NCBI GenBank assembly: GCA_020186115.1
Contig: WSYJ01000001.1
Location: 744,001-808,000, forward strand
DNA: 64,000 nt
DNA from: Histomonas meleagridis
Taxonomy: Eukaryota; Parabasalia; Tritrichomonadida; Dientamoebidae
Direction of reading: 5' to 3'
The stretch's first letter is position 1. Every line of letters starts with the position of its first letter. The notes below the pieces were generated by a model. It had not been told where the DNA came from, did not search any database, and worked only from the letters and a program-made list of their open reading frames with translations. Made by a program: the position numbers and the translations under genes. This document shows, piece after piece, positions 1 through 64,000 of this stretch.

Positions 1-197
1 CAATTAACATAATAAAAGTCAACTGATGGGAAAAGTGTTGATGCTATTTCAAATTCTTCTTTTGCATTATAAATTGTTTCAGAATAAAAACTTTGAAACA
101 GCGCAATTGACGGCTGATTAAATGGTTCCGAATATGTGTCTACGTTGTATTCATGAAATTTTAAAAATAAGTTAAAAAATAAAAAGAGAAAAAACAT
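1..197 (-). CDS. 5' part of a secreted thioredoxin-like (PDI-type?) protein, cut by the window edge
   Basis: Reading the minus strand from the ATG at 197-195 gives 65 codons with no stop up to the window edge. The first 15 residues are almost all Phe and Leu, a strong signal peptide. The mature part has a sequence like SFYSETIYNAKEEFEIAS followed by a beta-strand VDFYYVN and then a codon starting TG (Cys or Trp). This resembles the strand-helix-strand start of a thioredoxin fold as in PDI-like ER proteins, but the CxxC region would lie outside the window, so the family is a guess. The start is supported by an initiator-like TCATA only four bases upstream. That the frame is coding is fairly clear; the function is not. 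Confidence 0.5.
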   Translation of the reverse strand, partial: MFFLFLFFNLFLKFHEYNVDTYSEPFNQPSIALFQSFYSETIYNAKEEFEIASTLFPSVDFYYVN

Positions 198-198
198 T

Positions 199-203
199 TA
201 TGA
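199..203 (-). promoter_or_regulatory. Initiator-like site (TCATA) of the thioredoxin-like gene
   Basis: On the minus strand TCATA lies directly before the ATG at 197. It matches the trichomonad initiator consensus TCA(+1)Y(T/A), giving a four-base leader. Such very short leaders are usual in trichomonads. Confidence 0.4.
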
Positions 204-500
204 TTTTCACTAACATTTGATCGTTAAAAAAAAGAAAAAACTAAAAGATTAAAGATTAAGAAGTTTCAACCATAACAAAATTATACAATGATTTAATTAA
301 TGATTGTAACCAAATAAACTAGTTTTCATATTGAATTTAATCAATTAATTCATTCATGAAAATCAACTGAAATATGTTATGCCCTTCAAATACTGATGAT
401 TTTTTCTTATGTGCTATAATTTTTTTGTAATATAGTTTTCAGAAAACACCTTACATCTTTGTTTTTCTCACATTAAGGAAGAAATGTGATATGACATAAA

Positions 501-510
501 AATAAACGTA
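501..510 (+). promoter_or_regulatory. AATAAACGTA promoter-like motif before the BAR-like gene
   Basis: AATAAACGTA ends 18 bases before the ATG at 529. The identical ten bases occur at 40916-40925, 16 bases before the start codon of the canonical dynein gene. The BAR-like gene has no TCAYW initiator just upstream, so this may be its core promoter element. Inference from position only. Confidence 0.35.
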
Positions 511-528
511 AATCAACAAGGAGAATAA

Positions 529-1203
529 ATGGAAAAGAAATGGAATGACAATGCAGCAGGTGTAATATATAGTTGTACAGATGTTTTGGAAAAATTTGCA
601 GCTCTTTTAAAAAATGATATTACAATGATCGCAGAAAAGGAAAGATCACTTGGATATCTCAATGAAAGCATGAGTGATATTTTTTCTGATTTAACAATTA
701 ATCAATATCCCAAAGCAAAAGAAGTTTTAAATGCATTTATAAATTCATTATCACAGATTGAATTTGGTCGCAAAGTTATGTATCAACGTTCTCATCAATT
801 GGCACAATCTTCGTTTACATCAACTCTCGACCTAGCAAAAAAAGCAAAATCATTACTCAAGGAACGAGAAGCATCTTTATCGAAATACATGCAAGTTAAA
901 GCAGCCAAAGAAAAATCAACAAAACCATCAAGCCAGCTTGACGAAAAGCTTACGGCATCAAAAACATCATTTCAAGCGGCAAATGCGCAAGCGATCCAAG
1001 CTACCAGTACTTTTACTAATCAATTACATCGCGATCTAATACTTACGTTATCATCCTTTGCACATGCTCAAATGGAGTTTTATGCGAGGGAGATTGAAGT
1101 ATGGTCGAAAACAATTGAAGCAATTGACAAAAATACAATCGACGATGATACAGAATCAATTGTTAATAGCTTCCAAGCATCTTTCCGTCAGAGGCGTCAA
1201 TAA
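529..1203 (+). CDS. BAR-domain-like helical protein
   Basis: A 224-residue protein that is almost wholly predicted helix. Residues 10-110 form a first helical stretch (VLEKFAALLKNDITMIAEKE), 90-140 a Lys/Glu-rich coiled coil, and 150-205 a last long helix with the pattern FAHAQMEFYAREIEVWSKTIE. The length and the order of three long helices, ending in an 'AQxEFY' helix, resemble BAR/AH domains, which dimerise into crescents that bind curved membranes. There is no PX, SH3 or GTPase domain, so it would be a BAR-only protein acting at endosomes, the cell surface or the cytoskeleton. The TAA stop is followed by A, giving the TAAA found at trichomonad 3' ends. The BAR call rests on helix pattern only; a generic coiled-coil protein is the alternative. 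Confidence 0.6.
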   Translation: MEKKWNDNAAGVIYSCTDVLEKFAALLKNDITMIAEKERSLGYLNESMSDIFSDLTINQYPKAKEVLNAFINSLSQIEFGRKVMYQRSHQLAQSSFTSTLDLAKKAKSLLKEREASLSKYMQVKAAKEKSTKPSSQLDEKLTASKTSFQAANAQAIQATSTFTNQLHRDLILTLSSFAHAQMEFYAREIEVWSKTIEAIDKNTIDDDTESIVNSFQASFRQRRQ

Positions 1204-1330
1204 ACTATAAATGTTTTTTTATATATTAAATTTTCAAAATTTTGAAGGCCAAAAAACGTTCGCAATTTTCAGCGTCGGTTTGGCGATTTTTGAAAGGGAT
1301 GTATTTGAATGAATTTCAAAATCAAAACGT

Positions 1331-1975
1331 ATGAATTTTGACACTTCATCCATGAATGAACTTATCCCAACCGAGGAAGAAGTCAAGCAGTTCCGAGACT
1401 CTATACGCATAGTGAAAGGCCAGAAAAAGATAAAAATGATAAATTCCGTATTTTTATGCTTAAATTTCACCAGAAAATATCCATGTACAATTCCCTTGGT
1501 TGGAGCTTTTTGGATCGGAACTAATAGCTTCTTAATCAATTCTAGAATCTTTGGTCAATTTACAGGAAGAAAACCTAATAGTATTAATCGAAATTTTAGA
1601 GAACATAACTTTTGCCAAAAAAAACTTTCTTACATTGAAAGAGAAGAAATAAAAAGGCAAATTCCTTCAGCTCAAATGTTCGATCTTTCAGGTTGGATTA
1701 AAAGATGGGCAAATAACTTTTCAGTTTTAACAACAGAGCAAGAAACAATAGCATGGACCCACTGCCCTTCAAAGAAGCAAAAAACAACAGCAACAATACC
1801 ATGCAAAGTTTCTAATACTAATGAAAATCCTCCTCAAGAGACCAAACCAACTCCAAACGTTCAGGCACCTGAACCCTCCGGTTTTGTTTGTAATTTTGAT
1901 ATTCCAGGACTTAATTTTAATGATATATTTTTCGAAAAAATGGATGAAAGCATATGCTTTGATTTTTATAATTAA
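1331..1975 (+). CDS. Initiator-binding-domain (IBD)-like transcription factor
   Basis: A 214-residue protein. Residues 10-100 resemble the winged-helix initiator-binding domain of trichomonad IBP39-type proteins: an N-terminal helix (PTEEEVKQFRDSIR), then IPLVGAFWIGTNSFLINSR and the likely recognition segment FGQFTGRKPNSINRNFREH, which has the typical 'small helix, SIN, basic' pattern. Residues 105-135 add a helix with WIKRWANNF, and 140-190 are a Pro/Thr/Lys-rich linker. The C-terminus (PGLNFNDIFFEKMDESICFDFYN) is acidic and aromatic, as in an activation or polymerase-contact tail. In this family the domain binds the TCAYW initiator and recruits RNA polymerase II. It is one of a large paralogous family in trichomonads. 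The domain call is by motif memory; a search with Pfam IBD would settle it. Shorter opposite-strand frames here are shadows. Confidence 0.5.
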   Translation: MNFDTSSMNELIPTEEEVKQFRDSIRIVKGQKKIKMINSVFLCLNFTRKYPCTIPLVGAFWIGTNSFLINSRIFGQFTGRKPNSINRNFREHNFCQKKLSYIEREEIKRQIPSAQMFDLSGWIKRWANNFSVLTTEQETIAWTHCPSKKQKTTATIPCKVSNTNENPPQETKPTPNVQAPEPSGFVCNFDIPGLNFNDIFFEKMDESICFDFYN

Positions 1976-2125
1976 ACTATTTTTAATACTAGCATTGCCT
2001 TCTTGAGAACAATTCTTTTTTTGGAATATCATTTGAAGAATTATTCTTGAAAAAAACAAAAACAATAAAAACGTTTTGAAAATGAATTTACATAATATGT
2101 TAAATTTTTCTATGAACGATACCAA

Positions 2126-3280
2126 ATGTCATCCCTTCTCAATAAGATAATATTGCTAATTGGTGCAGCAGTACTTCTTATTGCCGGTTACATAGCATAC
2201 ACATACTCTGGACAGACTATAACAGAACAATTTGAGGGATCAATTCCATTTATTTGGAACCGAAATGTTAATCTTACAGTCGCTCAATATACTGAAGCAC
2301 GCCCTTCGCCTTATATACTTCTCCTTGGTGGTGGATATCAAAGTGGAAAATCACGTCTTATTGAAGTTCTTGCACAAGAAAAGATTGAAAACGGTCGTTT
2401 TGTAATAAAATTTGATGCTGCTGAAGCCAAAAGTTATGATGACTTCCTGTCCATTCTAAAATTAGCAATTTCCAATGGACTTTCATATTTCAAGATGTAT
2501 GGATCAGCAAATTCACTTCTTCGTGCATCTGAAAAACTTGACCCTTCAAGCAAAGGTTCATCGACAAATGTTGACAATGCAATTTCCCGAATATATTCTA
2601 TATTTTCAAAATTAATAGATTCAATTACAGAAGAACACTTTTCTACCGAAAGCGTTCAAAAATTCTTTAAATATCTCGAGTTGATATCAGAAAACCTTCG
2701 ACCAATTATCTTTATCCATAACTATGATTCCATCAAATCACTTAATTCAACCTTAATTCCAAAAATCCTCGACTCATTATCATCATATCTCTCTCGCCGT
2801 AATAACTATGAACAAACCATTCCAGTTATACTCGAAATTAAGAATTCATTATCACTCATCAATTTGACAAACTCGGATATCTTTGAGTACTTTGAAATGC
2901 CAGAACTTGAAAACACACAGCAACACTATACTGTAGAGCATCAAATTTTCACTGCGCAACAACTTCGTAAAATCATTGGAACATTTGGAGCTCATGCAGG
3001 TTCACTCGCGAAAGCATTTGAAGACAGAAGGTTTGGGATAACAATTGATGATTCTATATCGAATCAGATTGCCAAGATAAGTAAAATTGTGAAAGCAGCA
3101 TCAGAAGGACTTAACGAGAACAGTACAAAGATGATTTGTACAAAAGAAATTTGGAATTTTGATGTGTTCCAAATTGATCAGTTTAGAGAACTGATCGAAG
3201 AAGAGATGTTGTACATTACGAAGTCATTGGATCTTAAATTTGCAAATAAAGCTGTCAGAAACTCATTATGTAAAGAATGA
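2126..3280 (+). CDS. Membrane-anchored P-loop ATPase/GTPase of unknown role
   Basis: A 384-residue protein. Residues 7-27 form one strongly hydrophobic helix (IILLIGAAVLLIAGYIAY), with few charges before it, so it is a signal anchor. Residues 63-76 hold a Walker A motif (ILLLGGGYQSGKS, Lys75-Ser76) after a hydrophobic strand. Residues 193-201 (PIIFIHNYD) look like a Walker B strand. The stretch between has an AAA/STAND-like spacing. The last 120 residues are helical and charged. The architecture of a short lumenal or external end, one membrane helix and a cytosolic P-loop domain recalls AAA+ ATPases tethered to an organelle membrane (hydrogenosome, ER), but no sensor or arginine-finger motif is clear. 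I do not recognise the family. It lies downstream of the IBD-like gene with 150 bases between them. Confidence 0.6.
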   Translation: MSSLLNKIILLIGAAVLLIAGYIAYTYSGQTITEQFEGSIPFIWNRNVNLTVAQYTEARPSPYILLLGGGYQSGKSRLIEVLAQEKIENGRFVIKFDAAEAKSYDDFLSILKLAISNGLSYFKMYGSANSLLRASEKLDPSSKGSSTNVDNAISRIYSIFSKLIDSITEEHFSTESVQKFFKYLELISENLRPIIFIHNYDSIKSLNSTLIPKILDSLSSYLSRRNNYEQTIPVILEIKNSLSLINLTNSDIFEYFEMPELENTQQHYTVEHQIFTAQQLRKIIGTFGAHAGSLAKAFEDRRFGITIDDSISNQIAKISKIVKAASEGLNENSTKMICTKEIWNFDVFQIDQFRELIEEEMLYITKSLDLKFANKAVRNSLCKE

Positions 3281-4098
3281 AAATAAATTTATTTTTGTTG
3301 ATCTACCAAAGAAAAAACAAAAACAACAAAACTTCATCACGCCGTTTGAATTCTGAGGGATTTCCCGCAAAACAGTGATCAAAAAGTGGAATTTTTCTGG
3401 ATGTAAATCATTTAAGATGGCATGGGTCCTGGCATCTCAGATTCAAATAACTCCATTGAAATTTTTCGAAATTTTCAATGGAAAAAATTGCCAGTTATAA
3501 ATCTACAAAAACGAACAACCAAGAGCTCACATGGTCATATAATTGGCAATCCACATTATGCAAAAAACAAATACACAAAAGCGAGTTTGTTAATTTTGCG
3601 TCAAAAATTCGAAACTTCAACTTACAAGTTTTAAAGATGTGATTCAATCAGTATAATAATCCGTTCCTGAGGCTAATTTGGAAACCAACAACCACAAAGA
3701 AAAACACCAAAATGTATTTTAATGTTTTAAGTGGTCAAGCACACTTGTAAATTTACATTAACTATTAAGAATTTTTTTATCCAATAGATCTCAAGGATTG
3801 TCAATTTACTACATTGATTTAGAAGTTTGATAATCATCAAAGTTAAAAGATCAAAGATTCAGTTTCAATGAAATCTGATTAAAGGTATCCTTAATAAATT
3901 AATAATGATTCAATTCGTGCTTCTAAGCAAGAACCTTAAACCATAGCTCAAAACTGGAACATATTTTTAATTTGATTTTTTAATTAACTGATTAAAAAAA
4001 AAAAAAAAACATGCAAGCTCAAAATTAAAGCGTTGCACTTGTAATAAAAAAAAAGAAAATATTCCAGAATAACTTCATTTTATTATCAATTAAGAAAA
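3281..4098. other. Intergenic, no gene seen
   Basis: About 800 AT-rich bases between the P-loop gene and the polyproline peptide gene. A 70-codon plus-strand frame at 3422-3634 has no start context, no recognisable domain and mixed composition, so I leave it out. An A16 run lies near 3995-4010. Confidence 0.4.
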
Positions 4099-4218
4099 TC
4101 AAAGCTTTGGGCATGCTGCAGGAGGTGGGGGAGGTGGTGGTGGTGGTGGTGGAGGTGGTGGTCCTGAAGCCTTTTCACCGCCGCCACCGGCATTTCCATC
4201 ATCAGTTTCCTTGCACAT
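4099..4218 (-). CDS. 39-residue cysteine/polyproline microprotein
   Basis: On the minus strand ATG at 4218-4216 opens a 39-codon frame ending in TGA at 4101-4099. The peptide starts MCKETDDGNAGGGG, continues EKASG, then 14 prolines in a row, and ends AACPKL. The segment is far richer in G and C than its surroundings, and the proline codons alternate CCA, CCT and CCC, so this is not a simple microsatellite read by chance. An initiator-like TCATT lies eight bases upstream and an AATAAACGGT motif about 36 bases upstream on the same strand. A 14-proline tract could bind profilin or SH3/WW domains, but function is unknown. It is too short for ordinary gene callers. Confidence 0.45.
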   Translation of the reverse strand: MCKETDDGNAGGGGEKASGPPPPPPPPPPPPPPAACPKL

Positions 4219-4223
4219 TCTAA

Positions 4224-4228
4224 AATGA
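4224..4228 (-). promoter_or_regulatory. Initiator-like site (TCATT) of the polyproline microprotein
   Basis: TCATT on the minus strand fits TCA(+1)Y(T/A) and would give an eight-base leader before the ATG at 4218. It is the main evidence that the short frame is a real gene. Confidence 0.4.
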
Positions 4229-4253
4229 TTTTAAGGCGGCCACGGTTCATTCA

Positions 4254-4263
4254 ACCGTTTATT
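4254..4263 (-). promoter_or_regulatory. AATAAACGGT motif upstream of the polyproline microprotein
   Basis: AATAAACGGT on the minus strand, 36 bases before the ATG. The same core occurs in front of the BAR-like, two dynein and Rho-like genes. Confidence 0.3.
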
Positions 4264-5074
4264 CCTTTGAATTTTTGTTTGTTTTATATCATGTATGTGA
4301 AGTCAGTAATTCAAAAAGTTATGCTTTTTCAGATGGTTACATCCCCACTTCACTACATTTGGACAACCGTTTGCAACAAACCCTATCAAACTTTCGTTTT
4401 AACGTTCACCGATGAAGCTTCGGTTTGTCATATTTTTGGCGCCAAAACGTTCCGCGAAAAAATGTCAAATTTGATTTGTCTTTTACGGTATGATCACTTT
4501 TTCAATGCTTAATTTGACAGAATTAAAAATCATCATGCCCTTGATTGTTGATTGCATAAAATATCAAAAACAAAGAGGTTAACTCGAATTTACATAACAT
4601 GTTGTATTTTCCACAATCTTCTCTCTGATGTGATATTTTATGTAGTAAACATTTTTTGTTAAAGAACAGAAATGGTAAATAAATAGTGATTTAGACACTT
4701 AAGAATATCTGAATAACTTTTTTTAAGGCTTTTAAACATTAATATGTTACTCAAATAAAAATTATTATTTTTTTTAATATTTGATGTGCAAAATTAGCCA
4801 AACCATTCTGTCTTCTCTAGACATGTAGTTTAAAATTTCCATGTATAATTGTGGATCAGTAATTATTCTTTCTTTGATGTTGACATTGAAAGCATATATT
4901 AACATGTTCTTATTTCCGTACCACAGGAAGTTATAAAATAATCAACTGACCTTTTATCAAAAAAGACCTGTGTTCTTCTTTTTTTTAAAAAAAAAGAGCA
5001 CGTTTATTAATTTTAGTAACGTATTTGTGAAGACGTTTATTTCCATTCCAAGTAAGAAATAGGAATAAAAATTT
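4264..5074. other. Upstream region of the divergent dynein gene, no gene seen
   Basis: About 800 AT-rich bases. A 95-codon plus-strand frame beginning at 4225 overlaps the promoter of the microprotein and shows no domain, so it is rejected. The last 80 bases hold two ACGTTTATT copies (5001-5009 and 5033-5041). Confidence 0.4.
5033..5041 (-). promoter_or_regulatory. AATAAACGT motif (reverse orientation) before the degenerate dynein gene
   Basis: ACGTTTATT on the plus strand, 34 bases before the ATG at 5075, with a second copy at 5001-5009. It is the reverse complement of the AATAAACGT core seen before four other genes. No TCAYW initiator is found near this start codon. Confidence 0.3.
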
Positions 5075-8000
5075 ATGTGTGCATACAGACCAAAAGATGA
5101 TGGATTAAATGTCAATTTAACTGGAAAGAATCTTGTTCGTCATCCACCAAAAACACCAATGAGTTCGAGAAAATCAAAAAATCCAATTTTTGATGCTTCT
5201 TCTGTTGAAAAGCAAAGCGAAATATTTGATATCACATATCCTGGAGGGGATGAAGGAAGTCAACTTCTCACACAAAAAAATCCTACATTATTAGCACTTC
5301 GAAATCAAAATACAATTCGACCAAAAACGGCATTACAAATTGCACGTGATAAAAAACGGATCAAAGAAGGCGAAATTGTTTCACCACGTGTAACAACATC
5401 ACTTCTTAACAAGCGAGCACAAACATTAACATTTATAACACGGCAATTTCCACAAGAAAACAAAACTGAAGAACTTTCATTAGATTTTCCAGAAGACCCA
5501 ATCGCATATTTTAGCAAAAGGAAAGATGGAACAGGACATCGTTTTATTTATTTAAATTTTGTTGATAATCGTAATTCACCAAATTTTAATCCATATAATT
5601 TAGAAAGGGTAAAATTTTCTGATATTGAAGAAGAATATTTTACAATGTCTAGTGAAGGTATAACACATTTTAAACCAAACGGAAATACAGAACATATTTC
5701 ATTAGATCAATGGTCATTTGAAAGTAATATATATTCAACGATTCGAAAGTTAAAATTTTTTTCGCAATTCTTTTATTGGAAGCCATTTAAAATCTGGAAA
5801 AAATTTGTAATGAAACAACGATTTAATCAAATATCATATTCCATTCTAACAAATCCATTATTTGAACAAAGCAAATTTTTTAATTCCGAAATTATTATTC
5901 GTTCTATGTATGGTGATCCTGAGTTTTCTAATACATTAGAAGAAATGGTATTAAAATATCTTTTAGCATTTTATCCACAAAAGAAATTTACGCTTGAGAA
6001 TTATTATTTAATAGTTGAAGAAAACACAAACACATTAAAGAAAATATATTCGAATTATATAACGAATATTGAAAATGAAATATTAAAATTGGATTCATTA
6101 ATTAGAGATCCACGTATATTACAAGTAAAAGATTCGGATTTCCCTGAAATCAAAAGAAGAAATCCAAACTTAAGTCAAATAATGATATTAGAGAAAAAGA
6201 AAGCTAAGAAAAGAGTTGAAATAACAAAAACAGTAAATGAACAAATATTAAAACTCGGATTATTTATTCGAAACATTGATTATTTCTTACTTGAAACTTT
6301 ATCGAAATCATTACTTAAATCATGGGTTCAATCTTCTGATTATATATCACAAGATATGTCATCTGTTTTTCAAGTAAAAGTTTCATTTTCGAATGATGGT
6401 AAAGTTATACTTTCACCAACAATTGATGAACTTATTAAAGCGATTCATGAGACATTAAATGATTCGATAATTACATTAAATGAATTACCTCGAATTATAT
6501 ATTCGATTAAATTAAGACCGCATATACATGAATCACATCCGAATTTAATGGATTTGTTTGATAATGGACCAAATTTGAAACAAATAATTTCACATTATAA
6601 AGAATTCCAAATAATTGAAGAAAACATATTAAAAATTATAAATGAATCTTATGAAGAAGCTAATAAAGCATCACAACGATTTTTAAAATTATATCCGATA
6701 TATGAACTTGGACAAAAATGGAATTTTAATAATTATGTTAAAACTCGAAATGGAAAATCAATTAAAGATTTCACTAAAATAATTCCTTGTGAAATTGGTT
6801 TTAATATTAATTTTGATGATGAACCAATTGTTAATATTAATGAAATTAAAAATGATATTAATCTTTTACATCAATATGAAATTGATAATCAAACATTTAA
6901 ATTTAATACTATTCATGGAGCTATTTATGTAAATACTAAATCATTACGTGATGAACTTAACCCAATTCCTAAGAAAACATTAAAAGTTTTAACAGATTCA
7001 TTAAATATTTTATGTAAAGATAAAATTTTAAGAATTCAAAACGCATTTGTATCATTTGGTAAAGAATTAAAGAATTATCCAAAAACTTTAGAACAATTTA
7101 TAATATTTTGTGAATTAATTACAAAAGCAAAAAATGTTGTAACGAATTTTAAAGAAGAAATTTCATTTATTGATGATATTAATAATTTATTTGAAGAATA
7201 TTTAACGAATTCTACTTCTGAACAACCAAAAACTTCATTAACATATCAAATGGAATTATTTTTAACTTCAATAAATAATGCAAATGAAATTAAAGAACAA
7301 AACATTCAAACGTTTATATTACAATTACAAGATTATATAACAAAATTAGAAATAAAATTACAAAAATATTTAAATGTTATATCAAATCATCCGAAATCTA
7401 TAATTGAAACGGATATTGATAAACTTCAATTAAATATAAAACAAATTAAAGTAAAAATACAAAACATTACACCGAAAATTAAACAATGTATACATTTCCA
7501 AGAAGTATTAAATGTAAACTTTTCTGATTTTACATTATTAAATGATATTAATGAAATGATTAACTTCACTGAGAAACTTTATATATGTATTAAGTTATAT
7601 AAACAAATAGAATCAAATTCATTACGAATACAATTCTCAAAGATTAACATTGAATCGTTTATAACAAATGTTAATAAATTAAATGATGAAATTAATGAAA
7701 TAAATTCACCAAAAATTAATTCATTATTACTAAAAGATTTACAAGAAAAATTGAATATGTTATATATACATATTGAACAAATTCGTTTATTATCTACTTC
7801 TAAAATGCAAAAACATCATTGGGAAGAATTATTTCAACAATGTGGAATATCGAAAGATATTTATCATAATGATATTAGTCTTGAAGAAATTATTTCATTA
7901 GGCTTATTAGAAGAACAAGATAAAGTTCGATTACAAACTTCAACTTCATATAATGAATCACAAGTTGAAGATGAATTACATCAAATTCAATCGATTTGGT

Positions 8001-11000
8001 CAACAATTAAATTACCAATACTTGATGGCCAAACTAAAAATGAAGAATCATTATTAATTAATGATATTAATCCTTTATTAATCCAAATTAATGATTCATT
8101 AATATCATTAAAAAGAATTAGTTCACAACCATTTGTTAATTGTATACAAGATCAAGCGAAAAAATTACAAAATTCACTCGAAAATGCAATTTTGATATTA
8201 GAAGAATGGAAATCATTTCAACGAAATTGGATATTATTAACTTCTTTATTTATACATGAAGATGTAAAAAGTTTACAAAATGAATATAATCGTTATTTAT
8301 GGGTAAAGAAAAGATGGGTATCAATTATACGTCATTCGATTAAAGATTTAACATTATTAAAAGTTTGTTCATATCCTTCATTATTAGAAATAATGAAAGA
8401 AAATGTTATTACATTAGAAAATATAATTTCTTCATTTGATTCATTCATCGAAAATAAACGAACTTTAATTCCTCGTTTATTCATAATAGGTAATAATGAT
8501 ATTTTAACATTATTATCATTTTCTAATATGGAAAAAGTTCGAGATATAATTTCAAAATTATTCATGAATATGATTGATATAGAAATTAATCAAAAAAATG
8601 AATATAAAAATCGTTTTCAAATCTCTGGATTAAAAGGTAAAAATTTGGAAACATTTAATTTTTCTAAAGTTGTATCTATTCAAGGATCAATAAAGAATTG
8701 GTTTCAAAATTTACAAGATTCAATGAAACATAATTTTATAGAACAAGTTACAACTAAATTAAATCAAATTAATATTAAGAATTTAAATGATATAAAATGG
8801 ATATTTAATACACATTCACATGTTTTAATGATATGTTTAAACATAATTATTAATAATGAAATCGATGATTTATTAAATCAATCTGAATCAATTAATCATT
8901 CATTTTCACGATTTTTAAATTTAATTAATAATTTTTATAATGAAATACTTTTATTATTAAGAAATCCGAAAATGACTTCATTTGAACGAAATAAAATCGA
9001 ATTTGTATTAAATATATTCCAAAATTATATTGAAGTATTAAGACAACTTAAAGAATATTCTTATGAAATGATAATATATAAACGTTTTCCAAGATTAATA
9101 TTTAATTCACAAGAACAAAAATTATTAATTTCTATAAATGATGAATCTTATGAATTTGGTTGGGAAATTTGGGGTGATATTCGACAATTCATATTAACTC
9201 CATCAATATTTAATAGTTATATTAATATTATCAATGAAAAAAATCCTATAATTATTGGCTCTTTATTAAATGGTCGATCTTTAATAGTTGAAAATATTTC
9301 GACATTATTTGGTCGATTTTTATATCAATTTCCTTCTTTACCTAATCTTCATGAAAAATTAATTTCTCGAATCTTTCAAGGTATAAATTTAATGGGTTCA
9401 TTTGTTTTGTTTACTGATATAGATAAATTAAGTATAAATAATTCATCGAAAATTTGTGATTATTTATATACAATGACAAATAATATTTCATCGAATTATA
9501 ATAATAAATTATTAATTAATAATAAATATATTGATATTAATCAGAATTCAAGAATATTCTTTTTGAAAAATTCTTCAAATAAATCCGAAAATTTCGCTTC
9601 TACAAATTTATTTTCTTCATTAAAACAAATCGTTTTAGAGAAACCAAATCATAAAATATTAATTGAAATTAAGTTAAATTTAATTGGTTTTAATAATATT
9701 GATTTATCAACGAAATTTTATATATCTTTAAAGACAATTATTAATATGTTTTCGAATTATTTAAAAACAACTTCAATATTTATACATATACAAAAGATTT
9801 TTAATGTTTTGTTCGAAATATTTAATGAAATGAATGATAAATCATTCAAAAAGTTCTTTGATTCTAATTCATTAAATGAAGAATATTGTATTTGTAGAAC
9901 TTTATTTATATATTTCTCCAAACTGATTCCGAAAACAGAAGAAAATTCTTTAATTACTTTATTATATGGAACCTTTCCATTATTTGATGAAATTGAAATA
10001 TTTAAAATTAATATAATTAATCCGAATTTGTTTAAAGAAGAAACTTTAATTCATATATTTAACTCTTCATTTAATATAATTGAACAAAATAATAATATTT
10101 TATTTGATTATATTAAACAACAAACGTTAAAATTGTTTTTATTACTTAAAACTTATAAATGTGTAATAATTTATGGTCCTCCTAATTCAGGTAAATCAAC
10201 AATTATTAAATATTTGCAAAAAACTATCAAACAAATTCCAAACATGAATAATATTAAAAAAGAAAAAATATTTCATCAAGTCGATCAATTAAAAGAAATT
10301 TTCGGTCATTTCTCAATGAATTCAACAAATAATTTAATATATAAAAACGGGAAAATAATTTCTTCGATTAATCATTTAATAGAAAAAGGTAAAAATCATC
10401 AAAAAATTTTAATTTTTGATGGTCCAATTTCATATAAATTTCAACAATATATTTCACAATTTGTATCACAAAAGAATTTGATTGTAACAAATTCTTTAGA
10501 TACAATTGATAATGATTTTAATATTATTATCGAAACTAATGATATATCACAATTAAATCCATCGCTTTTACAATATTCAGCTTTACTTCCAATGGAAATT
10601 ATACAAAAAGATGAATTTTCGATTGATGAAATAATAAATTCAAAATTAATTATAAGAAAATATATAAAAAATTTTTCGTCGGATTTGTTAGAAAATGTTT
10701 TTGAAGAAACTTTAAATCAAATAATTAAATACATTTGTCAAATTGATAATTTCGCTTATTGTTTAAATAAAACTAAAATTATGGAATATGGAAATGTTTT
10801 AATTTCTATTAAATTCCCAATTTTAACAGCAATTTTGTTGAATGATTTAATAGAAAATAATGATATTAATATAAATGATAAAGAAAAACTTAAAATTGGA
10901 ATTTGTTTTTGTGCTTTTAAAGTGTATAGTTCAATTCTTGATGAGAATAATCTTAAAAAATTCGATATTTGGATACAAACAACTTTTAATATAAAGTTAA

Positions 11001-14000
11001 AAGATAACTCAACATTACAAACATATCAAATATATAAAAATGAGTTTGCAACATTAAATTTAGATGTTAATAATAATATTATAAACGAAAATAATAAATT
11101 ATTAATAAATAATTCGAATTTTGTTATTCTTAAATCAATGTTTGACTTATATTTGAAATCAAATCAAAATGTTTTGTTCTTTGGTGAATATAGTAAAAAA
11201 ACGTTTTTAAAGTTCTATTTTAAAGAGAAACAAAATTATTTTCCAATTTATATATATTCAAATGAATTAAAAACATTTAAATCAATTTGTAACTTCATTA
11301 AAATTCATTCGAATTTAATTGAAAAATTCAAAAATTTAAATAAACAAATTGTTTTAATATTTGAAGACATCAAACAAAATGATTTACATATAATCGAATT
11401 CATTCGAATGATAATAAAAACTAAAAAATTGAAATTTTATTCAAACTCTGATCCATATCAATATAAAACAATTGATTTAAGTGATTTTTCTATTATTGTA
11501 ACTACTAAATCGATTGAAAATCTTCCAATTCGTTTTATTAGTTTATTTGCACCTATACAAATCTATAAATATAATATTGTAACTATAAAACATATAATAA
11601 ATACAATTTTAGAATATTATAATGTTTCGAGTGAACTTTCGATTGATTTAAATCAATTTATTGAAAATTGTTTGTTAGAAATTAATGAGTTTCCAAATGA
11701 TATAAATTTAATATATAATATAATTTATCCAATTTGTTTAATGAATGAAAAAAGTTATCAATCTGATAAAGATATTGAATTAGTATTACGTACATTAATA
11801 TTTAGTTTAAATGTTAATATATTTTCTAATAATAAAAAGTTAATTAAACCAATTAAGAAAATATTTAATAAAATTTTCGATAATAAATTTGATGATTATA
11901 ATAAAATTAATAATAATGAAATATTTTATAATGAATTTACTAATAATAAAGAGAATAATGAATTAAATACAAATTGTGTTACACATCAAATGAATTATCT
12001 GATTGAAGAACTTGAATTTTATGAAAATTCTTATAATAGTTCTACATTAGAACAAATTACATTAAAATTTTATCCAAATATTGTAAAGTTATTTTCATAT
12101 TTACATTACATCATTACATTTCCAAGTTCCAATGCAATATTAATAGGCAAAAATGGATCTGGAAGAAGTTCATTAATAAAATTAATTACGCATATGTTAG
12201 ATTATGAATTTATCGAAATATTTCATAATACTTTTTCATTAATCATTAAAGATGTTATCTCTAAATGTATTTTTTTAAAGAAAAAATGTGTTTTATATAT
12301 AAAACAAACGAATAAATTTACAAAAGAATTTAATACTTTAATTCGATTTATTAAAACAAAAGATTTCTCAATATTTTATACTGATACACAACTTAATCAA
12401 TTATATGATAAGTTTTCTAATGGACAAGCAATAAAACCAGAACAAAAATTAATAATATATGAACAAATTCGAAATTTATTAAATTCGAATTTAAATTTTG
12501 TATTATCATTAAATGAATATGTAAAAATTGATATTAATAATACATTTTATATTAAATTTAATGAATTTAATACTAAAAATATTCTTAATGCTATAAAACA
12601 ATCTTTGAAACCACAAACATATTCAAATGTATTTGGAGATTATTATCAACAAATTCCTTTATTACTTGAACAAATTCATCAAATTACAAAAGAAAGTAAT
12701 AAATTAATTAGTACGAATCATTTCTTTGACTTTTTAGATAATTTCATTATAACATTAAATGATAATTATCAAAAATATTCACAAAAAACAAATAATATGG
12801 AAAACGCATTACATTTTATCTTTAATTTAAAGGAACAATTACAAAATGTGCAAAACAAAATTAATGAAATTAAACCAAATCTTAAAGAAATTAATATAAC
12901 AATTAATAACAATGATCAAAATGAAATATATCAAAAACTTATCAAAGAACAAAAACTAATTGAACAAGTTCAAATTAATGAATTTCAAAATATACGAAAT
13001 GTTTATAATAATAATTCATCAAAATCATTAAAGTTATTATTAGAAATGATTTGTATTCTTATTAATTATGATGAAAAAGATTTAATTAATGATAATTTTA
13101 TACAAATTATATTAAGTAAAATTAATTATCATACAATATCAAATACAATTATAGATAAAATTGTTCCATATTTCGATAATTCAAATTTAAATTCAAATGA
13201 ATTATTTGATATTTCACCAATTTTAGTAAACATTTATAATTGGATTAAATTAATTTGTGAATATAAAATAAACGAAACTAAAACAAATGAAATTTCATTT
13301 TCAAATACTGAAGCAGAAAAAGAATATGAAAAATATAATACTAAATTAAAGATTATAAAAAATATCCTTCAAAACACTGAAATTCTAATTGATAAATGGA
13401 ATACTGAATTAAACACTTCAAAGAAAGAAATAATAATTGGCGAATCACTTTTATTTTCATATTATATAACATATTGTGGAATATTTAATCAAACTGAAAA
13501 AGTTGAAATGTTAAATAAAGTGATAAATGAAATTAAATTAATTGGATTATCAATATCTAATGAAGAAAACATGTTTAATATTATAAATGATCGATTCTTA
13601 ATACAAAATAATAAAAATAATTTTGTTAATATTGAACAAACTTATGTATTTGACGCTATGTTTGATTTATATCATATTAAATCAACAATTAGAATCCCAT
13701 TAATTATCGATTCATCAGGTTTTATCGAACATTATTTTATAAAACAAGAAAAAAATGTTATAACAATATCACAAACATCTGAAAATCTTGAATCAATAAT
13801 ATCTACTTCAATAGCAGAAGGTAAAACATTACTTTTATTTGATGTTGATTATTTACATCCATTAATATCGTCGATTTTAACATTTTATCGAAACGGATCC
13901 AAATTAACAGAAATTAAAATCGGAAAAAATATTATTAAATATAATCCAACGTTTAAGTTATATTTATTTACTAATATACGAAATATTTTTAATATACCAA

Positions 14001-16642
14001 ACGATTTATTTATTAATGTAACTGTTATTAATGTTAATTCATCATCAATTAAAGCAATGAAAACTTTACTTACGTATAATTTTGTTGAAAAATTTGAACC
14101 TAAATCACTATCGAAACTTACTTCTTCTAAAAGATTATTAATCGAAACAAGAACAAATCTTTATCAATATGAAAATGAATTAATTGAAACATTAACAGAT
14201 ATAAATCTTAATAATAATAATTTTGATTTTATTGAAAACGAAAAAGTTATTAATGAAATTGTTCAACAAAAAGAATTTTATTTTAAAGCATTAAATAATT
14301 ATAATGAAATAATCGAAATCAAAAATCAAATTTTAAATATTGTAATGCCATATAAATCAATTATTAAATATTTGTTAAACTTTTGGAAAGCGATTTCTAT
14401 TTATTTAAGTTATATATCAAATTCGAATACTTTTATATATACAACATTTTCAACTGTTATTACAACTTCATTACAAATTACTGATATAACAAAAGAATTT
14501 TTAGGTGATGAACAAAAATTACAAAATATTAAAGAATTAATTACTAAACAAATATTATCTTGGATAATGTCTTCATTATCATTTAATGATTCGATTATAT
14601 TTTTGTTCATTGTTTCATTTTTAAATTTTGTTTCATTGAAAAAAGTGAATTTAAATGATTTGAAATTAATAATTAATCATATAAAAGATGAACTTAATTC
14701 GAAATGTGATATTTCAACTAAAAAAATAATTTTCGGTGAACCTTTAGAACATTTAAAATTTACAAATATTCGAAATGTATTTGATTTAATTCAACGATTT
14801 ATAAGTATTAACTTTGGTAATGATTTTGTAAATTATTTGCCATTCTTTAAAGCAGAAGAAATTATATCACAAACTTATTCGATTCCGACAATAATTTTCT
14901 ATAATAAAATAAATCCTTTACCATTAATATCATATTATTTATCAACAAAAACTAATAACATTGATAACATTGAGTTTATTACATTATATAATGATTATAA
15001 TCAATTAAAACTAATAAAAAGTTTAATAATTTCATCTGAAAATCATGGAAATTTAATTATATTAAATATTCCAAAGAATTCTGAAATAATAAATGAATTC
15101 TTATCGAATATATATCAAACTATATTAAATACTTCATTACATATTAACTTTCGTTTAATTATTTGCTATAATAATCAAATTTCGAATATATATTTACCAC
15201 ATAATTTGATATTAAACTCTAAAAAATTATATTCATTCGAATTCCCTTCAATTCGTCATCAAGTTTTATCTATTTATCATCATAATTCTTATGTTATTCG
15301 ATCGAATAATAATCCAAGTGCTATTAAATCGATTGCTTATATGTTAACTATACTTTTGTCACAATTAAATTATCGAAATTTTGTAAAACAAATTTCATTT
15401 TCTAATTTGTTCGTATATGTTAATGATTTTGATTTCCAAAACATGATAAAAATCATAAAAAATTTAATTGATAAACAACCTAAAAATATACCAATGAAAA
15501 TAATTCGAGATTTTATTTATTCATATTTAAGTTCAAAAGTTTTTGATAAATTCGATAAAATGAAAATGAAAATTATTGTTTATAATTCTTTTGTTCCTGA
15601 GTTATTAAATGAAAACTTTAAATATTGTAAAGGTTTCATTGATTGTGATAAATATTCGATACCTTTAAATGTACCAATTTCTGTTTATATAAATTGTGCA
15701 CAAAAATTACCTGTTTTCCCTTATTGTGATGGCCTTTTAATGCAAAGGAACTCTTCTTCATGTTTTAGAGATTATTCATTTTCTAAATGGATATCAATTG
15801 AGTTAATAAAACTTATAAATTCATCGAAAATAAAATTTGATTATAACATAAAAGAAAAATTAGAAAATTATTTGAAGTTAATTCCTGATAAAATTGGTAT
15901 AATAAAACTTAATTCATTTAAATCTCCAACACTTTTAGTATTAAAAGATGAAATATTACAATTTAATGAATTAATTAATGAAATAAAAATTAGTTTAATA
16001 AGTTTCGATAATAATAAAAATGGTTTTAAATTTATTATATATGAAAAAATTCCAAAAATTTGGATTAAAAAATCGGGTTATTATATATCGAAATCAACAA
16101 CAAAATTCTTGAAATATTTAAATGATAAAAGAAATTATTTGTTTGAACGATCTGAAAATAGATCAATGAATATAATAAATGTGAATTTGTTTAATAATAT
16201 TCGAAATATTTTATATGCTTTGATAACTGAATATTTATTAAATAATAAACAATTAAATGGAAATGTTTTGGAAATAGAACTAATTCCTTTAAATGAGAAT
16301 AAAATAATTGATGATGATAAAACATTTATATTAAGAAATTTGTTGTTATGTTTTGCTAATATAGAAAATAACGAAATAAAAATAAATTCGAATTCTGTTC
16401 CCGTAATAAATGTCGGAGATATAAAATGTAACGTAAGAAAACAAATGCAAAACGAAGAAAAATTATGCGTTTGTCCATTGGTGAAAACTTTAAATTGTGG
16501 AAATGTTAAAAGTTTTACTGATGGTGAAAACGATAATTTAATTTGGAATTTAAAGTTCAAAGGCGAAAATGAAGTGCAAAATAATTTGATTGCTAATAAT
16601 ACAATGTTCGTTTGTCAGATACCAGAAACTTTTAGTTTGTAA
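5075..16642 (+). CDS. Dynein heavy chain with degenerate motor ATPase sites
   Basis: A 3,855-residue axonemal-type dynein heavy chain in one uninterrupted frame. The N-terminal block EYFTMSSEGITHF...LDQWSFESNIY...FKIWKKF matches single-headed inner-arm chains, followed by the linker (HHWEEL near residue 915; RTLIPRLFIIG near 1130). AAA1 should read GPAGTGKT but is GSLLNGRSL at 1395-1403, and its Walker B (CFDEFNR) is LFTDIDK near 1446-1450. AAA2 keeps GPPNSGKST at 1701-1709 and an IFDGP strand. AAA3 is GEYSKKT at 2037-2043. AAA4 is GKNGSGRSS at 2358-2366, with the P-loop Lys changed to Arg. The stalk coiled coil and a recognisable microtubule-binding tip follow (about 2525-2780), then AAA5-6 and a C-terminal domain with the CPLVKTLNCG remnant. 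The middle is extremely rich in Asn, Ile and Lys. Full length with no stop argues for a conserved, probably non-motile, chain. Family call is firm; loss of ATPase is inference. Confidence 0.9.
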   Translation: MCAYRPKDDGLNVNLTGKNLVRHPPKTPMSSRKSKNPIFDASSVEKQSEIFDITYPGGDEGSQLLTQKNPTLLALRNQNTIRPKTALQIARDKKRIKEGEIVSPRVTTSLLNKRAQTLTFITRQFPQENKTEELSLDFPEDPIAYFSKRKDGTGHRFIYLNFVDNRNSPNFNPYNLERVKFSDIEEEYFTMSSEGITHFKPNGNTEHISLDQWSFESNIYSTIRKLKFFSQFFYWKPFKIWKKFVMKQRFNQISYSILTNPLFEQSKFFNSEIIIRSMYGDPEFSNTLEEMVLKYLLAFYPQKKFTLENYYLIVEENTNTLKKIYSNYITNIENEILKLDSLIRDPRILQVKDSDFPEIKRRNPNLSQIMILEKKKAKKRVEITKTVNEQILKLGLFIRNIDYFLLETLSKSLLKSWVQSSDYISQDMSSVFQVKVSFSNDGKVILSPTIDELIKAIHETLNDSIITLNELPRIIYSIKLRPHIHESHPNLMDLFDNGPNLKQIISHYKEFQIIEENILKIINESYEEANKASQRFLKLYPIYELGQKWNFNNYVKTRNGKSIKDFTKIIPCEIGFNINFDDEPIVNINEIKNDINLLHQYEIDNQTFKFNTIHGAIYVNTKSLRDELNPIPKKTLKVLTDSLNILCKDKILRIQNAFVSFGKELKNYPKTLEQFIIFCELITKAKNVVTNFKEEISFIDDINNLFEEYLTNSTSEQPKTSLTYQMELFLTSINNANEIKEQNIQTFILQLQDYITKLEIKLQKYLNVISNHPKSIIETDIDKLQLNIKQIKVKIQNITPKIKQCIHFQEVLNVNFSDFTLLNDINEMINFTEKLYICIKLYKQIESNSLRIQFSKINIESFITNVNKLNDEINEINSPKINSLLLKDLQEKLNMLYIHIEQIRLLSTSKMQKHHWEELFQQCGISKDIYHNDISLEEIISLGLLEEQDKVRLQTSTSYNESQVEDELHQIQSIWSTIKLPILDGQTKNEESLLINDINPLLIQINDSLISLKRISSQPFVNCIQDQAKKLQNSLENAILILEEWKSFQRNWILLTSLFIHEDVKSLQNEYNRYLWVKKRWVSIIRHSIKDLTLLKVCSYPSLLEIMKENVITLENIISSFDSFIENKRTLIPRLFIIGNNDILTLLSFSNMEKVRDIISKLFMNMIDIEINQKNEYKNRFQISGLKGKNLETFNFSKVVSIQGSIKNWFQNLQDSMKHNFIEQVTTKLNQINIKNLNDIKWIFNTHSHVLMICLNIIINNEIDDLLNQSESINHSFSRFLNLINNFYNEILLLLRNPKMTSFERNKIEFVLNIFQNYIEVLRQLKEYSYEMIIYKRFPRLIFNSQEQKLLISINDESYEFGWEIWGDIRQFILTPSIFNSYINIINEKNPIIIGSLLNGRSLIVENISTLFGRFLYQFPSLPNLHEKLISRIFQGINLMGSFVLFTDIDKLSINNSSKICDYLYTMTNNISSNYNNKLLINNKYIDINQNSRIFFLKNSSNKSENFASTNLFSSLKQIVLEKPNHKILIEIKLNLIGFNNIDLSTKFYISLKTIINMFSNYLKTTSIFIHIQKIFNVLFEIFNEMNDKSFKKFFDSNSLNEEYCICRTLFIYFSKLIPKTEENSLITLLYGTFPLFDEIEIFKINIINPNLFKEETLIHIFNSSFNIIEQNNNILFDYIKQQTLKLFLLLKTYKCVIIYGPPNSGKSTIIKYLQKTIKQIPNMNNIKKEKIFHQVDQLKEIFGHFSMNSTNNLIYKNGKIISSINHLIEKGKNHQKILIFDGPISYKFQQYISQFVSQKNLIVTNSLDTIDNDFNIIIETNDISQLNPSLLQYSALLPMEIIQKDEFSIDEIINSKLIIRKYIKNFSSDLLENVFEETLNQIIKYICQIDNFAYCLNKTKIMEYGNVLISIKFPILTAILLNDLIENNDININDKEKLKIGICFCAFKVYSSILDENNLKKFDIWIQTTFNIKLKDNSTLQTYQIYKNEFATLNLDVNNNIINENNKLLINNSNFVILKSMFDLYLKSNQNVLFFGEYSKKTFLKFYFKEKQNYFPIYIYSNELKTFKSICNFIKIHSNLIEKFKNLNKQIVLIFEDIKQNDLHIIEFIRMIIKTKKLKFYSNSDPYQYKTIDLSDFSIIVTTKSIENLPIRFISLFAPIQIYKYNIVTIKHIINTILEYYNVSSELSIDLNQFIENCLLEINEFPNDINLIYNIIYPICLMNEKSYQSDKDIELVLRTLIFSLNVNIFSNNKKLIKPIKKIFNKIFDNKFDDYNKINNNEIFYNEFTNNKENNELNTNCVTHQMNYLIEELEFYENSYNSSTLEQITLKFYPNIVKLFSYLHYIITFPSSNAILIGKNGSGRSSLIKLITHMLDYEFIEIFHNTFSLIIKDVISKCIFLKKKCVLYIKQTNKFTKEFNTLIRFIKTKDFSIFYTDTQLNQLYDKFSNGQAIKPEQKLIIYEQIRNLLNSNLNFVLSLNEYVKIDINNTFYIKFNEFNTKNILNAIKQSLKPQTYSNVFGDYYQQIPLLLEQIHQITKESNKLISTNHFFDFLDNFIITLNDNYQKYSQKTNNMENALHFIFNLKEQLQNVQNKINEIKPNLKEINITINNNDQNEIYQKLIKEQKLIEQVQINEFQNIRNVYNNNSSKSLKLLLEMICILINYDEKDLINDNFIQIILSKINYHTISNTIIDKIVPYFDNSNLNSNELFDISPILVNIYNWIKLICEYKINETKTNEISFSNTEAEKEYEKYNTKLKIIKNILQNTEILIDKWNTELNTSKKEIIIGESLLFSYYITYCGIFNQTEKVEMLNKVINEIKLIGLSISNEENMFNIINDRFLIQNNKNNFVNIEQTYVFDAMFDLYHIKSTIRIPLIIDSSGFIEHYFIKQEKNVITISQTSENLESIISTSIAEGKTLLLFDVDYLHPLISSILTFYRNGSKLTEIKIGKNIIKYNPTFKLYLFTNIRNIFNIPNDLFINVTVINVNSSSIKAMKTLLTYNFVEKFEPKSLSKLTSSKRLLIETRTNLYQYENELIETLTDINLNNNNFDFIENEKVINEIVQQKEFYFKALNNYNEIIEIKNQILNIVMPYKSIIKYLLNFWKAISIYLSYISNSNTFIYTTFSTVITTSLQITDITKEFLGDEQKLQNIKELITKQILSWIMSSLSFNDSIIFLFIVSFLNFVSLKKVNLNDLKLIINHIKDELNSKCDISTKKIIFGEPLEHLKFTNIRNVFDLIQRFISINFGNDFVNYLPFFKAEEIISQTYSIPTIIFYNKINPLPLISYYLSTKTNNIDNIEFITLYNDYNQLKLIKSLIISSENHGNLIILNIPKNSEIINEFLSNIYQTILNTSLHINFRLIICYNNQISNIYLPHNLILNSKKLYSFEFPSIRHQVLSIYHHNSYVIRSNNNPSAIKSIAYMLTILLSQLNYRNFVKQISFSNLFVYVNDFDFQNMIKIIKNLIDKQPKNIPMKIIRDFIYSYLSSKVFDKFDKMKMKIIVYNSFVPELLNENFKYCKGFIDCDKYSIPLNVPISVYINCAQKLPVFPYCDGLLMQRNSSSCFRDYSFSKWISIELIKLINSSKIKFDYNIKEKLENYLKLIPDKIGIIKLNSFKSPTLLVLKDEILQFNELINEIKISLISFDNNKNGFKFIIYEKIPKIWIKKSGYYISKSTTKFLKYLNDKRNYLFERSENRSMNIINVNLFNNIRNILYALITEYLLNNKQLNGNVLEIELIPLNENKIIDDDKTFILRNLLLCFANIENNEIKINSNSVPVINVGDIKCNVRKQMQNEEKLCVCPLVKTLNCGNVKSFTDGENDNLIWNLKFKGENEVQNNLIANNTMFVCQIPETFSL

Positions 16643-17132
16643 ATATTTATGTATATAATTTTTTTCTTATGTTTTTGAAAAATGAATTTTGTATTGTTAC
16701 TTAAACAAAAAAGCATCAATTGATGTTGATACCAAAAATGTTGATTTATTTGTTATAATTCCGAGATATTTTAAAATATTATTTGGAATTTATTTAAATT
16801 TTTTCAAACAGTACTCGATAATGCATTTAATTATCATCACCAAAAAATAGCTCATTTAATCTATATGTATAAATTCATGTACATGTAAAATGATATATCC
16901 TTCTTTTATATCATTATATGATTGGTTTTTGTTTTGTTTAGGTTAAATTTTTTTAATTATTCAAATTTTCGTGTCTTGAAATACTGCTTTTACTTTTTAG
17001 TTCCCGATTATTCTTTAAATCAAAATTTCATTAAATAAATAAATATTTTAAATTGTTCAAATCAAAAGTAAATATATTCGAAACAAATTATAAGGAAAGA
17101 AAATAACATAAAAGTAAATAATAATATAAATT
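16643..17132. other. Intergenic between convergent genes, no gene seen
   Basis: Roughly 490 AT-rich bases holding the 3' ends of the plus-strand dynein gene (stop in a TAAA context) and the minus-strand BEACH gene. No repeat or frame of note. Confidence 0.5.
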
Positions 17133-20100
17133 TTATACAATATCAAAACAGTTCTGTAACAACTTAATACATCCCGAGTTCTCCACAGCTATCAGCATAT
17201 TTTCTCCATTACAAAACTTCAGACCACACAACTTATCGAACGAAGCGAATGGCAATTCCGCGTTTAAGTAAAACGCCTCGAACAGATACACGTTATCATT
17301 ATCATCGCTACAAATTATATAATCGAAATCGTCATTTGACTTCAACAACGTCCACTTATTAATTCTAAAAGGTATTTTCCTACTTCGAATCATTTCTCCA
17401 TTTACGGAGAACAAATACAAAACGTTTTCCAACACATTATCGATTAGTTCAGTTGCATACACAATGATGAAGCCCCACGCCTTGGTAATTATTACTTTTA
17501 TAGGCCTTCCATTAATATTTAAAGCTCGAACGAGTTCTCCCGATTCAAGTTTAAAGATTATTATTGAACCATTACGATTACAACTCACAATGATATGGAA
17601 TTGTTGTGAGACATCGATACATGTTATAGATGCTTGGAAAGAAGACTTACCGTAAATTAATGGATAATTTTCTTCGTTTAAGAAACAATTAATAACAGTA
17701 TCATTACCTCCTGTAACTATATAATGTGAACTTGAATCAATACAATTTATTCTACCAAAATGACAATATAATGTTTCAATCTCACCTGTAATAGGTGTAA
17801 TAATATTTACATATCCGTGAATAGTTGACACCGCTATTTTATAATTAGATAAAACAGTGAAATCAGTGATAATATTCGAATCAATTTTCGCTTTTTCTTG
17901 TTGAACTTTTATTGTATTATTAATATGTGCAGTATAAAATAATCCGTTTTTCGTATATAAAAGAATCGATAAATCTTTATTTCGATATTTCATTAAACCA
18001 AAATATTTTATATCTTTAACATTAGTATTATATATTATAGTTTCTCTTTTTATGTTATTTTTAATGTTATTCCGTATAGGATGATCATTAATAAATAATG
18101 GAATTGGGACTTGACCACAATTTTGTTTTGTTGCTTCGATTAAACGATATTCGATTTGATCTTGAGATACATTATCCCAAGAATCACAATACATCATTGG
18201 GTCATAAACATTTTTAACTCCTAATGGAGCATAGCCACGTTGTTTATTACCCCAGATAATATCGATCCATTTATGTAAGTTTTTACTAACATATTCACTT
18301 TCAAGTGCTTTTCGATGCATATAAAGGAAGTTAAATGTTTTAAACACTTTAGGATCAGGTTTCCTCCATTCACAAACATCTTTAAATTCAACATCATAAG
18401 GTACATTAGCCCATTTTGGTAATAGGACATCATTAACTTGTTTTCCATCAACAGTACCTAAATCGAATTCATTTAAATTTACTAAAAACTCATATTGAAA
18501 AAAGAATTCCGGAATTAATTCTCTAAAATCATTACTATGATTCAAGATCAAATTAAAAGAATCAGGAATAGAAGCAAAAAGTCTTGCTGCATGATCGAAT
18601 TTACCACTTTGTAAATCGATATGTAATGAAGTAAAAGGTTCTAATCTCATTAACCACAAATATACACATAAAGGTGATATTATATAAGAAGAAAACAAAA
18701 ATGCAGTGTTAGGATTAGTTTTGCACATGTCTTTATATCTTCCTAAAATTACTTTTAAGTTTTTCTCCGATTTTTCATAGAGGCCAATAGGTATCGATAA
18801 GTCTCTAAATGATTCTTCTTTAGTTAAATCTAATGTTTCCGAAGTAAAATCCTTTAAAACCCATGGCATTATAGGATAAGCACTTGCGTCTGAGAAACTT
18901 CGACTACTAAATATGTTTAAACGCATTAAATAATCGAAGTTTGATATTTTATGATCTTGCCATAATTCAGTTGAATTTGTTGCCTTAAAGAATTTAATAA
19001 ATGAAGAAGTTTGTATTATACAATGATCTTTAAAATCGGATAAAATCGAAATCTTTTGTAATACTTCATGATTTTCTAATTGATCGAATTTAATTAAATA
19101 ACTTTTTCCTGATTCAGTAAATATTTCGATTGCATTTGGTAAATGATATACATTTCTTAAAAGTATCATTTTAATATCTTTAGCTAAAATTGTTATAATT
19201 TTATTATTATTTTCCATTTTTAATCGAATCATATTTTTATATACATTAAATTGACAATTTTTCGTTGATTTAATTGTAATTAATTTCGACGATTCATTAA
19301 TAAATGATTTTCCTTTTTTAAATTTATTAAATAATGGCTTCTTAAAGTTATCTACACCAACTTCATTATCTATTTCTAATAATTCTGGTGGCGCTTGAGT
19401 ATTAATTTGATTTTGTTTCTTAATTTCTTCGGTCATTTTCTTGGCTAATAATATAGAACCTGTATCTCTACAAAATGATGCAACTTTATGATCATCGAAA
19501 TGTGTATTTGGAGTAACTTTCATCGGACAAAAATATGTACATAATGTTGAATCCCTTTTCCATTTTGGTGATTCTTGTTTAATTGCATTACTCCAAGGTT
19601 GATGATAATATGTTAATTGTCGCCATAATTGTTCCCATTGTTTCTTCTTGTTTTTAATGCTTCGTTCGATAATGAAATTAGGTTTTGTAGAACTTGCTTC
19701 ACACCAACGTAATATTTGATATTTATTTGATCCAATGAAATTTTCAAATAATGGTAAAGATGATTTTTGAAATGCAACCATTCGATAAGCACATCTAGAG
19801 ATAGTAAATCGAATTGTTTCATTTGAATTAGAAAATAATATTTCTAATGCTTTAAATATTGGTGGATAAACTAATTGATTAATATTATCTGTTAAATATA
19901 ATTTGTTTTTATCTTTTTCTTTTAATGAGTTTTCATAAAAATTTATATAAATATCATTTATATTACCAAATTTTAATAATTCTTTTTTCTTTGGATTAAT
20001 TATATCTAAAGAAAAATCTTTAAGTAATAAAGAACATAAAAAAATACCAAAACCAGAAAATTTTATTATTTTCTTCTTAATTATTATATTAATACATTGT

Positions 20101-23100
20101 AATGCTATTTCAGAATCAAGCCATTTATTATTTAAATCGATTTTAAATCCAAATTGGAATGAAATTCCATGTGAAATTTCTTCCATTTCTTGTAAGCAAT
20201 CCATAAAAGGTAAAAATTTTTCAACTTTTTTATTAATTTTTTCATAAAAAGGTGAATTATAATAATAATTTTTATAAGGTAAATTATCAGTTGTATAAAA
20301 CATATAAAAGAAACTATATTGTAAATAAGTATTAATAAAATCTTCTTTATCATTTTTAGAATTTAATATGAAATTACCAATTTCTAATAAGAATTTTTGA
20401 GGTGCTTCAATCGAATAATTATAATCAAAAATATTCGATATCATTATAATCATTGCTAAAATATCATTCCATACTGATCCGGAACATTTAACCATAAAAT
20501 TAATCAAAAAATCAAGCATTTTACCACCTCTTTTAATCGCAGCATATGCAGGCCAAAATGACCAAGATTTATGAAAACAATAATTAAAACTTGGCTTTAA
20601 ATTATTATAAATTATTTCATCTAATTCTTCATCATTTTGTAATATAAATGAACATATTATACTTAAAATAGATGGATTATTAATCGAAAAATCAATTAAT
20701 TTCTTTAAAAAAGTAGTTGTATAATGTGAATTAGATAAATATCGAATAAAAACACTTAAAAAACATTCAAGTTTCTTTTCTAAATAATTTAAGGATTTAT
20801 TTAATATGAAAATTGTTTTAAGTAATTGAAATGTTATATCTTCATTATCAAATTGTATAGCTAAATCTAAACATATAAAATGTTCCCAATATTTTTTAAC
20901 AGATAAAAATGGCGAATTTTTCTCTTTTGCAATTTTTGATATTAACTTTAAAAAGTCAATCGAAAGTGTAAATTTTTCAAATGAAATTGCTGATAATAAA
21001 AGTGTTGAGAAGTCATCAACAGTTAATTTCTTAGTTTTTGATAATAAATATAATACATTTATTAAGTTCTTTCGTGTATTTTTGGAATAATCCTTATTTA
21101 TCCAAAACAATAAACGCATTTGTTCAACATAATGATGAAATTGTAAATTTGTATATTGATGATATTTAGGTATTAACTTTTTTGACCAATTTTCCGAGAT
21201 TTTTTCCATTGTTTCTTTATCTGAATCATACCAAAGTCGATAATTAAATAAAAGTTCTTGAAAAACTAATATTTGTATATCATTTGGTAAATCGATAAAT
21301 ATTTCATATAAATATTTATAAACATCATAAGTTAATAATTCAGGTGAATGCATTAACAAATATGAGACTAATTGAAATTCTTTCGAGTCAACAAAACAAA
21401 TATTTAAATTAACTTTCATTGCATTAAAAAATAATGTAATTACTTGTTTAATAAAAGGTTCTGGTTTAGTATTATCAGGATTTAATAAATTTAATTGTGC
21501 AAATAAAGGTATTAACACTTGTAACTTAAAATATCGAATTAATATTTCTGCAAAAGGTAATGAAACAATTACATTTTCACCTTTTAATACAGCTTTTATT
21601 GAAGAATTAATAACATTAGATTTTAATGATAAAATAAAATTATCACTTTCAGTTTTAATATAAATAATTGGATTATGATCAAAATCAATTTGTGAATTAA
21701 CAAAATCTTTTGGAAGCTTTTGACATATTTCATCTATAATATCAGATTGATATAATTCAAACGATGATAGAATAGAATGAGCTTCATTCGAAGGATTTAT
21801 ATATATACCATAACGTTTATCTATCATACATTTAATTGGTCGATTTTTCTTGAATTCAAAAGAAGACAAAGAAAAATATTTAATTTCATTTTGTTGATCA
21901 TTAACAGAACTTTTTATTTGAAGTCTTTTATATTGATCTAATTGGAATGAAATTGTTAAGAATATCCAACGATATCCAGGAATTTGTTTATCAATTTTCT
22001 GGTATAAAACTTGTGAATTTAATTGCACACGAATAAATAAAGTTGAATCCAAAATCATTAAAGCAATTTCATTATTATCAAATCCTAATGATAATATATT
22101 GGATGAAATATCTTTTACTCCACTATCTATACATAACCAATAAGCAACAGTAAAACCTTCAAGAAATATATTTTCTGTTAACCCATAAATTGATATATTT
22201 GGTGAATTATCTGATAATGGTAAATAAGCAGTTGGAATGTTTTTCTTTTTTAATACTATTTTATTCATTGTTTCCATCGCTTGAATTAAAAATGGTGAAA
22301 CATATCTTTGTTCGATCGGACAAAACAATGAAATAAATTGTTGTACTACTTGAATTGATGAAGCAATTGAAGCAATTAATTTTAATAATGAAAATGATAT
22401 ATTTAATAATTCTTTATTTTTTGGATTTTTTGTTATGATATCAATTAATGTTAAATCAAATTCACCTTCGTGACATGTATGTGAATTAGCAGTAGAAAAC
22501 TTACATAATTGATAAATATAATGTAATTTTTCTATTAATTTATTGGTATCATTATTTAATACATCTGTTAATACTGTTAAAATTCGTGGTTGACGAATCA
22601 AAAAATTTGTTTTTTTAGATATAATTCGATTTCCAGATATTAAATTTAATAATAAATCAGATATTTCTTCTGTTGGTTGATTACCTTCAATTGAAATTAT
22701 TGTTGAAGAAAGAAGTTTACTTTCTGTTTGTTGTATTTTATTATAATCAGATATAACTGCATAAAACAATAAAACTTCTTTCATATATTGTTTAGAAGTT
22801 TCAGATGAAGTTAAACTATTAAAAGGTATTATTAATAATTCATTCATTACCAAAAAATATTTTGGATATAAAGTATTTTTATTTGAATAATATGTTAATA
22901 TATTTAATAAATTTGTTAACAAAGGTAATGTATATTTATCTTTAATTTTATTTAATAATGTTAAAAAAACTGTTTGATATATTTCAGCAACTTTACTTAA
23001 GTTCTCATATTGAACATTTATTATAGTATTTTTAAATAACTTTAATGCTGATTCTTGTAAACTAATTTGAAAAAAGAATTTCAAAAATATTAAAGGAAAA

Positions 23101-24659
23101 TGAGTTGATGAAATAAATTCATTTATATCTTCTTTAGTCTTTAAAATAGAATCAAAGAAATCGAAAATGAAATATTTTATATGATCAAAATCATAATCTT
23201 GAAATAGAATTAATAATTGATAAATTAATTGTATTATATCGGAATTCATAGGATTCTTTTGATTAGATAAATAAAAGAAAATTTCCGAATTAAAATCCGA
23301 ATAATTACTATGTTTTAAGAATAATCTTCGTAATTCCCCAGTAAAATATTGATTATAAATCAATTTTATAATGAAATTACGGATTTGATATATTTCTAAA
23401 TATTTATCATTAAAAATTGTAATTTTTGGATTAAATATAAATGAATCAAAAAAATATTCAACAAAATCTAATAACTCAACTGAATATGGGAAATTAGAAG
23501 CCATATAAATAAATATATATAACATTTGTAAATAATATTCTTCTTTACAATTATTTAATACATCTATGAAGCCATCTTTTAATTTTTTATTATAATTGGA
23601 AGGAATTCTTAATAATAATTTAAGTCGTGTTAATAAATCACTTGGAATATCAGGAATTGAATTAACTTCATCGATATTATATAAAGTTTCTTTTTTAGGC
23701 TCATTATTATCATTAAAATTAAATATTAATGAATCCAAAGAATTCTTTTTCTCTTCAAAATCAATTTTAATTTTATCTATCGAAATTGATCCGAAAAAAA
23801 TTTCATTTTTTAAACAAAATGAATAAATATTTGATGGTAAATTAGAAATGATTTTCTCCGAATATTTACTATGTTGTAATAACTTTAAAAAAATGGATAA
23901 TGATAATACATCTAATTGTTCAATAAATGGTTCGATTTTCTTTAATATAATATCAATGTCATTTTTGGAAAAACAGATATCAGATGCATCAGGTTCTAAT
24001 CCAGTACGTTCTTCAAGAATTTGTGATATAAAAATTAATAAATTTTGAGTGTCTTTAGACATTTGTTCTTCCTCGTTATATTGTGATGTGACCGATAACC
24101 AAAAAACCAAAGGAAATGAATTTTCTTCGCAGATTGGAAATTTTTGATAATAAAAAATATAAAGAGGATCCCATAAATAATTAAATTCGATGTGTTCATG
24201 CTTGGATATAACTTGAGGAAGAAGAAAACAAAACAATGATGATGATAAATGTAAAAAATTATGTTCTGAAATAAATGTTAATGATTTTAAAACTAAATCA
24301 AAATTAGTATAACTATCAGTTTTGTTATATTCAATTACCCAAGAAATAGTAGAGTATAAGAAAAAAATATCAAGTGATTTTTTCTCTGATTTTGGAATTG
24401 TTGGATAAATTGTTAAAGATTCTTGAAGTAACATGATGTTAAAAGGAAGTTTAAAACCAATAGACTCTATTCCTTCAAGAAAGATTTCAAATGATTTAGA
24501 ATCTACATATACTTTCTGGATATCTTGTAATGTTGGTTCTTTATAATTTTCAAAATATTTCGCTATTTTGTTTGTTACCGGAATTTTAGATGGATTGGGG
24601 ACTTTTATTTGAAGAATGGAAATGAATAGCTCTTTTGGGTTAATGTTTATTCTCTCCAT
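17133..24659 (-). CDS. BEACH-domain WD40 protein (LYST/NBEA/Lvs-like)
   Basis: About 2,508 residues. The first 800 are helical repeats. Near 820-1000 lies a concanavalin-like sandwich (GFTVAYWLCIDSG). Residues about 1770-1870 form the PH-BEACH domain, followed by a BEACH domain near 1895-2155 with its hallmarks: NFDYLMRLNIFSSRSFSD, YPIMPWVLKDF, DLSIPIGLYE, EPFTSLHIDLQSGKFDHAARLF, DFRELIPEFFF and HKWIDIIWGNKQRG. The last 300 residues are WD40 repeats. BEACH proteins are large scaffolds for vesicle fusion, lysosome size and secretion. The frame can start at 24680, but an initiator-like TCACT at 24668-24672 lies inside those first codons and eleven bases before the Met at 24659, so I choose 24659. 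Transcribed towards the degenerate dynein gene. Confidence 0.9.
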   Translation of the reverse strand: MERININPKELFISILQIKVPNPSKIPVTNKIAKYFENYKEPTLQDIQKVYVDSKSFEIFLEGIESIGFKLPFNIMLLQESLTIYPTIPKSEKKSLDIFFLYSTISWVIEYNKTDSYTNFDLVLKSLTFISEHNFLHLSSSLFCFLLPQVISKHEHIEFNYLWDPLYIFYYQKFPICEENSFPLVFWLSVTSQYNEEEQMSKDTQNLLIFISQILEERTGLEPDASDICFSKNDIDIILKKIEPFIEQLDVLSLSIFLKLLQHSKYSEKIISNLPSNIYSFCLKNEIFFGSISIDKIKIDFEEKKNSLDSLIFNFNDNNEPKKETLYNIDEVNSIPDIPSDLLTRLKLLLRIPSNYNKKLKDGFIDVLNNCKEEYYLQMLYIFIYMASNFPYSVELLDFVEYFFDSFIFNPKITIFNDKYLEIYQIRNFIIKLIYNQYFTGELRRLFLKHSNYSDFNSEIFFYLSNQKNPMNSDIIQLIYQLLILFQDYDFDHIKYFIFDFFDSILKTKEDINEFISSTHFPLIFLKFFFQISLQESALKLFKNTIINVQYENLSKVAEIYQTVFLTLLNKIKDKYTLPLLTNLLNILTYYSNKNTLYPKYFLVMNELLIIPFNSLTSSETSKQYMKEVLLFYAVISDYNKIQQTESKLLSSTIISIEGNQPTEEISDLLLNLISGNRIISKKTNFLIRQPRILTVLTDVLNNDTNKLIEKLHYIYQLCKFSTANSHTCHEGEFDLTLIDIITKNPKNKELLNISFSLLKLIASIASSIQVVQQFISLFCPIEQRYVSPFLIQAMETMNKIVLKKKNIPTAYLPLSDNSPNISIYGLTENIFLEGFTVAYWLCIDSGVKDISSNILSLGFDNNEIALMILDSTLFIRVQLNSQVLYQKIDKQIPGYRWIFLTISFQLDQYKRLQIKSSVNDQQNEIKYFSLSSFEFKKNRPIKCMIDKRYGIYINPSNEAHSILSSFELYQSDIIDEICQKLPKDFVNSQIDFDHNPIIYIKTESDNFILSLKSNVINSSIKAVLKGENVIVSLPFAEILIRYFKLQVLIPLFAQLNLLNPDNTKPEPFIKQVITLFFNAMKVNLNICFVDSKEFQLVSYLLMHSPELLTYDVYKYLYEIFIDLPNDIQILVFQELLFNYRLWYDSDKETMEKISENWSKKLIPKYHQYTNLQFHHYVEQMRLLFWINKDYSKNTRKNLINVLYLLSKTKKLTVDDFSTLLLSAISFEKFTLSIDFLKLISKIAKEKNSPFLSVKKYWEHFICLDLAIQFDNEDITFQLLKTIFILNKSLNYLEKKLECFLSVFIRYLSNSHYTTTFLKKLIDFSINNPSILSIICSFILQNDEELDEIIYNNLKPSFNYCFHKSWSFWPAYAAIKRGGKMLDFLINFMVKCSGSVWNDILAMIIMISNIFDYNYSIEAPQKFLLEIGNFILNSKNDKEDFINTYLQYSFFYMFYTTDNLPYKNYYYNSPFYEKINKKVEKFLPFMDCLQEMEEISHGISFQFGFKIDLNNKWLDSEIALQCINIIIKKKIIKFSGFGIFLCSLLLKDFSLDIINPKKKELLKFGNINDIYINFYENSLKEKDKNKLYLTDNINQLVYPPIFKALEILFSNSNETIRFTISRCAYRMVAFQKSSLPLFENFIGSNKYQILRWCEASSTKPNFIIERSIKNKKKQWEQLWRQLTYYHQPWSNAIKQESPKWKRDSTLCTYFCPMKVTPNTHFDDHKVASFCRDTGSILLAKKMTEEIKKQNQINTQAPPELLEIDNEVGVDNFKKPLFNKFKKGKSFINESSKLITIKSTKNCQFNVYKNMIRLKMENNNKIITILAKDIKMILLRNVYHLPNAIEIFTESGKSYLIKFDQLENHEVLQKISILSDFKDHCIIQTSSFIKFFKATNSTELWQDHKISNFDYLMRLNIFSSRSFSDASAYPIMPWVLKDFTSETLDLTKEESFRDLSIPIGLYEKSEKNLKVILGRYKDMCKTNPNTAFLFSSYIISPLCVYLWLMRLEPFTSLHIDLQSGKFDHAARLFASIPDSFNLILNHSNDFRELIPEFFFQYEFLVNLNEFDLGTVDGKQVNDVLLPKWANVPYDVEFKDVCEWRKPDPKVFKTFNFLYMHRKALESEYVSKNLHKWIDIIWGNKQRGYAPLGVKNVYDPMMYCDSWDNVSQDQIEYRLIEATKQNCGQVPIPLFINDHPIRNNIKNNIKRETIIYNTNVKDIKYFGLMKYRNKDLSILLYTKNGLFYTAHINNTIKVQQEKAKIDSNIITDFTVLSNYKIAVSTIHGYVNIITPITGEIETLYCHFGRINCIDSSSHYIVTGGNDTVINCFLNEENYPLIYGKSSFQASITCIDVSQQFHIIVSCNRNGSIIIFKLESGELVRALNINGRPIKVIITKAWGFIIVYATELIDNVLENVLYLFSVNGEMIRSRKIPFRINKWTLLKSNDDFDYIICSDDNDNVYLFEAFYLNAELPFASFDKLCGLKFCNGENMLIAVENSGCIKLLQNCFDIV

Positions 24660-24667
24660 TTCCAAAA

Positions 24668-24672
24668 AGTGA
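24668..24672 (-). promoter_or_regulatory. Initiator-like site (TCACT) that decides the BEACH gene start
   Basis: TCACT on the minus strand fits TCA(+1)Y(T/A). It lies between the two possible start codons (24680 and 24659). Transcription from it would leave only the second ATG, with an 11-base leader. Confidence 0.4.
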
Positions 24673-24680
24673 CAGCGCAT

Positions 24681-25020
24681 GTTTCTATTGTTCTACGAGA
24701 TTTCAATTGTTTACTTAAACCATAAGTAGTCAATTTGAAAAAATCACCATCTTAAGATATTTCTCAATGCCTTCCTTTAAATTTGGTAAAATGAAACTTC
24801 TTTAAATAAAAAAGTGCTTTAATTTTATTCGTTTTATTGAATTAGTGATCCTAAAAATTAATTAATTAATTTCATTACATCAATATTTTGATAATAGTAT
24901 TTATTGACACATTGCTTCAATATTTGATAAGCATTCATAACATCATAGTTAAAGGGTAAAAAAATTGATTAAAATAAATTTATTAAAAACAAAAAAAATC
25001 AACCAATTCAGCTAAATATC
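24681..25020. other. Intergenic, no gene seen
   Basis: AT-rich sequence upstream of the BEACH gene and before the Hsp70 remnant. No frame, repeat or RNA gene recognised. Confidence 0.4.
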
Positions 25021-25097
25021 GATTTGATTGTACAACAGCTGATGAAGAACAATCTTTTGTCCAAATTAATGTTTTTGCAGGTGAAAATCCAAATATA

Positions 25098-25130
25098 GGG
25101 TGTTCAAAAAGTCCTGACCCCCCCTCCTAT
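25098..25130 (+). repeat. Left terminal inverted repeat of the mariner element
   Basis: Thirty-three bases matching the reverse complement of 26367-26399 with one mismatch (C versus A at the 17th base). It includes a run of seven C. Directly preceded by TATA. Confidence 0.9.
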
Positions 25131-25299
25131 TATGGGCTGTGATTAGTTTATAAATAAAATATTCATATAATATTAAAATATAGTTAATGAAGATCTTATA
25201 TATGTGAAATATGTGATTTTTGATTAATTGCATATCGAGAAAAATTTAATTTAAATTTTGGTGACGCAAAAAATTTGAGAAGAACCGTCACTTTTTTTC

Positions 25300-26330
25300 A
25301 TGGATGCCGTCGAACAAAGATTCATTATTAAATTTCTCTTCCTCTCAGGAAAAAGATACAAAGCCATATACAGAGAAATGTTCACTGTCTTGGGAAATAA
25401 TACAGTTCATATAAGTACAGTCAAAAGGTGGTGTAGAAAATTCAAAAATGGTGACTTTTCATGCCTTGATGAGGAACGTACGGGGAGACCCCCATCTGAT
25501 CTTGTTCATCCAATTTCAAAAATTCTTCAAAAGCAACCATTTATTTCAGCCCGCTTAATTGCAAAGCAATTATCAGTGACTCCAAATACTGTATTAAAAG
25601 TTCTTTATGAGGACATGGGGTTGAGGCGCTTCACTAGGAAATGGGTCCCCCATGATTTGACGGAAGAACAAAAATTGGAAAGAGTCGATATGTCAAAATC
25701 AATTTTAAAAATATTAGAAAAAGCGGAAAAGAAAAATTTCATTAATATAATGACTGGGGATGAGTCATGGTTTTATTTTAATTATCAAAGTTCTTATATG
25801 TATGCAGCATCACGAGATGAAGTGCCAACCCGTACCCAAAAGAAAATTGACAGTGAAAAAATCATGCTGACAATGTTCTTCAATGGAAATTCCCTATTAT
25901 GCATTGATTTTCTACCAAAAGGCAAAAAAATATAATCAACGCTATTTCATCGATAATATTATTGAAGAAATAATTAAAAATACAAATGAGGATGAGGATC
26001 AATTGGACTTAGATCAAATGATGATTCATATGGACAATTGTAAAGTTCACAAAGGCAATTTAGTTCAACAAAAAATTAAATCAAATAAAGCTTAAATCCA
26101 TTCCGCACCCACCTTATTCTCCTGACATCAGCCCATGCGACTTTTGGTTATTTGGTTATTTAAAAAAATATTTGGAAGATAAAGAGATAAAATCGAAACA
26201 TCAATTAAAAACTCAAATTTTAACGGCATGGGAACACGTCAATTTTGAAGAGCTTCAAAGCGTGTTCTTGGAATGGATCAAAAGATTGAAGTGGATAATA
26301 GAAAACAATGGAGAATACTATATCACATAA
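25300..26330 (+). pseudogene. Mariner transposase, broken by two frameshifts
   Basis: Reading three frames in turn (25300-25935, then to 26095, then 26088-26330) gives a complete mariner transposase of about 340 residues. The N-terminus carries the paired helix-turn-helix DNA-binding region (HISTVKRWCRKFKNGDFSCLDE and TGRPPS linker). The catalytic acidic triad is visible: TGDESWF, HMDNCKVH and SPCDFWLF, with 34 residues between the second and third Asp (DD34D, the mariner signature). The first break is at the A7 run near 25924-25930, where one A fewer would keep the frame. The second is near 26088-26093. The element could therefore move only if another copy supplied transposase, unless the breaks are assembly errors. 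Confidence 0.85.
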
Positions 26331-26366
26331 ATAAACAAGAATATCTAAAATTGTTTATTCATTGAG

Positions 26367-26399
26367 ATAGGAGGGGGGGTCATGACTTTTTGAACACCC
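26367..26399 (-). repeat. Right terminal inverted repeat of the mariner element
   Basis: Reverse complement of the left repeat with one mismatch. Followed at once by TATA, the other copy of the target site. Confidence 0.9.
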
Positions 26400-26735
26400 T
26401 ATATTACGAACAACTTATTATAATGTACGCTACGTTTGGAATGTTTAATAAGACCACATCTGAAACTTAAAATTGATAGTAATGGAATATTAACTGTAAC
26501 AGCAAAAGACGTGAACTCATGTCTTTACGCAGCTACATCTATCAAATTAAAGGTGTAATAAAAAATTACATTTCAAATTTGTTTTTATTTTATTTGATTC
26601 AGTAATACATCATTCATTAATTAGTTCAAAAGAAATGCAATATGCATTGTAATTAAACATGGCTTCTATAATTGGAAAATATTCATTCCATAAGTCAAAA
26701 ACATTTAATTCCTGATCTGAAATTCGTGAGTTTCT

Positions 26736-26834
26736 TCATCTCGAGAGTTTGGTCTGTTTCATAACATTTTTTTCAAGTTCTTCATCATAATGTACGATAA
26801 AATACAAATCTTCTAATATTTTGTAATATTTCAT
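26736..26834 (-). other. Short frame or gene remnant of 32 codons
   Basis: The minus strand from 26834 reads MKYYKILEDLYFIVHYDEEL and continues for a dozen residues before TGA; another frame downstream continues with protein-like text (ELNVFDLWNEYFPIIEAMF). The composition resembles real coding sequence more than the surrounding DNA, so it may be a decayed gene. I do not recognise the family. Confidence 0.25.
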
Positions 26835-26886
26835 TCGCAACAATTACTCAATACAACAGAAATTAAATGCAAGGAATGTTTATTTC

Positions 26887-29517
26887 CTAAGCATAAAGAT
26901 CACTAATTACTCTAGAAGGAGAATGTCCGCGGCGTACACCGTTAATAATGACACCTGCCTTCTTTTGCATGTTGAATGCAACTCCGTACACAAGTTTATC
27001 TTCCTTGAAGTAAAGTGTAGAGAATTGCTTAGAAACCGGGTCATTTTGTGTAAAAACATTATAACCCTCTGTTGAAGTTGGTTGCATTCCAACAGCCAAA
27101 ACATCGACGTTGTTTGCCAACAGTGAAACAGGTTCGATGCAGAACTCGAATTTCTTGTTATCACCAGTAGCATTAGCACCTGCGACTTTACCCATCTCCA
27201 AAGCGGGTGCCCAAAGTCCTTGGTTCATTTCATTTAAGAATGCGCAATCACCGGCAGCGTAAATGTTTGGTAAGTTAGTTTCCATCTTTTCGTTAACAGT
27301 AATACCACGTCCGCATGTAACACCTGCTTCCTTAGCAAGTTCAATGTTTGCTCTTGTACCAGCATTAATGATAACAATGTCAGCTGGCTCTTCAACGCCA
27401 TTAATATTAACAGCTTTCAATTTACCATTCTCGGAAACAATTGACGTCTTAGCTGAAAGTCTAAGATCAATTCCATATTCCTTAACACGTTCAGCAAGGA
27501 ATAATGAAGCTGCTTCTGTAAGTAGACGTGGCATTAATCGATCCATGATTTCAGTGACTGTTACATCTAAGCCAATGCTCTTAAGTGAATATGCATTTTC
27601 AAGACCTAATACACCACCACCAATTAATACAGCCTTCTTAGCTGTCTTACATTTCTCCTTAAGTTGTTCAGCAGAAGCAGCAGAACGAATGACAATGACT
27701 CCTTCAACTCCACTGCCACCAAGTGCTGGAGGAACAAATGGTGTTGCGCCAGTAGCAAAGATAAGTTTATCATATTCAAATTCACCATTACTAGTAATAA
27801 CTTTCTTGGCTTTAGGATCAACTTTGGTCACTTCTGTCTTAAGATGAATGTCAATCTTGTTATCAGGTGCCCATCGTTCATTTCGTAAGTAGAACTCTTC
27901 ATCATTTGGTTTACGTTCAAGTATATCGACAACAATTGGTCTATAATATGGCATTCTATCTTCATTAGAAATAAGTGTAATTGTACCAACTTTGTTACGT
28001 GCACGGATTGCATCAGCTGAGGCAACAGCAGCTGCACCAGTACCGATGATGACAAACTTTAATGGTTCTGTTGAAGTTTCTCCAACTTCTTCAGGTGTGT
28101 AAAGTTCAAATAATTCTTGTGGAGCTCCACATGCTGGACATGTTAATGGTGGTGCAACACCTGCATAAATTTCGCCACAAATAATGCAACGCCATAACAC
28201 AACCTTTCCTTCTGGATTAAGTTCTTCCCAATTTGCAGCACCTACAACTCTTGGCTTAGGCTTCTCTGGTACTTCGTTGTTGAGGACACATTTTCCATAA
28301 AGCTTACCAAAGTCTTTGGCTTCTTGTTTTTCTTTATCGGATAACCTTAACTTGATTCTGAAGCCATCAAGAACTTTACCACGAAGTTGATTCATTCTAG
28401 CAATGATGTTCTCAACACCTTCGCCTCCCCATCCATATGAACCAAAGGCTGAAAGGATTTTACCAACATGGACAACAGGACTCATTGAAAGTGCAATATC
28501 CCAAATTGGTGGAACTGCATCACCATTGATTGTGTTTGTACCAAGAAGAACACCATCTGCTGTAAGGATTTCTCCCATTATTTCGGCTTTAAGACCTGAA
28601 TAGTTTTGAATGTTGACCATATATGACTTAAGATCTACATCTGGGATCGATTCTTTAATGCCGGCCATGATTTGTTCGCCAACTTCAGTGGTATAACCAT
28701 AAGCAGAAGCATAAACAACAACAATCTTCTTCTTTTCACCTTTGACTGGAAGTTGTGACCAATCCTTATATGTGTTGATGATTTCCCAGATGCGTGTATC
28801 AAGAACTGGACCATGTCCTTGACAGACAACTTTAAGTTCAAGGTCCTTGATCTTTTCATAAGCTTTAAGAACATATTCCTTGAATGGGCTAAAGATGGCT
28901 GTGTAGTAGTAAAGAAGGGCATCTTGATAACCTTCTTCTTCAGATTGTGGAAGCTTTGAAATTAAAATAGAATCAACCTTAGGGGAATAGTGGGCGCCAA
29001 ATGAGTCACATGTGAATAAGATCTTGTCTTCTTTGAGATATGAATAGATTGAATCTGGCCAGTGAAGGAATGGAACGCTAATGAATTCGAACGTCTTTCC
29101 GCCAAGCTTAAGAGCAACAAGATCTTCTGCTGTTCTGTATTGGAATGGTTCATTGATGATATCTTTGAGATATGTAATGGCGGTCTTGGATCCAACAACA
29201 GTGACACCAGGGATCAATTCGGTTATCTTCTTGATAGAACCTGAGTGGTCTGGTTCTGTGTGGTTTGTGATCAGATATTTGATGTTATTGAGATCACCAA
29301 CAATTGCCTTTAGTTTTTCAAGGTATGAGTCTAAGTACACTTCTTTAACAGTTTCAACAAGAACTGCTCCTTCTGTGGTGTTTACAACATAAGCATTATA
29401 TGTTGTGCCATATTTAGTTTCCATGACAATATCAAACACCTTGAGGTCATCATCAAAGACTCCAACCCAGTAGATACCTTCAGCAATCTTTTCAGTTGTT
29501 GTTTGCTTTTGTTTCAT
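26887..29517 (-). CDS. Class F flavodiiron protein: diiron, flavodoxin, rubredoxin and NADH:rubredoxin reductase fusion
   Basis: 876 residues with four domains. Residues 1-255: metallo-beta-lactamase-like diiron domain with the ligand set H86-x-E88-x-D90-H91, FLHWPDS, TCDSFGAH and CQGHGP. Residues about 260-405: flavodoxin (VVVYASAYGYTTEVG; NTINGDAVPPIWD). Residues about 440-470: rubredoxin with two knuckles, CIICG and CPACG. Residues about 486-876: FAD/NADH oxidoreductase (VIIGTGAAAVASADAI; LIGGGVLGLENAYSL; IYAAGDCA). It reduces O2 to water, or NO, using NADH in a single chain, protecting an anaerobe. There is no N-terminal hydrogenosomal presequence, so a cytosolic place is likely. Codon use is richer in G and C than its neighbours, in keeping with high expression or bacterial ancestry. 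An initiator-like TCACT lies seven bases before the ATG. Confidence 0.95.
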   Translation of the reverse strand: MKQKQTTTEKIAEGIYWVGVFDDDLKVFDIVMETKYGTTYNAYVVNTTEGAVLVETVKEVYLDSYLEKLKAIVGDLNNIKYLITNHTEPDHSGSIKKITELIPGVTVVGSKTAITYLKDIINEPFQYRTAEDLVALKLGGKTFEFISVPFLHWPDSIYSYLKEDKILFTCDSFGAHYSPKVDSILISKLPQSEEEGYQDALLYYYTAIFSPFKEYVLKAYEKIKDLELKVVCQGHGPVLDTRIWEIINTYKDWSQLPVKGEKKKIVVVYASAYGYTTEVGEQIMAGIKESIPDVDLKSYMVNIQNYSGLKAEIMGEILTADGVLLGTNTINGDAVPPIWDIALSMSPVVHVGKILSAFGSYGWGGEGVENIIARMNQLRGKVLDGFRIKLRLSDKEKQEAKDFGKLYGKCVLNNEVPEKPKPRVVGAANWEELNPEGKVVLWRCIICGEIYAGVAPPLTCPACGAPQELFELYTPEEVGETSTEPLKFVIIGTGAAAVASADAIRARNKVGTITLISNEDRMPYYRPIVVDILERKPNDEEFYLRNERWAPDNKIDIHLKTEVTKVDPKAKKVITSNGEFEYDKLIFATGATPFVPPALGGSGVEGVIVIRSAASAEQLKEKCKTAKKAVLIGGGVLGLENAYSLKSIGLDVTVTEIMDRLMPRLLTEAASLFLAERVKEYGIDLRLSAKTSIVSENGKLKAVNINGVEEPADIVIINAGTRANIELAKEAGVTCGRGITVNEKMETNLPNIYAAGDCAFLNEMNQGLWAPALEMGKVAGANATGDNKKFEFCIEPVSLLANNVDVLAVGMQPTSTEGYNVFTQNDPVSKQFSTLYFKEDKLVYGVAFNMQKKAGVIINGVRRGHSPSRVISDLYA

Positions 29518-29521
29518 AAAT

Positions 29522-29526
29522 AGTGA
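29522..29526 (-). promoter_or_regulatory. Initiator-like site (TCACT) of the flavodiiron gene
   Basis: TCACT on the minus strand fits TCA(+1)Y(T/A), giving a seven-base leader before the ATG at 29517. Confidence 0.5.
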
Positions 29527-30714
29527 AGAGAATATTTGACAAAAATCGGATCGATTGAAAAATTGTGTAAACGTAATAAAAACACATTGTAATCATCAGA
29601 AAACAAATGAACTTTTTCTATTTGTTGTTTTGTGTCAAATAAATTTATTGTCGGTTATTAACGGCCATTTTATAAAATTTTTTCTCAGCGTTAAAATTTA
29701 AAGGGATGGACAGAACGTTCAGGAAATTTGTTTGAATTTTCAGAGGTTCAATTTTCTGAACGTTTAAAAATATAAACTATACAAATACACTTCCGATAAT
29801 GGATTTCTGAGGACGATCGTTCGCTCAGCCCGAAACAACAAGGCGATCCGAAAATGAACCCATTGGTCACTACCCCCAATACATAAATTGTCCCCAATTC
29901 CACACAATGTTTCATGTTTCCTTACCTAAAATGTACATACGCTGAATTTGAAATTTTAATCTAGAACAAAAGATCTCTAAAAAATTGTTGTATTGATTCA
30001 ACCACACGTAACCTCCTCAAAGAGAGCTTCCACTGAGTTTAAAAACTCAGTTACTGTTGAATAATCAAAAATTAGGATACCATGGATAATAAATTTCCTT
30101 GATATTTAATTAATAATTAATGCGATTGAAGTCCAAGAATTCCCAAATAAGTAAATTTTCACAGACGAATATGAATTTCCTATCCATAACTTTGAGTCCA
30201 TCTTTGCCTCAGTTTATAATTGTTTACAAAAACGCGTCGATGCCAAATCAGTTGATTAGTATACGTCGAACCTTCTCGAGAATTTAATTTGAGCTTCCAA
30301 TTATTTTACGAATGATTTTATTTGGCAGTTTTTTATTTTTGTGTGATATTACAAACGGTCGCTAAATTGTCCTTCAAGTTATTCAAATAAAAATTAGAAG
30401 TTTACTCGAAATTTTGAGAATGAATATATTCAATTTCTATCAAAAATAGGGGGTTAGCTTCAAATAAAGCACAAAAAAGAAAAAAATTATTTTAACTTAT
30501 ATTGTTCTTTCACGTAAAAAATTTTCACGCACGCCTCTATTTAATGATTACCTCTTATGTTATTGATGTCCTAAGGATCCATTATCATTGATGATCTATT
30601 TTGCTATCTAAAATTAATACAAATTCTGAATTCATTCGTCATATATTCATCAAAAATGCCAACAACATTTTAAAAATGCCACGAAGCGTGCGACCAACAG
30701 AATATTTTTTCAAA
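29527..30714. other. Divergent intergenic region with two short palindromes
   Basis: About 1.2 kb between the flavodiiron gene (-) and the large GTPase gene (+). No frame of note. A GC-richer patch near 29800-29880 contains the near-palindrome 29807-29828 (CTGAG and CTCAG arms around ACGATCGT). A perfect 20-base palindrome (ACTGAGTTT, AA, AAACTCAGT) lies at 30032-30051. They could be regulator sites or small hairpins. Confidence 0.4.
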
Positions 30715-30719
30715 TCACT
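30715..30719 (+). promoter_or_regulatory. Initiator-like site (TCACT) of the large GTPase gene
   Basis: TCACT 21 bases before the ATG at 30738 (counting from the A), fitting TCA(+1)Y(T/A). Confidence 0.4.
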
Positions 30720-30737
30720 TTATTTATTTAGATAGAA

Positions 30738-33197
30738 ATGCTTGTTTCACCAAAGACTGGTTCGTCACAAAACCCTCCTCAAGCTAAGCATTCATCTAAG
30801 GCAGGTGATGTTGTTCTTGGTATATTAAGGAGCTTTTTCCCAAATAGCAACAAGAATACTTTCAAACCCATTGAACCGAATCTTACTGAAGGCTGTCTTA
30901 ATGAAGACGAAATTAAAGTGATGAAAAAGCAATTTGATGACTGTCACGTCAAGCAAATTTATCTTAAGCATATAGGCTTACCATCTATCATAAGACTACC
31001 AGTACAAGTAGCGGTAATGGAGAAAGGAAATCAGAAGCCAATATTTCTTATGGAGCAATTAAAGCGAGTGTTAGAAAGAGCAGGAACAAAGCCAATCATT
31101 TTCGTATCAGCGCTTGGTCGATATCAACAAGGGAAAAGCTCAACAATTGCAGGATTAACAGGTAACTTAACAACTAAAGTTGGTGATGGAGTTAAGGAAC
31201 AAACAGATGGAGTATTCATTGATGGTCCTTATACACTTGATCATTTCTATGAAAGATTTAGGTCAAGGAAAGATGGACGATATTTAATTAAGCCGAGAAA
31301 CAACTTATCATTTAAACGTAATGATACTACAATTATGGAACCAGTTATCTTCTTCTTTGATATCGAAGGATATGCAGGGTCGAAGAATGATTTAAAGTAT
31401 GCGGAACAAATTAAAGCATTTCGAGATTTAGTTGTTCCATTTATGGCTCTTTCATCTGTTTATTTCATGATGGCTGATTCGAATCCAGCGATTGATGAAA
31501 TCAAATGGATGATTGATGGTTTAAACATTTCATCACTTACGAATTCCGATCCAAAAGGTAAAGGACATTTAGGTTTAATAGTTCCAGTTCGGAAAGTTGA
31601 TGAACCAATTAAGAAGATTGGGTTTGATCCTGCTAATACAAAAACATATGATAAATATAATGAATATCAAAATCAGAACTTTGCAGGGTCACAAGAAATT
31701 AAGGATATTGGTTTAAATATTACGTTTATTCCATTATATCCACTCAATAATGAAAAACTTTATATTCGATCATTTAGATATTTTGCGGCGAAAATGATTC
31801 GAGCAATGGAAAATGCAGCTGAAAGTGAATTCATTCGAGATGCGAATTCAGCACTTGGATTATTTGATTATGTTGTGAAGAATTGTAATTCTCCTGATTT
31901 TGTTAATGGAATTCGGAAAGAAATTAATGATCAATATAATAGTACTATATCTGAAATCACATGTAACTCAATATCTCCATATCTTCAAGAAGTGATTGAA
32001 AAGATAGATAATGAATTTAATGAAATAGAGAATTCTAATGTAAGTATTGAGACTATTAATAAGATGAAAATACAAGATAAATATTTATCACAATTACGTA
32101 AAATAATAAAGAAAATCCTTGGAAGTGCAGAGTTCTCTGAAGGAGCTTTAAGTGTTAAATCGAAATTCGATGATCAAATCCAAAAACATATTGATGAGAA
32201 ATATCAAATACTTCTTGATAAAGATAATGAACGGAAAGCTAAAATCGAAAAAGATTTAATGAACATATTCTCTATTGAGAAAAATAATTATATAACAAAT
32301 GCAAAAAAACTTTTCACAACTAATGAATCGAATTGGAATTTACAGAAATCGAATCAAGAAGAATTTGTGAATAAGTTCATCCAAAACATGATAAACAATT
32401 TCGGAAAGAATTATAAAGATGAAACACAAAAGAAAATGTTTAATAACGTTTTAACAATGTACAAAAATGAAATTAAAGCTGACACAAAGATATTATTTAT
32501 CGAAACACAACAATTTTATGAGAAAATTAAAAACCAAAGAATTCTCGCTGAAGAAGAAGAAAGATTACGCGAAATGAAGAAACAAGAAGAAATAAAGAAG
32601 ATCAAATTATCCAAATTCCAAGAATCAATTCCAAAGATAACTAAAGATTATCGCGATATATGGAAGAGCATTTTTGGTGATTTACAAGACAAGTTAAAGG
32701 ATAAAGATTTTTATCTCTCTACTTATGAAAATGTAGATGTAACATATAATGATACAATGAATAATGTGAAAGATGCTCTTAATCAAAAAGGTTTTACTGA
32801 AGATCAACAAAAATATGTAAATGGACTTTTGGAAGTTGACTCGGAAACATTTAAGAATCAAATCGATGAACTTTACCAAAAGGCTAAGAAAATGCACGGA
32901 AAAGTCATACACGAATCTGCTTCTTATCTCCAAGAAGGACATAAAAGTCACATCGTAATATACAGAAGAGAAGTGTTCGTGTGCGCAGACGGGAAAAAGG
33001 AATACGGTCAATGGGAGGCAATACGCGTGGAAAAGGTCGGATGGTTCCAAAGAAAGAAGTACACACATCCGCCATACGGATTCTTCAAACTCGAGTCTGA
33101 ATCAAATAAAGTCGGAGATGTCGATGATGAAGACGTTGGTGTGTTTAATTCAGATGATGAAAATGACGATTCTTCAGATGATGAATACTCTTATTAA
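30738..33197 (+). CDS. Large GTPase of the GBP/atlastin/RHD3 type with a coiled-coil tail
   Basis: 819 residues. The GTPase domain spans about 105-380: G1 is GRYQQGKSS (Gly127-Ser134), with a strand IIFVSAL before it; a threonine-bearing loop (VKEQTDGVFIDG) provides the switch; G3 is FFDIEG (Asp208-Gly211). The 'GxYxxGKSS' P-loop and DxEG motif are those of guanylate-binding proteins and atlastins rather than Ras-type proteins. Residues about 400-690 are long helices and coiled coil rich in Lys and Glu, as in the helical stalk of GBPs. A final 60-residue module follows, and the protein ends in a very acidic tail (VDDEDVGVFNSDDENDDSSDDE). There is no membrane hairpin near the end, so it is unlike ER-fusing atlastin. 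Role inferred: membrane remodelling or a scaffold. Confidence 0.75.
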   Translation: MLVSPKTGSSQNPPQAKHSSKAGDVVLGILRSFFPNSNKNTFKPIEPNLTEGCLNEDEIKVMKKQFDDCHVKQIYLKHIGLPSIIRLPVQVAVMEKGNQKPIFLMEQLKRVLERAGTKPIIFVSALGRYQQGKSSTIAGLTGNLTTKVGDGVKEQTDGVFIDGPYTLDHFYERFRSRKDGRYLIKPRNNLSFKRNDTTIMEPVIFFFDIEGYAGSKNDLKYAEQIKAFRDLVVPFMALSSVYFMMADSNPAIDEIKWMIDGLNISSLTNSDPKGKGHLGLIVPVRKVDEPIKKIGFDPANTKTYDKYNEYQNQNFAGSQEIKDIGLNITFIPLYPLNNEKLYIRSFRYFAAKMIRAMENAAESEFIRDANSALGLFDYVVKNCNSPDFVNGIRKEINDQYNSTISEITCNSISPYLQEVIEKIDNEFNEIENSNVSIETINKMKIQDKYLSQLRKIIKKILGSAEFSEGALSVKSKFDDQIQKHIDEKYQILLDKDNERKAKIEKDLMNIFSIEKNNYITNAKKLFTTNESNWNLQKSNQEEFVNKFIQNMINNFGKNYKDETQKKMFNNVLTMYKNEIKADTKILFIETQQFYEKIKNQRILAEEEERLREMKKQEEIKKIKLSKFQESIPKITKDYRDIWKSIFGDLQDKLKDKDFYLSTYENVDVTYNDTMNNVKDALNQKGFTEDQQKYVNGLLEVDSETFKNQIDELYQKAKKMHGKVIHESASYLQEGHKSHIVIYRREVFVCADGKKEYGQWEAIRVEKVGWFQRKKYTHPPYGFFKLESESNKVGDVDDEDVGVFNSDDENDDSSDDEYSY

Positions 33198-33842
33198 AAT
33201 GAATTATTTAGTAAATATTCATCGTATTTAAAGCGGATTTGATTGTAAGTGTTAATAAATATTTTGTGTCATGACTTGGAAATATTGGTGGAAATTCAAT
33301 GTAAATCAAAATAGACTAATGCGAACTGAATGTTGTTAATTTCAAGAATGATTATGAAAGGTGATATGGACTTGCCATCGATATTCTAATGAGTTGTAGA
33401 AAATTAAGCTTGTGCAAGGAAGATTTGATTTTAATACAAATACACAATATATCTCATATTTTGATATGAGATCTCATATTTTTCTTCTTTATTAATTTTT
33501 TTCTAATCCTTTCGATAAAAGAATTTCATCAATTTCAGTTTATAACATCTCAAGAGTTTGAATCTAATTTAAAGAATATAATTTAAAATATAATTTGTAT
33601 ACCTCCTTTAGTTTAAATAATATTAGAATTAATGAAGTGGCAAGTATTCTCTTTTTCAGTAAATGACATTTTTAATCATTATAATGATTGGTTCATTTTG
33701 CTTAGATAATTAGAATTCTGCTTTAAGTTTCGTATCAAAAATTTCATTCTTTCAATTGATTGTTTTATCACATTGTACAAGTGTTACTTTTTCAAAATCA
33801 TACAAATGTTTATTAATTACTTCATTTGGAACATTTTTTTAC
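33198..33842. other. Intergenic between convergent genes, no gene seen
   Basis: About 640 AT-rich bases between the 3' ends of the large GTPase gene and the Arf-like gene. It contains a short repeat (CTCATATTTTGATATGAGATCTCATATT region near 33452-33480, a small imperfect palindrome). Nothing else recognised. Confidence 0.4.
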
Positions 33843-34379
33843 TCAGTTCATTTTCATGATTTGCTCATCGAGCCAATCTAATCCTTCGTAAATGCCATCT
33901 CCTGTTTGTGCAGACATTCCCTGAATTTTCCATGGACGATCTTTAATCTCATCAAGTTGGAATACTCTTGCTATTTCATTTGGTAGCATTGCATTTGGAA
34001 AATCTTGTTTGTTCGCAAATATAAGCAAAACACTATCATGTAATTCATCAATTTTTAAAAGTTTTAAAAGTTCGCTTTTTGCTTCCATAATTCTCGCAAC
34101 ATCAGCAGAATCTACAACAAAAATAATTCCTTGCGAATATTGATAATAAGGCTTCCATAATTCTCGAATTCTATCTCCTCCTTCGTGATCGAAACAACAT
34201 ATATTGAATCCTTTGTATTTAATATTTTCAACATTAAATCCAATATGTGGTAATATTGGTATAATTTTTCCAAAATTAAGTTTGTATAATATTGTTGTTT
34301 TGCCCGCATTTTGAAGTCCAAGCAAAAGAATATTTGCTTCCTTGTTCGTGTTAAAAGTATTGCTAAAGGATGATCCCAT
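33843..34379 (-). CDS. Arf/Arl-family small GTPase with altered switch residues
   Basis: 178 residues, the family's usual length. Gly2 in MGSSF fits N-myristoylation. The P-loop GLQNAGKTT (21-29) and NKQD (123-126) are intact, and the C-terminal half ([11 protein letters not shown]) is typical Arf. Two key residues are changed. The switch I threonine in PTIGFNVE, which holds Mg2+ and the gamma phosphate, is His45 (PHIGFNVE). The switch II motif WDVGGQ is FDHEGG (63-68), so the catalytic glutamine is Gly68. Nucleotide binding is probable, but GTP hydrolysis and normal switching are doubtful. Arfs act at Golgi, endosome or ciliary membranes; which one here cannot be said. An initiator-like TCATT lies six bases before the ATG. 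Confidence 0.88.
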
Positions 34380-34382
34380 TCA

Positions 34383-34387
34383 AATGA
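34383..34387 (-). promoter_or_regulatory. Initiator-like site (TCATT) of the Arf-like gene
   Basis: TCATT on the minus strand, giving a six-base leader before the ATG at 34379. A second TCATT lies further upstream. Confidence 0.35.
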
Positions 34388-34702
34388 TGAAAAATGAAAA
34401 CCTGAACTTCCATCTGACCAGATTCAATAAATAAACTATTCAATTTTCGCATAAATCCAAGTATAATATAAAAATCACGATTTGGCCAATATCACAAGAA
34501 CAAATCACTTCATATTGTTCATTACTTTCCCGTATTTTTTTGTTAATAGCATTGCTTCAGTTATGCCAATAGGCCCATCAATTAAATTGTAATTTATAAA
34601 TGTAAAAAAGGCAAACGACCTTAAAGAATAAAATATTATTCAACAAAATGTTTTTATATTTGGGTCTTATTTTCTGTTCCAAAGTCAACAAAACAAAAAG
34701 CC

Positions 34703-34879
34703 ATGGTCAAATTCAAGAGGATCAAAACCGCCGCGGGGCATCCCATTTTGAGGTGCAAAATCTCAAAGTGGATAGAAGTAGATCTTGATATATTTATGAC
34801 ACTCACATATCATGCGGATTTACATTTGATTCAATTCGTCAAAAAGTGTTATGAGGCAAATCAATCTTCTTTCGTTTGA
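34703..34879 (+). CDS. Possible 58-residue small protein, basic N-terminus
   Basis: A plus-strand frame beginning MVKFKRIKTAAGHPILRCK and ending QSSFV-TGA. Its first half is clearly richer in G and C than the flanks (a CCGCCGCGGGG core), as genes here are. There is no initiator-like site or AATAAACG motif in front, and the open frame reaches upstream of the ATG to 34625, so the start is uncertain. It may be a gene remnant. No family recognised. Confidence 0.25.
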   Translation: MVKFKRIKTAAGHPILRCKISKWIEVDLDIFMTLTYHADLHLIQFVKKCYEANQSSFV

Positions 34880-34977
34880 TTTCAACTTGTAGTTGAAATT
34901 GAATAAACCATACAAAAAAAATCGACCGTTAATTTTATGATTATTATCGTTTTGCTCTCAATTTGTCACTCCTGTGA

Positions 34978-37239
34978 CTAAATCCATTTATCAGCTTCAT
35001 CATTCATCATATCAGTTAATTTTAAATCTAGACTTTGGTTTTCAAAGGCATGTTCATTTTCATGATTTGAATGACTTTTTTCTGTTGTATTTGCATAGAT
35101 GTTTAAAGAACTTACATCACTTCTTTTTTGCTTTTCTTTTTTAACCAAGAAAAGAATCATTCCAATTATGATCAATACTAAAGCAAGTGATCCACTAATT
35201 ATACCAATCAAAACTTTAGTAGATAATTTATCTGTTTTTTGCTCATTGATATAAACTAATGTGTAGAAACTGACATAATAATGTCTCATGAAAGAATATG
35301 AAATAATTTCATATTCGTAATAAATAATTTGTGTATATGAAAGTATTTCCAAATTTGTATTTTTCGAATGATAATATGTGAATGAATCTTTAAGTGAATG
35401 TGTGAGATACATCGTTTTAATTGTAATTGACTTTGTATACGTTATGCTATAGAGAAGTGTATATGAATGTAATAAAGATACGCCAAATGGAAGTGATAAA
35501 GTAAATGTATTGGACTGAGTATATGTATTACTTTGTGAAAATGTATTTGATAAAGTAAATGTATTGGACTGAGTATATGTATTACTTTGTGAAAATGTAT
35601 TTGATAAAGTAAATGTATTCGACTTAGAAAATGTTAATGTCGATGGCTCTTTAGATAAGAATAAATGTGATGTATTACTTAATGTTCCAAAGTTATCCAT
35701 TGATGCAACATGGACATAAAGATCGCCATCTTTGATATTTAATATAGTGTCACTTGCTGTTTTATTATAGTTGGCGTTATCTTCAGTAATATTTGTGTTT
35801 TCATTTTCATCAATAATGTAATAATATTCTTTGACATATGTGGTGAGATTAAACTGAACTGGCAATGATTCACATGAAGTTCCATCTGTTGCATTGCTTT
35901 TGACTTTATAATTAATACTTTCGGTTGCATTATTGTTATCTGTACTGATTTTTATAGATCTTTCACCCTCAATTCGTGCAATCTTTGGAGGATTTAGTTT
36001 CTTTGGCTCTACTGAATTATCATATGAATATTGAAGCGGCGTTCGCTGATATAAATAGTAAATAGTGTTTGTAAGAAGCTTTCTCTCATATAATGTTGCA
36101 CTAGCTAATGTATGTCCTGTCTGAATCATTGCGGTGTTTTTATATGTAGTTAAGTAAAAATGTGGATTTCCATATCTTACCTCTGAATATCCATCAAGTT
36201 TCCATGAATATGCTTCAGCTTCTGTAAAATTTCCACCAGTTCCTGTAGTGTATTCTCCTAATTCAACCCAAACATCACCAAATGCTGCATTTGAATTTGT
36301 ATGTGTTAGATTGATTGGCAAGACATCAGATGGAATGTGGTATGGATAATTGGTAACTAAACCACGCTTTTTGACTTTAAATTCAGTAGAATAATGATTC
36401 CAATTTGAAGGAAGTGTACCTGGTGAACAATAACCAGAAACAATGCATGATTCTGTTCCAAGCTTGATTCCAAATTTATCTGCAATTGCTCCATAACCAT
36501 TAAAGTTTCCATAAAAATATCCAACAGCATCATGACCTAACAAAACGCCATAGCCAAGATCAATGTACTGTGAAACATGTTGAACTGTTTGGGTATACGG
36601 TTGTAAATCATATCCGCCATTCAAATCCATGAAGCCAATGACAATGATATCATAATTTTTCATACATTCTAAACTCATTGATTCAAATTCAGTATTTGAG
36701 ATTGATGTAACATTTATAATTTCTTCTTCTGTATCGAAATTTGCTCCTAATCTTTCATAACTATAATTTACACCATTATGTATATAGTAACCACCTTCAA
36801 TCCAAACCTTAAGAATAGCTGAAAGTGGAAGCGTACTATTCTCTGTTGATTGTGTGCTATATATAAAATCAACTTTAGGACCAGTGTTTGGATATACATT
36901 TAGTACATTGATACTTTTTGTTGTACTAAAATCAAATGTACTAAGTGGTCTCCAATTTGATCCATTTCTTTGATAACAAACTGAATATATTGAATCTTGA
37001 GGTGTTGATTGTTTTGTCCAATTCAGTAAAACATGATTATTTTCATATTTAACTTGGAGATTAATTTCATTTGCTCTAATAAAATATGAAAATATTATAA
37101 ATAATGCATTAAATTTGAGTTGATTTTTTTCAAATTCTTTAAAAAACATCTGACAAAATAACATATATTGCAACCATAGCTTATATGGAGTGTATAAAAT
37201 TGAATAAATATAATTGGATGATATTTTCCTGCTAAACAT
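34978..37239 (-). CDS. Type I surface glycoprotein with Ser/Thr/Asn repeats
   Basis: Up to 753 residues. A hydrophobic segment at 43-55 (FNALFIIFSYFIRA) looks like a signal peptide, so the true start may be Met26 or Met31. Residues about 60-420 form an ectodomain containing YDIIVIGFMDLNGGYDL and YIDLGYGVLLGHDAVGY, which recall the DUF5057/ThuA-like (class I amidotransferase-like) fold of bacterial surface proteins. Residues about 420-520 are rich in N-glycosylation sites. Residues about 533-575 are tandem repeats of the SNTFTLSNTFSQSNTYTQ type. A single membrane helix near 682-703 (VLIGIISGSLALVLIIIGMILFLV) is followed by a basic, then acidic cytosolic tail of about 50 residues. The repeat stalk is probably O-glycosylated. 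Likely an adhesin or other surface protein; ligand unknown. Confidence 0.65.
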   Translation of the reverse strand: MFSRKISSNYIYSILYTPYKLWLQYMLFCQMFFKEFEKNQLKFNALFIIFSYFIRANEINLQVKYENNHVLLNWTKQSTPQDSIYSVCYQRNGSNWRPLSTFDFSTTKSINVLNVYPNTGPKVDFIYSTQSTENSTLPLSAILKVWIEGGYYIHNGVNYSYERLGANFDTEEEIINVTSISNTEFESMSLECMKNYDIIVIGFMDLNGGYDLQPYTQTVQHVSQYIDLGYGVLLGHDAVGYFYGNFNGYGAIADKFGIKLGTESCIVSGYCSPGTLPSNWNHYSTEFKVKKRGLVTNYPYHIPSDVLPINLTHTNSNAAFGDVWVELGEYTTGTGGNFTEAEAYSWKLDGYSEVRYGNPHFYLTTYKNTAMIQTGHTLASATLYERKLLTNTIYYLYQRTPLQYSYDNSVEPKKLNPPKIARIEGERSIKISTDNNNATESINYKVKSNATDGTSCESLPVQFNLTTYVKEYYYIIDENENTNITEDNANYNKTASDTILNIKDGDLYVHVASMDNFGTLSNTSHLFLSKEPSTLTFSKSNTFTLSNTFSQSNTYTQSNTFTLSNTFSQSNTYTQSNTFTLSLPFGVSLLHSYTLLYSITYTKSITIKTMYLTHSLKDSFTYYHSKNTNLEILSYTQIIYYEYEIISYSFMRHYYVSFYTLVYINEQKTDKLSTKVLIGIISGSLALVLIIIGMILFLVKKEKQKRSDVSSLNIYANTTEKSHSNHENEHAFENQSLDLKLTDMMNDEADKWI
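35495..35619 (-). repeat. 54-bp tandem repeat coding an 18-residue SNTF-type unit
   Basis: Two perfect 54-bp copies plus a 17-bp partial one (starts at 35512 and 35566), after which the sequence diverges at 35620. In protein each copy is an 18-residue Ser/Asn/Thr/Phe unit. Perfect identity in such AT-rich DNA means a recent duplication, so copy number probably varies between strains. Confidence 0.85.
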
Positions 37240-37839
37240 TATAGCCCAATCGATTTAAATGATTTTTAGCCTTTGTGAACCGTAATTCCTGCCCAAAATA
37301 AGATTGAATAGTTGTGAAAAAATTCTGAGATAAATTTGAGCAGTGAATTCAATATGACAATAATCACATCTCAATAAGTAACAATTTATTTTTACAATTT
37401 TATAACAAATATTCTTAACATTCAGAAAATCTGACAATTACCGATGAATCATTATGGGAAATCAGTACAAAATGAAATTGAATATGCATCAGCTTATTTC
37501 GTGAGAAAGTAATCCACAACTTACGTAAGTGTGACCACATATGTCAGCGTAAAAAAAAAAAAATTAAGCGGAAATTAATCAAAGTACCTAAATAAAATGA
37601 TTATCTATTCACTTAATTGACAATAAATGTTATCATAAGTATCTGAAGTTAATTTAAATTTTTCATAATGAATCAATAAACGTTGTTTTTTGAATTCAAA
37701 ATTTATTTTTTTATAATTTTGATTGATGGTGTTAAATAGTTGAAATCAAAGTTGATCCCATAACAAAATCTATTAAATTTTATCTCCATTTGATATACTA
37801 ATGAGCTTTTCTGTCTGAACTTTACATGGCTTTACCATT

Positions 37840-37841
<2 letters not shown>
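37240..37841. other. Upstream region of the surface protein gene, no gene seen
   Basis: AT-rich, without initiator-decided frames. A 60-codon minus frame at 37255-37437 has no support. An A11 run sits near 37551-37563. Confidence 0.35.

Positions 37842-37897
<56 letters not shown>
37842..37897. repeat. (TA)28 microsatellite
   Basis: Fifty-six bases of uninterrupted TA. Length is probably variable between isolates and in assemblies. Confidence 0.95.
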
Positions 37898-37902
<5 letters not shown>

Positions 37903-38399
37903 CGAATAATATAAAATACATACATAACACTTTTTATTGTGCTCTATTTATGTTATAGATTATCATTATAAATGAGAATGAAATTAATTTCTAAATATTT
38001 TTTTGGTAACAAGTTCTTATTTTTATTTATTATATGTTGCTTTTTTCTTCCACATGATTTGTATCCAAAAAACAAAAAAAAAAAAATAGTTAATTATTAT
38101 ATTCAAATGACATAATATCCGTCGATTTTTGTATTAATAATAACTTTATTTTTAAATCAAATAGTATATGAGGATGGTATGCACTATGATATAAATAAAT
38201 TTTTTACTATATAATTTTTTAATCAGAATTTCTTGTTGAAATACTACACTTAAATATATGTTTTTGAAAAAGTACATTAAAAAGAAATAAGACAAACAGA
38301 AATGAAAATACATTAAATAAAACGTATATTGGGAATATATTAATATAAATGAAAAATTCAAATTTATGTCTAAAACATTATTATATTTAACTCTTAGAT
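37898..38399. other. Intergenic, no gene seen
   Basis: AT-rich region 3' of the ankyrin gene. A 69-codon minus frame at 38152-38361 is a run of Phe, Ile and Tyr with no gene-like context and is rejected. Confidence 0.35.
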
Positions 38400-39688
38400 T
38401 TAGTTTTTATTATTATTTTTAGTTTCAATTATAATTATATCTTGACAATTTGATGGCGGTGGTTTTACACCAAGCTTATTAATAATAATTTGAACAACTT
38501 CAATATTATTCTTTCGAGAAGCAATAGTAAGTGCGGTATTAAAACATTTGAATAAATTTTAAATAACATTTTGAAATTTTATATAATTAAAACATACTCT
38601 CTAATAAATGAATAAACATCTTCTTGTTTAATATTAATTCCATTTTGATTAACTAGTAATTCAACTGTATTATAATGTCCATTTTTAGCTGCTTTCATTA
38701 AAGCAGTTTTAAATTATCACAATAAATTCCATATAAAATTTAATAAATATCAAATTATGTAAATATATATCATATAAAATAAATAAATATCTTGAGCATT
38801 AATATCAAGTGAATCCTTTTTAACAATTTCCCTAACAATATCAACATAACCATATTTAGAAGCTAACATAAGTGCTGTTTCAGAACAATCAAAAAAATTC
38901 CAAACATTAATAAAAAACATTAAATATATGAAATAAATATTTAAAAAATTATTGATACATCTTTAGCATTTACATATATTGAATGTGTACTACAAAGAGC
39001 TTTAACAATATCAGTAAATCCATAAGTTGAAGCTATCATTAACGCAGTCGAAAATCATTTGAATAAATTCCAAATATGTTATTGAAATATCAAACTTTAA
39101 AGTGAAATACTGATATGATTTTATAAACATTTACATCATTAATATTAATATCACCTTGGTCAATTAGTAATACAACAATGTCTTTATGGCCAAAGAATGA
39201 AGCTAACATCAATGCATTCCAAAATCAAAGAATTTGATTCCATATATAATTTTGAAACTTTAAATTTGTTAAGTAAACGTTAAATTGATTAAAATAACAT
39301 TTTTTATCGTAACATCTGTGTCTTGAAGTTGAATAAGTAGTTCAGCAAATTCTGTTTTTCCTTTTTCAGCAGCATTCATAAGAGCTGTATCAAAAGATTT
39401 GTGTGAATTCCAAATTGGAAAGTAAAATTCTGAAAATTTTAAAAAAACATTAAAAAAAATATTAAAACATCTTGAATATTAACATCAATACCTTTTTGTT
39501 CAAGAAGTGCTTTTCCAATGTCAGTATAACCTTCATGTGCTGCCCAAATAAGAGCTGTTTCGAAAAATTTTGAACATCTCCATTTTTAATTGTAAAATAA
39601 CGTATTTTTTGTTTACATCAAATATTTCCTGCTGGGTTTGCCATTTAAGAAAATTGGTAAATTGTTGAACTGGATCAGTTGAAGACAT
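38400..39688 (-). CDS. Ankyrin-repeat protein encoded in eight blocks separated by 58-81 nt spacers
   Basis: The first block (39688-39617) reads MSSTDPVQQFTNFLKWQTQQ and ends at Asp24. Six blocks of exactly 90 nt follow: 39558-39469, 39388-39299, 39218-39129, 39048-38959, 38878-38789 and 38707-38618, each an ankyrin unit such as TALMLASKYGYVDIVREIVK ending LDINAQD. The last block (38537-38400) holds a final half repeat and the tail KPPPSNCQDIIIIETKNNN then stop. No block has a stop or frameshift although the repeats differ widely, so the gene looks maintained. Removing the spacers gives one 249-residue frame. In the spacers the ankyrin frame is broken, so they must be skipped; they look like introns but lack trichomonad splice signals. 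An initiator-like TCATT lies ten bases upstream. Ankyrin proteins bind other proteins; the partner is unknown. True block edges may include a few spacer codons. Confidence 0.7.
38538..39616 (-). other. Seven intron-like spacers of the ankyrin gene
   Basis: Spacers, with lengths: 39559-39616 (58), 39389-39468 (80), 39219-39298 (80), 39049-39128 (80), 38879-38958 (80), 38708-38788 (81), 38538-38617 (80). Six start with GT on the coding strand (GTAAAC, GTTTTA, GTTATT, GTTTAT, GTATCA, GTTTAT) and one with AT. Most carry TTTGGA or a close form so that its last base lies exactly 20 nt before the next ankyrin block, even in the 58-nt spacer. They do not end in a constant AG and lack ACTAACACACAG. 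The lengths cover all three values modulo 3, which only fits removal of the spacer from the message. Confidence 0.6.
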
Positions 39689-39695
39689 TTTTAAC

Positions 39696-39700
39696 AATGA
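39696..39700 (-). promoter_or_regulatory. Initiator-like site (TCATT) of the ankyrin gene
   Basis: TCATT on the minus strand, ten-base leader to the ATG at 39688; a second TCATT lies a few bases further upstream. Confidence 0.35.
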
Positions 39701-40331
39701 AAAAAATGACAAATAACGGTATAGGTTTGGCATTTTTTGTTCTATGTAAATTTCCGAATTCTATGTCAGTTTTGTTATTGCAAAAAAATTATAAACTATT
39801 CAAAAAAGTGGAGTATCAAAAAGTGAGTAAACGTTTATATAGATCGACAATGTTCAATGCAATTAATAAAAACTATTCAAATGAATTGAATTAATTAACG
39901 ATCGTTTTATTTGCTCATCTTGTGGGAGAATATTAAGCAAAAAAATTAAATGGATAGATTTCATTTAATACAACAGATCATATTCAATTAAAGGAATGAA
40001 AATATAGATGAACCAATAGAAATAATCAAAGAATTATTTGATTTTCCATGGAAATATATATTCTTCATGTTGCGTTGTTTGCCAATTAATATATACATTT
40101 TTAATCTCACAGAACAGTGATATTGATATTAATGTATGCCTTAACTTTATAATCAAAGAGTCAACAGGGAAATATTACATTATTGAAATGATTACACTAA
40201 TGTCTTTACATATATTTATGAAAATAAATTTGAAGAAATAAAAGATTTGGAATATTCCAACCGAAATTGTTATGGTACCATAACAACAATTTCACATTTG
40301 TTGGATTAATTGTATCTAAAGGAATAATATT
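39701..40331. other. Intergenic, no gene seen
   Basis: Between the ankyrin gene and the surface-protein remnant. Plus-strand frames of 71 and 67 codons (39679-39894 and 40038-40241) show no domain, and the first overlaps the ankyrin gene start, so both are rejected. Confidence 0.35.
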
Positions 40332-40500
40332 AAATGAATGCACTTTGTTGACAAATACATTCACTAAATCAAATACTTATACGAAATCGAATACAAAATC
40401 ATATGAAATTTCACTTGTTGTTTAGAATTCATTTACATTCGAATGGAATAACAATAACAAATACAATAACACAGTTTTTACCTACATTCCGCAAACAGTA
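40332..40500 (+). pseudogene. Remnant of an SNTF-repeat surface protein
   Basis: Near 40341-40425 the plus strand reads TLLTNTFTKSNTYTKSNTKSY, the same Ser/Asn/Thr/Phe repeat style as the surface glycoprotein at 34978-37239, followed by a stop and further Asn/Thr-rich text. No ectodomain, membrane helix or start is found around it. It is best read as a fragment of a related gene, in the opposite orientation. Confidence 0.5.
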
Positions 40501-40915
40501 AGTATAATTTGATTAATCAACAAATTTAATGTGCAATCATTTGCTTAGTAATTAAATAAAGAATCGGTAAAATTTAATTTTTTTTATAAGTTTTTTATCC
40601 TTAAAAATACATAATGAATGGCATTTTTGTTATGTGGGAATTATATACAATATGTATGATTAGATTTTAATGTTAGGCTTAAATTCAGTTTGATAATCAC
40701 AATAAGATAAAATGATTTTTGGAAAAAATGGAAATATTATTTTATCAATACACAAATTATTATGACATATTTAAATTTATAGAAAGAGTTATAGCCTAGG
40801 CCATTAAATTGTGTTATTTCGCCTGTAGGGTAATGTCTTTAATTAATGAAGACTTAACATTTTTAAGTGATTTTTTGTGAAGAAATATTATGGGGTGCCC
40901 TAAATCGTTATTCCC
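40501..40915. other. Upstream region of the canonical dynein gene, no gene seen
   Basis: AT-rich, with no frame of note on the plus strand. A minus-strand frame at 40814-41068 overlaps the dynein start and is a shadow. Confidence 0.4.
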
Positions 40916-40925
40916 AATAAACGTA
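40916..40925 (+). promoter_or_regulatory. AATAAACGTA promoter-like motif before the canonical dynein gene
   Basis: Ten bases identical to 501-510, ending 16 bases before the ATG at 40942. No TCAYW initiator is present near this start codon. Confidence 0.4.
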
Positions 40926-40941
40926 TTTCTAAAAGTTTTGG

Positions 40942-43900
40942 ATGAATGAAAAAGATCTTCTGGATAGAATTTATATAAAGAATAGACCTCAAACAGTTTC
41001 ACATGGGTTAAGGCCAAAAAATCCCAGCCAAATATCACCAACTTTAACAACAAGAAAAAATAAATCAAATCAAAACAATTTTAATGGGGTTTCAATTCCC
41101 ATGTTATCAATCCCCAAAGATCCCAAACAATCTAATTTAACTTCAGCAGATCGACCAGGAATTTCAGTTCGAAGAGTTAAAACAAATAATCGATCAAATA
41201 ATGAAAATAACACAACTATTTCAAGGCCACACACAGCAATTCCTTCAAATCAACAAAGCCATCTTTTATCTCCTATCAGAAATTCACGTTTTCCAACTTT
41301 AGATGGTACAACAAATATAGACAGATCACAAAATTCTACATCCAACAGTAATAGATTTAAGCCAGATCGTCCACAAACATCATTTAATAAGACAATACCA
41401 AAAGGTTCAGAATACATAGTTACACCAACGCAATCAGTTTTTCATTTAAAGAAGTCAAATCTATCAGCTCGAGCACCAGATTCATTAGAACAATTCAAAA
41501 ACGACCCACTTTATTCCTCGATTATATCAGATGAATTATGGAATGATCAAAAATATATTTTTTATTATATTCGATTAATACGACAAAAACGCCTTGAGCA
41601 AGAATTTCTTTATTTTGAAACTGAGCCATCAACTGATAAAGAACCGGAGAATGTATATCTTTTACATATAATTTCACCATCTGAAGTTAATTGGAACAAA
41701 TATTACACATTAAGTTATGAAGGTATTACATCAAACATTGAACGTAAATCAGAGTTTTGTCCATTACAACAATGGGTACGCGAATGTACATTATATATTC
41801 AAACGAAAGAAAACAAATTTTTCAAGCGATATCAACAATGGCGTGCATTTTCATTAATATATCGAATAACGAAAAATCGAATGTTATTCAATTCTAAGTC
41901 TAAAATATCATTATCGTTATTTCATGTTGATGAAACATTACGTAAAGCGATTTTAGTATTACAACGCTGTTGTGAAAGTTTACAAAAGCTTTCATTAGTT
42001 GATGTATTATCAAGTCAAACATTAACATTAAAACAATTCATCCAAAAACAATATGATCATGAAACGAAAGTCTCCAAGTTAATAAATGATTTAATAGAAG
42101 AAGCACGAATTGCAATTGTACAAGCGTGTGATTATTCATATGAATTAACAGGTACAATGGATTCGATAAAACCTAAAAAAGAAAACAAAAAGAAAAATGA
42201 GAAGAAAGAAAAACGGAATATAAAATCACGATTTAATAATGATAAGAAAAAGAAAATAATTATATCGAATGACATGATGGTTTATACTCAATTAGCAACG
42301 CAAAACTTTTGTATTAAAAGACTTGCTCGATTTATTAAATTATGTGATTATAAATTAATACATTCATTACATACATTTACTGTAGAAAGTTGTAAACAAT
42401 TAGTTGAGTTCTTAACACCACGAATAGATTCATCTGGTGGTGATATTACACGATTAAAAACAGAAGTTATTATTAATTCTAATAAATTAGGATTTTCACC
42501 ATCAGTTAAAGAAATGGAAAATGAAATTATATTAATATGGCAACATTTATTATCAAGTATTTATAGAATTCAAACGTTTTCGGAACATCAATCTTTAACA
42601 CAATATTGTCCACAAAAGAAATCTAGAAAAGGTGATAATTCATTAGTATCACTTGTAGAAATTATACAAAAAGATAATTTATATCAAAAGTTATCAAAAG
42701 ATTTAATTAATAATATTGAAACAGCTTATAAATTAGCGGATGAAAAACTTTTATTATATCAACCACATTTTGAAAATTATTTAATAAATATTAAATTTAA
42801 TGTACATGAAATTCAAGAACAAAATCCTAATGCCGAATTTTATAATAATGCAATTCATCAATATCAACAAGAAATACAAAACATTGATTCATTACAAACA
42901 TCTATACAAGTTCATATGTTATTAATTCAATTATCGAAGTTTTGTGATCGAATTAAACCAACACCACGTAAATGTCTTGAACAATTATATTCTATTATAC
43001 CATTAATAGCCGAAAATAAAGTTAATGCATTAACACAACAATTAAATGATGCATTAACTATACTTCATACTGAACCTAATGATGTACATTCATTTGTATC
43101 AACATTAGAATTTAGACGAAAACTTACAAAAGATTTCGATCAAATTCGTAAAGATTATGCTGAAACTTCTGCTTTTTATACATTAATAAGTGATAATAAA
43201 ATTACTACTTCAGAAGATTCAATAGTTTCATTTCGTGCTTTAGCTCCATTAATTGGTAATTTAGAAGCTTTAATAATATCGACTAAAGAAGATGAAGAAA
43301 ATAAAATACAAAAATGGAAACCAAGTTTACAAAACTTATTAGTAAATGTACGAAAAGAATTACTTGATATCCATTATAAAACTAATGATGCTAAAGTACT
43401 TGATAAAGATAGTAATCCTGATGAAGTTATTAAATATTTAATTAATTGTCAAAATGAAGTTAATGAATTAAGTAAAAGATGTGAACAAATTCAAAGTTAT
43501 CAAAAATCATTACAATTAAAAGTTTCTCCAATTGATGAGCTAACTGAAACATCAGTTGACTTAGATAATAAACTTTTATTATGGAAATCACATAAAGAAT
43601 GGAAAGAATTAATTACAAAATGGAATCCTACACCATTTAAATCGATTAAAATTGAAGAATTTAATGACGGAATTCAAAAGTTTACTCGTATCGCTTCACA
43701 ATTATCAACTTCTTTACCAGAACATCCTTTAGTACCAATATTTAAATCATCAGTATTTAAATATACTGAAATATTACCAGTGATTATCGCATTATCTAAT
43801 CCATGTTTAACATCTATACATTGGAATAAAATCGAACGTATTACAGGTGTAACAAAACTTCAAGAAACTAATTATCCATTAATTTATTTAATCGATAAAC

Positions 43901-46900
43901 AATTTTCTTCATATTCCGAAGCAATTGAATCCATATCAAATGATGCATCTAATGAAACATCATTACTTAAAATGCTTCGTGAAATTGAAAACACTTGGGA
44001 TAAGATTGATTTACAAATTATTCCACATAAAGAAAAGAAAGATTTTTATTTAATTGGTGGTATTGATGAAATCACCGAAACATTAGAAGAGACACAAGTA
44101 CAACTTTCTACAATTAGAAGTTCACGTTATGTTGGAGCAATTAAAACACAAGTTGATGACTTAAGTAAGTCGATGAATTTATTAGGAAAATGTTTAGAAA
44201 ATATTTCAGTGTTTCAAATTGCTTTTAATTCATTAAGTAAAATATTTTCATCATCTGATATCCAACGAGAATTAGCTACACAATCAAAAGAATTGTTTGT
44301 TATCGAGCGACAATTTAAAACTTGGGGTCAACATGCAAGAGATTCACCACGTGCATTTAAGTTATGTTCTAATCCTAAAGTATTACAATTATTTGATGGC
44401 TGGTTAGAATCAATTGAGAAAATACAAAAAGATTTGGAAGAATTTTTACAAAAGAAAAGAACTGCTTTTCCAAGATTTTATTTCTTATCAAACGAAAACT
44501 TACTCAAAATCTTCGCAGAAGCAAGAAATCCAAAAGCTGTACAACCATTTTTACCAAAACTTTTCGATGGTATTCATACATTAGAATTTTCTCCAAATGG
44601 ACAAGATATCTTAGCAATGTATAGTGTTGAAGGAGAAAAAATTTCATTATCGAAATGCCAATCAATTGGTGCAATAGAAAATTGGTTAAATAATTTAGAG
44701 AAATCAATGAAATTAACTTTACATCATTTATTTAAAGATGGTTTAAATGCTTATATTACAATGTCTCGAATAGATTGGATACAAAAACATTATGCACAAG
44801 TAATATCAGTTATATCACAAATAAAATTTGCACAAAATGTAGAAGAAGCATTAATATCATCAAATCCTTTAGAATCATTAAAGAATTTAAATGAACAAAT
44901 GAATCAAAATTTATCTGATTTATCAGATTTAGTCCGTTGTCAATTACCACGTTCTAAAAGATCAGCTATAGTATCATTAATTACATTAGATATACATTCA
45001 CGTGATATAATTATTGAATTAATTAATGAAAATGTACAAAGTTTAAATGATTTTTGTTGGGTTAAAAGATTACGTTATTATTGGGATACTGATTTAAATC
45101 GCATCTGTTTAAATCAAGCTAATGCTCGAATAGAATATGGTTATGAATATTTAGGTGCTACTTCTCGTTTAGTCGTAACACCATTAACAGAACGTTGTTA
45201 TTTAACATTAACGAGTGCATTACAATGTTATTTAGGTGGTTCACCAGCAGGGCCTGCAGGTACAGGTAAAACAGAAACAGTTAAAGACTTATCGAAAGCT
45301 GTTGGTAATTTTTGTGTTGTCTTTAATTGTTCAGATGCAGTTACTGTCATCCAAATGGAATCATTCTTTAGTGGGTTATCACAAACTGGTGCATGGGCAT
45401 GTTTTGATGAATTTAATCGAATTAACATTGAAGTCCTTTCTGTTATAGCAGAACAAGTATATACTATACAAAATGCTATAGCTTCACATTTGAAAACTTT
45501 CCAATTTTCTGGACAATTAATACCATTAAATCCTAGAGTTGGTATCTTTATTACAATGAATCCTGGTTATGCAGGTCGAACAGAATTACCAGATAATCTT
45601 AAATCATTATTTAGACCGATATCAATGATGGTACCTGATTATTCGATGATTGCCGAAAATATTTTATATTCAGAAGGTTTTAATAATGCTAAACCTTTAG
45701 CACGTAAAATTACACAATTATATAAATTAAGTTCTGAAATGTTAAGTCATCAAAGTCATTATGATTTTGGTATGCGTGCATTAAAATCTGTTTTAATAAT
45801 GGCAGGTAAATCGAAGCGTAAAACACCTACGTTAAATGAAGATATAATATTAATTAGAGCTATGAAAGATTCAAATGTTTCTAAATTATTAATTGATGAT
45901 TATAAATTATTTAATGATATTATTAGTGATTTATTCCCTGGAGTAGAATTTGAAGAAGAAACATTTGAAGAATTAACTAATGCTATTAATCAAGCTATAA
46001 ATGAAAGAGGATTACAACAATCGAATTATATTATAAACAAAACAATACAATTATATCAAATAATGAATATTAGACATGGTGTAATGTTAGTAGGTCAAAC
46101 AGGTGGAGGTAAAACTACTTCACGAAATTTATTATCAGATGCTTTAGATATATTAAATAAACCTGTAGAACAAGTTGAAGTTAATCCCAAAGCTGTAACT
46201 TTATCTGATCTTTATGGTTCTTATAATTTAGTTACTAATGAATGGAAAAATGGTTTAGTTGGAAAATTCTTTAGTGAAATGTCTGAAGCAGATCCTAATA
46301 TTCAACAATGGATTATATTCGATGGTCCTGTTGATGCTTTATGGATCGAAAACTTAAATACTGTATTAGATGATAATAAGCTTTTATCATTAGCTAATTC
46401 TGATCGAATTAAAATGACTGATCAAATGCATTTATTATTTGAAGTTGGTGATTTATCACAAGCTTCTCCTGCAACTGTATCACGTTGTGGAATGGTATAT
46501 TATCAACCTGAAGATTTAGGTTGGAAACCTTTAATTTATTCTTGGATTAATAATCAGCCTCAAAATGTACATGAAATTTATAAAACAATTTTCGAATCTA
46601 CATATGATAATTCTATAAAAGTTATTACGGATACATGTAAAACTGTTATTACTCCAATTATTTGGAATATTTCTAATTCATTATGTTCTATTATTGATTC
46701 ATTAATTAAAGAACAAAATATTGATATAGAAAATATAGCTAAAGATCAAATCGAAAAAATTATTTATCATATTTATGTCTTTGCATTAACTTGGTCTTTT
46801 GGTTCTATAATTACATTAGAAACTCGTAATGATTTTGACTCATTTTTACGTGAAAACTTTGAAACTAAAATTAATTATCCAAAACGTAAAACACTTTTTG

Positions 46901-49900
46901 ATTATTATTTAGATATTAAAGAATTACGATTTATATCATGGGAAAACATGATAAAGAATGAAGAAAATCAAACTTCATTTATACAAACAAGTGATACAAT
47001 TAAATATTCTTATTTGTTATCAATATTAATACATCAAAAACGACCTGTTTTATTTTTAGGTGAAAGTGGTTGTGGTAAAACTTCAATTATTCAAAACACC
47101 TTAAATAAAGAAATGAATTCGATTTTCTCAATATTATTTACTTTATCTGCTAGAACTTCAATACAACAAATTAAAGAATTAATTGAAAATAAAATGTTAC
47201 ATAAAAGAAAAACTTTATATGGTCCACCTGAAGGTAAATCAGCTGTTTTATTAATTGATGATTTTAATTTACCTCGACCTGATACTTATATGTCACAACC
47301 ACCAATAGAAATATTACGAACTATAATTAATAATAAAGGTATTTATAATACGGATGAATTATATTGGTGTGATATTGAAGATTTAACTGTAATTGCTGCT
47401 GGTATGGAAATTGGTCATGTAACAAAACGTTTTATTTCAAAGTTTTCTATTTTATCTTTACCTTCACCAAGTGATTCAGTTTTAAATTGTATATTTTCTG
47501 AGATATTAAATAAATTTTTAAATAATGGATTTGCAGAAAATATCGTAAATATGTCATCAATGATTGTTAAAGCTTCAATACAATTTTATCGTAAAATTAA
47601 ATTAGAATTATTACCAACACCTTCACGTTCACATTATAAATTTAATATGCGTGATTTATCTAGAATGTTTAAAGGTATTTTATTAACTACAAAAGATTCA
47701 TTAAATGATCCTATTTCATTTATTAAACTTTGGTTCCATGAAAATATTCGAGTTTTTGGTGATAGATTAATTGATGATAATGATCATATTAAATTAAATA
47801 ATACATTATATGATATAGCTAAAACAGAATTACGAGTTAAAGAAGAAATGTCATTTTATTTCGATGATAAACAATTATTAATATGGACAGATATATTAAA
47901 AGGTTATGGATCAACAGTTCATATTTATCAAGAAGCAAATTCTATGTTACAATTAACAGCTTCATTAAATACATTTTCAAATATATATAAAACTTCAATT
48001 ATTTTATTTAAACAATCAATTGAACATATCTTAAGAATAGTTAGAGTAATGAGACAACCTTCAGGACATATGTTATTAGTAGGAATGGGAGGTACAGGTA
48101 AAAGAACTTCTGCTAGATTTGCTGCATTTGTATCTGATATTGAAGTCTTTGAACTTCAACCTACAAAAGATTATAAAATTAATGAATTTCGTAATGACTT
48201 AAAAACAATTTTCAAAATTGCTGGTATTCAAAATAAGCCAATAATGTTTTTATTAAATGATGAACAAATTATCGATGAATCATTTTTAGAAGATATTAAT
48301 AATGTTTTAAATAATGGTGAAGTACCAGGTTTATTTGAAACAGAAGAATTTAATCAATTAATTAATGAATTAGTACCAATGATGAAGAAATCTAATGAAT
48401 CAATTGATTATGAATCATTATGTAAAAAGTTTACTTCAAATATAATGAAGAACTTACATATAGTTTTAGCGTTATCTCCTATTGGTGGAAGATTTAGAGA
48501 TCGATGTAGAATATTCCCTGCTTTAGTTAATTGTTGTACTATCGATTGGTTTGAACCTTGGAATAATGAAGCACTTGAAACAGTAGCTAATGGTTTATTA
48601 AAGAAGATGGATTCATTAAATAAGTTTAATGATCAAATCGAAACAATTTCTAAGTTATCAACTTATGGACATTCATTAGTAGTAGAAATATCCGAAAAGT
48701 TTAAACATGAACTTAATCGAATATATTATGTAACACCTGCAATATACATTGAATATTTCTCTTTATTTAATGATATGTTAAAGAAAAGAATATCTGAAAT
48801 GAAACAAAAGAAAGAACAATTAAAGAAAGGTATTGATAAATTAGCAGGTACTAATAATAAAGTACAAGAAATGGAAGCGGAATTACAAAAGTTAACTCCA
48901 TTACTTGAGAAAAAAGCTAACGAAACAAATGAATTAATGGAAAAACTTAAAGTTGATAAAGTTAAAGTTAATGAAGCACATAAATCAATATCAGCAGAAG
49001 AAGAAATAGTACAACAAGTTCGAACTAAAGCATTAAAACTTGCTTCTGAAGCTCAAGCAGATTTAGATAAAGCGATGCCTTTATTAAACGCAGCACTTTC
49101 AGCTGTTGAAGATTTAAAGAATCGAAAATCCGAATTAGCAGTTGTTAAAACATTTGTAAAGCCTCCACAATTAGTAATCGAAATTATGGAAGCAGTTTGT
49201 TTATTAAATGGTCGAAATGGTGATTGGGCATCAGCTAAATCATTTTTAGCACAAACAGATTTCTTTAATCAATTATTAGAAGTACATAATAAACCTATAC
49301 CAGAATCAACATTAAATTATATACGTAAAATGGCTTCAGATCCTAAATATAGTATTAAAAACGTTGCATCTGTTAGTGAAAGTGCTGCATGTTTATTTAA
49401 ATGGGTAACTGCAATCGAAAAATATGTAACAGAACGTCAACGAATTTTACCGAAACAAAAACGTAGAGATGAAGCTCAAGAAGCACTTAATGAAGCCGAG
49501 AAAAATCTTAAAGAAAAACAAGATGAACTTAAAATTATTTCGGATCAATTAACTAATTTACAAAATCAATTTGATGAAAGTCAAAAACAACAAATCGAAT
49601 TAACAGAAAAAATTAAACAATGTCAATATCGACTTAAGAATGCTTCATTATTAACAGTAGCTTTAGATGATGAACGAATTCGTTGGAAAGAAAATTTAAT
49701 TGAACTTTCTAATTCTAAAAAATCAATTTTAGGTGATACATTATTAATTGTATTTCATATAGCTTATATTGGACCATTTTCATATAATTATCGATCAGAA
49801 ATTATCACTAAAATGATATCTAAAACTAAAGAATTAAATTTACAAATATCAAATAATTTCTCATTAGAAAATATAACAATTTCTCCAGCAACATTAAGAG

Positions 49901-52900
49901 AATGGCAAGTAAATGGTTTACCACAAGATTTATTATCGAAACAAAATGGTGTTTTAGTTACAATGTCTAAAAGATATCCATTATTAATTGATCCTCAAGG
50001 TCAAGGACGAAAATGGTTAATCGAAAATAATCAAGTTAAAACATTACGATCAGATGATCCTAATTATATTCGATCTATTGAGAATGCTATACGTGTAGGT
50101 TCATCAGTATTATTAGAAGATGTTGGAGAAGTATTAGATCCGGGTTTAGATTTTATATTATCTCCTAAAATCCAAAAGAAAAATGGCCGAATTTCGATTA
50201 GAATTGGTAATAAATGGGTCGATAAAGATCCAAACTTTAAATTATATATTACTACGAAACTTAATAATCCAAATTTCTTACCTGATATATTTAATCAACT
50301 TTCAGTAATTAACTTTTCTGTCACGAAAGAAGGACTTGAAGAACAATTATTAAGTGATGTAGTATTACATGAAATGCCTGAATTAGAAAATCAAAGATCT
50401 GAATTAATCATTGAAATATCTAAAGATCAAAAAGCATTAAATGAATTAATGGATAAAATTCTTCATTTATTATTTACTTCTACTGGTAATATATTAGATA
50501 ATGAAACTTTAATTGCGACTTTACATAATGCAAAAGAAACTTCTAAACAAGTAATGTCTAGACTTAAACAATCAGAAAAAACTGAAAAAGAAATTACCGA
50601 AAAAAGAAGTATTTATAATAATGTAGCAGAACGTGGTGCGCTTTTATACTTTGTAATATTAGAATTACCTGGAATTGATTCTATGTATCAATATTCATTA
50701 GAATTCTTCAAGCGAATTTTTAATGAAGTTTTAGTTAATACTGAAGAATGTGAAGATATTCCATTAAAATGTATTAAATATATTAATAACTTAACTTATT
50801 CTACTTATGCTAATGTTTCTAGAGGACTTTTCGATAATCATAGACTTGTATTCTCATTTTTAATTGCTACAAGATTATTAAGAACTACAAATAAAATTAC
50901 TGATGAAATGTGGGAATTATTTATACGTGGACCTAAAGAAATTGATGTTGAACAATTCGAAAAACCTAATTCAAATATCGAAACAAGAATTTGGTCAAAA
51001 ATTTGTTCACTTTCTAAAACGTTTAAAGGACTTGAAACTCATATTAATCAAAATTATAATTTATGGAAACCTTTAATCGAAGAAGATTCAATAAAATTCC
51101 CTTCTCCATATAATAACTTAACAATATTTGAACAATTAATAATAATTTCATCAATATCAAAACGTAAAGTTTCGACTTTAGCACGGAATTTAATTCAAGA
51201 TGAATTAGATGAAAGTTATTTAACTATATCAAATGTAAGTTTAGAAGATCCATTTAATGATACATCGAATGATATTCCATTATTATTTATATTATCACAA
51301 GGTGCAGATCCACGAGAATTACTTGAAAGGTTTGCACAACAAAAAGGTTATTCTAATAAATTAAAAGTAATATCATTAGGTCAAGGAAGAGGCCCTACAG
51401 CAGTTAACATGTTAAAACGAGCCAAAACTAAAGGCGAATGGGTCTTTTTACAAAACTGTCATTTATGTCCATCATTTTTACCCAAACTTGAACATATGAT
51501 TCAAAAGATGTCACGTAAATCATCGACATATCATAAAGAATTCCGATTATTCTTAAGTTCAATGCCAACGAATGAATTCCCAATATTCATATTACGGAAT
51601 TCCATAAAAGTTACAAGTGAACCACCATCAGGAATCCAATCGAACATTAACTTATTAATGAATACTATTAATTCTAAACAATGGGAAAGTGGATCAAAGA
51701 TTCGTCCATGGAAGAAATTGTTGTTTAGTATCGCTGTCTTTCATTCGACGATTCAAGAACGTAAACGTTATGGATCATTAGGGTTTAATAAGATATATGA
51801 ATGGAATCCAAGTGATTTCTTAATATCAATTAAAATGTTACGAATATTTCTAACTCAAAATGATGACTTACAATGGGACGCTTTAAGACAAATGATCGGA
51901 GACGTGATTTATGGCGGAAGAGTGACCGATGATTGGGATCGAAGATGTATGAACTCTTTACTCGATAAGTTTTTATGTAACAAAGCACTCGAAGATGGAT
52001 ATTATTTCGATGAAAATAAGTTATACCCAACAATTCCTTTGTTCTCATACGCTCAAATCCAAAAATTTGTCACAAAGAATTTCCCGATTGAAGATTCGCC
52101 TTCAATATTCGGATTTCATCCAACAGCATTAAACACATTAAATTTACAAAAATCAGAAAATTTAATCGATTTGGTGCTCGCGGTACAACCAAACGAAGGT
52201 AATTCTTCCGTTATGCAAAAAGATGACGAAACTGTTTTGGAGTTAATAAATGAATTGGAATCTCAATTACCAATTGTGATCACAACAAAAAATGCTCACA
52301 AGTCGTTGTTTAAAGAATCGTATGGAAACAAAATGAACTCTTTAACAATAACGTTGTTACAAGAAGTCGATCGTTATAACTCATTACTTAATCTGATACA
52401 TAATTCTCTTGGCTTACTTAAAAAGGCGATTAAGGGAGAAGTACTGATGTCAATCGAATTGTCGGAGTTATACCATAATTTGATTAACAAACAAATTCCA
52501 AAACAATGGGCAAATATATCATATCCATCTCAAAAACCTTTAATCCCATGGTATAAAGACTTGATTAAAAGAATCGATTTCATACAAAATTGGATTAAGA
52601 AAGGTGAGCCAAATGTCTTTTGGTTTTCCGGATTTTATTTCCCGCAATCATTTTTAACAGCAATATTACAAAATCATTCGAGAAAATATTCGGTGCCTAT
52701 TGACACTTTAGAATTCGAGGCTGAAATTATGAACCAAAATAAAGATGATTTCATTAATCAACCAGAAGATGGTGTTTATATCTATGGGTTATATTTCGAT
52801 GGCGCACAATGGGATTTCGAAAATAATTGTTTATGTGATTGTAACTTGAATAATAATAACTATGTCGAAGCACCCGTAATACATTTAATTCCAAAAGTTG

Positions 52901-53082
52901 ATTTTACTTGTCCAAAAGATCAATACTTGTGTCCAGTGTATAGGACTGCTGTTAGAGCAGGTGTACTCTCAACAACAGGGCATTCAACGAATTTTGTGGT
53001 TGCACTAAATATTCCATCCAAAGAAAAACCGAAAAAGTGGACGTTACGCGGCACAGCACTTTTGCTAGAAACACCATTTTAA
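40942..53082 (+). CDS. Axonemal (inner-arm type) dynein heavy chain, canonical
   Basis: 4,046 residues in one frame. Residues 1-160 are a disordered, basic leader with three RPxT motifs. The tail carries YYTLSYEGITSNIE...LQQWVREC, as in single-headed inner-arm chains, and the linker follows (HWNKIERITG; RTAFPRFYFLSNENLL). All four nucleotide sites of the ring are normal: AAA1 GPAGTGKT (1437-1444) with CFDEFNR (1487-1493), AAA2 GQTGGGKT (1718-1725), AAA3 GESGCGKT (2040-2047) and AAA4 GMGGTGKR (2381-2388). The stalk coiled coil and microtubule-binding tip span about 2620-2900 (FVKPPQLVIEIMEAVCLL; TLNYIRKMASDPKYSIKNVAS). AAA5-6 and the C-terminal domain end with CPVYRTAVRAGVLSTTGHSTNFV and PKKWTLRGTALLLETPF, the usual axonemal dynein end. 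It drives flagellar beating. Family firm; the exact orthologue needs a tree. Confidence 0.97.
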   Translation: MNEKDLLDRIYIKNRPQTVSHGLRPKNPSQISPTLTTRKNKSNQNNFNGVSIPMLSIPKDPKQSNLTSADRPGISVRRVKTNNRSNNENNTTISRPHTAIPSNQQSHLLSPIRNSRFPTLDGTTNIDRSQNSTSNSNRFKPDRPQTSFNKTIPKGSEYIVTPTQSVFHLKKSNLSARAPDSLEQFKNDPLYSSIISDELWNDQKYIFYYIRLIRQKRLEQEFLYFETEPSTDKEPENVYLLHIISPSEVNWNKYYTLSYEGITSNIERKSEFCPLQQWVRECTLYIQTKENKFFKRYQQWRAFSLIYRITKNRMLFNSKSKISLSLFHVDETLRKAILVLQRCCESLQKLSLVDVLSSQTLTLKQFIQKQYDHETKVSKLINDLIEEARIAIVQACDYSYELTGTMDSIKPKKENKKKNEKKEKRNIKSRFNNDKKKKIIISNDMMVYTQLATQNFCIKRLARFIKLCDYKLIHSLHTFTVESCKQLVEFLTPRIDSSGGDITRLKTEVIINSNKLGFSPSVKEMENEIILIWQHLLSSIYRIQTFSEHQSLTQYCPQKKSRKGDNSLVSLVEIIQKDNLYQKLSKDLINNIETAYKLADEKLLLYQPHFENYLINIKFNVHEIQEQNPNAEFYNNAIHQYQQEIQNIDSLQTSIQVHMLLIQLSKFCDRIKPTPRKCLEQLYSIIPLIAENKVNALTQQLNDALTILHTEPNDVHSFVSTLEFRRKLTKDFDQIRKDYAETSAFYTLISDNKITTSEDSIVSFRALAPLIGNLEALIISTKEDEENKIQKWKPSLQNLLVNVRKELLDIHYKTNDAKVLDKDSNPDEVIKYLINCQNEVNELSKRCEQIQSYQKSLQLKVSPIDELTETSVDLDNKLLLWKSHKEWKELITKWNPTPFKSIKIEEFNDGIQKFTRIASQLSTSLPEHPLVPIFKSSVFKYTEILPVIIALSNPCLTSIHWNKIERITGVTKLQETNYPLIYLIDKQFSSYSEAIESISNDASNETSLLKMLREIENTWDKIDLQIIPHKEKKDFYLIGGIDEITETLEETQVQLSTIRSSRYVGAIKTQVDDLSKSMNLLGKCLENISVFQIAFNSLSKIFSSSDIQRELATQSKELFVIERQFKTWGQHARDSPRAFKLCSNPKVLQLFDGWLESIEKIQKDLEEFLQKKRTAFPRFYFLSNENLLKIFAEARNPKAVQPFLPKLFDGIHTLEFSPNGQDILAMYSVEGEKISLSKCQSIGAIENWLNNLEKSMKLTLHHLFKDGLNAYITMSRIDWIQKHYAQVISVISQIKFAQNVEEALISSNPLESLKNLNEQMNQNLSDLSDLVRCQLPRSKRSAIVSLITLDIHSRDIIIELINENVQSLNDFCWVKRLRYYWDTDLNRICLNQANARIEYGYEYLGATSRLVVTPLTERCYLTLTSALQCYLGGSPAGPAGTGKTETVKDLSKAVGNFCVVFNCSDAVTVIQMESFFSGLSQTGAWACFDEFNRINIEVLSVIAEQVYTIQNAIASHLKTFQFSGQLIPLNPRVGIFITMNPGYAGRTELPDNLKSLFRPISMMVPDYSMIAENILYSEGFNNAKPLARKITQLYKLSSEMLSHQSHYDFGMRALKSVLIMAGKSKRKTPTLNEDIILIRAMKDSNVSKLLIDDYKLFNDIISDLFPGVEFEEETFEELTNAINQAINERGLQQSNYIINKTIQLYQIMNIRHGVMLVGQTGGGKTTSRNLLSDALDILNKPVEQVEVNPKAVTLSDLYGSYNLVTNEWKNGLVGKFFSEMSEADPNIQQWIIFDGPVDALWIENLNTVLDDNKLLSLANSDRIKMTDQMHLLFEVGDLSQASPATVSRCGMVYYQPEDLGWKPLIYSWINNQPQNVHEIYKTIFESTYDNSIKVITDTCKTVITPIIWNISNSLCSIIDSLIKEQNIDIENIAKDQIEKIIYHIYVFALTWSFGSIITLETRNDFDSFLRENFETKINYPKRKTLFDYYLDIKELRFISWENMIKNEENQTSFIQTSDTIKYSYLLSILIHQKRPVLFLGESGCGKTSIIQNTLNKEMNSIFSILFTLSARTSIQQIKELIENKMLHKRKTLYGPPEGKSAVLLIDDFNLPRPDTYMSQPPIEILRTIINNKGIYNTDELYWCDIEDLTVIAAGMEIGHVTKRFISKFSILSLPSPSDSVLNCIFSEILNKFLNNGFAENIVNMSSMIVKASIQFYRKIKLELLPTPSRSHYKFNMRDLSRMFKGILLTTKDSLNDPISFIKLWFHENIRVFGDRLIDDNDHIKLNNTLYDIAKTELRVKEEMSFYFDDKQLLIWTDILKGYGSTVHIYQEANSMLQLTASLNTFSNIYKTSIILFKQSIEHILRIVRVMRQPSGHMLLVGMGGTGKRTSARFAAFVSDIEVFELQPTKDYKINEFRNDLKTIFKIAGIQNKPIMFLLNDEQIIDESFLEDINNVLNNGEVPGLFETEEFNQLINELVPMMKKSNESIDYESLCKKFTSNIMKNLHIVLALSPIGGRFRDRCRIFPALVNCCTIDWFEPWNNEALETVANGLLKKMDSLNKFNDQIETISKLSTYGHSLVVEISEKFKHELNRIYYVTPAIYIEYFSLFNDMLKKRISEMKQKKEQLKKGIDKLAGTNNKVQEMEAELQKLTPLLEKKANETNELMEKLKVDKVKVNEAHKSISAEEEIVQQVRTKALKLASEAQADLDKAMPLLNAALSAVEDLKNRKSELAVVKTFVKPPQLVIEIMEAVCLLNGRNGDWASAKSFLAQTDFFNQLLEVHNKPIPESTLNYIRKMASDPKYSIKNVASVSESAACLFKWVTAIEKYVTERQRILPKQKRRDEAQEALNEAEKNLKEKQDELKIISDQLTNLQNQFDESQKQQIELTEKIKQCQYRLKNASLLTVALDDERIRWKENLIELSNSKKSILGDTLLIVFHIAYIGPFSYNYRSEIITKMISKTKELNLQISNNFSLENITISPATLREWQVNGLPQDLLSKQNGVLVTMSKRYPLLIDPQGQGRKWLIENNQVKTLRSDDPNYIRSIENAIRVGSSVLLEDVGEVLDPGLDFILSPKIQKKNGRISIRIGNKWVDKDPNFKLYITTKLNNPNFLPDIFNQLSVINFSVTKEGLEEQLLSDVVLHEMPELENQRSELIIEISKDQKALNELMDKILHLLFTSTGNILDNETLIATLHNAKETSKQVMSRLKQSEKTEKEITEKRSIYNNVAERGALLYFVILELPGIDSMYQYSLEFFKRIFNEVLVNTEECEDIPLKCIKYINNLTYSTYANVSRGLFDNHRLVFSFLIATRLLRTTNKITDEMWELFIRGPKEIDVEQFEKPNSNIETRIWSKICSLSKTFKGLETHINQNYNLWKPLIEEDSIKFPSPYNNLTIFEQLIIISSISKRKVSTLARNLIQDELDESYLTISNVSLEDPFNDTSNDIPLLFILSQGADPRELLERFAQQKGYSNKLKVISLGQGRGPTAVNMLKRAKTKGEWVFLQNCHLCPSFLPKLEHMIQKMSRKSSTYHKEFRLFLSSMPTNEFPIFILRNSIKVTSEPPSGIQSNINLLMNTINSKQWESGSKIRPWKKLLFSIAVFHSTIQERKRYGSLGFNKIYEWNPSDFLISIKMLRIFLTQNDDLQWDALRQMIGDVIYGGRVTDDWDRRCMNSLLDKFLCNKALEDGYYFDENKLYPTIPLFSYAQIQKFVTKNFPIEDSPSIFGFHPTALNTLNLQKSENLIDLVLAVQPNEGNSSVMQKDDETVLELINELESQLPIVITTKNAHKSLFKESYGNKMNSLTITLLQEVDRYNSLLNLIHNSLGLLKKAIKGEVLMSIELSELYHNLINKQIPKQWANISYPSQKPLIPWYKDLIKRIDFIQNWIKKGEPNVFWFSGFYFPQSFLTAILQNHSRKYSVPIDTLEFEAEIMNQNKDDFINQPEDGVYIYGLYFDGAQWDFENNCLCDCNLNNNNYVEAPVIHLIPKVDFTCPKDQYLCPVYRTAVRAGVLSTTGHSTNFVVALNIPSKEKPKKWTLRGTALLLETPF

Positions 53083-53700
53083 TCATAATAAAATGTTTTT
53101 TATATTAATATATTTTGAATCACAAATATAAAAGCAAAAAAGATGTCATTATGTAGTTTGTTTATTTTTAATTTTCTGGATTCATTTTATTTAAATCTGT
53201 TGAATCAATTTAACAATTTCTGTATACAATAGCTTTTTTTTAGTTGCATTTTTTTTATTCTTGATAGAAATTCCTATTCATTATTAATTTCATGTGCAAT
53301 CATAAGAATTTTAATTAAACAATATTACAGTTCAGGACAAGTAAAATTCCCCGTTGACATACATTGGCCAATCAGGCATAATACATTCTGGACTAATCTC
53401 GGGCCCCAAAAGGTACATACCCGATGAGCTGTAGCATTATGCATATTGAACATATTTCAAAGTGTAGGCGTGGGTTATATTGAGTGTTGGTCTACAGGTT
53501 TTTCACAGCAGTCTAATTATAAAAATTTCGAAATTTTTTAGAATAAAAATATAATTCTTTATTTTTTTCCACTTTTTTTATATGTCTCATTATTACATAA
53601 TAATAAAAAAATAAGTCTACCTAATCAGCTTTTATCCAAAATTAAAACAAACAATGCTCCTTTGTTCGTATATCTTTAGCATTTATATGAACCAAAGCCC
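53083..53700. other. Intergenic with an unexplained GC-rich patch
   Basis: Follows the dynein stop codon. Most is AT-rich, but about 53336-53515 is clearly richer in G and C (GGGCCCC, GTAGGCGTGGG). It contains a short stem, TCGGG at 53399-53403 against CCCGA at 53420-53424. Both strands have stops in every long frame. It could be a noncoding RNA gene or a decayed coding fragment (minus strand: ECIMPDWPMYVNGEFYL). Confidence 0.35.
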
Positions 53701-53784
53701 TTAAAAACCCTTGGATTGTGCGAGAAAACGATGAAAGATGTCAACTATTATCGTATTATCTTTTTTAGATGCAATCAAAAGTGC

Positions 53785-54560
53785 TGTTCTAAATCATATA
53801 AATAATTTCCAAATATTATTTTGAAATTTTAAATTATTAATATAAATTTTCAATAAAATAAATAAATATCTTTGGCATTGACATCAATTCATTTTTGTTG
53901 AAGAAGTAATTTAACTATTTCTGTACGACCTTTTTCAGATGATAAAATAAGTGCTGTATCAAATAATTTAAATAATTTCCAAATATTATTTTGAAATAAG
54001 AAATTATTAAAATAAATTTTAAATAAAACAAATAAATATCTTTAACATTAATATCAGTTCCTTCTTGTTCAAGAAGTAATTTAACTATTTCTGTATGACC
54101 ATTTTCAGATGCATAAATAAGTGCTGTAAAAAATAATTTAAATAATTTCCAAATATTATTTTAAAATATTAAATTATTAAAATAAATTTTCAATAAAACA
54201 AATAAATATCTTTAGCATTAATATCAATTCCTTCTTGTTCAAGAAGTAATTTAACGATTTCTGTATGACCATTTTCAGATGCATAAATAAGTGCTGTATT
54301 AAATAATTTAAATAATTTCCAAATATTATTTTGAAAATTTAAATAATTAAAATAAATTTCAAATAAAACAAATAAATATCTTTAGCATTAATATCAATTC
54401 CTTCTTGTTCAAGAAGTAATTTAACTATTTCTGTATGACAATTTTCAGATGCATACATAAGTGCTGTATCAAATAATTTAAATAATTTTTAAATATTATT
54501 TTGAAATATAAAATTATTAAAATAAATTTTAAATAAAACAAATGAATATTTTTAGCATTA
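53785..54560 (-). repeat. 170-bp tandem units: ankyrin block plus 80-nt spacer
   Basis: Equivalent positions recur at 53875, 54045, 54215, 54385 and 54555, each 170 bases apart. Every unit is a 90-nt ankyrin block (TAL...NAKD) and an 80-nt AT-only spacer starting ATTTATTTGTTTTATTT-like on the coding strand and carrying TTTGGA at spacer positions 55-60. Exact spacing with scattered base changes shows tandem amplification without indels. Confidence 0.85.
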
Positions 54561-55276
54561 ATATCAATTCCTCTTTGCTTTAAAATGTAACAAGTTCAAT
54601 ATTTCCTGAAAATGAAGCAAAAACTAAAATATCTTCTGGAATTTGATTATTTTTAAGGAAATATTTTACAAGAAAAATATTTCCAATTTTTGCTGCTTTA
54701 TTAATGATATTTTTATTAATTTTCATTCCTTCTTTTTCTAAATATGTAAAAATTTCATAATTAAAATATGAAACACATATTTCTCCTAATTCTTTTAAAT
54801 TATTAATATCTTCAATTTTATTTTCATAAAGATGATAAAAGATATTATTTCGATGAAATTCAATTGCTGTTTTATATGCATCTTCAAATGATGAATGATT
54901 TTGTTCACATAAATGAATAATTTCTTCATTTCCACCTGCAACTGCATATTTACCTGTGTTATCTATTTTAGAACCATTCATAAGTAAATATTTAAAACAT
55001 TTAACTGATCCAAAAAATGCTGCATAATCAATCAATGTAACATTTTCTTTATTAATAAATGACCATCTTTCATAAATTGATTTTGGAATTATTTGATTAT
55101 AATCGAATTCATTTTGTGATGATATTTCTTGTAGTTTCTCTATTTCATCATTTCGAATTATTTTTGCAATTTCATTTGGATTAACTCCTTCTTTAATTAA
55201 TTGCTTATGAAGTGCAAAATCATTCTTCGAAAGTTTTTCATAAGAAATATTTTCTTGATCAAATAAATATTTATTT

Positions 55277-55293
55277 TATATATATATATATAT
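55277..55293. repeat. (TA)n microsatellite at a frameshift point
   Basis: Seventeen bases of alternating TA inside the ankyrin pseudogene, exactly where its reading frame shifts. Dinucleotide slippage would produce such a shift. Confidence 0.85.
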
Positions 55294-55927
55294 TCATCTG
55301 ATTTATCTTGATTAATATGAACAAAAAATGGTTCACATATATTTTGGATGATTTTTGATTCAATTAAATTATACTTAATCATATAATTAAGTAAATAAAA
55401 TGATTCTTGCGTGTGTTTTTTAAGTAGAAATTGAGAAAATAAATTTATTATTTTTGAGTTGATCTTATTATTTTCTTCAAATTTTTCAATTTCTTGTAAT
55501 AATCTCAAATATATATCAAAATTATTACTATTAATCAAAAGATATGTATATATCATTCGGCATATAATGATATCATAAGATATTGAATATTTTTTACAAA
55601 ATTTGCTGAGGGTAAAATTTGATGATTGAGCAAAATTATCTATATTCAAACCAAAGATTATGTTTTTAAGCGTTGTAAATGTTTCCCATTCGTTTTTAGA
55701 TTTCTGATTTATTGTTGCTGTTTGATTTTGAATCATTTAGAAAAATAGAAGGTTCGTTAGCAGGGTTGGCCCACAATTGATCGTTTAATTTTCGATACGA
55801 GTCACTTTTTTATCGATAAAAACCGACCAACAACGGTTTGAATCTAGATAAGTTATAAGACTAAGTCAATAGGAACGATACTAATGTTCTTTGTATCACG
55901 AAATTTTTGAATGGTTTTTAATCGACC

Positions 55928-55980
55928 AAAACCGTTTATTTATTGATACAATCGATCGATATTGATAAATAAACGGTTTT
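55928..55980. repeat. Inverted repeat with two divergent AATAAACGGT motifs
   Basis: Perfect 16-bp arms at 55928-55943 and 55965-55980 (AAAACCGTTTATTTAT and its complement) around a 21-base loop that itself holds the palindrome ATCGATCGAT. Each arm contains the AATAAACGG core found in front of several genes here. The surrounding 55741-56000 has no gene. Confidence 0.75.
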
Positions 55981-56059
55981 TATTGATGTTAAATCGAAAA
56001 AATTGCCTAATTATTAAAACATATTCCAAATTATTAAAACATATATAAAATTATTCAAA

Positions 56060-56945
56060 TGAATATTTTTTGCATTAACATCAATTCCTTTATCTAAAAG
56101 TAATTTTACTATTTCTATATTATTATTTTTAATTGCTATATGAAGTGCTGTTTCAAATTATTAAAACATATTCAAAATTATTAAAACATATTCTCAATTA
56201 TTAAAATGAATAATTCCTGCATTAACATCAATTCCTTTTTGATCTAAAATTTATTTCACAAGTTCAGCATTTCCTGATACTGAAGCAAATGGCAAAATGT
56301 TTTTTGGGGTTTGATTATTTTGAAGGAAATATTTAACAAGATGTGAGTTTTCGTTTCTTGCTGGTTCGTTTTTACAAGTATTAACATCAATTCCTTTTTC
56401 TTCCAAAAATGTCAAAATATCATAATTATCTTTTTGAATACAAAAACTTACCAAATCATTAGTTTTATCTTCAGACATTTTTGGTATTGATTGTATTTTT
56501 TCTGATTTATTCTCAAAAATATATTAAAAATATCATTTTGGTGTAACATAATTGCTGTTTCATATGCATCTTCAAATGATGAATGGTTTTGCTCACACAA
56601 ATGAATAATTTCTTCATTTCCACCTGCGTTTGCATATGTCTGTGTTTTCTGTCTTTATACCATTCATATGCAAAAATTTAAAACATTTAACAGATCCAAA
56701 AAATGCTGTATAATCAATTAATGTAACATTTTCTTTATTAATAAATGAACATCTTTCATAAAGTGATGGTTGAATTGTTTGATTAAAATCAAAATTTGTT
56801 TGTGATGATATTTCTTGAAGTTTTTCTATTTCATCATGTCGAATGATTTTTACAATTTCATTTGGATTATGTCCTTCTTTAATTAATTTCTTATGAAGCT
56901 GCCAATCATTCTTTGAACATTCTTCATAATTTTTTTTGAATATAT
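56060..56945 (-). pseudogene. Decayed ankyrin-family copy
   Basis: Upstream end near 56945 reads NDWQLHKKLIKEGHNPNEIVKIIRHD...SFINKENVTLIDYTAFFGS, matching the copies at 55.2 and 62.5 kb. After that it breaks repeatedly by frameshifts and stops. An open part at 56478-56251 reads NYDILTFLEEKGIDVN and NSHLVKYFLQNNQTPKNILP. One ankyrin block remains at 56151-56065 (TALHIAIKNNNIEIVKLLLD), preceded by a spacer of about 60 nt. This spacer is built from 20-bp repeats of the AAATTATTAAAACATATTC type and differs from the 80-nt spacers of the other copies. No N-terminal start is seen. Confidence 0.7.
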
Positions 56946-57283
56946 TCAGTATAAATTAATTTACTTATTTAATAATTTTCTTTTTTTTAATGGAGTATTA
57001 ACTTTGTAGTATGAAAAGGTTGAATGTTTGTAAGTATCTTCGATGTTCAGTATGAATTTACATTTCAAAAAAGATTCACTAATTTTCAAAAATATAATCA
57101 AACCATTCCATGAAGTTTAATTATGGGCATATTGCAATAATACTTGTAATTAATGCATTCAATTTGTATTTCAATTAAATATTCAATGTTTTACATTTTT
57201 TGGGAAATCGATTTCCGACAAATTAATTTAATTCAAAAAGTTTTAGATCAAAAAAACTTGAATACGAGAACAGGTCAAAAAAA
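56946..57283. other. Intergenic, no gene seen
   Basis: AT-rich upstream region of the Rab gene. Neither a TCAYW initiator nor an AATAAACG motif lies close to the Rab start. Confidence 0.4.
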
Positions 57284-57847
57284 ATGAACAAAGAAAACTT
57301 CAAAATCATTGTCGTTGGCAAATGTCAAGTTGGCAAATCATGCCTAATTAGGGCAATATCATCATCTGAATTCGATCCTAACTATTCTCCAACTGTTGGT
57401 GTTTCATTTATAGCAAAAAATATAATATTTGAAAATCAGACTGTAAGAATTCAACTTTGGGATACAGCTGGACAAGAAGTGTATCGTGCACTAACATATA
57501 GTTATTTTCGTGATGCTGATTGTGCTTTAATTGTTTATGATGTTACAGACGAAGATTCATTTCAAGAGCTTCAACAATGGGTCGATGATGTTCGGAATCA
57601 TACTTCAAAAGATTGTGTGATATTCATTGTTGGAAATAAAATTGATTTGGATTCACGAAAAATTTCATATCAACAAGGCTTAGATTTTGCACAAAATAAC
57701 AAACTCCAATTCTTTGAAGTGTCTGCAAAAACTAATGATAATATGACATTGCTCTTGGATAGTTGCATATCTGCAATTTTTCATAGCAAGGCAAAATCGG
57801 ACCCGCGTAATCTTGAAGCAAAAGAAGAAAGTAGATGCCACTGCTAA
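57284..57847 (+). CDS. Rab-family small GTPase
   Basis: 187 residues, typical Rab length. All five GTPase motifs are intact: P-loop GKCQVGKS (12-19), switch I Thr37 in SPTVGVSF, WDTAGQE (59-65) with the catalytic Gln64, NKID (118-121) and SAK (near 148-150). The RabF-like segment after WDTAGQE (VYRALTYSYFRDADCALIVYD) supports Rab rather than Ras or Rho. It ends in CHC, a double-cysteine geranylgeranylation signal for membrane attachment. Rabs direct vesicle docking; the sequence resembles Rab5/Rab21/Rab22-like endosomal members, but trichomonads have hundreds of Rabs and I cannot name the subfamily. It sits between ankyrin pseudogenes. Confidence 0.95.
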   Translation: MNKENFKIIVVGKCQVGKSCLIRAISSSEFDPNYSPTVGVSFIAKNIIFENQTVRIQLWDTAGQEVYRALTYSYFRDADCALIVYDVTDEDSFQELQQWVDDVRNHTSKDCVIFIVGNKIDLDSRKISYQQGLDFAQNNKLQFFEVSAKTNDNMTLLLDSCISAIFHSKAKSDPRNLEAKEESRCHC

Positions 57848-59102
57848 GCCTATCACATTCAACCCTATACGAATTAAATTTGTTGAAACAATTAAATTTT
57901 TCTATTAATTAACAAAAATAAGCGTTTATTAAATCAACTATCTATGTTCTTTTTATGTTTCTCAAACTATTTTTGCTTATTATATAATGAAAAGACATCC
58001 ATTGTTTGATTAAAATTTTATTGTGCAAAAATCTTTGTTTTTTGGGTTAAAGTTTCTTCATTAATAAATATTAGAAATTGCGTTAATTTCAAGCATTCTT
58101 ACTGTTTCCGTTAGATACTTTGCTTAAATTAAATATTTAATATTTTAACTTTAAACAATTTTAAAATGCTTTTAAAACTAATTAAACATAAGTATCGATA
58201 CTTACCACATCGATGTGGTCTCTGCTAAATGGCTTGAAATCTTCACTTTGATTTTCTTTTACTGGAAATTAGTTTTAATCTTCCTTCGCAGTGTTCCTGA
58301 ATCGAGTCAAGATAAGACACTGTCAACCAACTTTCCCTCTTATAGATTTCTTTTTAATTTTAAAATTATTTGTAATGTATTTAATACATATCAGATTTTA
58401 ACATATAAGAACAGTAGGCAAATTTTTTATGAAGATATAATAATTTTTTTAAAATTTCCTTTGAATTTAGTCACTTTCCATTTAAATTCGTGTACGATAC
58501 AAAACACAAACGGTCATCTAAGTAAAGACTGAATGTACCAATTACCACATCTAAACCAGTATATATAAGTATTGTAGAAAAAATGTTTAAAATATTTTAA
58601 TCTTCTGTTTAATTTTGTGATTCTTTGTTGTGAGTATCGCTCACTCGTAAAGGAACGAATCTTGATGGATTTGGTAACCACAAAATTAATTCAAAAAGTT
58701 ATTTTTTCTTCTTTGTCGAGAGCCTCCAATAATGAATAAATTGTTTCAAGAATCATACTATTTATAGAACTAATAAATTATATAAAATTGCAAAGACAGA
58801 TTTTTGAATTTTTGCTCTGATCTATAGATATTGAAAATATTGTATAACTTAAAAACAGAATGAAAACTATAGAAAAATCACATAAATTAATATTGACTAT
58901 TAGTTCTATATGTTTATTGAATTTGAACTTCTGTATTTAATCCTAAAGCCAAAAAAGCATTTCGAAGTTTTGGAGATTGCTCATTAAAAAATAAGATAAC
59001 AAAATTTGGTTAAGATAATTTTATTGAATAGAATGTGTATACTTATTTATTTAAATTTAGTTCAGTGGAAAATGAAAAAAATTGATTTTCTGATTTGAAA
59101 CG
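57848..59102. other. Intergenic, no gene seen
   Basis: About 1.25 kb between the Rab and Rho-like genes. A 105-codon plus frame at 58215-58532 is rich in Phe, Ile and Leu with no motif and no promoter-like site, so I reject it. A moderately GC-richer patch lies near 58620-58690. Confidence 0.4.
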
Positions 59103-59112
59103 ACCGTTTATT
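59103..59112 (-). promoter_or_regulatory. AATAAACGGT motif (reverse orientation) before the Rho-like gene
   Basis: ACCGTTTATT on the plus strand, 35 bases before the ATG at 59148. Same core as at 501, 4254, 5033 and 40916. Confidence 0.3.
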
Positions 59113-59147
59113 TGGTTGACAGCGTCTTTTTTTACTCTTAAATCAAT

Positions 59148-59735
59148 ATGGTGGATCTTGACAACCACCCAGCTAAGTTGATTCAATTCACACTCGTAGG
59201 AGAATCAAATAGTGGTAAGACAAGTCTTTTATTAACTTACGCAGCCCATGGTGCATTTCCGATAGATTATACTCCCAGTGTTGCTGATGGTATTTGTACT
59301 CATTGCTGCTTTCAAGGCCATGATTTTAATTTACAATTAATTGATACATGCGGTGCTGGTGATTACTTAGATATGAATAGAATTGCATTCGTGTTCGGGT
59401 ACCCGGATATTATTTTAATTTGTTTTTCACTTGTGTCACCAAAGTCATTCCAAAGAATTCGTACCACATATATTCCTTACCTCGAAAATTATTACCCTGG
59501 CATACCATATGTTTTAGTTGGACTGAAAAGTGATCTTAGAGAAAAAGAATCAAATGAAACAATTAAAATTTCGACATCTCAAGGAGAAGAAATGAAAAGC
59601 ATAATTGGAGCACTTGCCTACATTGAATGCTCTTCATTAAGCAAAGATAACGTAAAAGAAGTGTTCGAAGCAGGTTTTCAAATTGTTTTTTCAGGAGGCT
59701 ACAAACTCCCGCGCAAACAGCAAAACGACTGCTGA
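59148..59735 (+). CDS. Atypical Rho-family small GTPase
   Basis: 195 residues. P-loop GESNSGKT (18-25). The overall path (YTPSVADGI, FSLVSPKSFQRIRTTYIPYLENYYPGIPYVLVGLKSDLRE, ECSSLSKDNVKEVFEAGF) is Rho/Rac. Changes from the family: the switch I Thr is Ser44, switch II DTAGQE is DTCGAG so the catalytic Gln is Ala70, and the TKxD base-binding motif is LKSD (126-129). The classical Rho insert helix is short or absent. The C-terminus ends NDC, a single last-position Cys, instead of CaaX, so normal prenylation is doubtful. It probably binds GTP and hydrolyses it slowly if at all. Rho proteins steer actin; this one may act as a constitutively loaded signal or a scaffold. Confidence 0.85.
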   Translation: MVDLDNHPAKLIQFTLVGESNSGKTSLLLTYAAHGAFPIDYTPSVADGICTHCCFQGHDFNLQLIDTCGAGDYLDMNRIAFVFGYPDIILICFSLVSPKSFQRIRTTYIPYLENYYPGIPYVLVGLKSDLREKESNETIKISTSQGEEMKSIIGALAYIECSSLSKDNVKEVFEAGFQIVFSGGYKLPRKQQNDC

Positions 59736-60296
59736 AGTGTTTGCTAAACAAGACAGAACTCTTATCAAAAAGTTATCCCATATCGTGTATGTAAACTAAT
59801 GAATTTTTTCGACCTACAGTCGTGGAGGTTAATTGTTTAGGTATTTCAGGGAGTGACGAACAGATTTGGCTCAAATTTTTTGGAAACCGCTAAGGCCACT
59901 TTTTCGACGATACGGGAACGATGGAAAATAAATAGAAAAACTCAAAAATCTGATCAAAAATAAAAATAATTATATTTAAATATAATTAATCAATATTGCA
60001 ATATCCATAGAATTAATCTACTTTAATGATAAAACATCTATATAGTTGACAAATAAGATGGAATATACAAAAATTTAGGATGTTTATCTTTTTGATGTAG
60101 TTATAACATAAAACTTTGAAGAAAAATATCAGTAATTTAAATAATTGTCATTTATTCTAAATTATAACAATGTTATCTATCGTAGATATAAAAATCCTTC
60201 TTGTTTAGGAGTAATTTAACTATTTTTGTGACTCTAACAAAGTGCATATATGAATGTTATTGTAAATAATTTCAAAAAATTCCAAATAACATTAAG
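59736..60296. other. Intergenic with a decayed ankyrin-block trace
   Basis: No intact gene. Bases 60190-60290 keep traces of an ankyrin block and spacer on the minus strand (IVKLLLNKK-like text, GGAATTTTTT) that belong to the array further right. Confidence 0.4.
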
Positions 60297-63006
60297 TTAT
60301 ATAACTTTAACAATTTCTGTATTACCCTTTTCAGATGATAAAATAAGTGCTGTATTAAATGATTTAAATAATTTCCAAATATTATTTTGAAATATTATAA
60401 TGATTAAAATAAATTTTAAATAAAACAAATAAATATTTTTAGTATTAATATCAATTCCTTCTTGAACAAGAAGTAATTTAAATATTTATGTCTGATCATT
60501 TAAAGATGCCAAAATAAGTGCTGTTTTAAATAATTTAAATAATTTACAAATATTATTTTGAGATGTCAAATTAATAAAATAAATTTTGAACAAAACAAAT
60601 AAATATTTTTAGCATTAGTATCAATTCCTTCTTGTTCAAGAACTAATTTAACTATTTCTGTATGACCATTTCTAGATGCATAAATAAGTGCTGTATCAAA
60701 TAATTTAAATAATTTCCAAATATTATTTTGAAATATTAAATTATTAAAATAAATTTCAAATAAAACAAATAAATATCTTTAGCATTAATATCAATTCTGT
60801 TTTGTTCAAGAAGTAATTTAACTATTTCTGTATTACCATTTCTAGATGCATAAATAAGTGCTGTATCAAATAATTTAAATAATTTCCAAATATTATTTTG
60901 AAATATAAAATTATTAAAATAAATTTTAAATAAAACAAATAAATATCTTTAGCATTAATATCGATTTCTTCTTGTTCAAGAAGTAATTTAACTATTTCTG
61001 TATAACCTTTTTCAGATGCAAACATTAGTGCTGTAAAAAATAATTTAAATAATTTCCAAATATTATTTTGAAATAAGAAATTATTAAAATAAATATTAAA
61101 TAAAACAAATAAATATCTTTAGCATTAGTATCAATTCCGTTTTGTTCAAGAATTAATTTAACTATTTCTGTATGACCATTTTCAGATGCATACATAAGTG
61201 CTGTTTTAAATAATTTAAATAATTTCCAAATATTATTTTGAAATATCAAATTATTAAAATAAATTTTAAATAAAACAAAAATATATCTTTAGCATTAATA
61301 TCAATTCCTTCTTGTTCAAGAAGTAATTTAACTATTTCTGTATGACCATTTTCAGATGCTCTCATAAGTGCTGTATTAAATAATTTAAATAATTTCCAAA
61401 TATTATTTTGAAATATCAAATTATTAAAATAAATTCTAAATAAAACAAATAAATTTCAAATAAAACAAATAAATTTTTTTAGCATTAATATCAATTCCAT
61501 TTTGTTCAAGAAGTAATTTAACTATTTCTGTATTACCATTTGAAGATGCAATCATAAGTGCTGTATATAATAATTTAAATAATTTCCAAATATTATTTTG
61601 AAATATTAAATTATTAAAATAAATTTCAAATAAAACAAATAAATATCTTTAGCATTAATATCAATTCCTTCTTGTTCAAGAAGTAATTTAACTATTTCTG
61701 TATTACCATTTGAAGATGCAATCATAAGTGCTGTATATAATAATTTAAATAATTTCCAAATATTATTTTGAAATATTAAATTATTAAAATAAATTTCAAA
61801 TAAAACAAATAAATATCTTTAGCATTAATATCAATTCCTTTCTGGTTTAAAACATATTTAACAAGTTCAATATTTCCTGAATTTGAAGAATATATCAAAA
61901 TATTTTTAGGAATTTGGTTATTTAAAAGGAAATATTCGACCAAAAAAATATTTCCAACCTTTGCTGCTTCATTAATGATAATATCATTAATTTCCATTCC
62001 TTCTTTAAGTAAAAATGAAAAAATTTCATAATTATGATATAAAATACATTTCTTTCCTAAAATTGATAAGTCTTTAATTTTCTCAAGTTTGGTCTCATAA
62101 ATATATTTAAAGACATTATTTAAATGAAATTTTATTGCTGTCTTAAATGCATTTTTAAATGATGAATGATTTTGTTCACATAAATGAATGATTTCAATAT
62201 TTTCACCTGCAACTGCATATTTACCTGAATATTTTACATTTGCATCATTCATTAAAAAAAAATTTAAAACATTTTATTGATCCAAAAAATGATGCATAAT
62301 CAATAAGTGAAACGCCTTCATATAATTTATTGATAAATGAGCATCTTTCATAAGGTGATGGTTCAATTTTATTAAAATTAAAATCATTTTGTGAAGATAT
62401 TTCTTGAAGTTTTTCGATTTCATCGTTTCGAATTATTTTAGCAATTTTGTTTTGATTTACTCCTTCTCTAGTATATCTCTTATGAAGTTCCCAATTATTC
62501 TTTGAAAGTTCTTTATAATTTTGATAGATTTCATCCATAAAATAAACATAGTTATAAAACAAATTTTGAATTTTTTCATATGAAGATATGTAATGTGCAA
62601 AATATGCACCCTTTTGGTTTTTTACGATTTCTGGTTTAAGAAAATTATGTTCAATCATATAATTTAGAAGACAATGTGATTCTTGTGTGTTCTTATTAAG
62701 AAGGAATTTTGCAAATTCATTAAAAATTTCTGATTTGATATTCTTTTTTTCTTGAATGATTTTAATTTCATTTATAAAATCTAAATACAAATCAAAATCA
62801 AATATTTTCGTTTTTGATATAACAAGAATAGTGTATATCATTTGATAGAGAATTGGATTCAAAGATAATGGATGGTTCTGATTAAATTTTTTAACTATTG
62901 ATTTTGCTGATTGAACAAGATTTTCTTTATTTAGATCAAAAATAATTTGCTTAATTGTTTGAAATTCCTCCCATTGATTTTGGTTTGTTTTTTTCCCTTC
63001 TTGCAT
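60297..63006 (-). pseudogene. Ankyrin-family protein with a spacer-interrupted array; damaged copy
   Basis: The most complete family member in this cluster. The start is best placed at 63006 (MQEGKKTNQNQWEEF), aligned with the paralogue's start and 12 bases after an initiator-like TCATA; the frame itself reaches up to 63051. The N-terminal helical region (LNKNTQESHCLLNYMIEHNF) leads to the DUF3447-like part (REGVNQNKIAKIIRNDE; LIDYASFFGSIKCFKFF). The frame breaks at a T9 run near 62262-62270, where the paralogue reads CFKYLLMNG, then continues from 62252 (YAVAGENIEIIHLCEQN; NIFLVEYFLLNNQIPKNI). About nine ankyrin blocks follow, separated by spacers of 80 nt, one of 100. A nonsense codon at 60488-60486 and a truncated final block suggest decay. 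A single homopolymer error could explain the first break. Confidence 0.65.
60340..61860 (-). repeat. 170-bp tandem units: ankyrin block plus 80-nt spacer (second array)
   Basis: Equivalent positions at 60609, 60779, 60949, 61119, 61289, 61479, 61649 and 61819: spacing 170 except one of 190, where the spacer (61375-61474) has a 20-bp internal duplication. Units are very similar to the array at 53785-54560, including AT-only spacers with TTTGGA at positions 55-60. The two arrays have been copied from one another or from a common source recently. Confidence 0.88.
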
Positions 63007-63015
63007 TTCAGAAAT

Positions 63016-63020
63016 TATGA
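63016..63020 (-). promoter_or_regulatory. Initiator-like site (TCATA) deciding the ankyrin-family start
   Basis: TCATA on the minus strand, 12-base leader to the ATG at 63006. It lies inside the longer frame that opens at 63051, favouring the later start. Confidence 0.35.
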
Positions 63021-63099
63021 AAAATCCTCTATTGTCACTTTTTTTTGGCAATCATCATAATCTAAATGATATACTTACTGGCGGATGTGAGAATAAGTA

Positions 63100-63745
63100 A
63101 TTTTGGAGTCGATTTTAACTTCATGAAAGAAACTCAGGTATTCGAAGAGAATAATAAAAGTAAAAAGATAATTTTCTATGTGTTCCTCAATAATTTCACT
63201 CAAGAATTAAATTTCCTTCTTAAAAATTTGATGAAACACAAATTTTTCAAACCCAATATTATAAAAGAGAAAAAGAATCTATATTTTATTCATTACAACT
63301 CAAATGAAAGTAAAACTGAATTCATTTAGAATTATTTTGAGGCTGATAACATTGAAGAACTTAAAAAGAATGATTGGGAACATCTTTCATGAAAGAAGAA
63401 AGTGATTTTGTTGCTTAAGGCGCAAGTAAATATACTATTACCAGTGGAAATCTTGAAATCATTCATTCATGTGTACAAAATTATTTGCTATTTGAAGGTC
63501 CATTAAGTAGCAATTGCTAAAAAATTTAAATTTTATAAAAATGATATTTTTCTTTATCTTTATGAAAGCAAAATATATAAAAGTAATAATTTTGAAGAAT
63601 TAAGAAAGAAAAGTATTTTACATCAAAACTACGAAATATTTTCTACAAAAAGAAGGTATCAAAGTTAACTCTTCAATAATAATTTAGCAGCGAGAATCGG
63701 TAAAATAATATTTGATTAAATATTTTCTGAAGTCATATTAAATTC
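63100..63745 (+). pseudogene. Inverted, decayed ankyrin-family copy
   Basis: Plus-strand fragments in changing frames match successive parts of the neighbouring family: VFLNNFTQELNFLLKNLMKH and KPNIIKEKKNLYFIHY near 63170-63300, EELKKNDWEHLS near 63360, YTITSGNLEIIHSCVQN near 63435, NDIFLYLYESKI near 63550 and HQNYEIFS near 63630. Order is kept, so this is one decayed copy of the N-terminal part. It lies head to head with the copy ending at 63006. Confidence 0.6.
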
Positions 63746-63889
63746 CTAAATATATTTCAGCTTAATAAAACATATTAATAATTTCTGACCAATCCTTTTA
63801 TTGTAAATCTTTTCAAGCGAATTTGCAAATTTAATGTGATTCACATCCTAAAATTAAAATTTAATTCACTCCACTTTTATTATTTTAAT

Positions 63890-64000
<111 letters not shown>

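Follow-up and report, generated by a model that had tools for sequence, protein, structure and literature searches.

Spacers within a large family of ankyrin-repeat genes of the poultry parasite Histomonas meleagridis are composed mainly of 17-nt segments, each followed by a single codon, and these single codons are under protein-level selection. Judged from sequence, the codons must finally be translated, with the intervening 17-mers removed or skipped exactly. The explanation that we consider probable is RNA-level excision of non-canonical 17-nt micro-introns that would lie between single-codon exons. If this is true, it would break assumptions on how small an exon can be, which splice sites are used and how introns are recognised, in a phylum thought to be nearly intron-free, and the thousands of natural variants would allow recognition to be tested immediately.

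Single codons inside the spacers

The ankyrin-repeat gene with which the analysis is anchored occupies 38400..39688 on the minus strand of the window, the whole 64,000-nt stretch of DNA that was analysed, with its ATG at 39688 and its stop codon ending at 38400. Its layout is as the earlier note described it: an opening block of 24 codons, six blocks of 90 nt and a last block, separated by spacers of 58, 80, 80, 80, 80, 81 and 80 nt. Exon 1, of at least 24 codons (MSSTDPVQQFTNFLKWQTQQEIFD, 39617..39688), precedes spacer 1 (58 nt, 39559..39616), which was parsed by inspection and could hold two 17-mers and eight codons, its borders being ambiguous and its length alone no test; in one such parse, a GGA codon, a 17-mer and a single codon lead up to ankyrin block 1.

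The 80-nt spacers are each made of four units of 17 nt plus 3 nt, and the 3-nt pieces correspond to the four hairpin residues (x-x-G-x) of an ankyrin repeat, exactly filling the gap between NAKD and TAL. Ankyrin block 1 (TALIWAAHEGYTDIGKALLEQKGIDVNIQD, 39469..39558) is followed by spacer 2 (39389..39468), in which 17-mers at 39452-39468, 39432-39448, 39412-39428 and 39392-39408 alternate with codons for Asn (39449-39451), Arg (39429-39431), Gly (39409-39411) and Asp (39389-39391). Block 2 (TALMNAAEKGKTEFAELLIQLQDTDVTIKN, 39299..39388) leads into spacer 3 (39219..39298; 17-mers 39282-39298, 39262-39278, 39242-39258 and 39222-39238), with codons for Asn (39279-39281), Lys (39259-39261), Gly (39239-39241) and Trp (39219-39221). 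After block 3 (NALMLASFFGHKDIVVLLIDQGDININDVN, 39129..39218), spacer 4 (39049..39128; 17-mers 39112-39128, 39092-39108, 39072-39088 and 39052-39068) carries Ser (39109-39111), Asp (39089-39091), Gly (39069-39071) and Ser (39049-39051). Between block 4 (TALMIASTYGFTDIVKALCSTHSIYVNAKD, 38959..39048) and block 5 (TALMLASKYGYVDIVREIVKKDSLDINAQD, 38789..38878), spacer 5 (38879..38958; 17-mers 38942-38958, 38922-38938, 38902-38918 and 38882-38898) contributes Asn (38939-38941), Asn (38919-38921), Gly (38899-38901) and Glu (38879-38881). Spacer 6, of 81 nt (38708..38788), has segments of 17 nt at 38772-38788, 38752-38768 and 38711-38727 and one of 18 nt at 38731-38748, with codons for Asp (38769-38771), Asp (38749-38751), Gly (38728-38730) and Lys (38708-38710). 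Block 6 (TALMKAAKNGHYNTVELLVNQNGINIKQED, 38618..38707) is separated by spacer 7 (38538..38617) from the last ankyrin block and the C-terminal tail with the stop (38400..38537); the 17-mers of this spacer lie at 38601-38617 (one GT...AG case), 38581-38597, 38561-38577 and 38541-38557, and its codons specify Arg (38598-38600), Lys (38578-38580), Lys (38558-38560) and Asn (38538-38540), the third place being without Gly. The resulting loops are NRGD, NKGW, SDGS, NNGE, DDGK and RKKN. When joined, the gene displays a repeat of about 33 residues, the x-x-G-x hairpin and the TxLxxA helix, and its joined ankyrin part scores 167.7 bits against Ank.

The earlier note gave the block length correctly as 90 nt, but the coding repeat is 102 nt, with four more codons inside each 80-nt spacer. 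Its account of strongly diverged spacers likewise holds, although the mean pairwise divergence is 42% (38-46%, 10 pairs, five 80-nt spacers) rather than about half. As it had also argued, the spacer lengths modulo 3 rule out simple frameshifting, and something must be removed or skipped; frameshifting and read-through were rejected on the grounds that these lengths fall in all residues modulo 3 and the frames contain stops.

We extended the analysis to the genome assembly (43.28 Mb, 121 contigs), where an nhmmer profile of the six window units gave 545 matches (E <= 1e-3) spread over the window and another 38 loci. The genome-wide search for blocks with spacers of about 80 nt proposed in the earlier note proved productive, as a strict pattern (GATRTTAATGCT, 66-96 bases, ACAGCWYTWAT) found 1881 matches (931 + 950) versus 0 for a reversed control, and together with the profile matches this indicates that the structure does not reflect chance. 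Omitting profile matches that start beyond model position 40 left 500 intervals, 496 of them shorter than 400 nt. From the codon counts, 91 of these 496 units were excluded for a stop in the first 90 nt (in the register used) or an atypical block end; 29 of the 33 excluded for a stop are open at another offset, and a window unit that contains a GT...AG 17-mer also belongs to the excluded group.

In the 335 kept units with 80-nt spacers, none of the 1340 codons at spacer positions 18-20, 38-40, 58-60 and 78-80 is a stop, while elsewhere in the spacer a triplet can be a stop in as many as 92.5% of units. Restricting the count to distinct spacers gave 0 stops in 4x283 codons against 55 expected from independent columns. 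The third codon specifies Gly in 292 of the 335 units, the first is mostly K/N/D/E/R, the second Y/D/N and the fourth E/N/K/R/D, a composition like that of ankyrin hairpins. Columns 18-20, 38-40 and 78-80 have a variability of 0.29-0.67, like the surface codons of the ankyrin block; columns 58-60 are mostly GGA, and the 17-mer columns reach at most 0.32. A count over the whole genome, in which the final 12 nt of the second 17-mer and the entire third 17-mer were kept constant, gave TAT or TAC as the second codon 352 times and TAA or TAG 0 times, and all 53 occurrences of TGA or TGG are TGG, with TGA at 0. A set of 57 rows, picked from 100 listed strict-pattern matches by omitting by hand those inside fetched loci, those of other length and near-duplicates, contains no stop in the first three codons (0/171) and Gly at the third in 51 rows; 15 further distinct 109-nt strings of listed matches have 0/45 stops and Gly in 13. 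The absence of stops and the ankyrin-type residues thus support reading the 80-nt spacer as 17 nt plus a codon, four times. Retention of 9-nt cores instead of 3-nt codons was rejected by inspection, as one consensus core has an in-frame TAA.

Length classes, genomic spread and annotated proteins

Gains and losses usually involve complete 17-mers and complete codons. Aligned by sequence, 388 of the 405 kept spacers resolve into such units, with lengths of 80 nt (335), 63 nt (30), 83 nt (15), 66 nt (6), 60 nt (1) and 86 nt (1); because 17s and 3s can give any such length, the arithmetic is no test and the argument lies in sequence and codon content. The 63-nt spacers are missing the first 17-mer and mostly retain its codon, and the 83-nt spacers have one two-codon exon. 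Spacers of 100, 60 and 40 nt, equivalent to five, three and two 20-nt units, are also present. The other 17 spacers (81, 71, 78, 84, 82, 75 or 64 nt) require a segment of another length, such as 18, 12 or 8 nt; the commonest is 18 nt, the length seen in the window gene's spacer 6. The parser prefers 17 nt and forbids stops; its classes are therefore illustrations, and the tests are the codon and stop counts.

The strict pattern recovers 246 matches in the local set with 496 delimited units, from which we roughly extrapolate a family of about 3,800 units and 15,000 17-mers, a figure that may be biased, the loci having been chosen by similarity to the window array. The fixed words of the pattern have 8 matches in the genome at a distance of 34-64 bases and none at 3-33 bases; no spacer-free copy matches the two exact patterns, so no natural joined copy was found. 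With frames of more than 120 codons counted, 26 of the 39 sources have an open frame of 337-460 codons ahead of the array. Across the genome there are at least 150 matches to the DUF3447 family (PF11929). One array on the minus strand of C36:311500-321499 contains about 40 units, several near-identical, with 80-, 63-, 83- and 60-nt spacers mixed. Genome-wide matches to PF12796 reveal uninterrupted ankyrin genes, with frames of up to 1578 codons, which coexist with the interrupted family. Very long uninterrupted ORFs, of 3855 and 4046 codons, lie on the plus strand of the window (5075-16642 and 40942-53082).

Two further arrays lie on the minus strand of the window. The second (60303..61904) has a unit spacing of 170 nt, with one of 171 and one of 190, and loops ENGY, KDGK, NLGF, KYGD, ENGD and KDVK. 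Its 100-nt spacer at 61375-61474 consists of five 17-mers, the first two identical, with codons E-R-D-G-N, and the 190-nt unit that contains it (61375-61564) looks like the product of a recent duplication of one 17-mer and its codon. The N-terminal DUF3447-type ORF of this array gene (61776-63006) is split into two overlapping ORFs by what aligns as a single extra base after a T run, indicating either a pseudogene or an assembly error. The third array (53790..54633) has loops EKGN, KNGF and KLGD, and a single weak unit match (31.4 bits, 56171..56301, minus strand) lies at the end of a broken N-terminal domain at 56170-56931. The stretch 54568-56931 on the same strand holds two broken copies of this domain in addition to that of the second array gene, with several small frame breaks. 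Several copies have frame breaks of 1-2 nt in the N-terminal domain, given which some family genes are probably dead.

The same architecture is visible beyond the end of an annotated protein. NCBI H. meleagridis protein P0080 is 100% identical over 506 residues to contig C120 and has the C-terminus ...GIDINAQN-I, where the DNA frame (locus L047) stops inside the first 17-mer; parsed by the rule of 17 nt plus a codon, the locus continues from there with four spacers with loops NLGQ, KSDQ, KIDS and NNGK and a TAL block after each. As annotated, P0080 probably represents the first exon only, and the truncation seen in this one examined gene model may extend to much of the family. Among 13 PF11929 proteins whose sequences were inspected, the majority stop close to the first spacer or continue into it; in one of them, P0022, a repeat pair is joined by four residues with no insert. 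The PF11929 proteins P0016, P0017, P0019, P0022, P0040 and P0083, from short ENA contigs and 43-54% identical to the query, end near or run into a similar spacer; their source may be Histomonas or a relative that shares these inserts. In a comparison of the joined product with 5.8 billion proteins, none of the best 120 of 8000 scored exceeded 54% identity, and no joined record of the window gene was among them. The published H. meleagridis genome is described as having 573-638 introns, at most one per gene and in 5.2-5.7% of genes, and neither 'ankyrin' nor 'splic' occurs in the main text of that paper (PMC8529796). A search of the open-licence PMC literature, preprints excluded, found no description of such inserts in the text covered.

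Sequence and probable removal of the 17-mers

The 17-mers of the 80-nt class begin with a purine in 1312 of 1340 cases, and they follow a separate consensus at each of the four positions, the fourth starting AA in the common consensus. This position specificity indicates that the repeat unit was probably duplicated as a whole. Of the origins that the earlier note had entertained, an introner-like family arising by independent insertion is not supported by tests within this family. A distinct intron class or another means of skipping sequence, either of which may apply, forms the core of the present finding. A more divergent set was assembled from 13 spacers (four from L047, seven parsed ones that exceeded a divergence cut-off and two that were added manually from the window). 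All 52 of its 17-mers start with a purine, half A and half G, with T at position 2 in 94%, at positions 3-4 in 83% and at positions 15-17 in 83-88%; the end is TTT in 34. Their first dinucleotides are AT (25), GT (24), GA (2) and AA (1), such that 49 of 52 have the purine-T 5' start seen in canonical spliceosomal introns, and the share of A does not exceed 62% at any position beyond the first.

Canonical splice ends are nearly absent, as the 1340 17-mers of the 80-nt class include no GT...AG, one AT..AC and none ending in AG, and the 52 divergent ones include a single GT...AG. The known trichomonad signals are missing from the spacers, in agreement with the earlier note, and canonical short trichomonad introns were rejected as a candidate, the motif pattern (GTAYGT, 8-38 bases, CTAACACAYAG) having a single genomic match, at C21:116564-116588, which lies in none of the arrays retrieved. 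In the N-terminal domain, none of 134 alignment jumps in 32 regions measures 17 nt, a count in which a few regions align poorly and nine intact query ORFs are excluded as self-comparisons. A suspected 17-nt insertion near 55.2 kb was discarded when the aligner placed separate 2-nt and 6-nt jumps there.

The near-fixed length of 17 nt, the maintenance of phase 0 throughout and the lack of a standard splice-site consensus would all suit programmed bypassing, with the 17-mers staying in the mRNA and the ribosome jumping each one and decoding one codon between jumps. We nevertheless regard this as unlikely. In classical bypassing the tRNA re-pairs with a landing codon like the take-off codon, yet among 1340 17-mers the final triplet matches the codon before the 17-mer in 14 and is TTT in 1209; a gene of 40 repeats would, we infer, need about 160 near-perfect jumps; and single-sequence folds of ten sequences (consensus and window spacers) are weak and differ from one another, which also led us to set aside RNA hairpins. 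That each spacer of about 80 nt is one intron, as the earlier note had supposed, is scarcely credible. The length is mostly kept, with 335 of the 405 kept units at 170 nt, but the spacer consists of 17-nt segments, four in number, each followed by a codon that is translated, and removal in one piece would discard codons clearly selected as codons and leave 30-residue repeats without a hairpin, lowering the Ank_2 score of the joined window-gene product from 172.7 to 137.7 bits (Pfam).

Expression of the arrays has itself to be considered, as the first ORF, of about 400 codons, ends in or near the first spacer at many loci and in P0080 and could be all that is made, the arrays being silent cassettes or decaying copies. 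Averages over blocks and spacers look neutral, in keeping with such silence: between genes, in the largest bin, pS (0.121), pN (0.139) and spacer divergence (0.106) are all similar. Ordinary purifying selection on whole blocks was rejected because pN approximates pS, and the constraint is instead position-specific, with core ankyrin codons nearly fixed, nonsynonymous change concentrated at surface positions and no stop among the micro-exon codons of the counted sets. Stop-free codons for ankyrin residues would not persist inside spacers in neutral DNA, cassette copying is left with no spacer-free target site matching the two patterns, and the first block (e.g. NILVFASESGNIELVKYVLKQEG) differs in kind from the array blocks, making silent arrays very unlikely. 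We read the position-specific change and the absence of stops in micro-exon codons as probable diversifying selection on a binding surface. The chance of an assembly or sequencing artefact is close to negligible: the assembly is from Nanopore data polished with Illumina reads (PMC8529796) and some 1-nt frame breaks lie beside base runs, but an artefact would have to account for thousands of copies with diverged sequence, a position-specific consensus and a coding signature.

Excision of 17-nt micro-introns, which we infer to occur in RNA and not on the ribosome, would operate as follows. A typical repeat would comprise 34 codons, with the 30-codon helix part (TAL...NAKD) as one exon and each of the four hairpin codons (x-x-G-x) as a 3-nt exon, and a 17-nt micro-intron (purine-TTT ... 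TTT) would precede each hairpin codon and the next block. The 17-mers would be cut from the RNA exactly, in phase 0 and before translation, yielding an ordinary ankyrin protein. Around two thirds of our confidence in this excision goes to a spliceosome with relaxed site choice and around one third to another excising enzyme. Several observations favour the spliceosome: trichomonads splice (PMC12316389); a pattern search of the genome returned one 25-nt intron-like sequence with perfect motifs; the 5' end is AT or GT in 49 of the 52 divergent 17-mers; and introns of 15-17 nt are described in Stentor (PMC9505925) and mikrocytids (PMC10245619). Against it, the lack of AG ends and the 3-nt exons are hard to picture in a standard spliceosome, and another enzyme that cuts and joins RNA is possible. 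We tentatively entertain, as a minority reading, a dedicated system of excision outside the ordinary spliceosome or of ribosome skipping. It would recognise 17-nt purine-TTT...TTT elements of almost fixed length and eliminate something like 15,000 copies, a very rough figure, within a single protein family, so that isolated translated codons stay behind. Under such a system, diversification of the hairpin codons at the binding surface may be aided by the succession of elements.

Comparison with known systems

Phage T4 gene 60 and the byps of Magnusiomyces mitochondria are translational bypassing elements, with longer inserts and a need for matching take-off and landing codons. The Histomonas 17-mers share with them the character of short non-coding inserts within reading frames and differ in being shorter and in lacking such matching codons. 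Among introns, the closest by descent are those of Trichomonas vaginalis, which belongs to the same phylum and whose introns are also short. These are described as type A (56-196 nt) and type B (23-25 nt), with 63 active, all GT/AG, and with an extended 5' motif and the branch site merged into the 3' splice site, whereas the Histomonas spacers follow neither the GT/AG rule nor the trichomonad motifs; stableri transcripts with three exons are mentioned in the same source (PMC12316389). A departure from the GT/AG rule is shared with the tunicate Fritillaria, most of whose introns break it; these, in contrast, are animal introns linked to a duplicated U2AF, and the fixed 17-nt length and single-codon exons of Histomonas go unmentioned in the Fritillaria abstract (PMC13326754).

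In size, the nearest counterparts are in heterotrich ciliates and mikrocytids. The introns of Stentor coeruleus are described as 15-16 nt long, with splice sites of the type most frequent among eukaryotes and a branch A that usually lies at position 10 in 15-nt introns and at position 11 in 16-nt ones (PMC9505925); the Histomonas 17-mers are similarly tiny, narrow in length range and AU-rich, and unlike them are almost entirely without GT-AG ends and apparently without a fixed A. In Mikrocytos mackini, 224 spliceosomal introns are reported in 179 genes, 217 of them 16 nt long and seven 17 nt (PMC10245619). The near-fixed length at the same extreme and the conserved sequence are common to both systems, and what sets the Histomonas 17-mers apart from mikrocytid introns as described is their occurrence in runs with putative single-codon exons.
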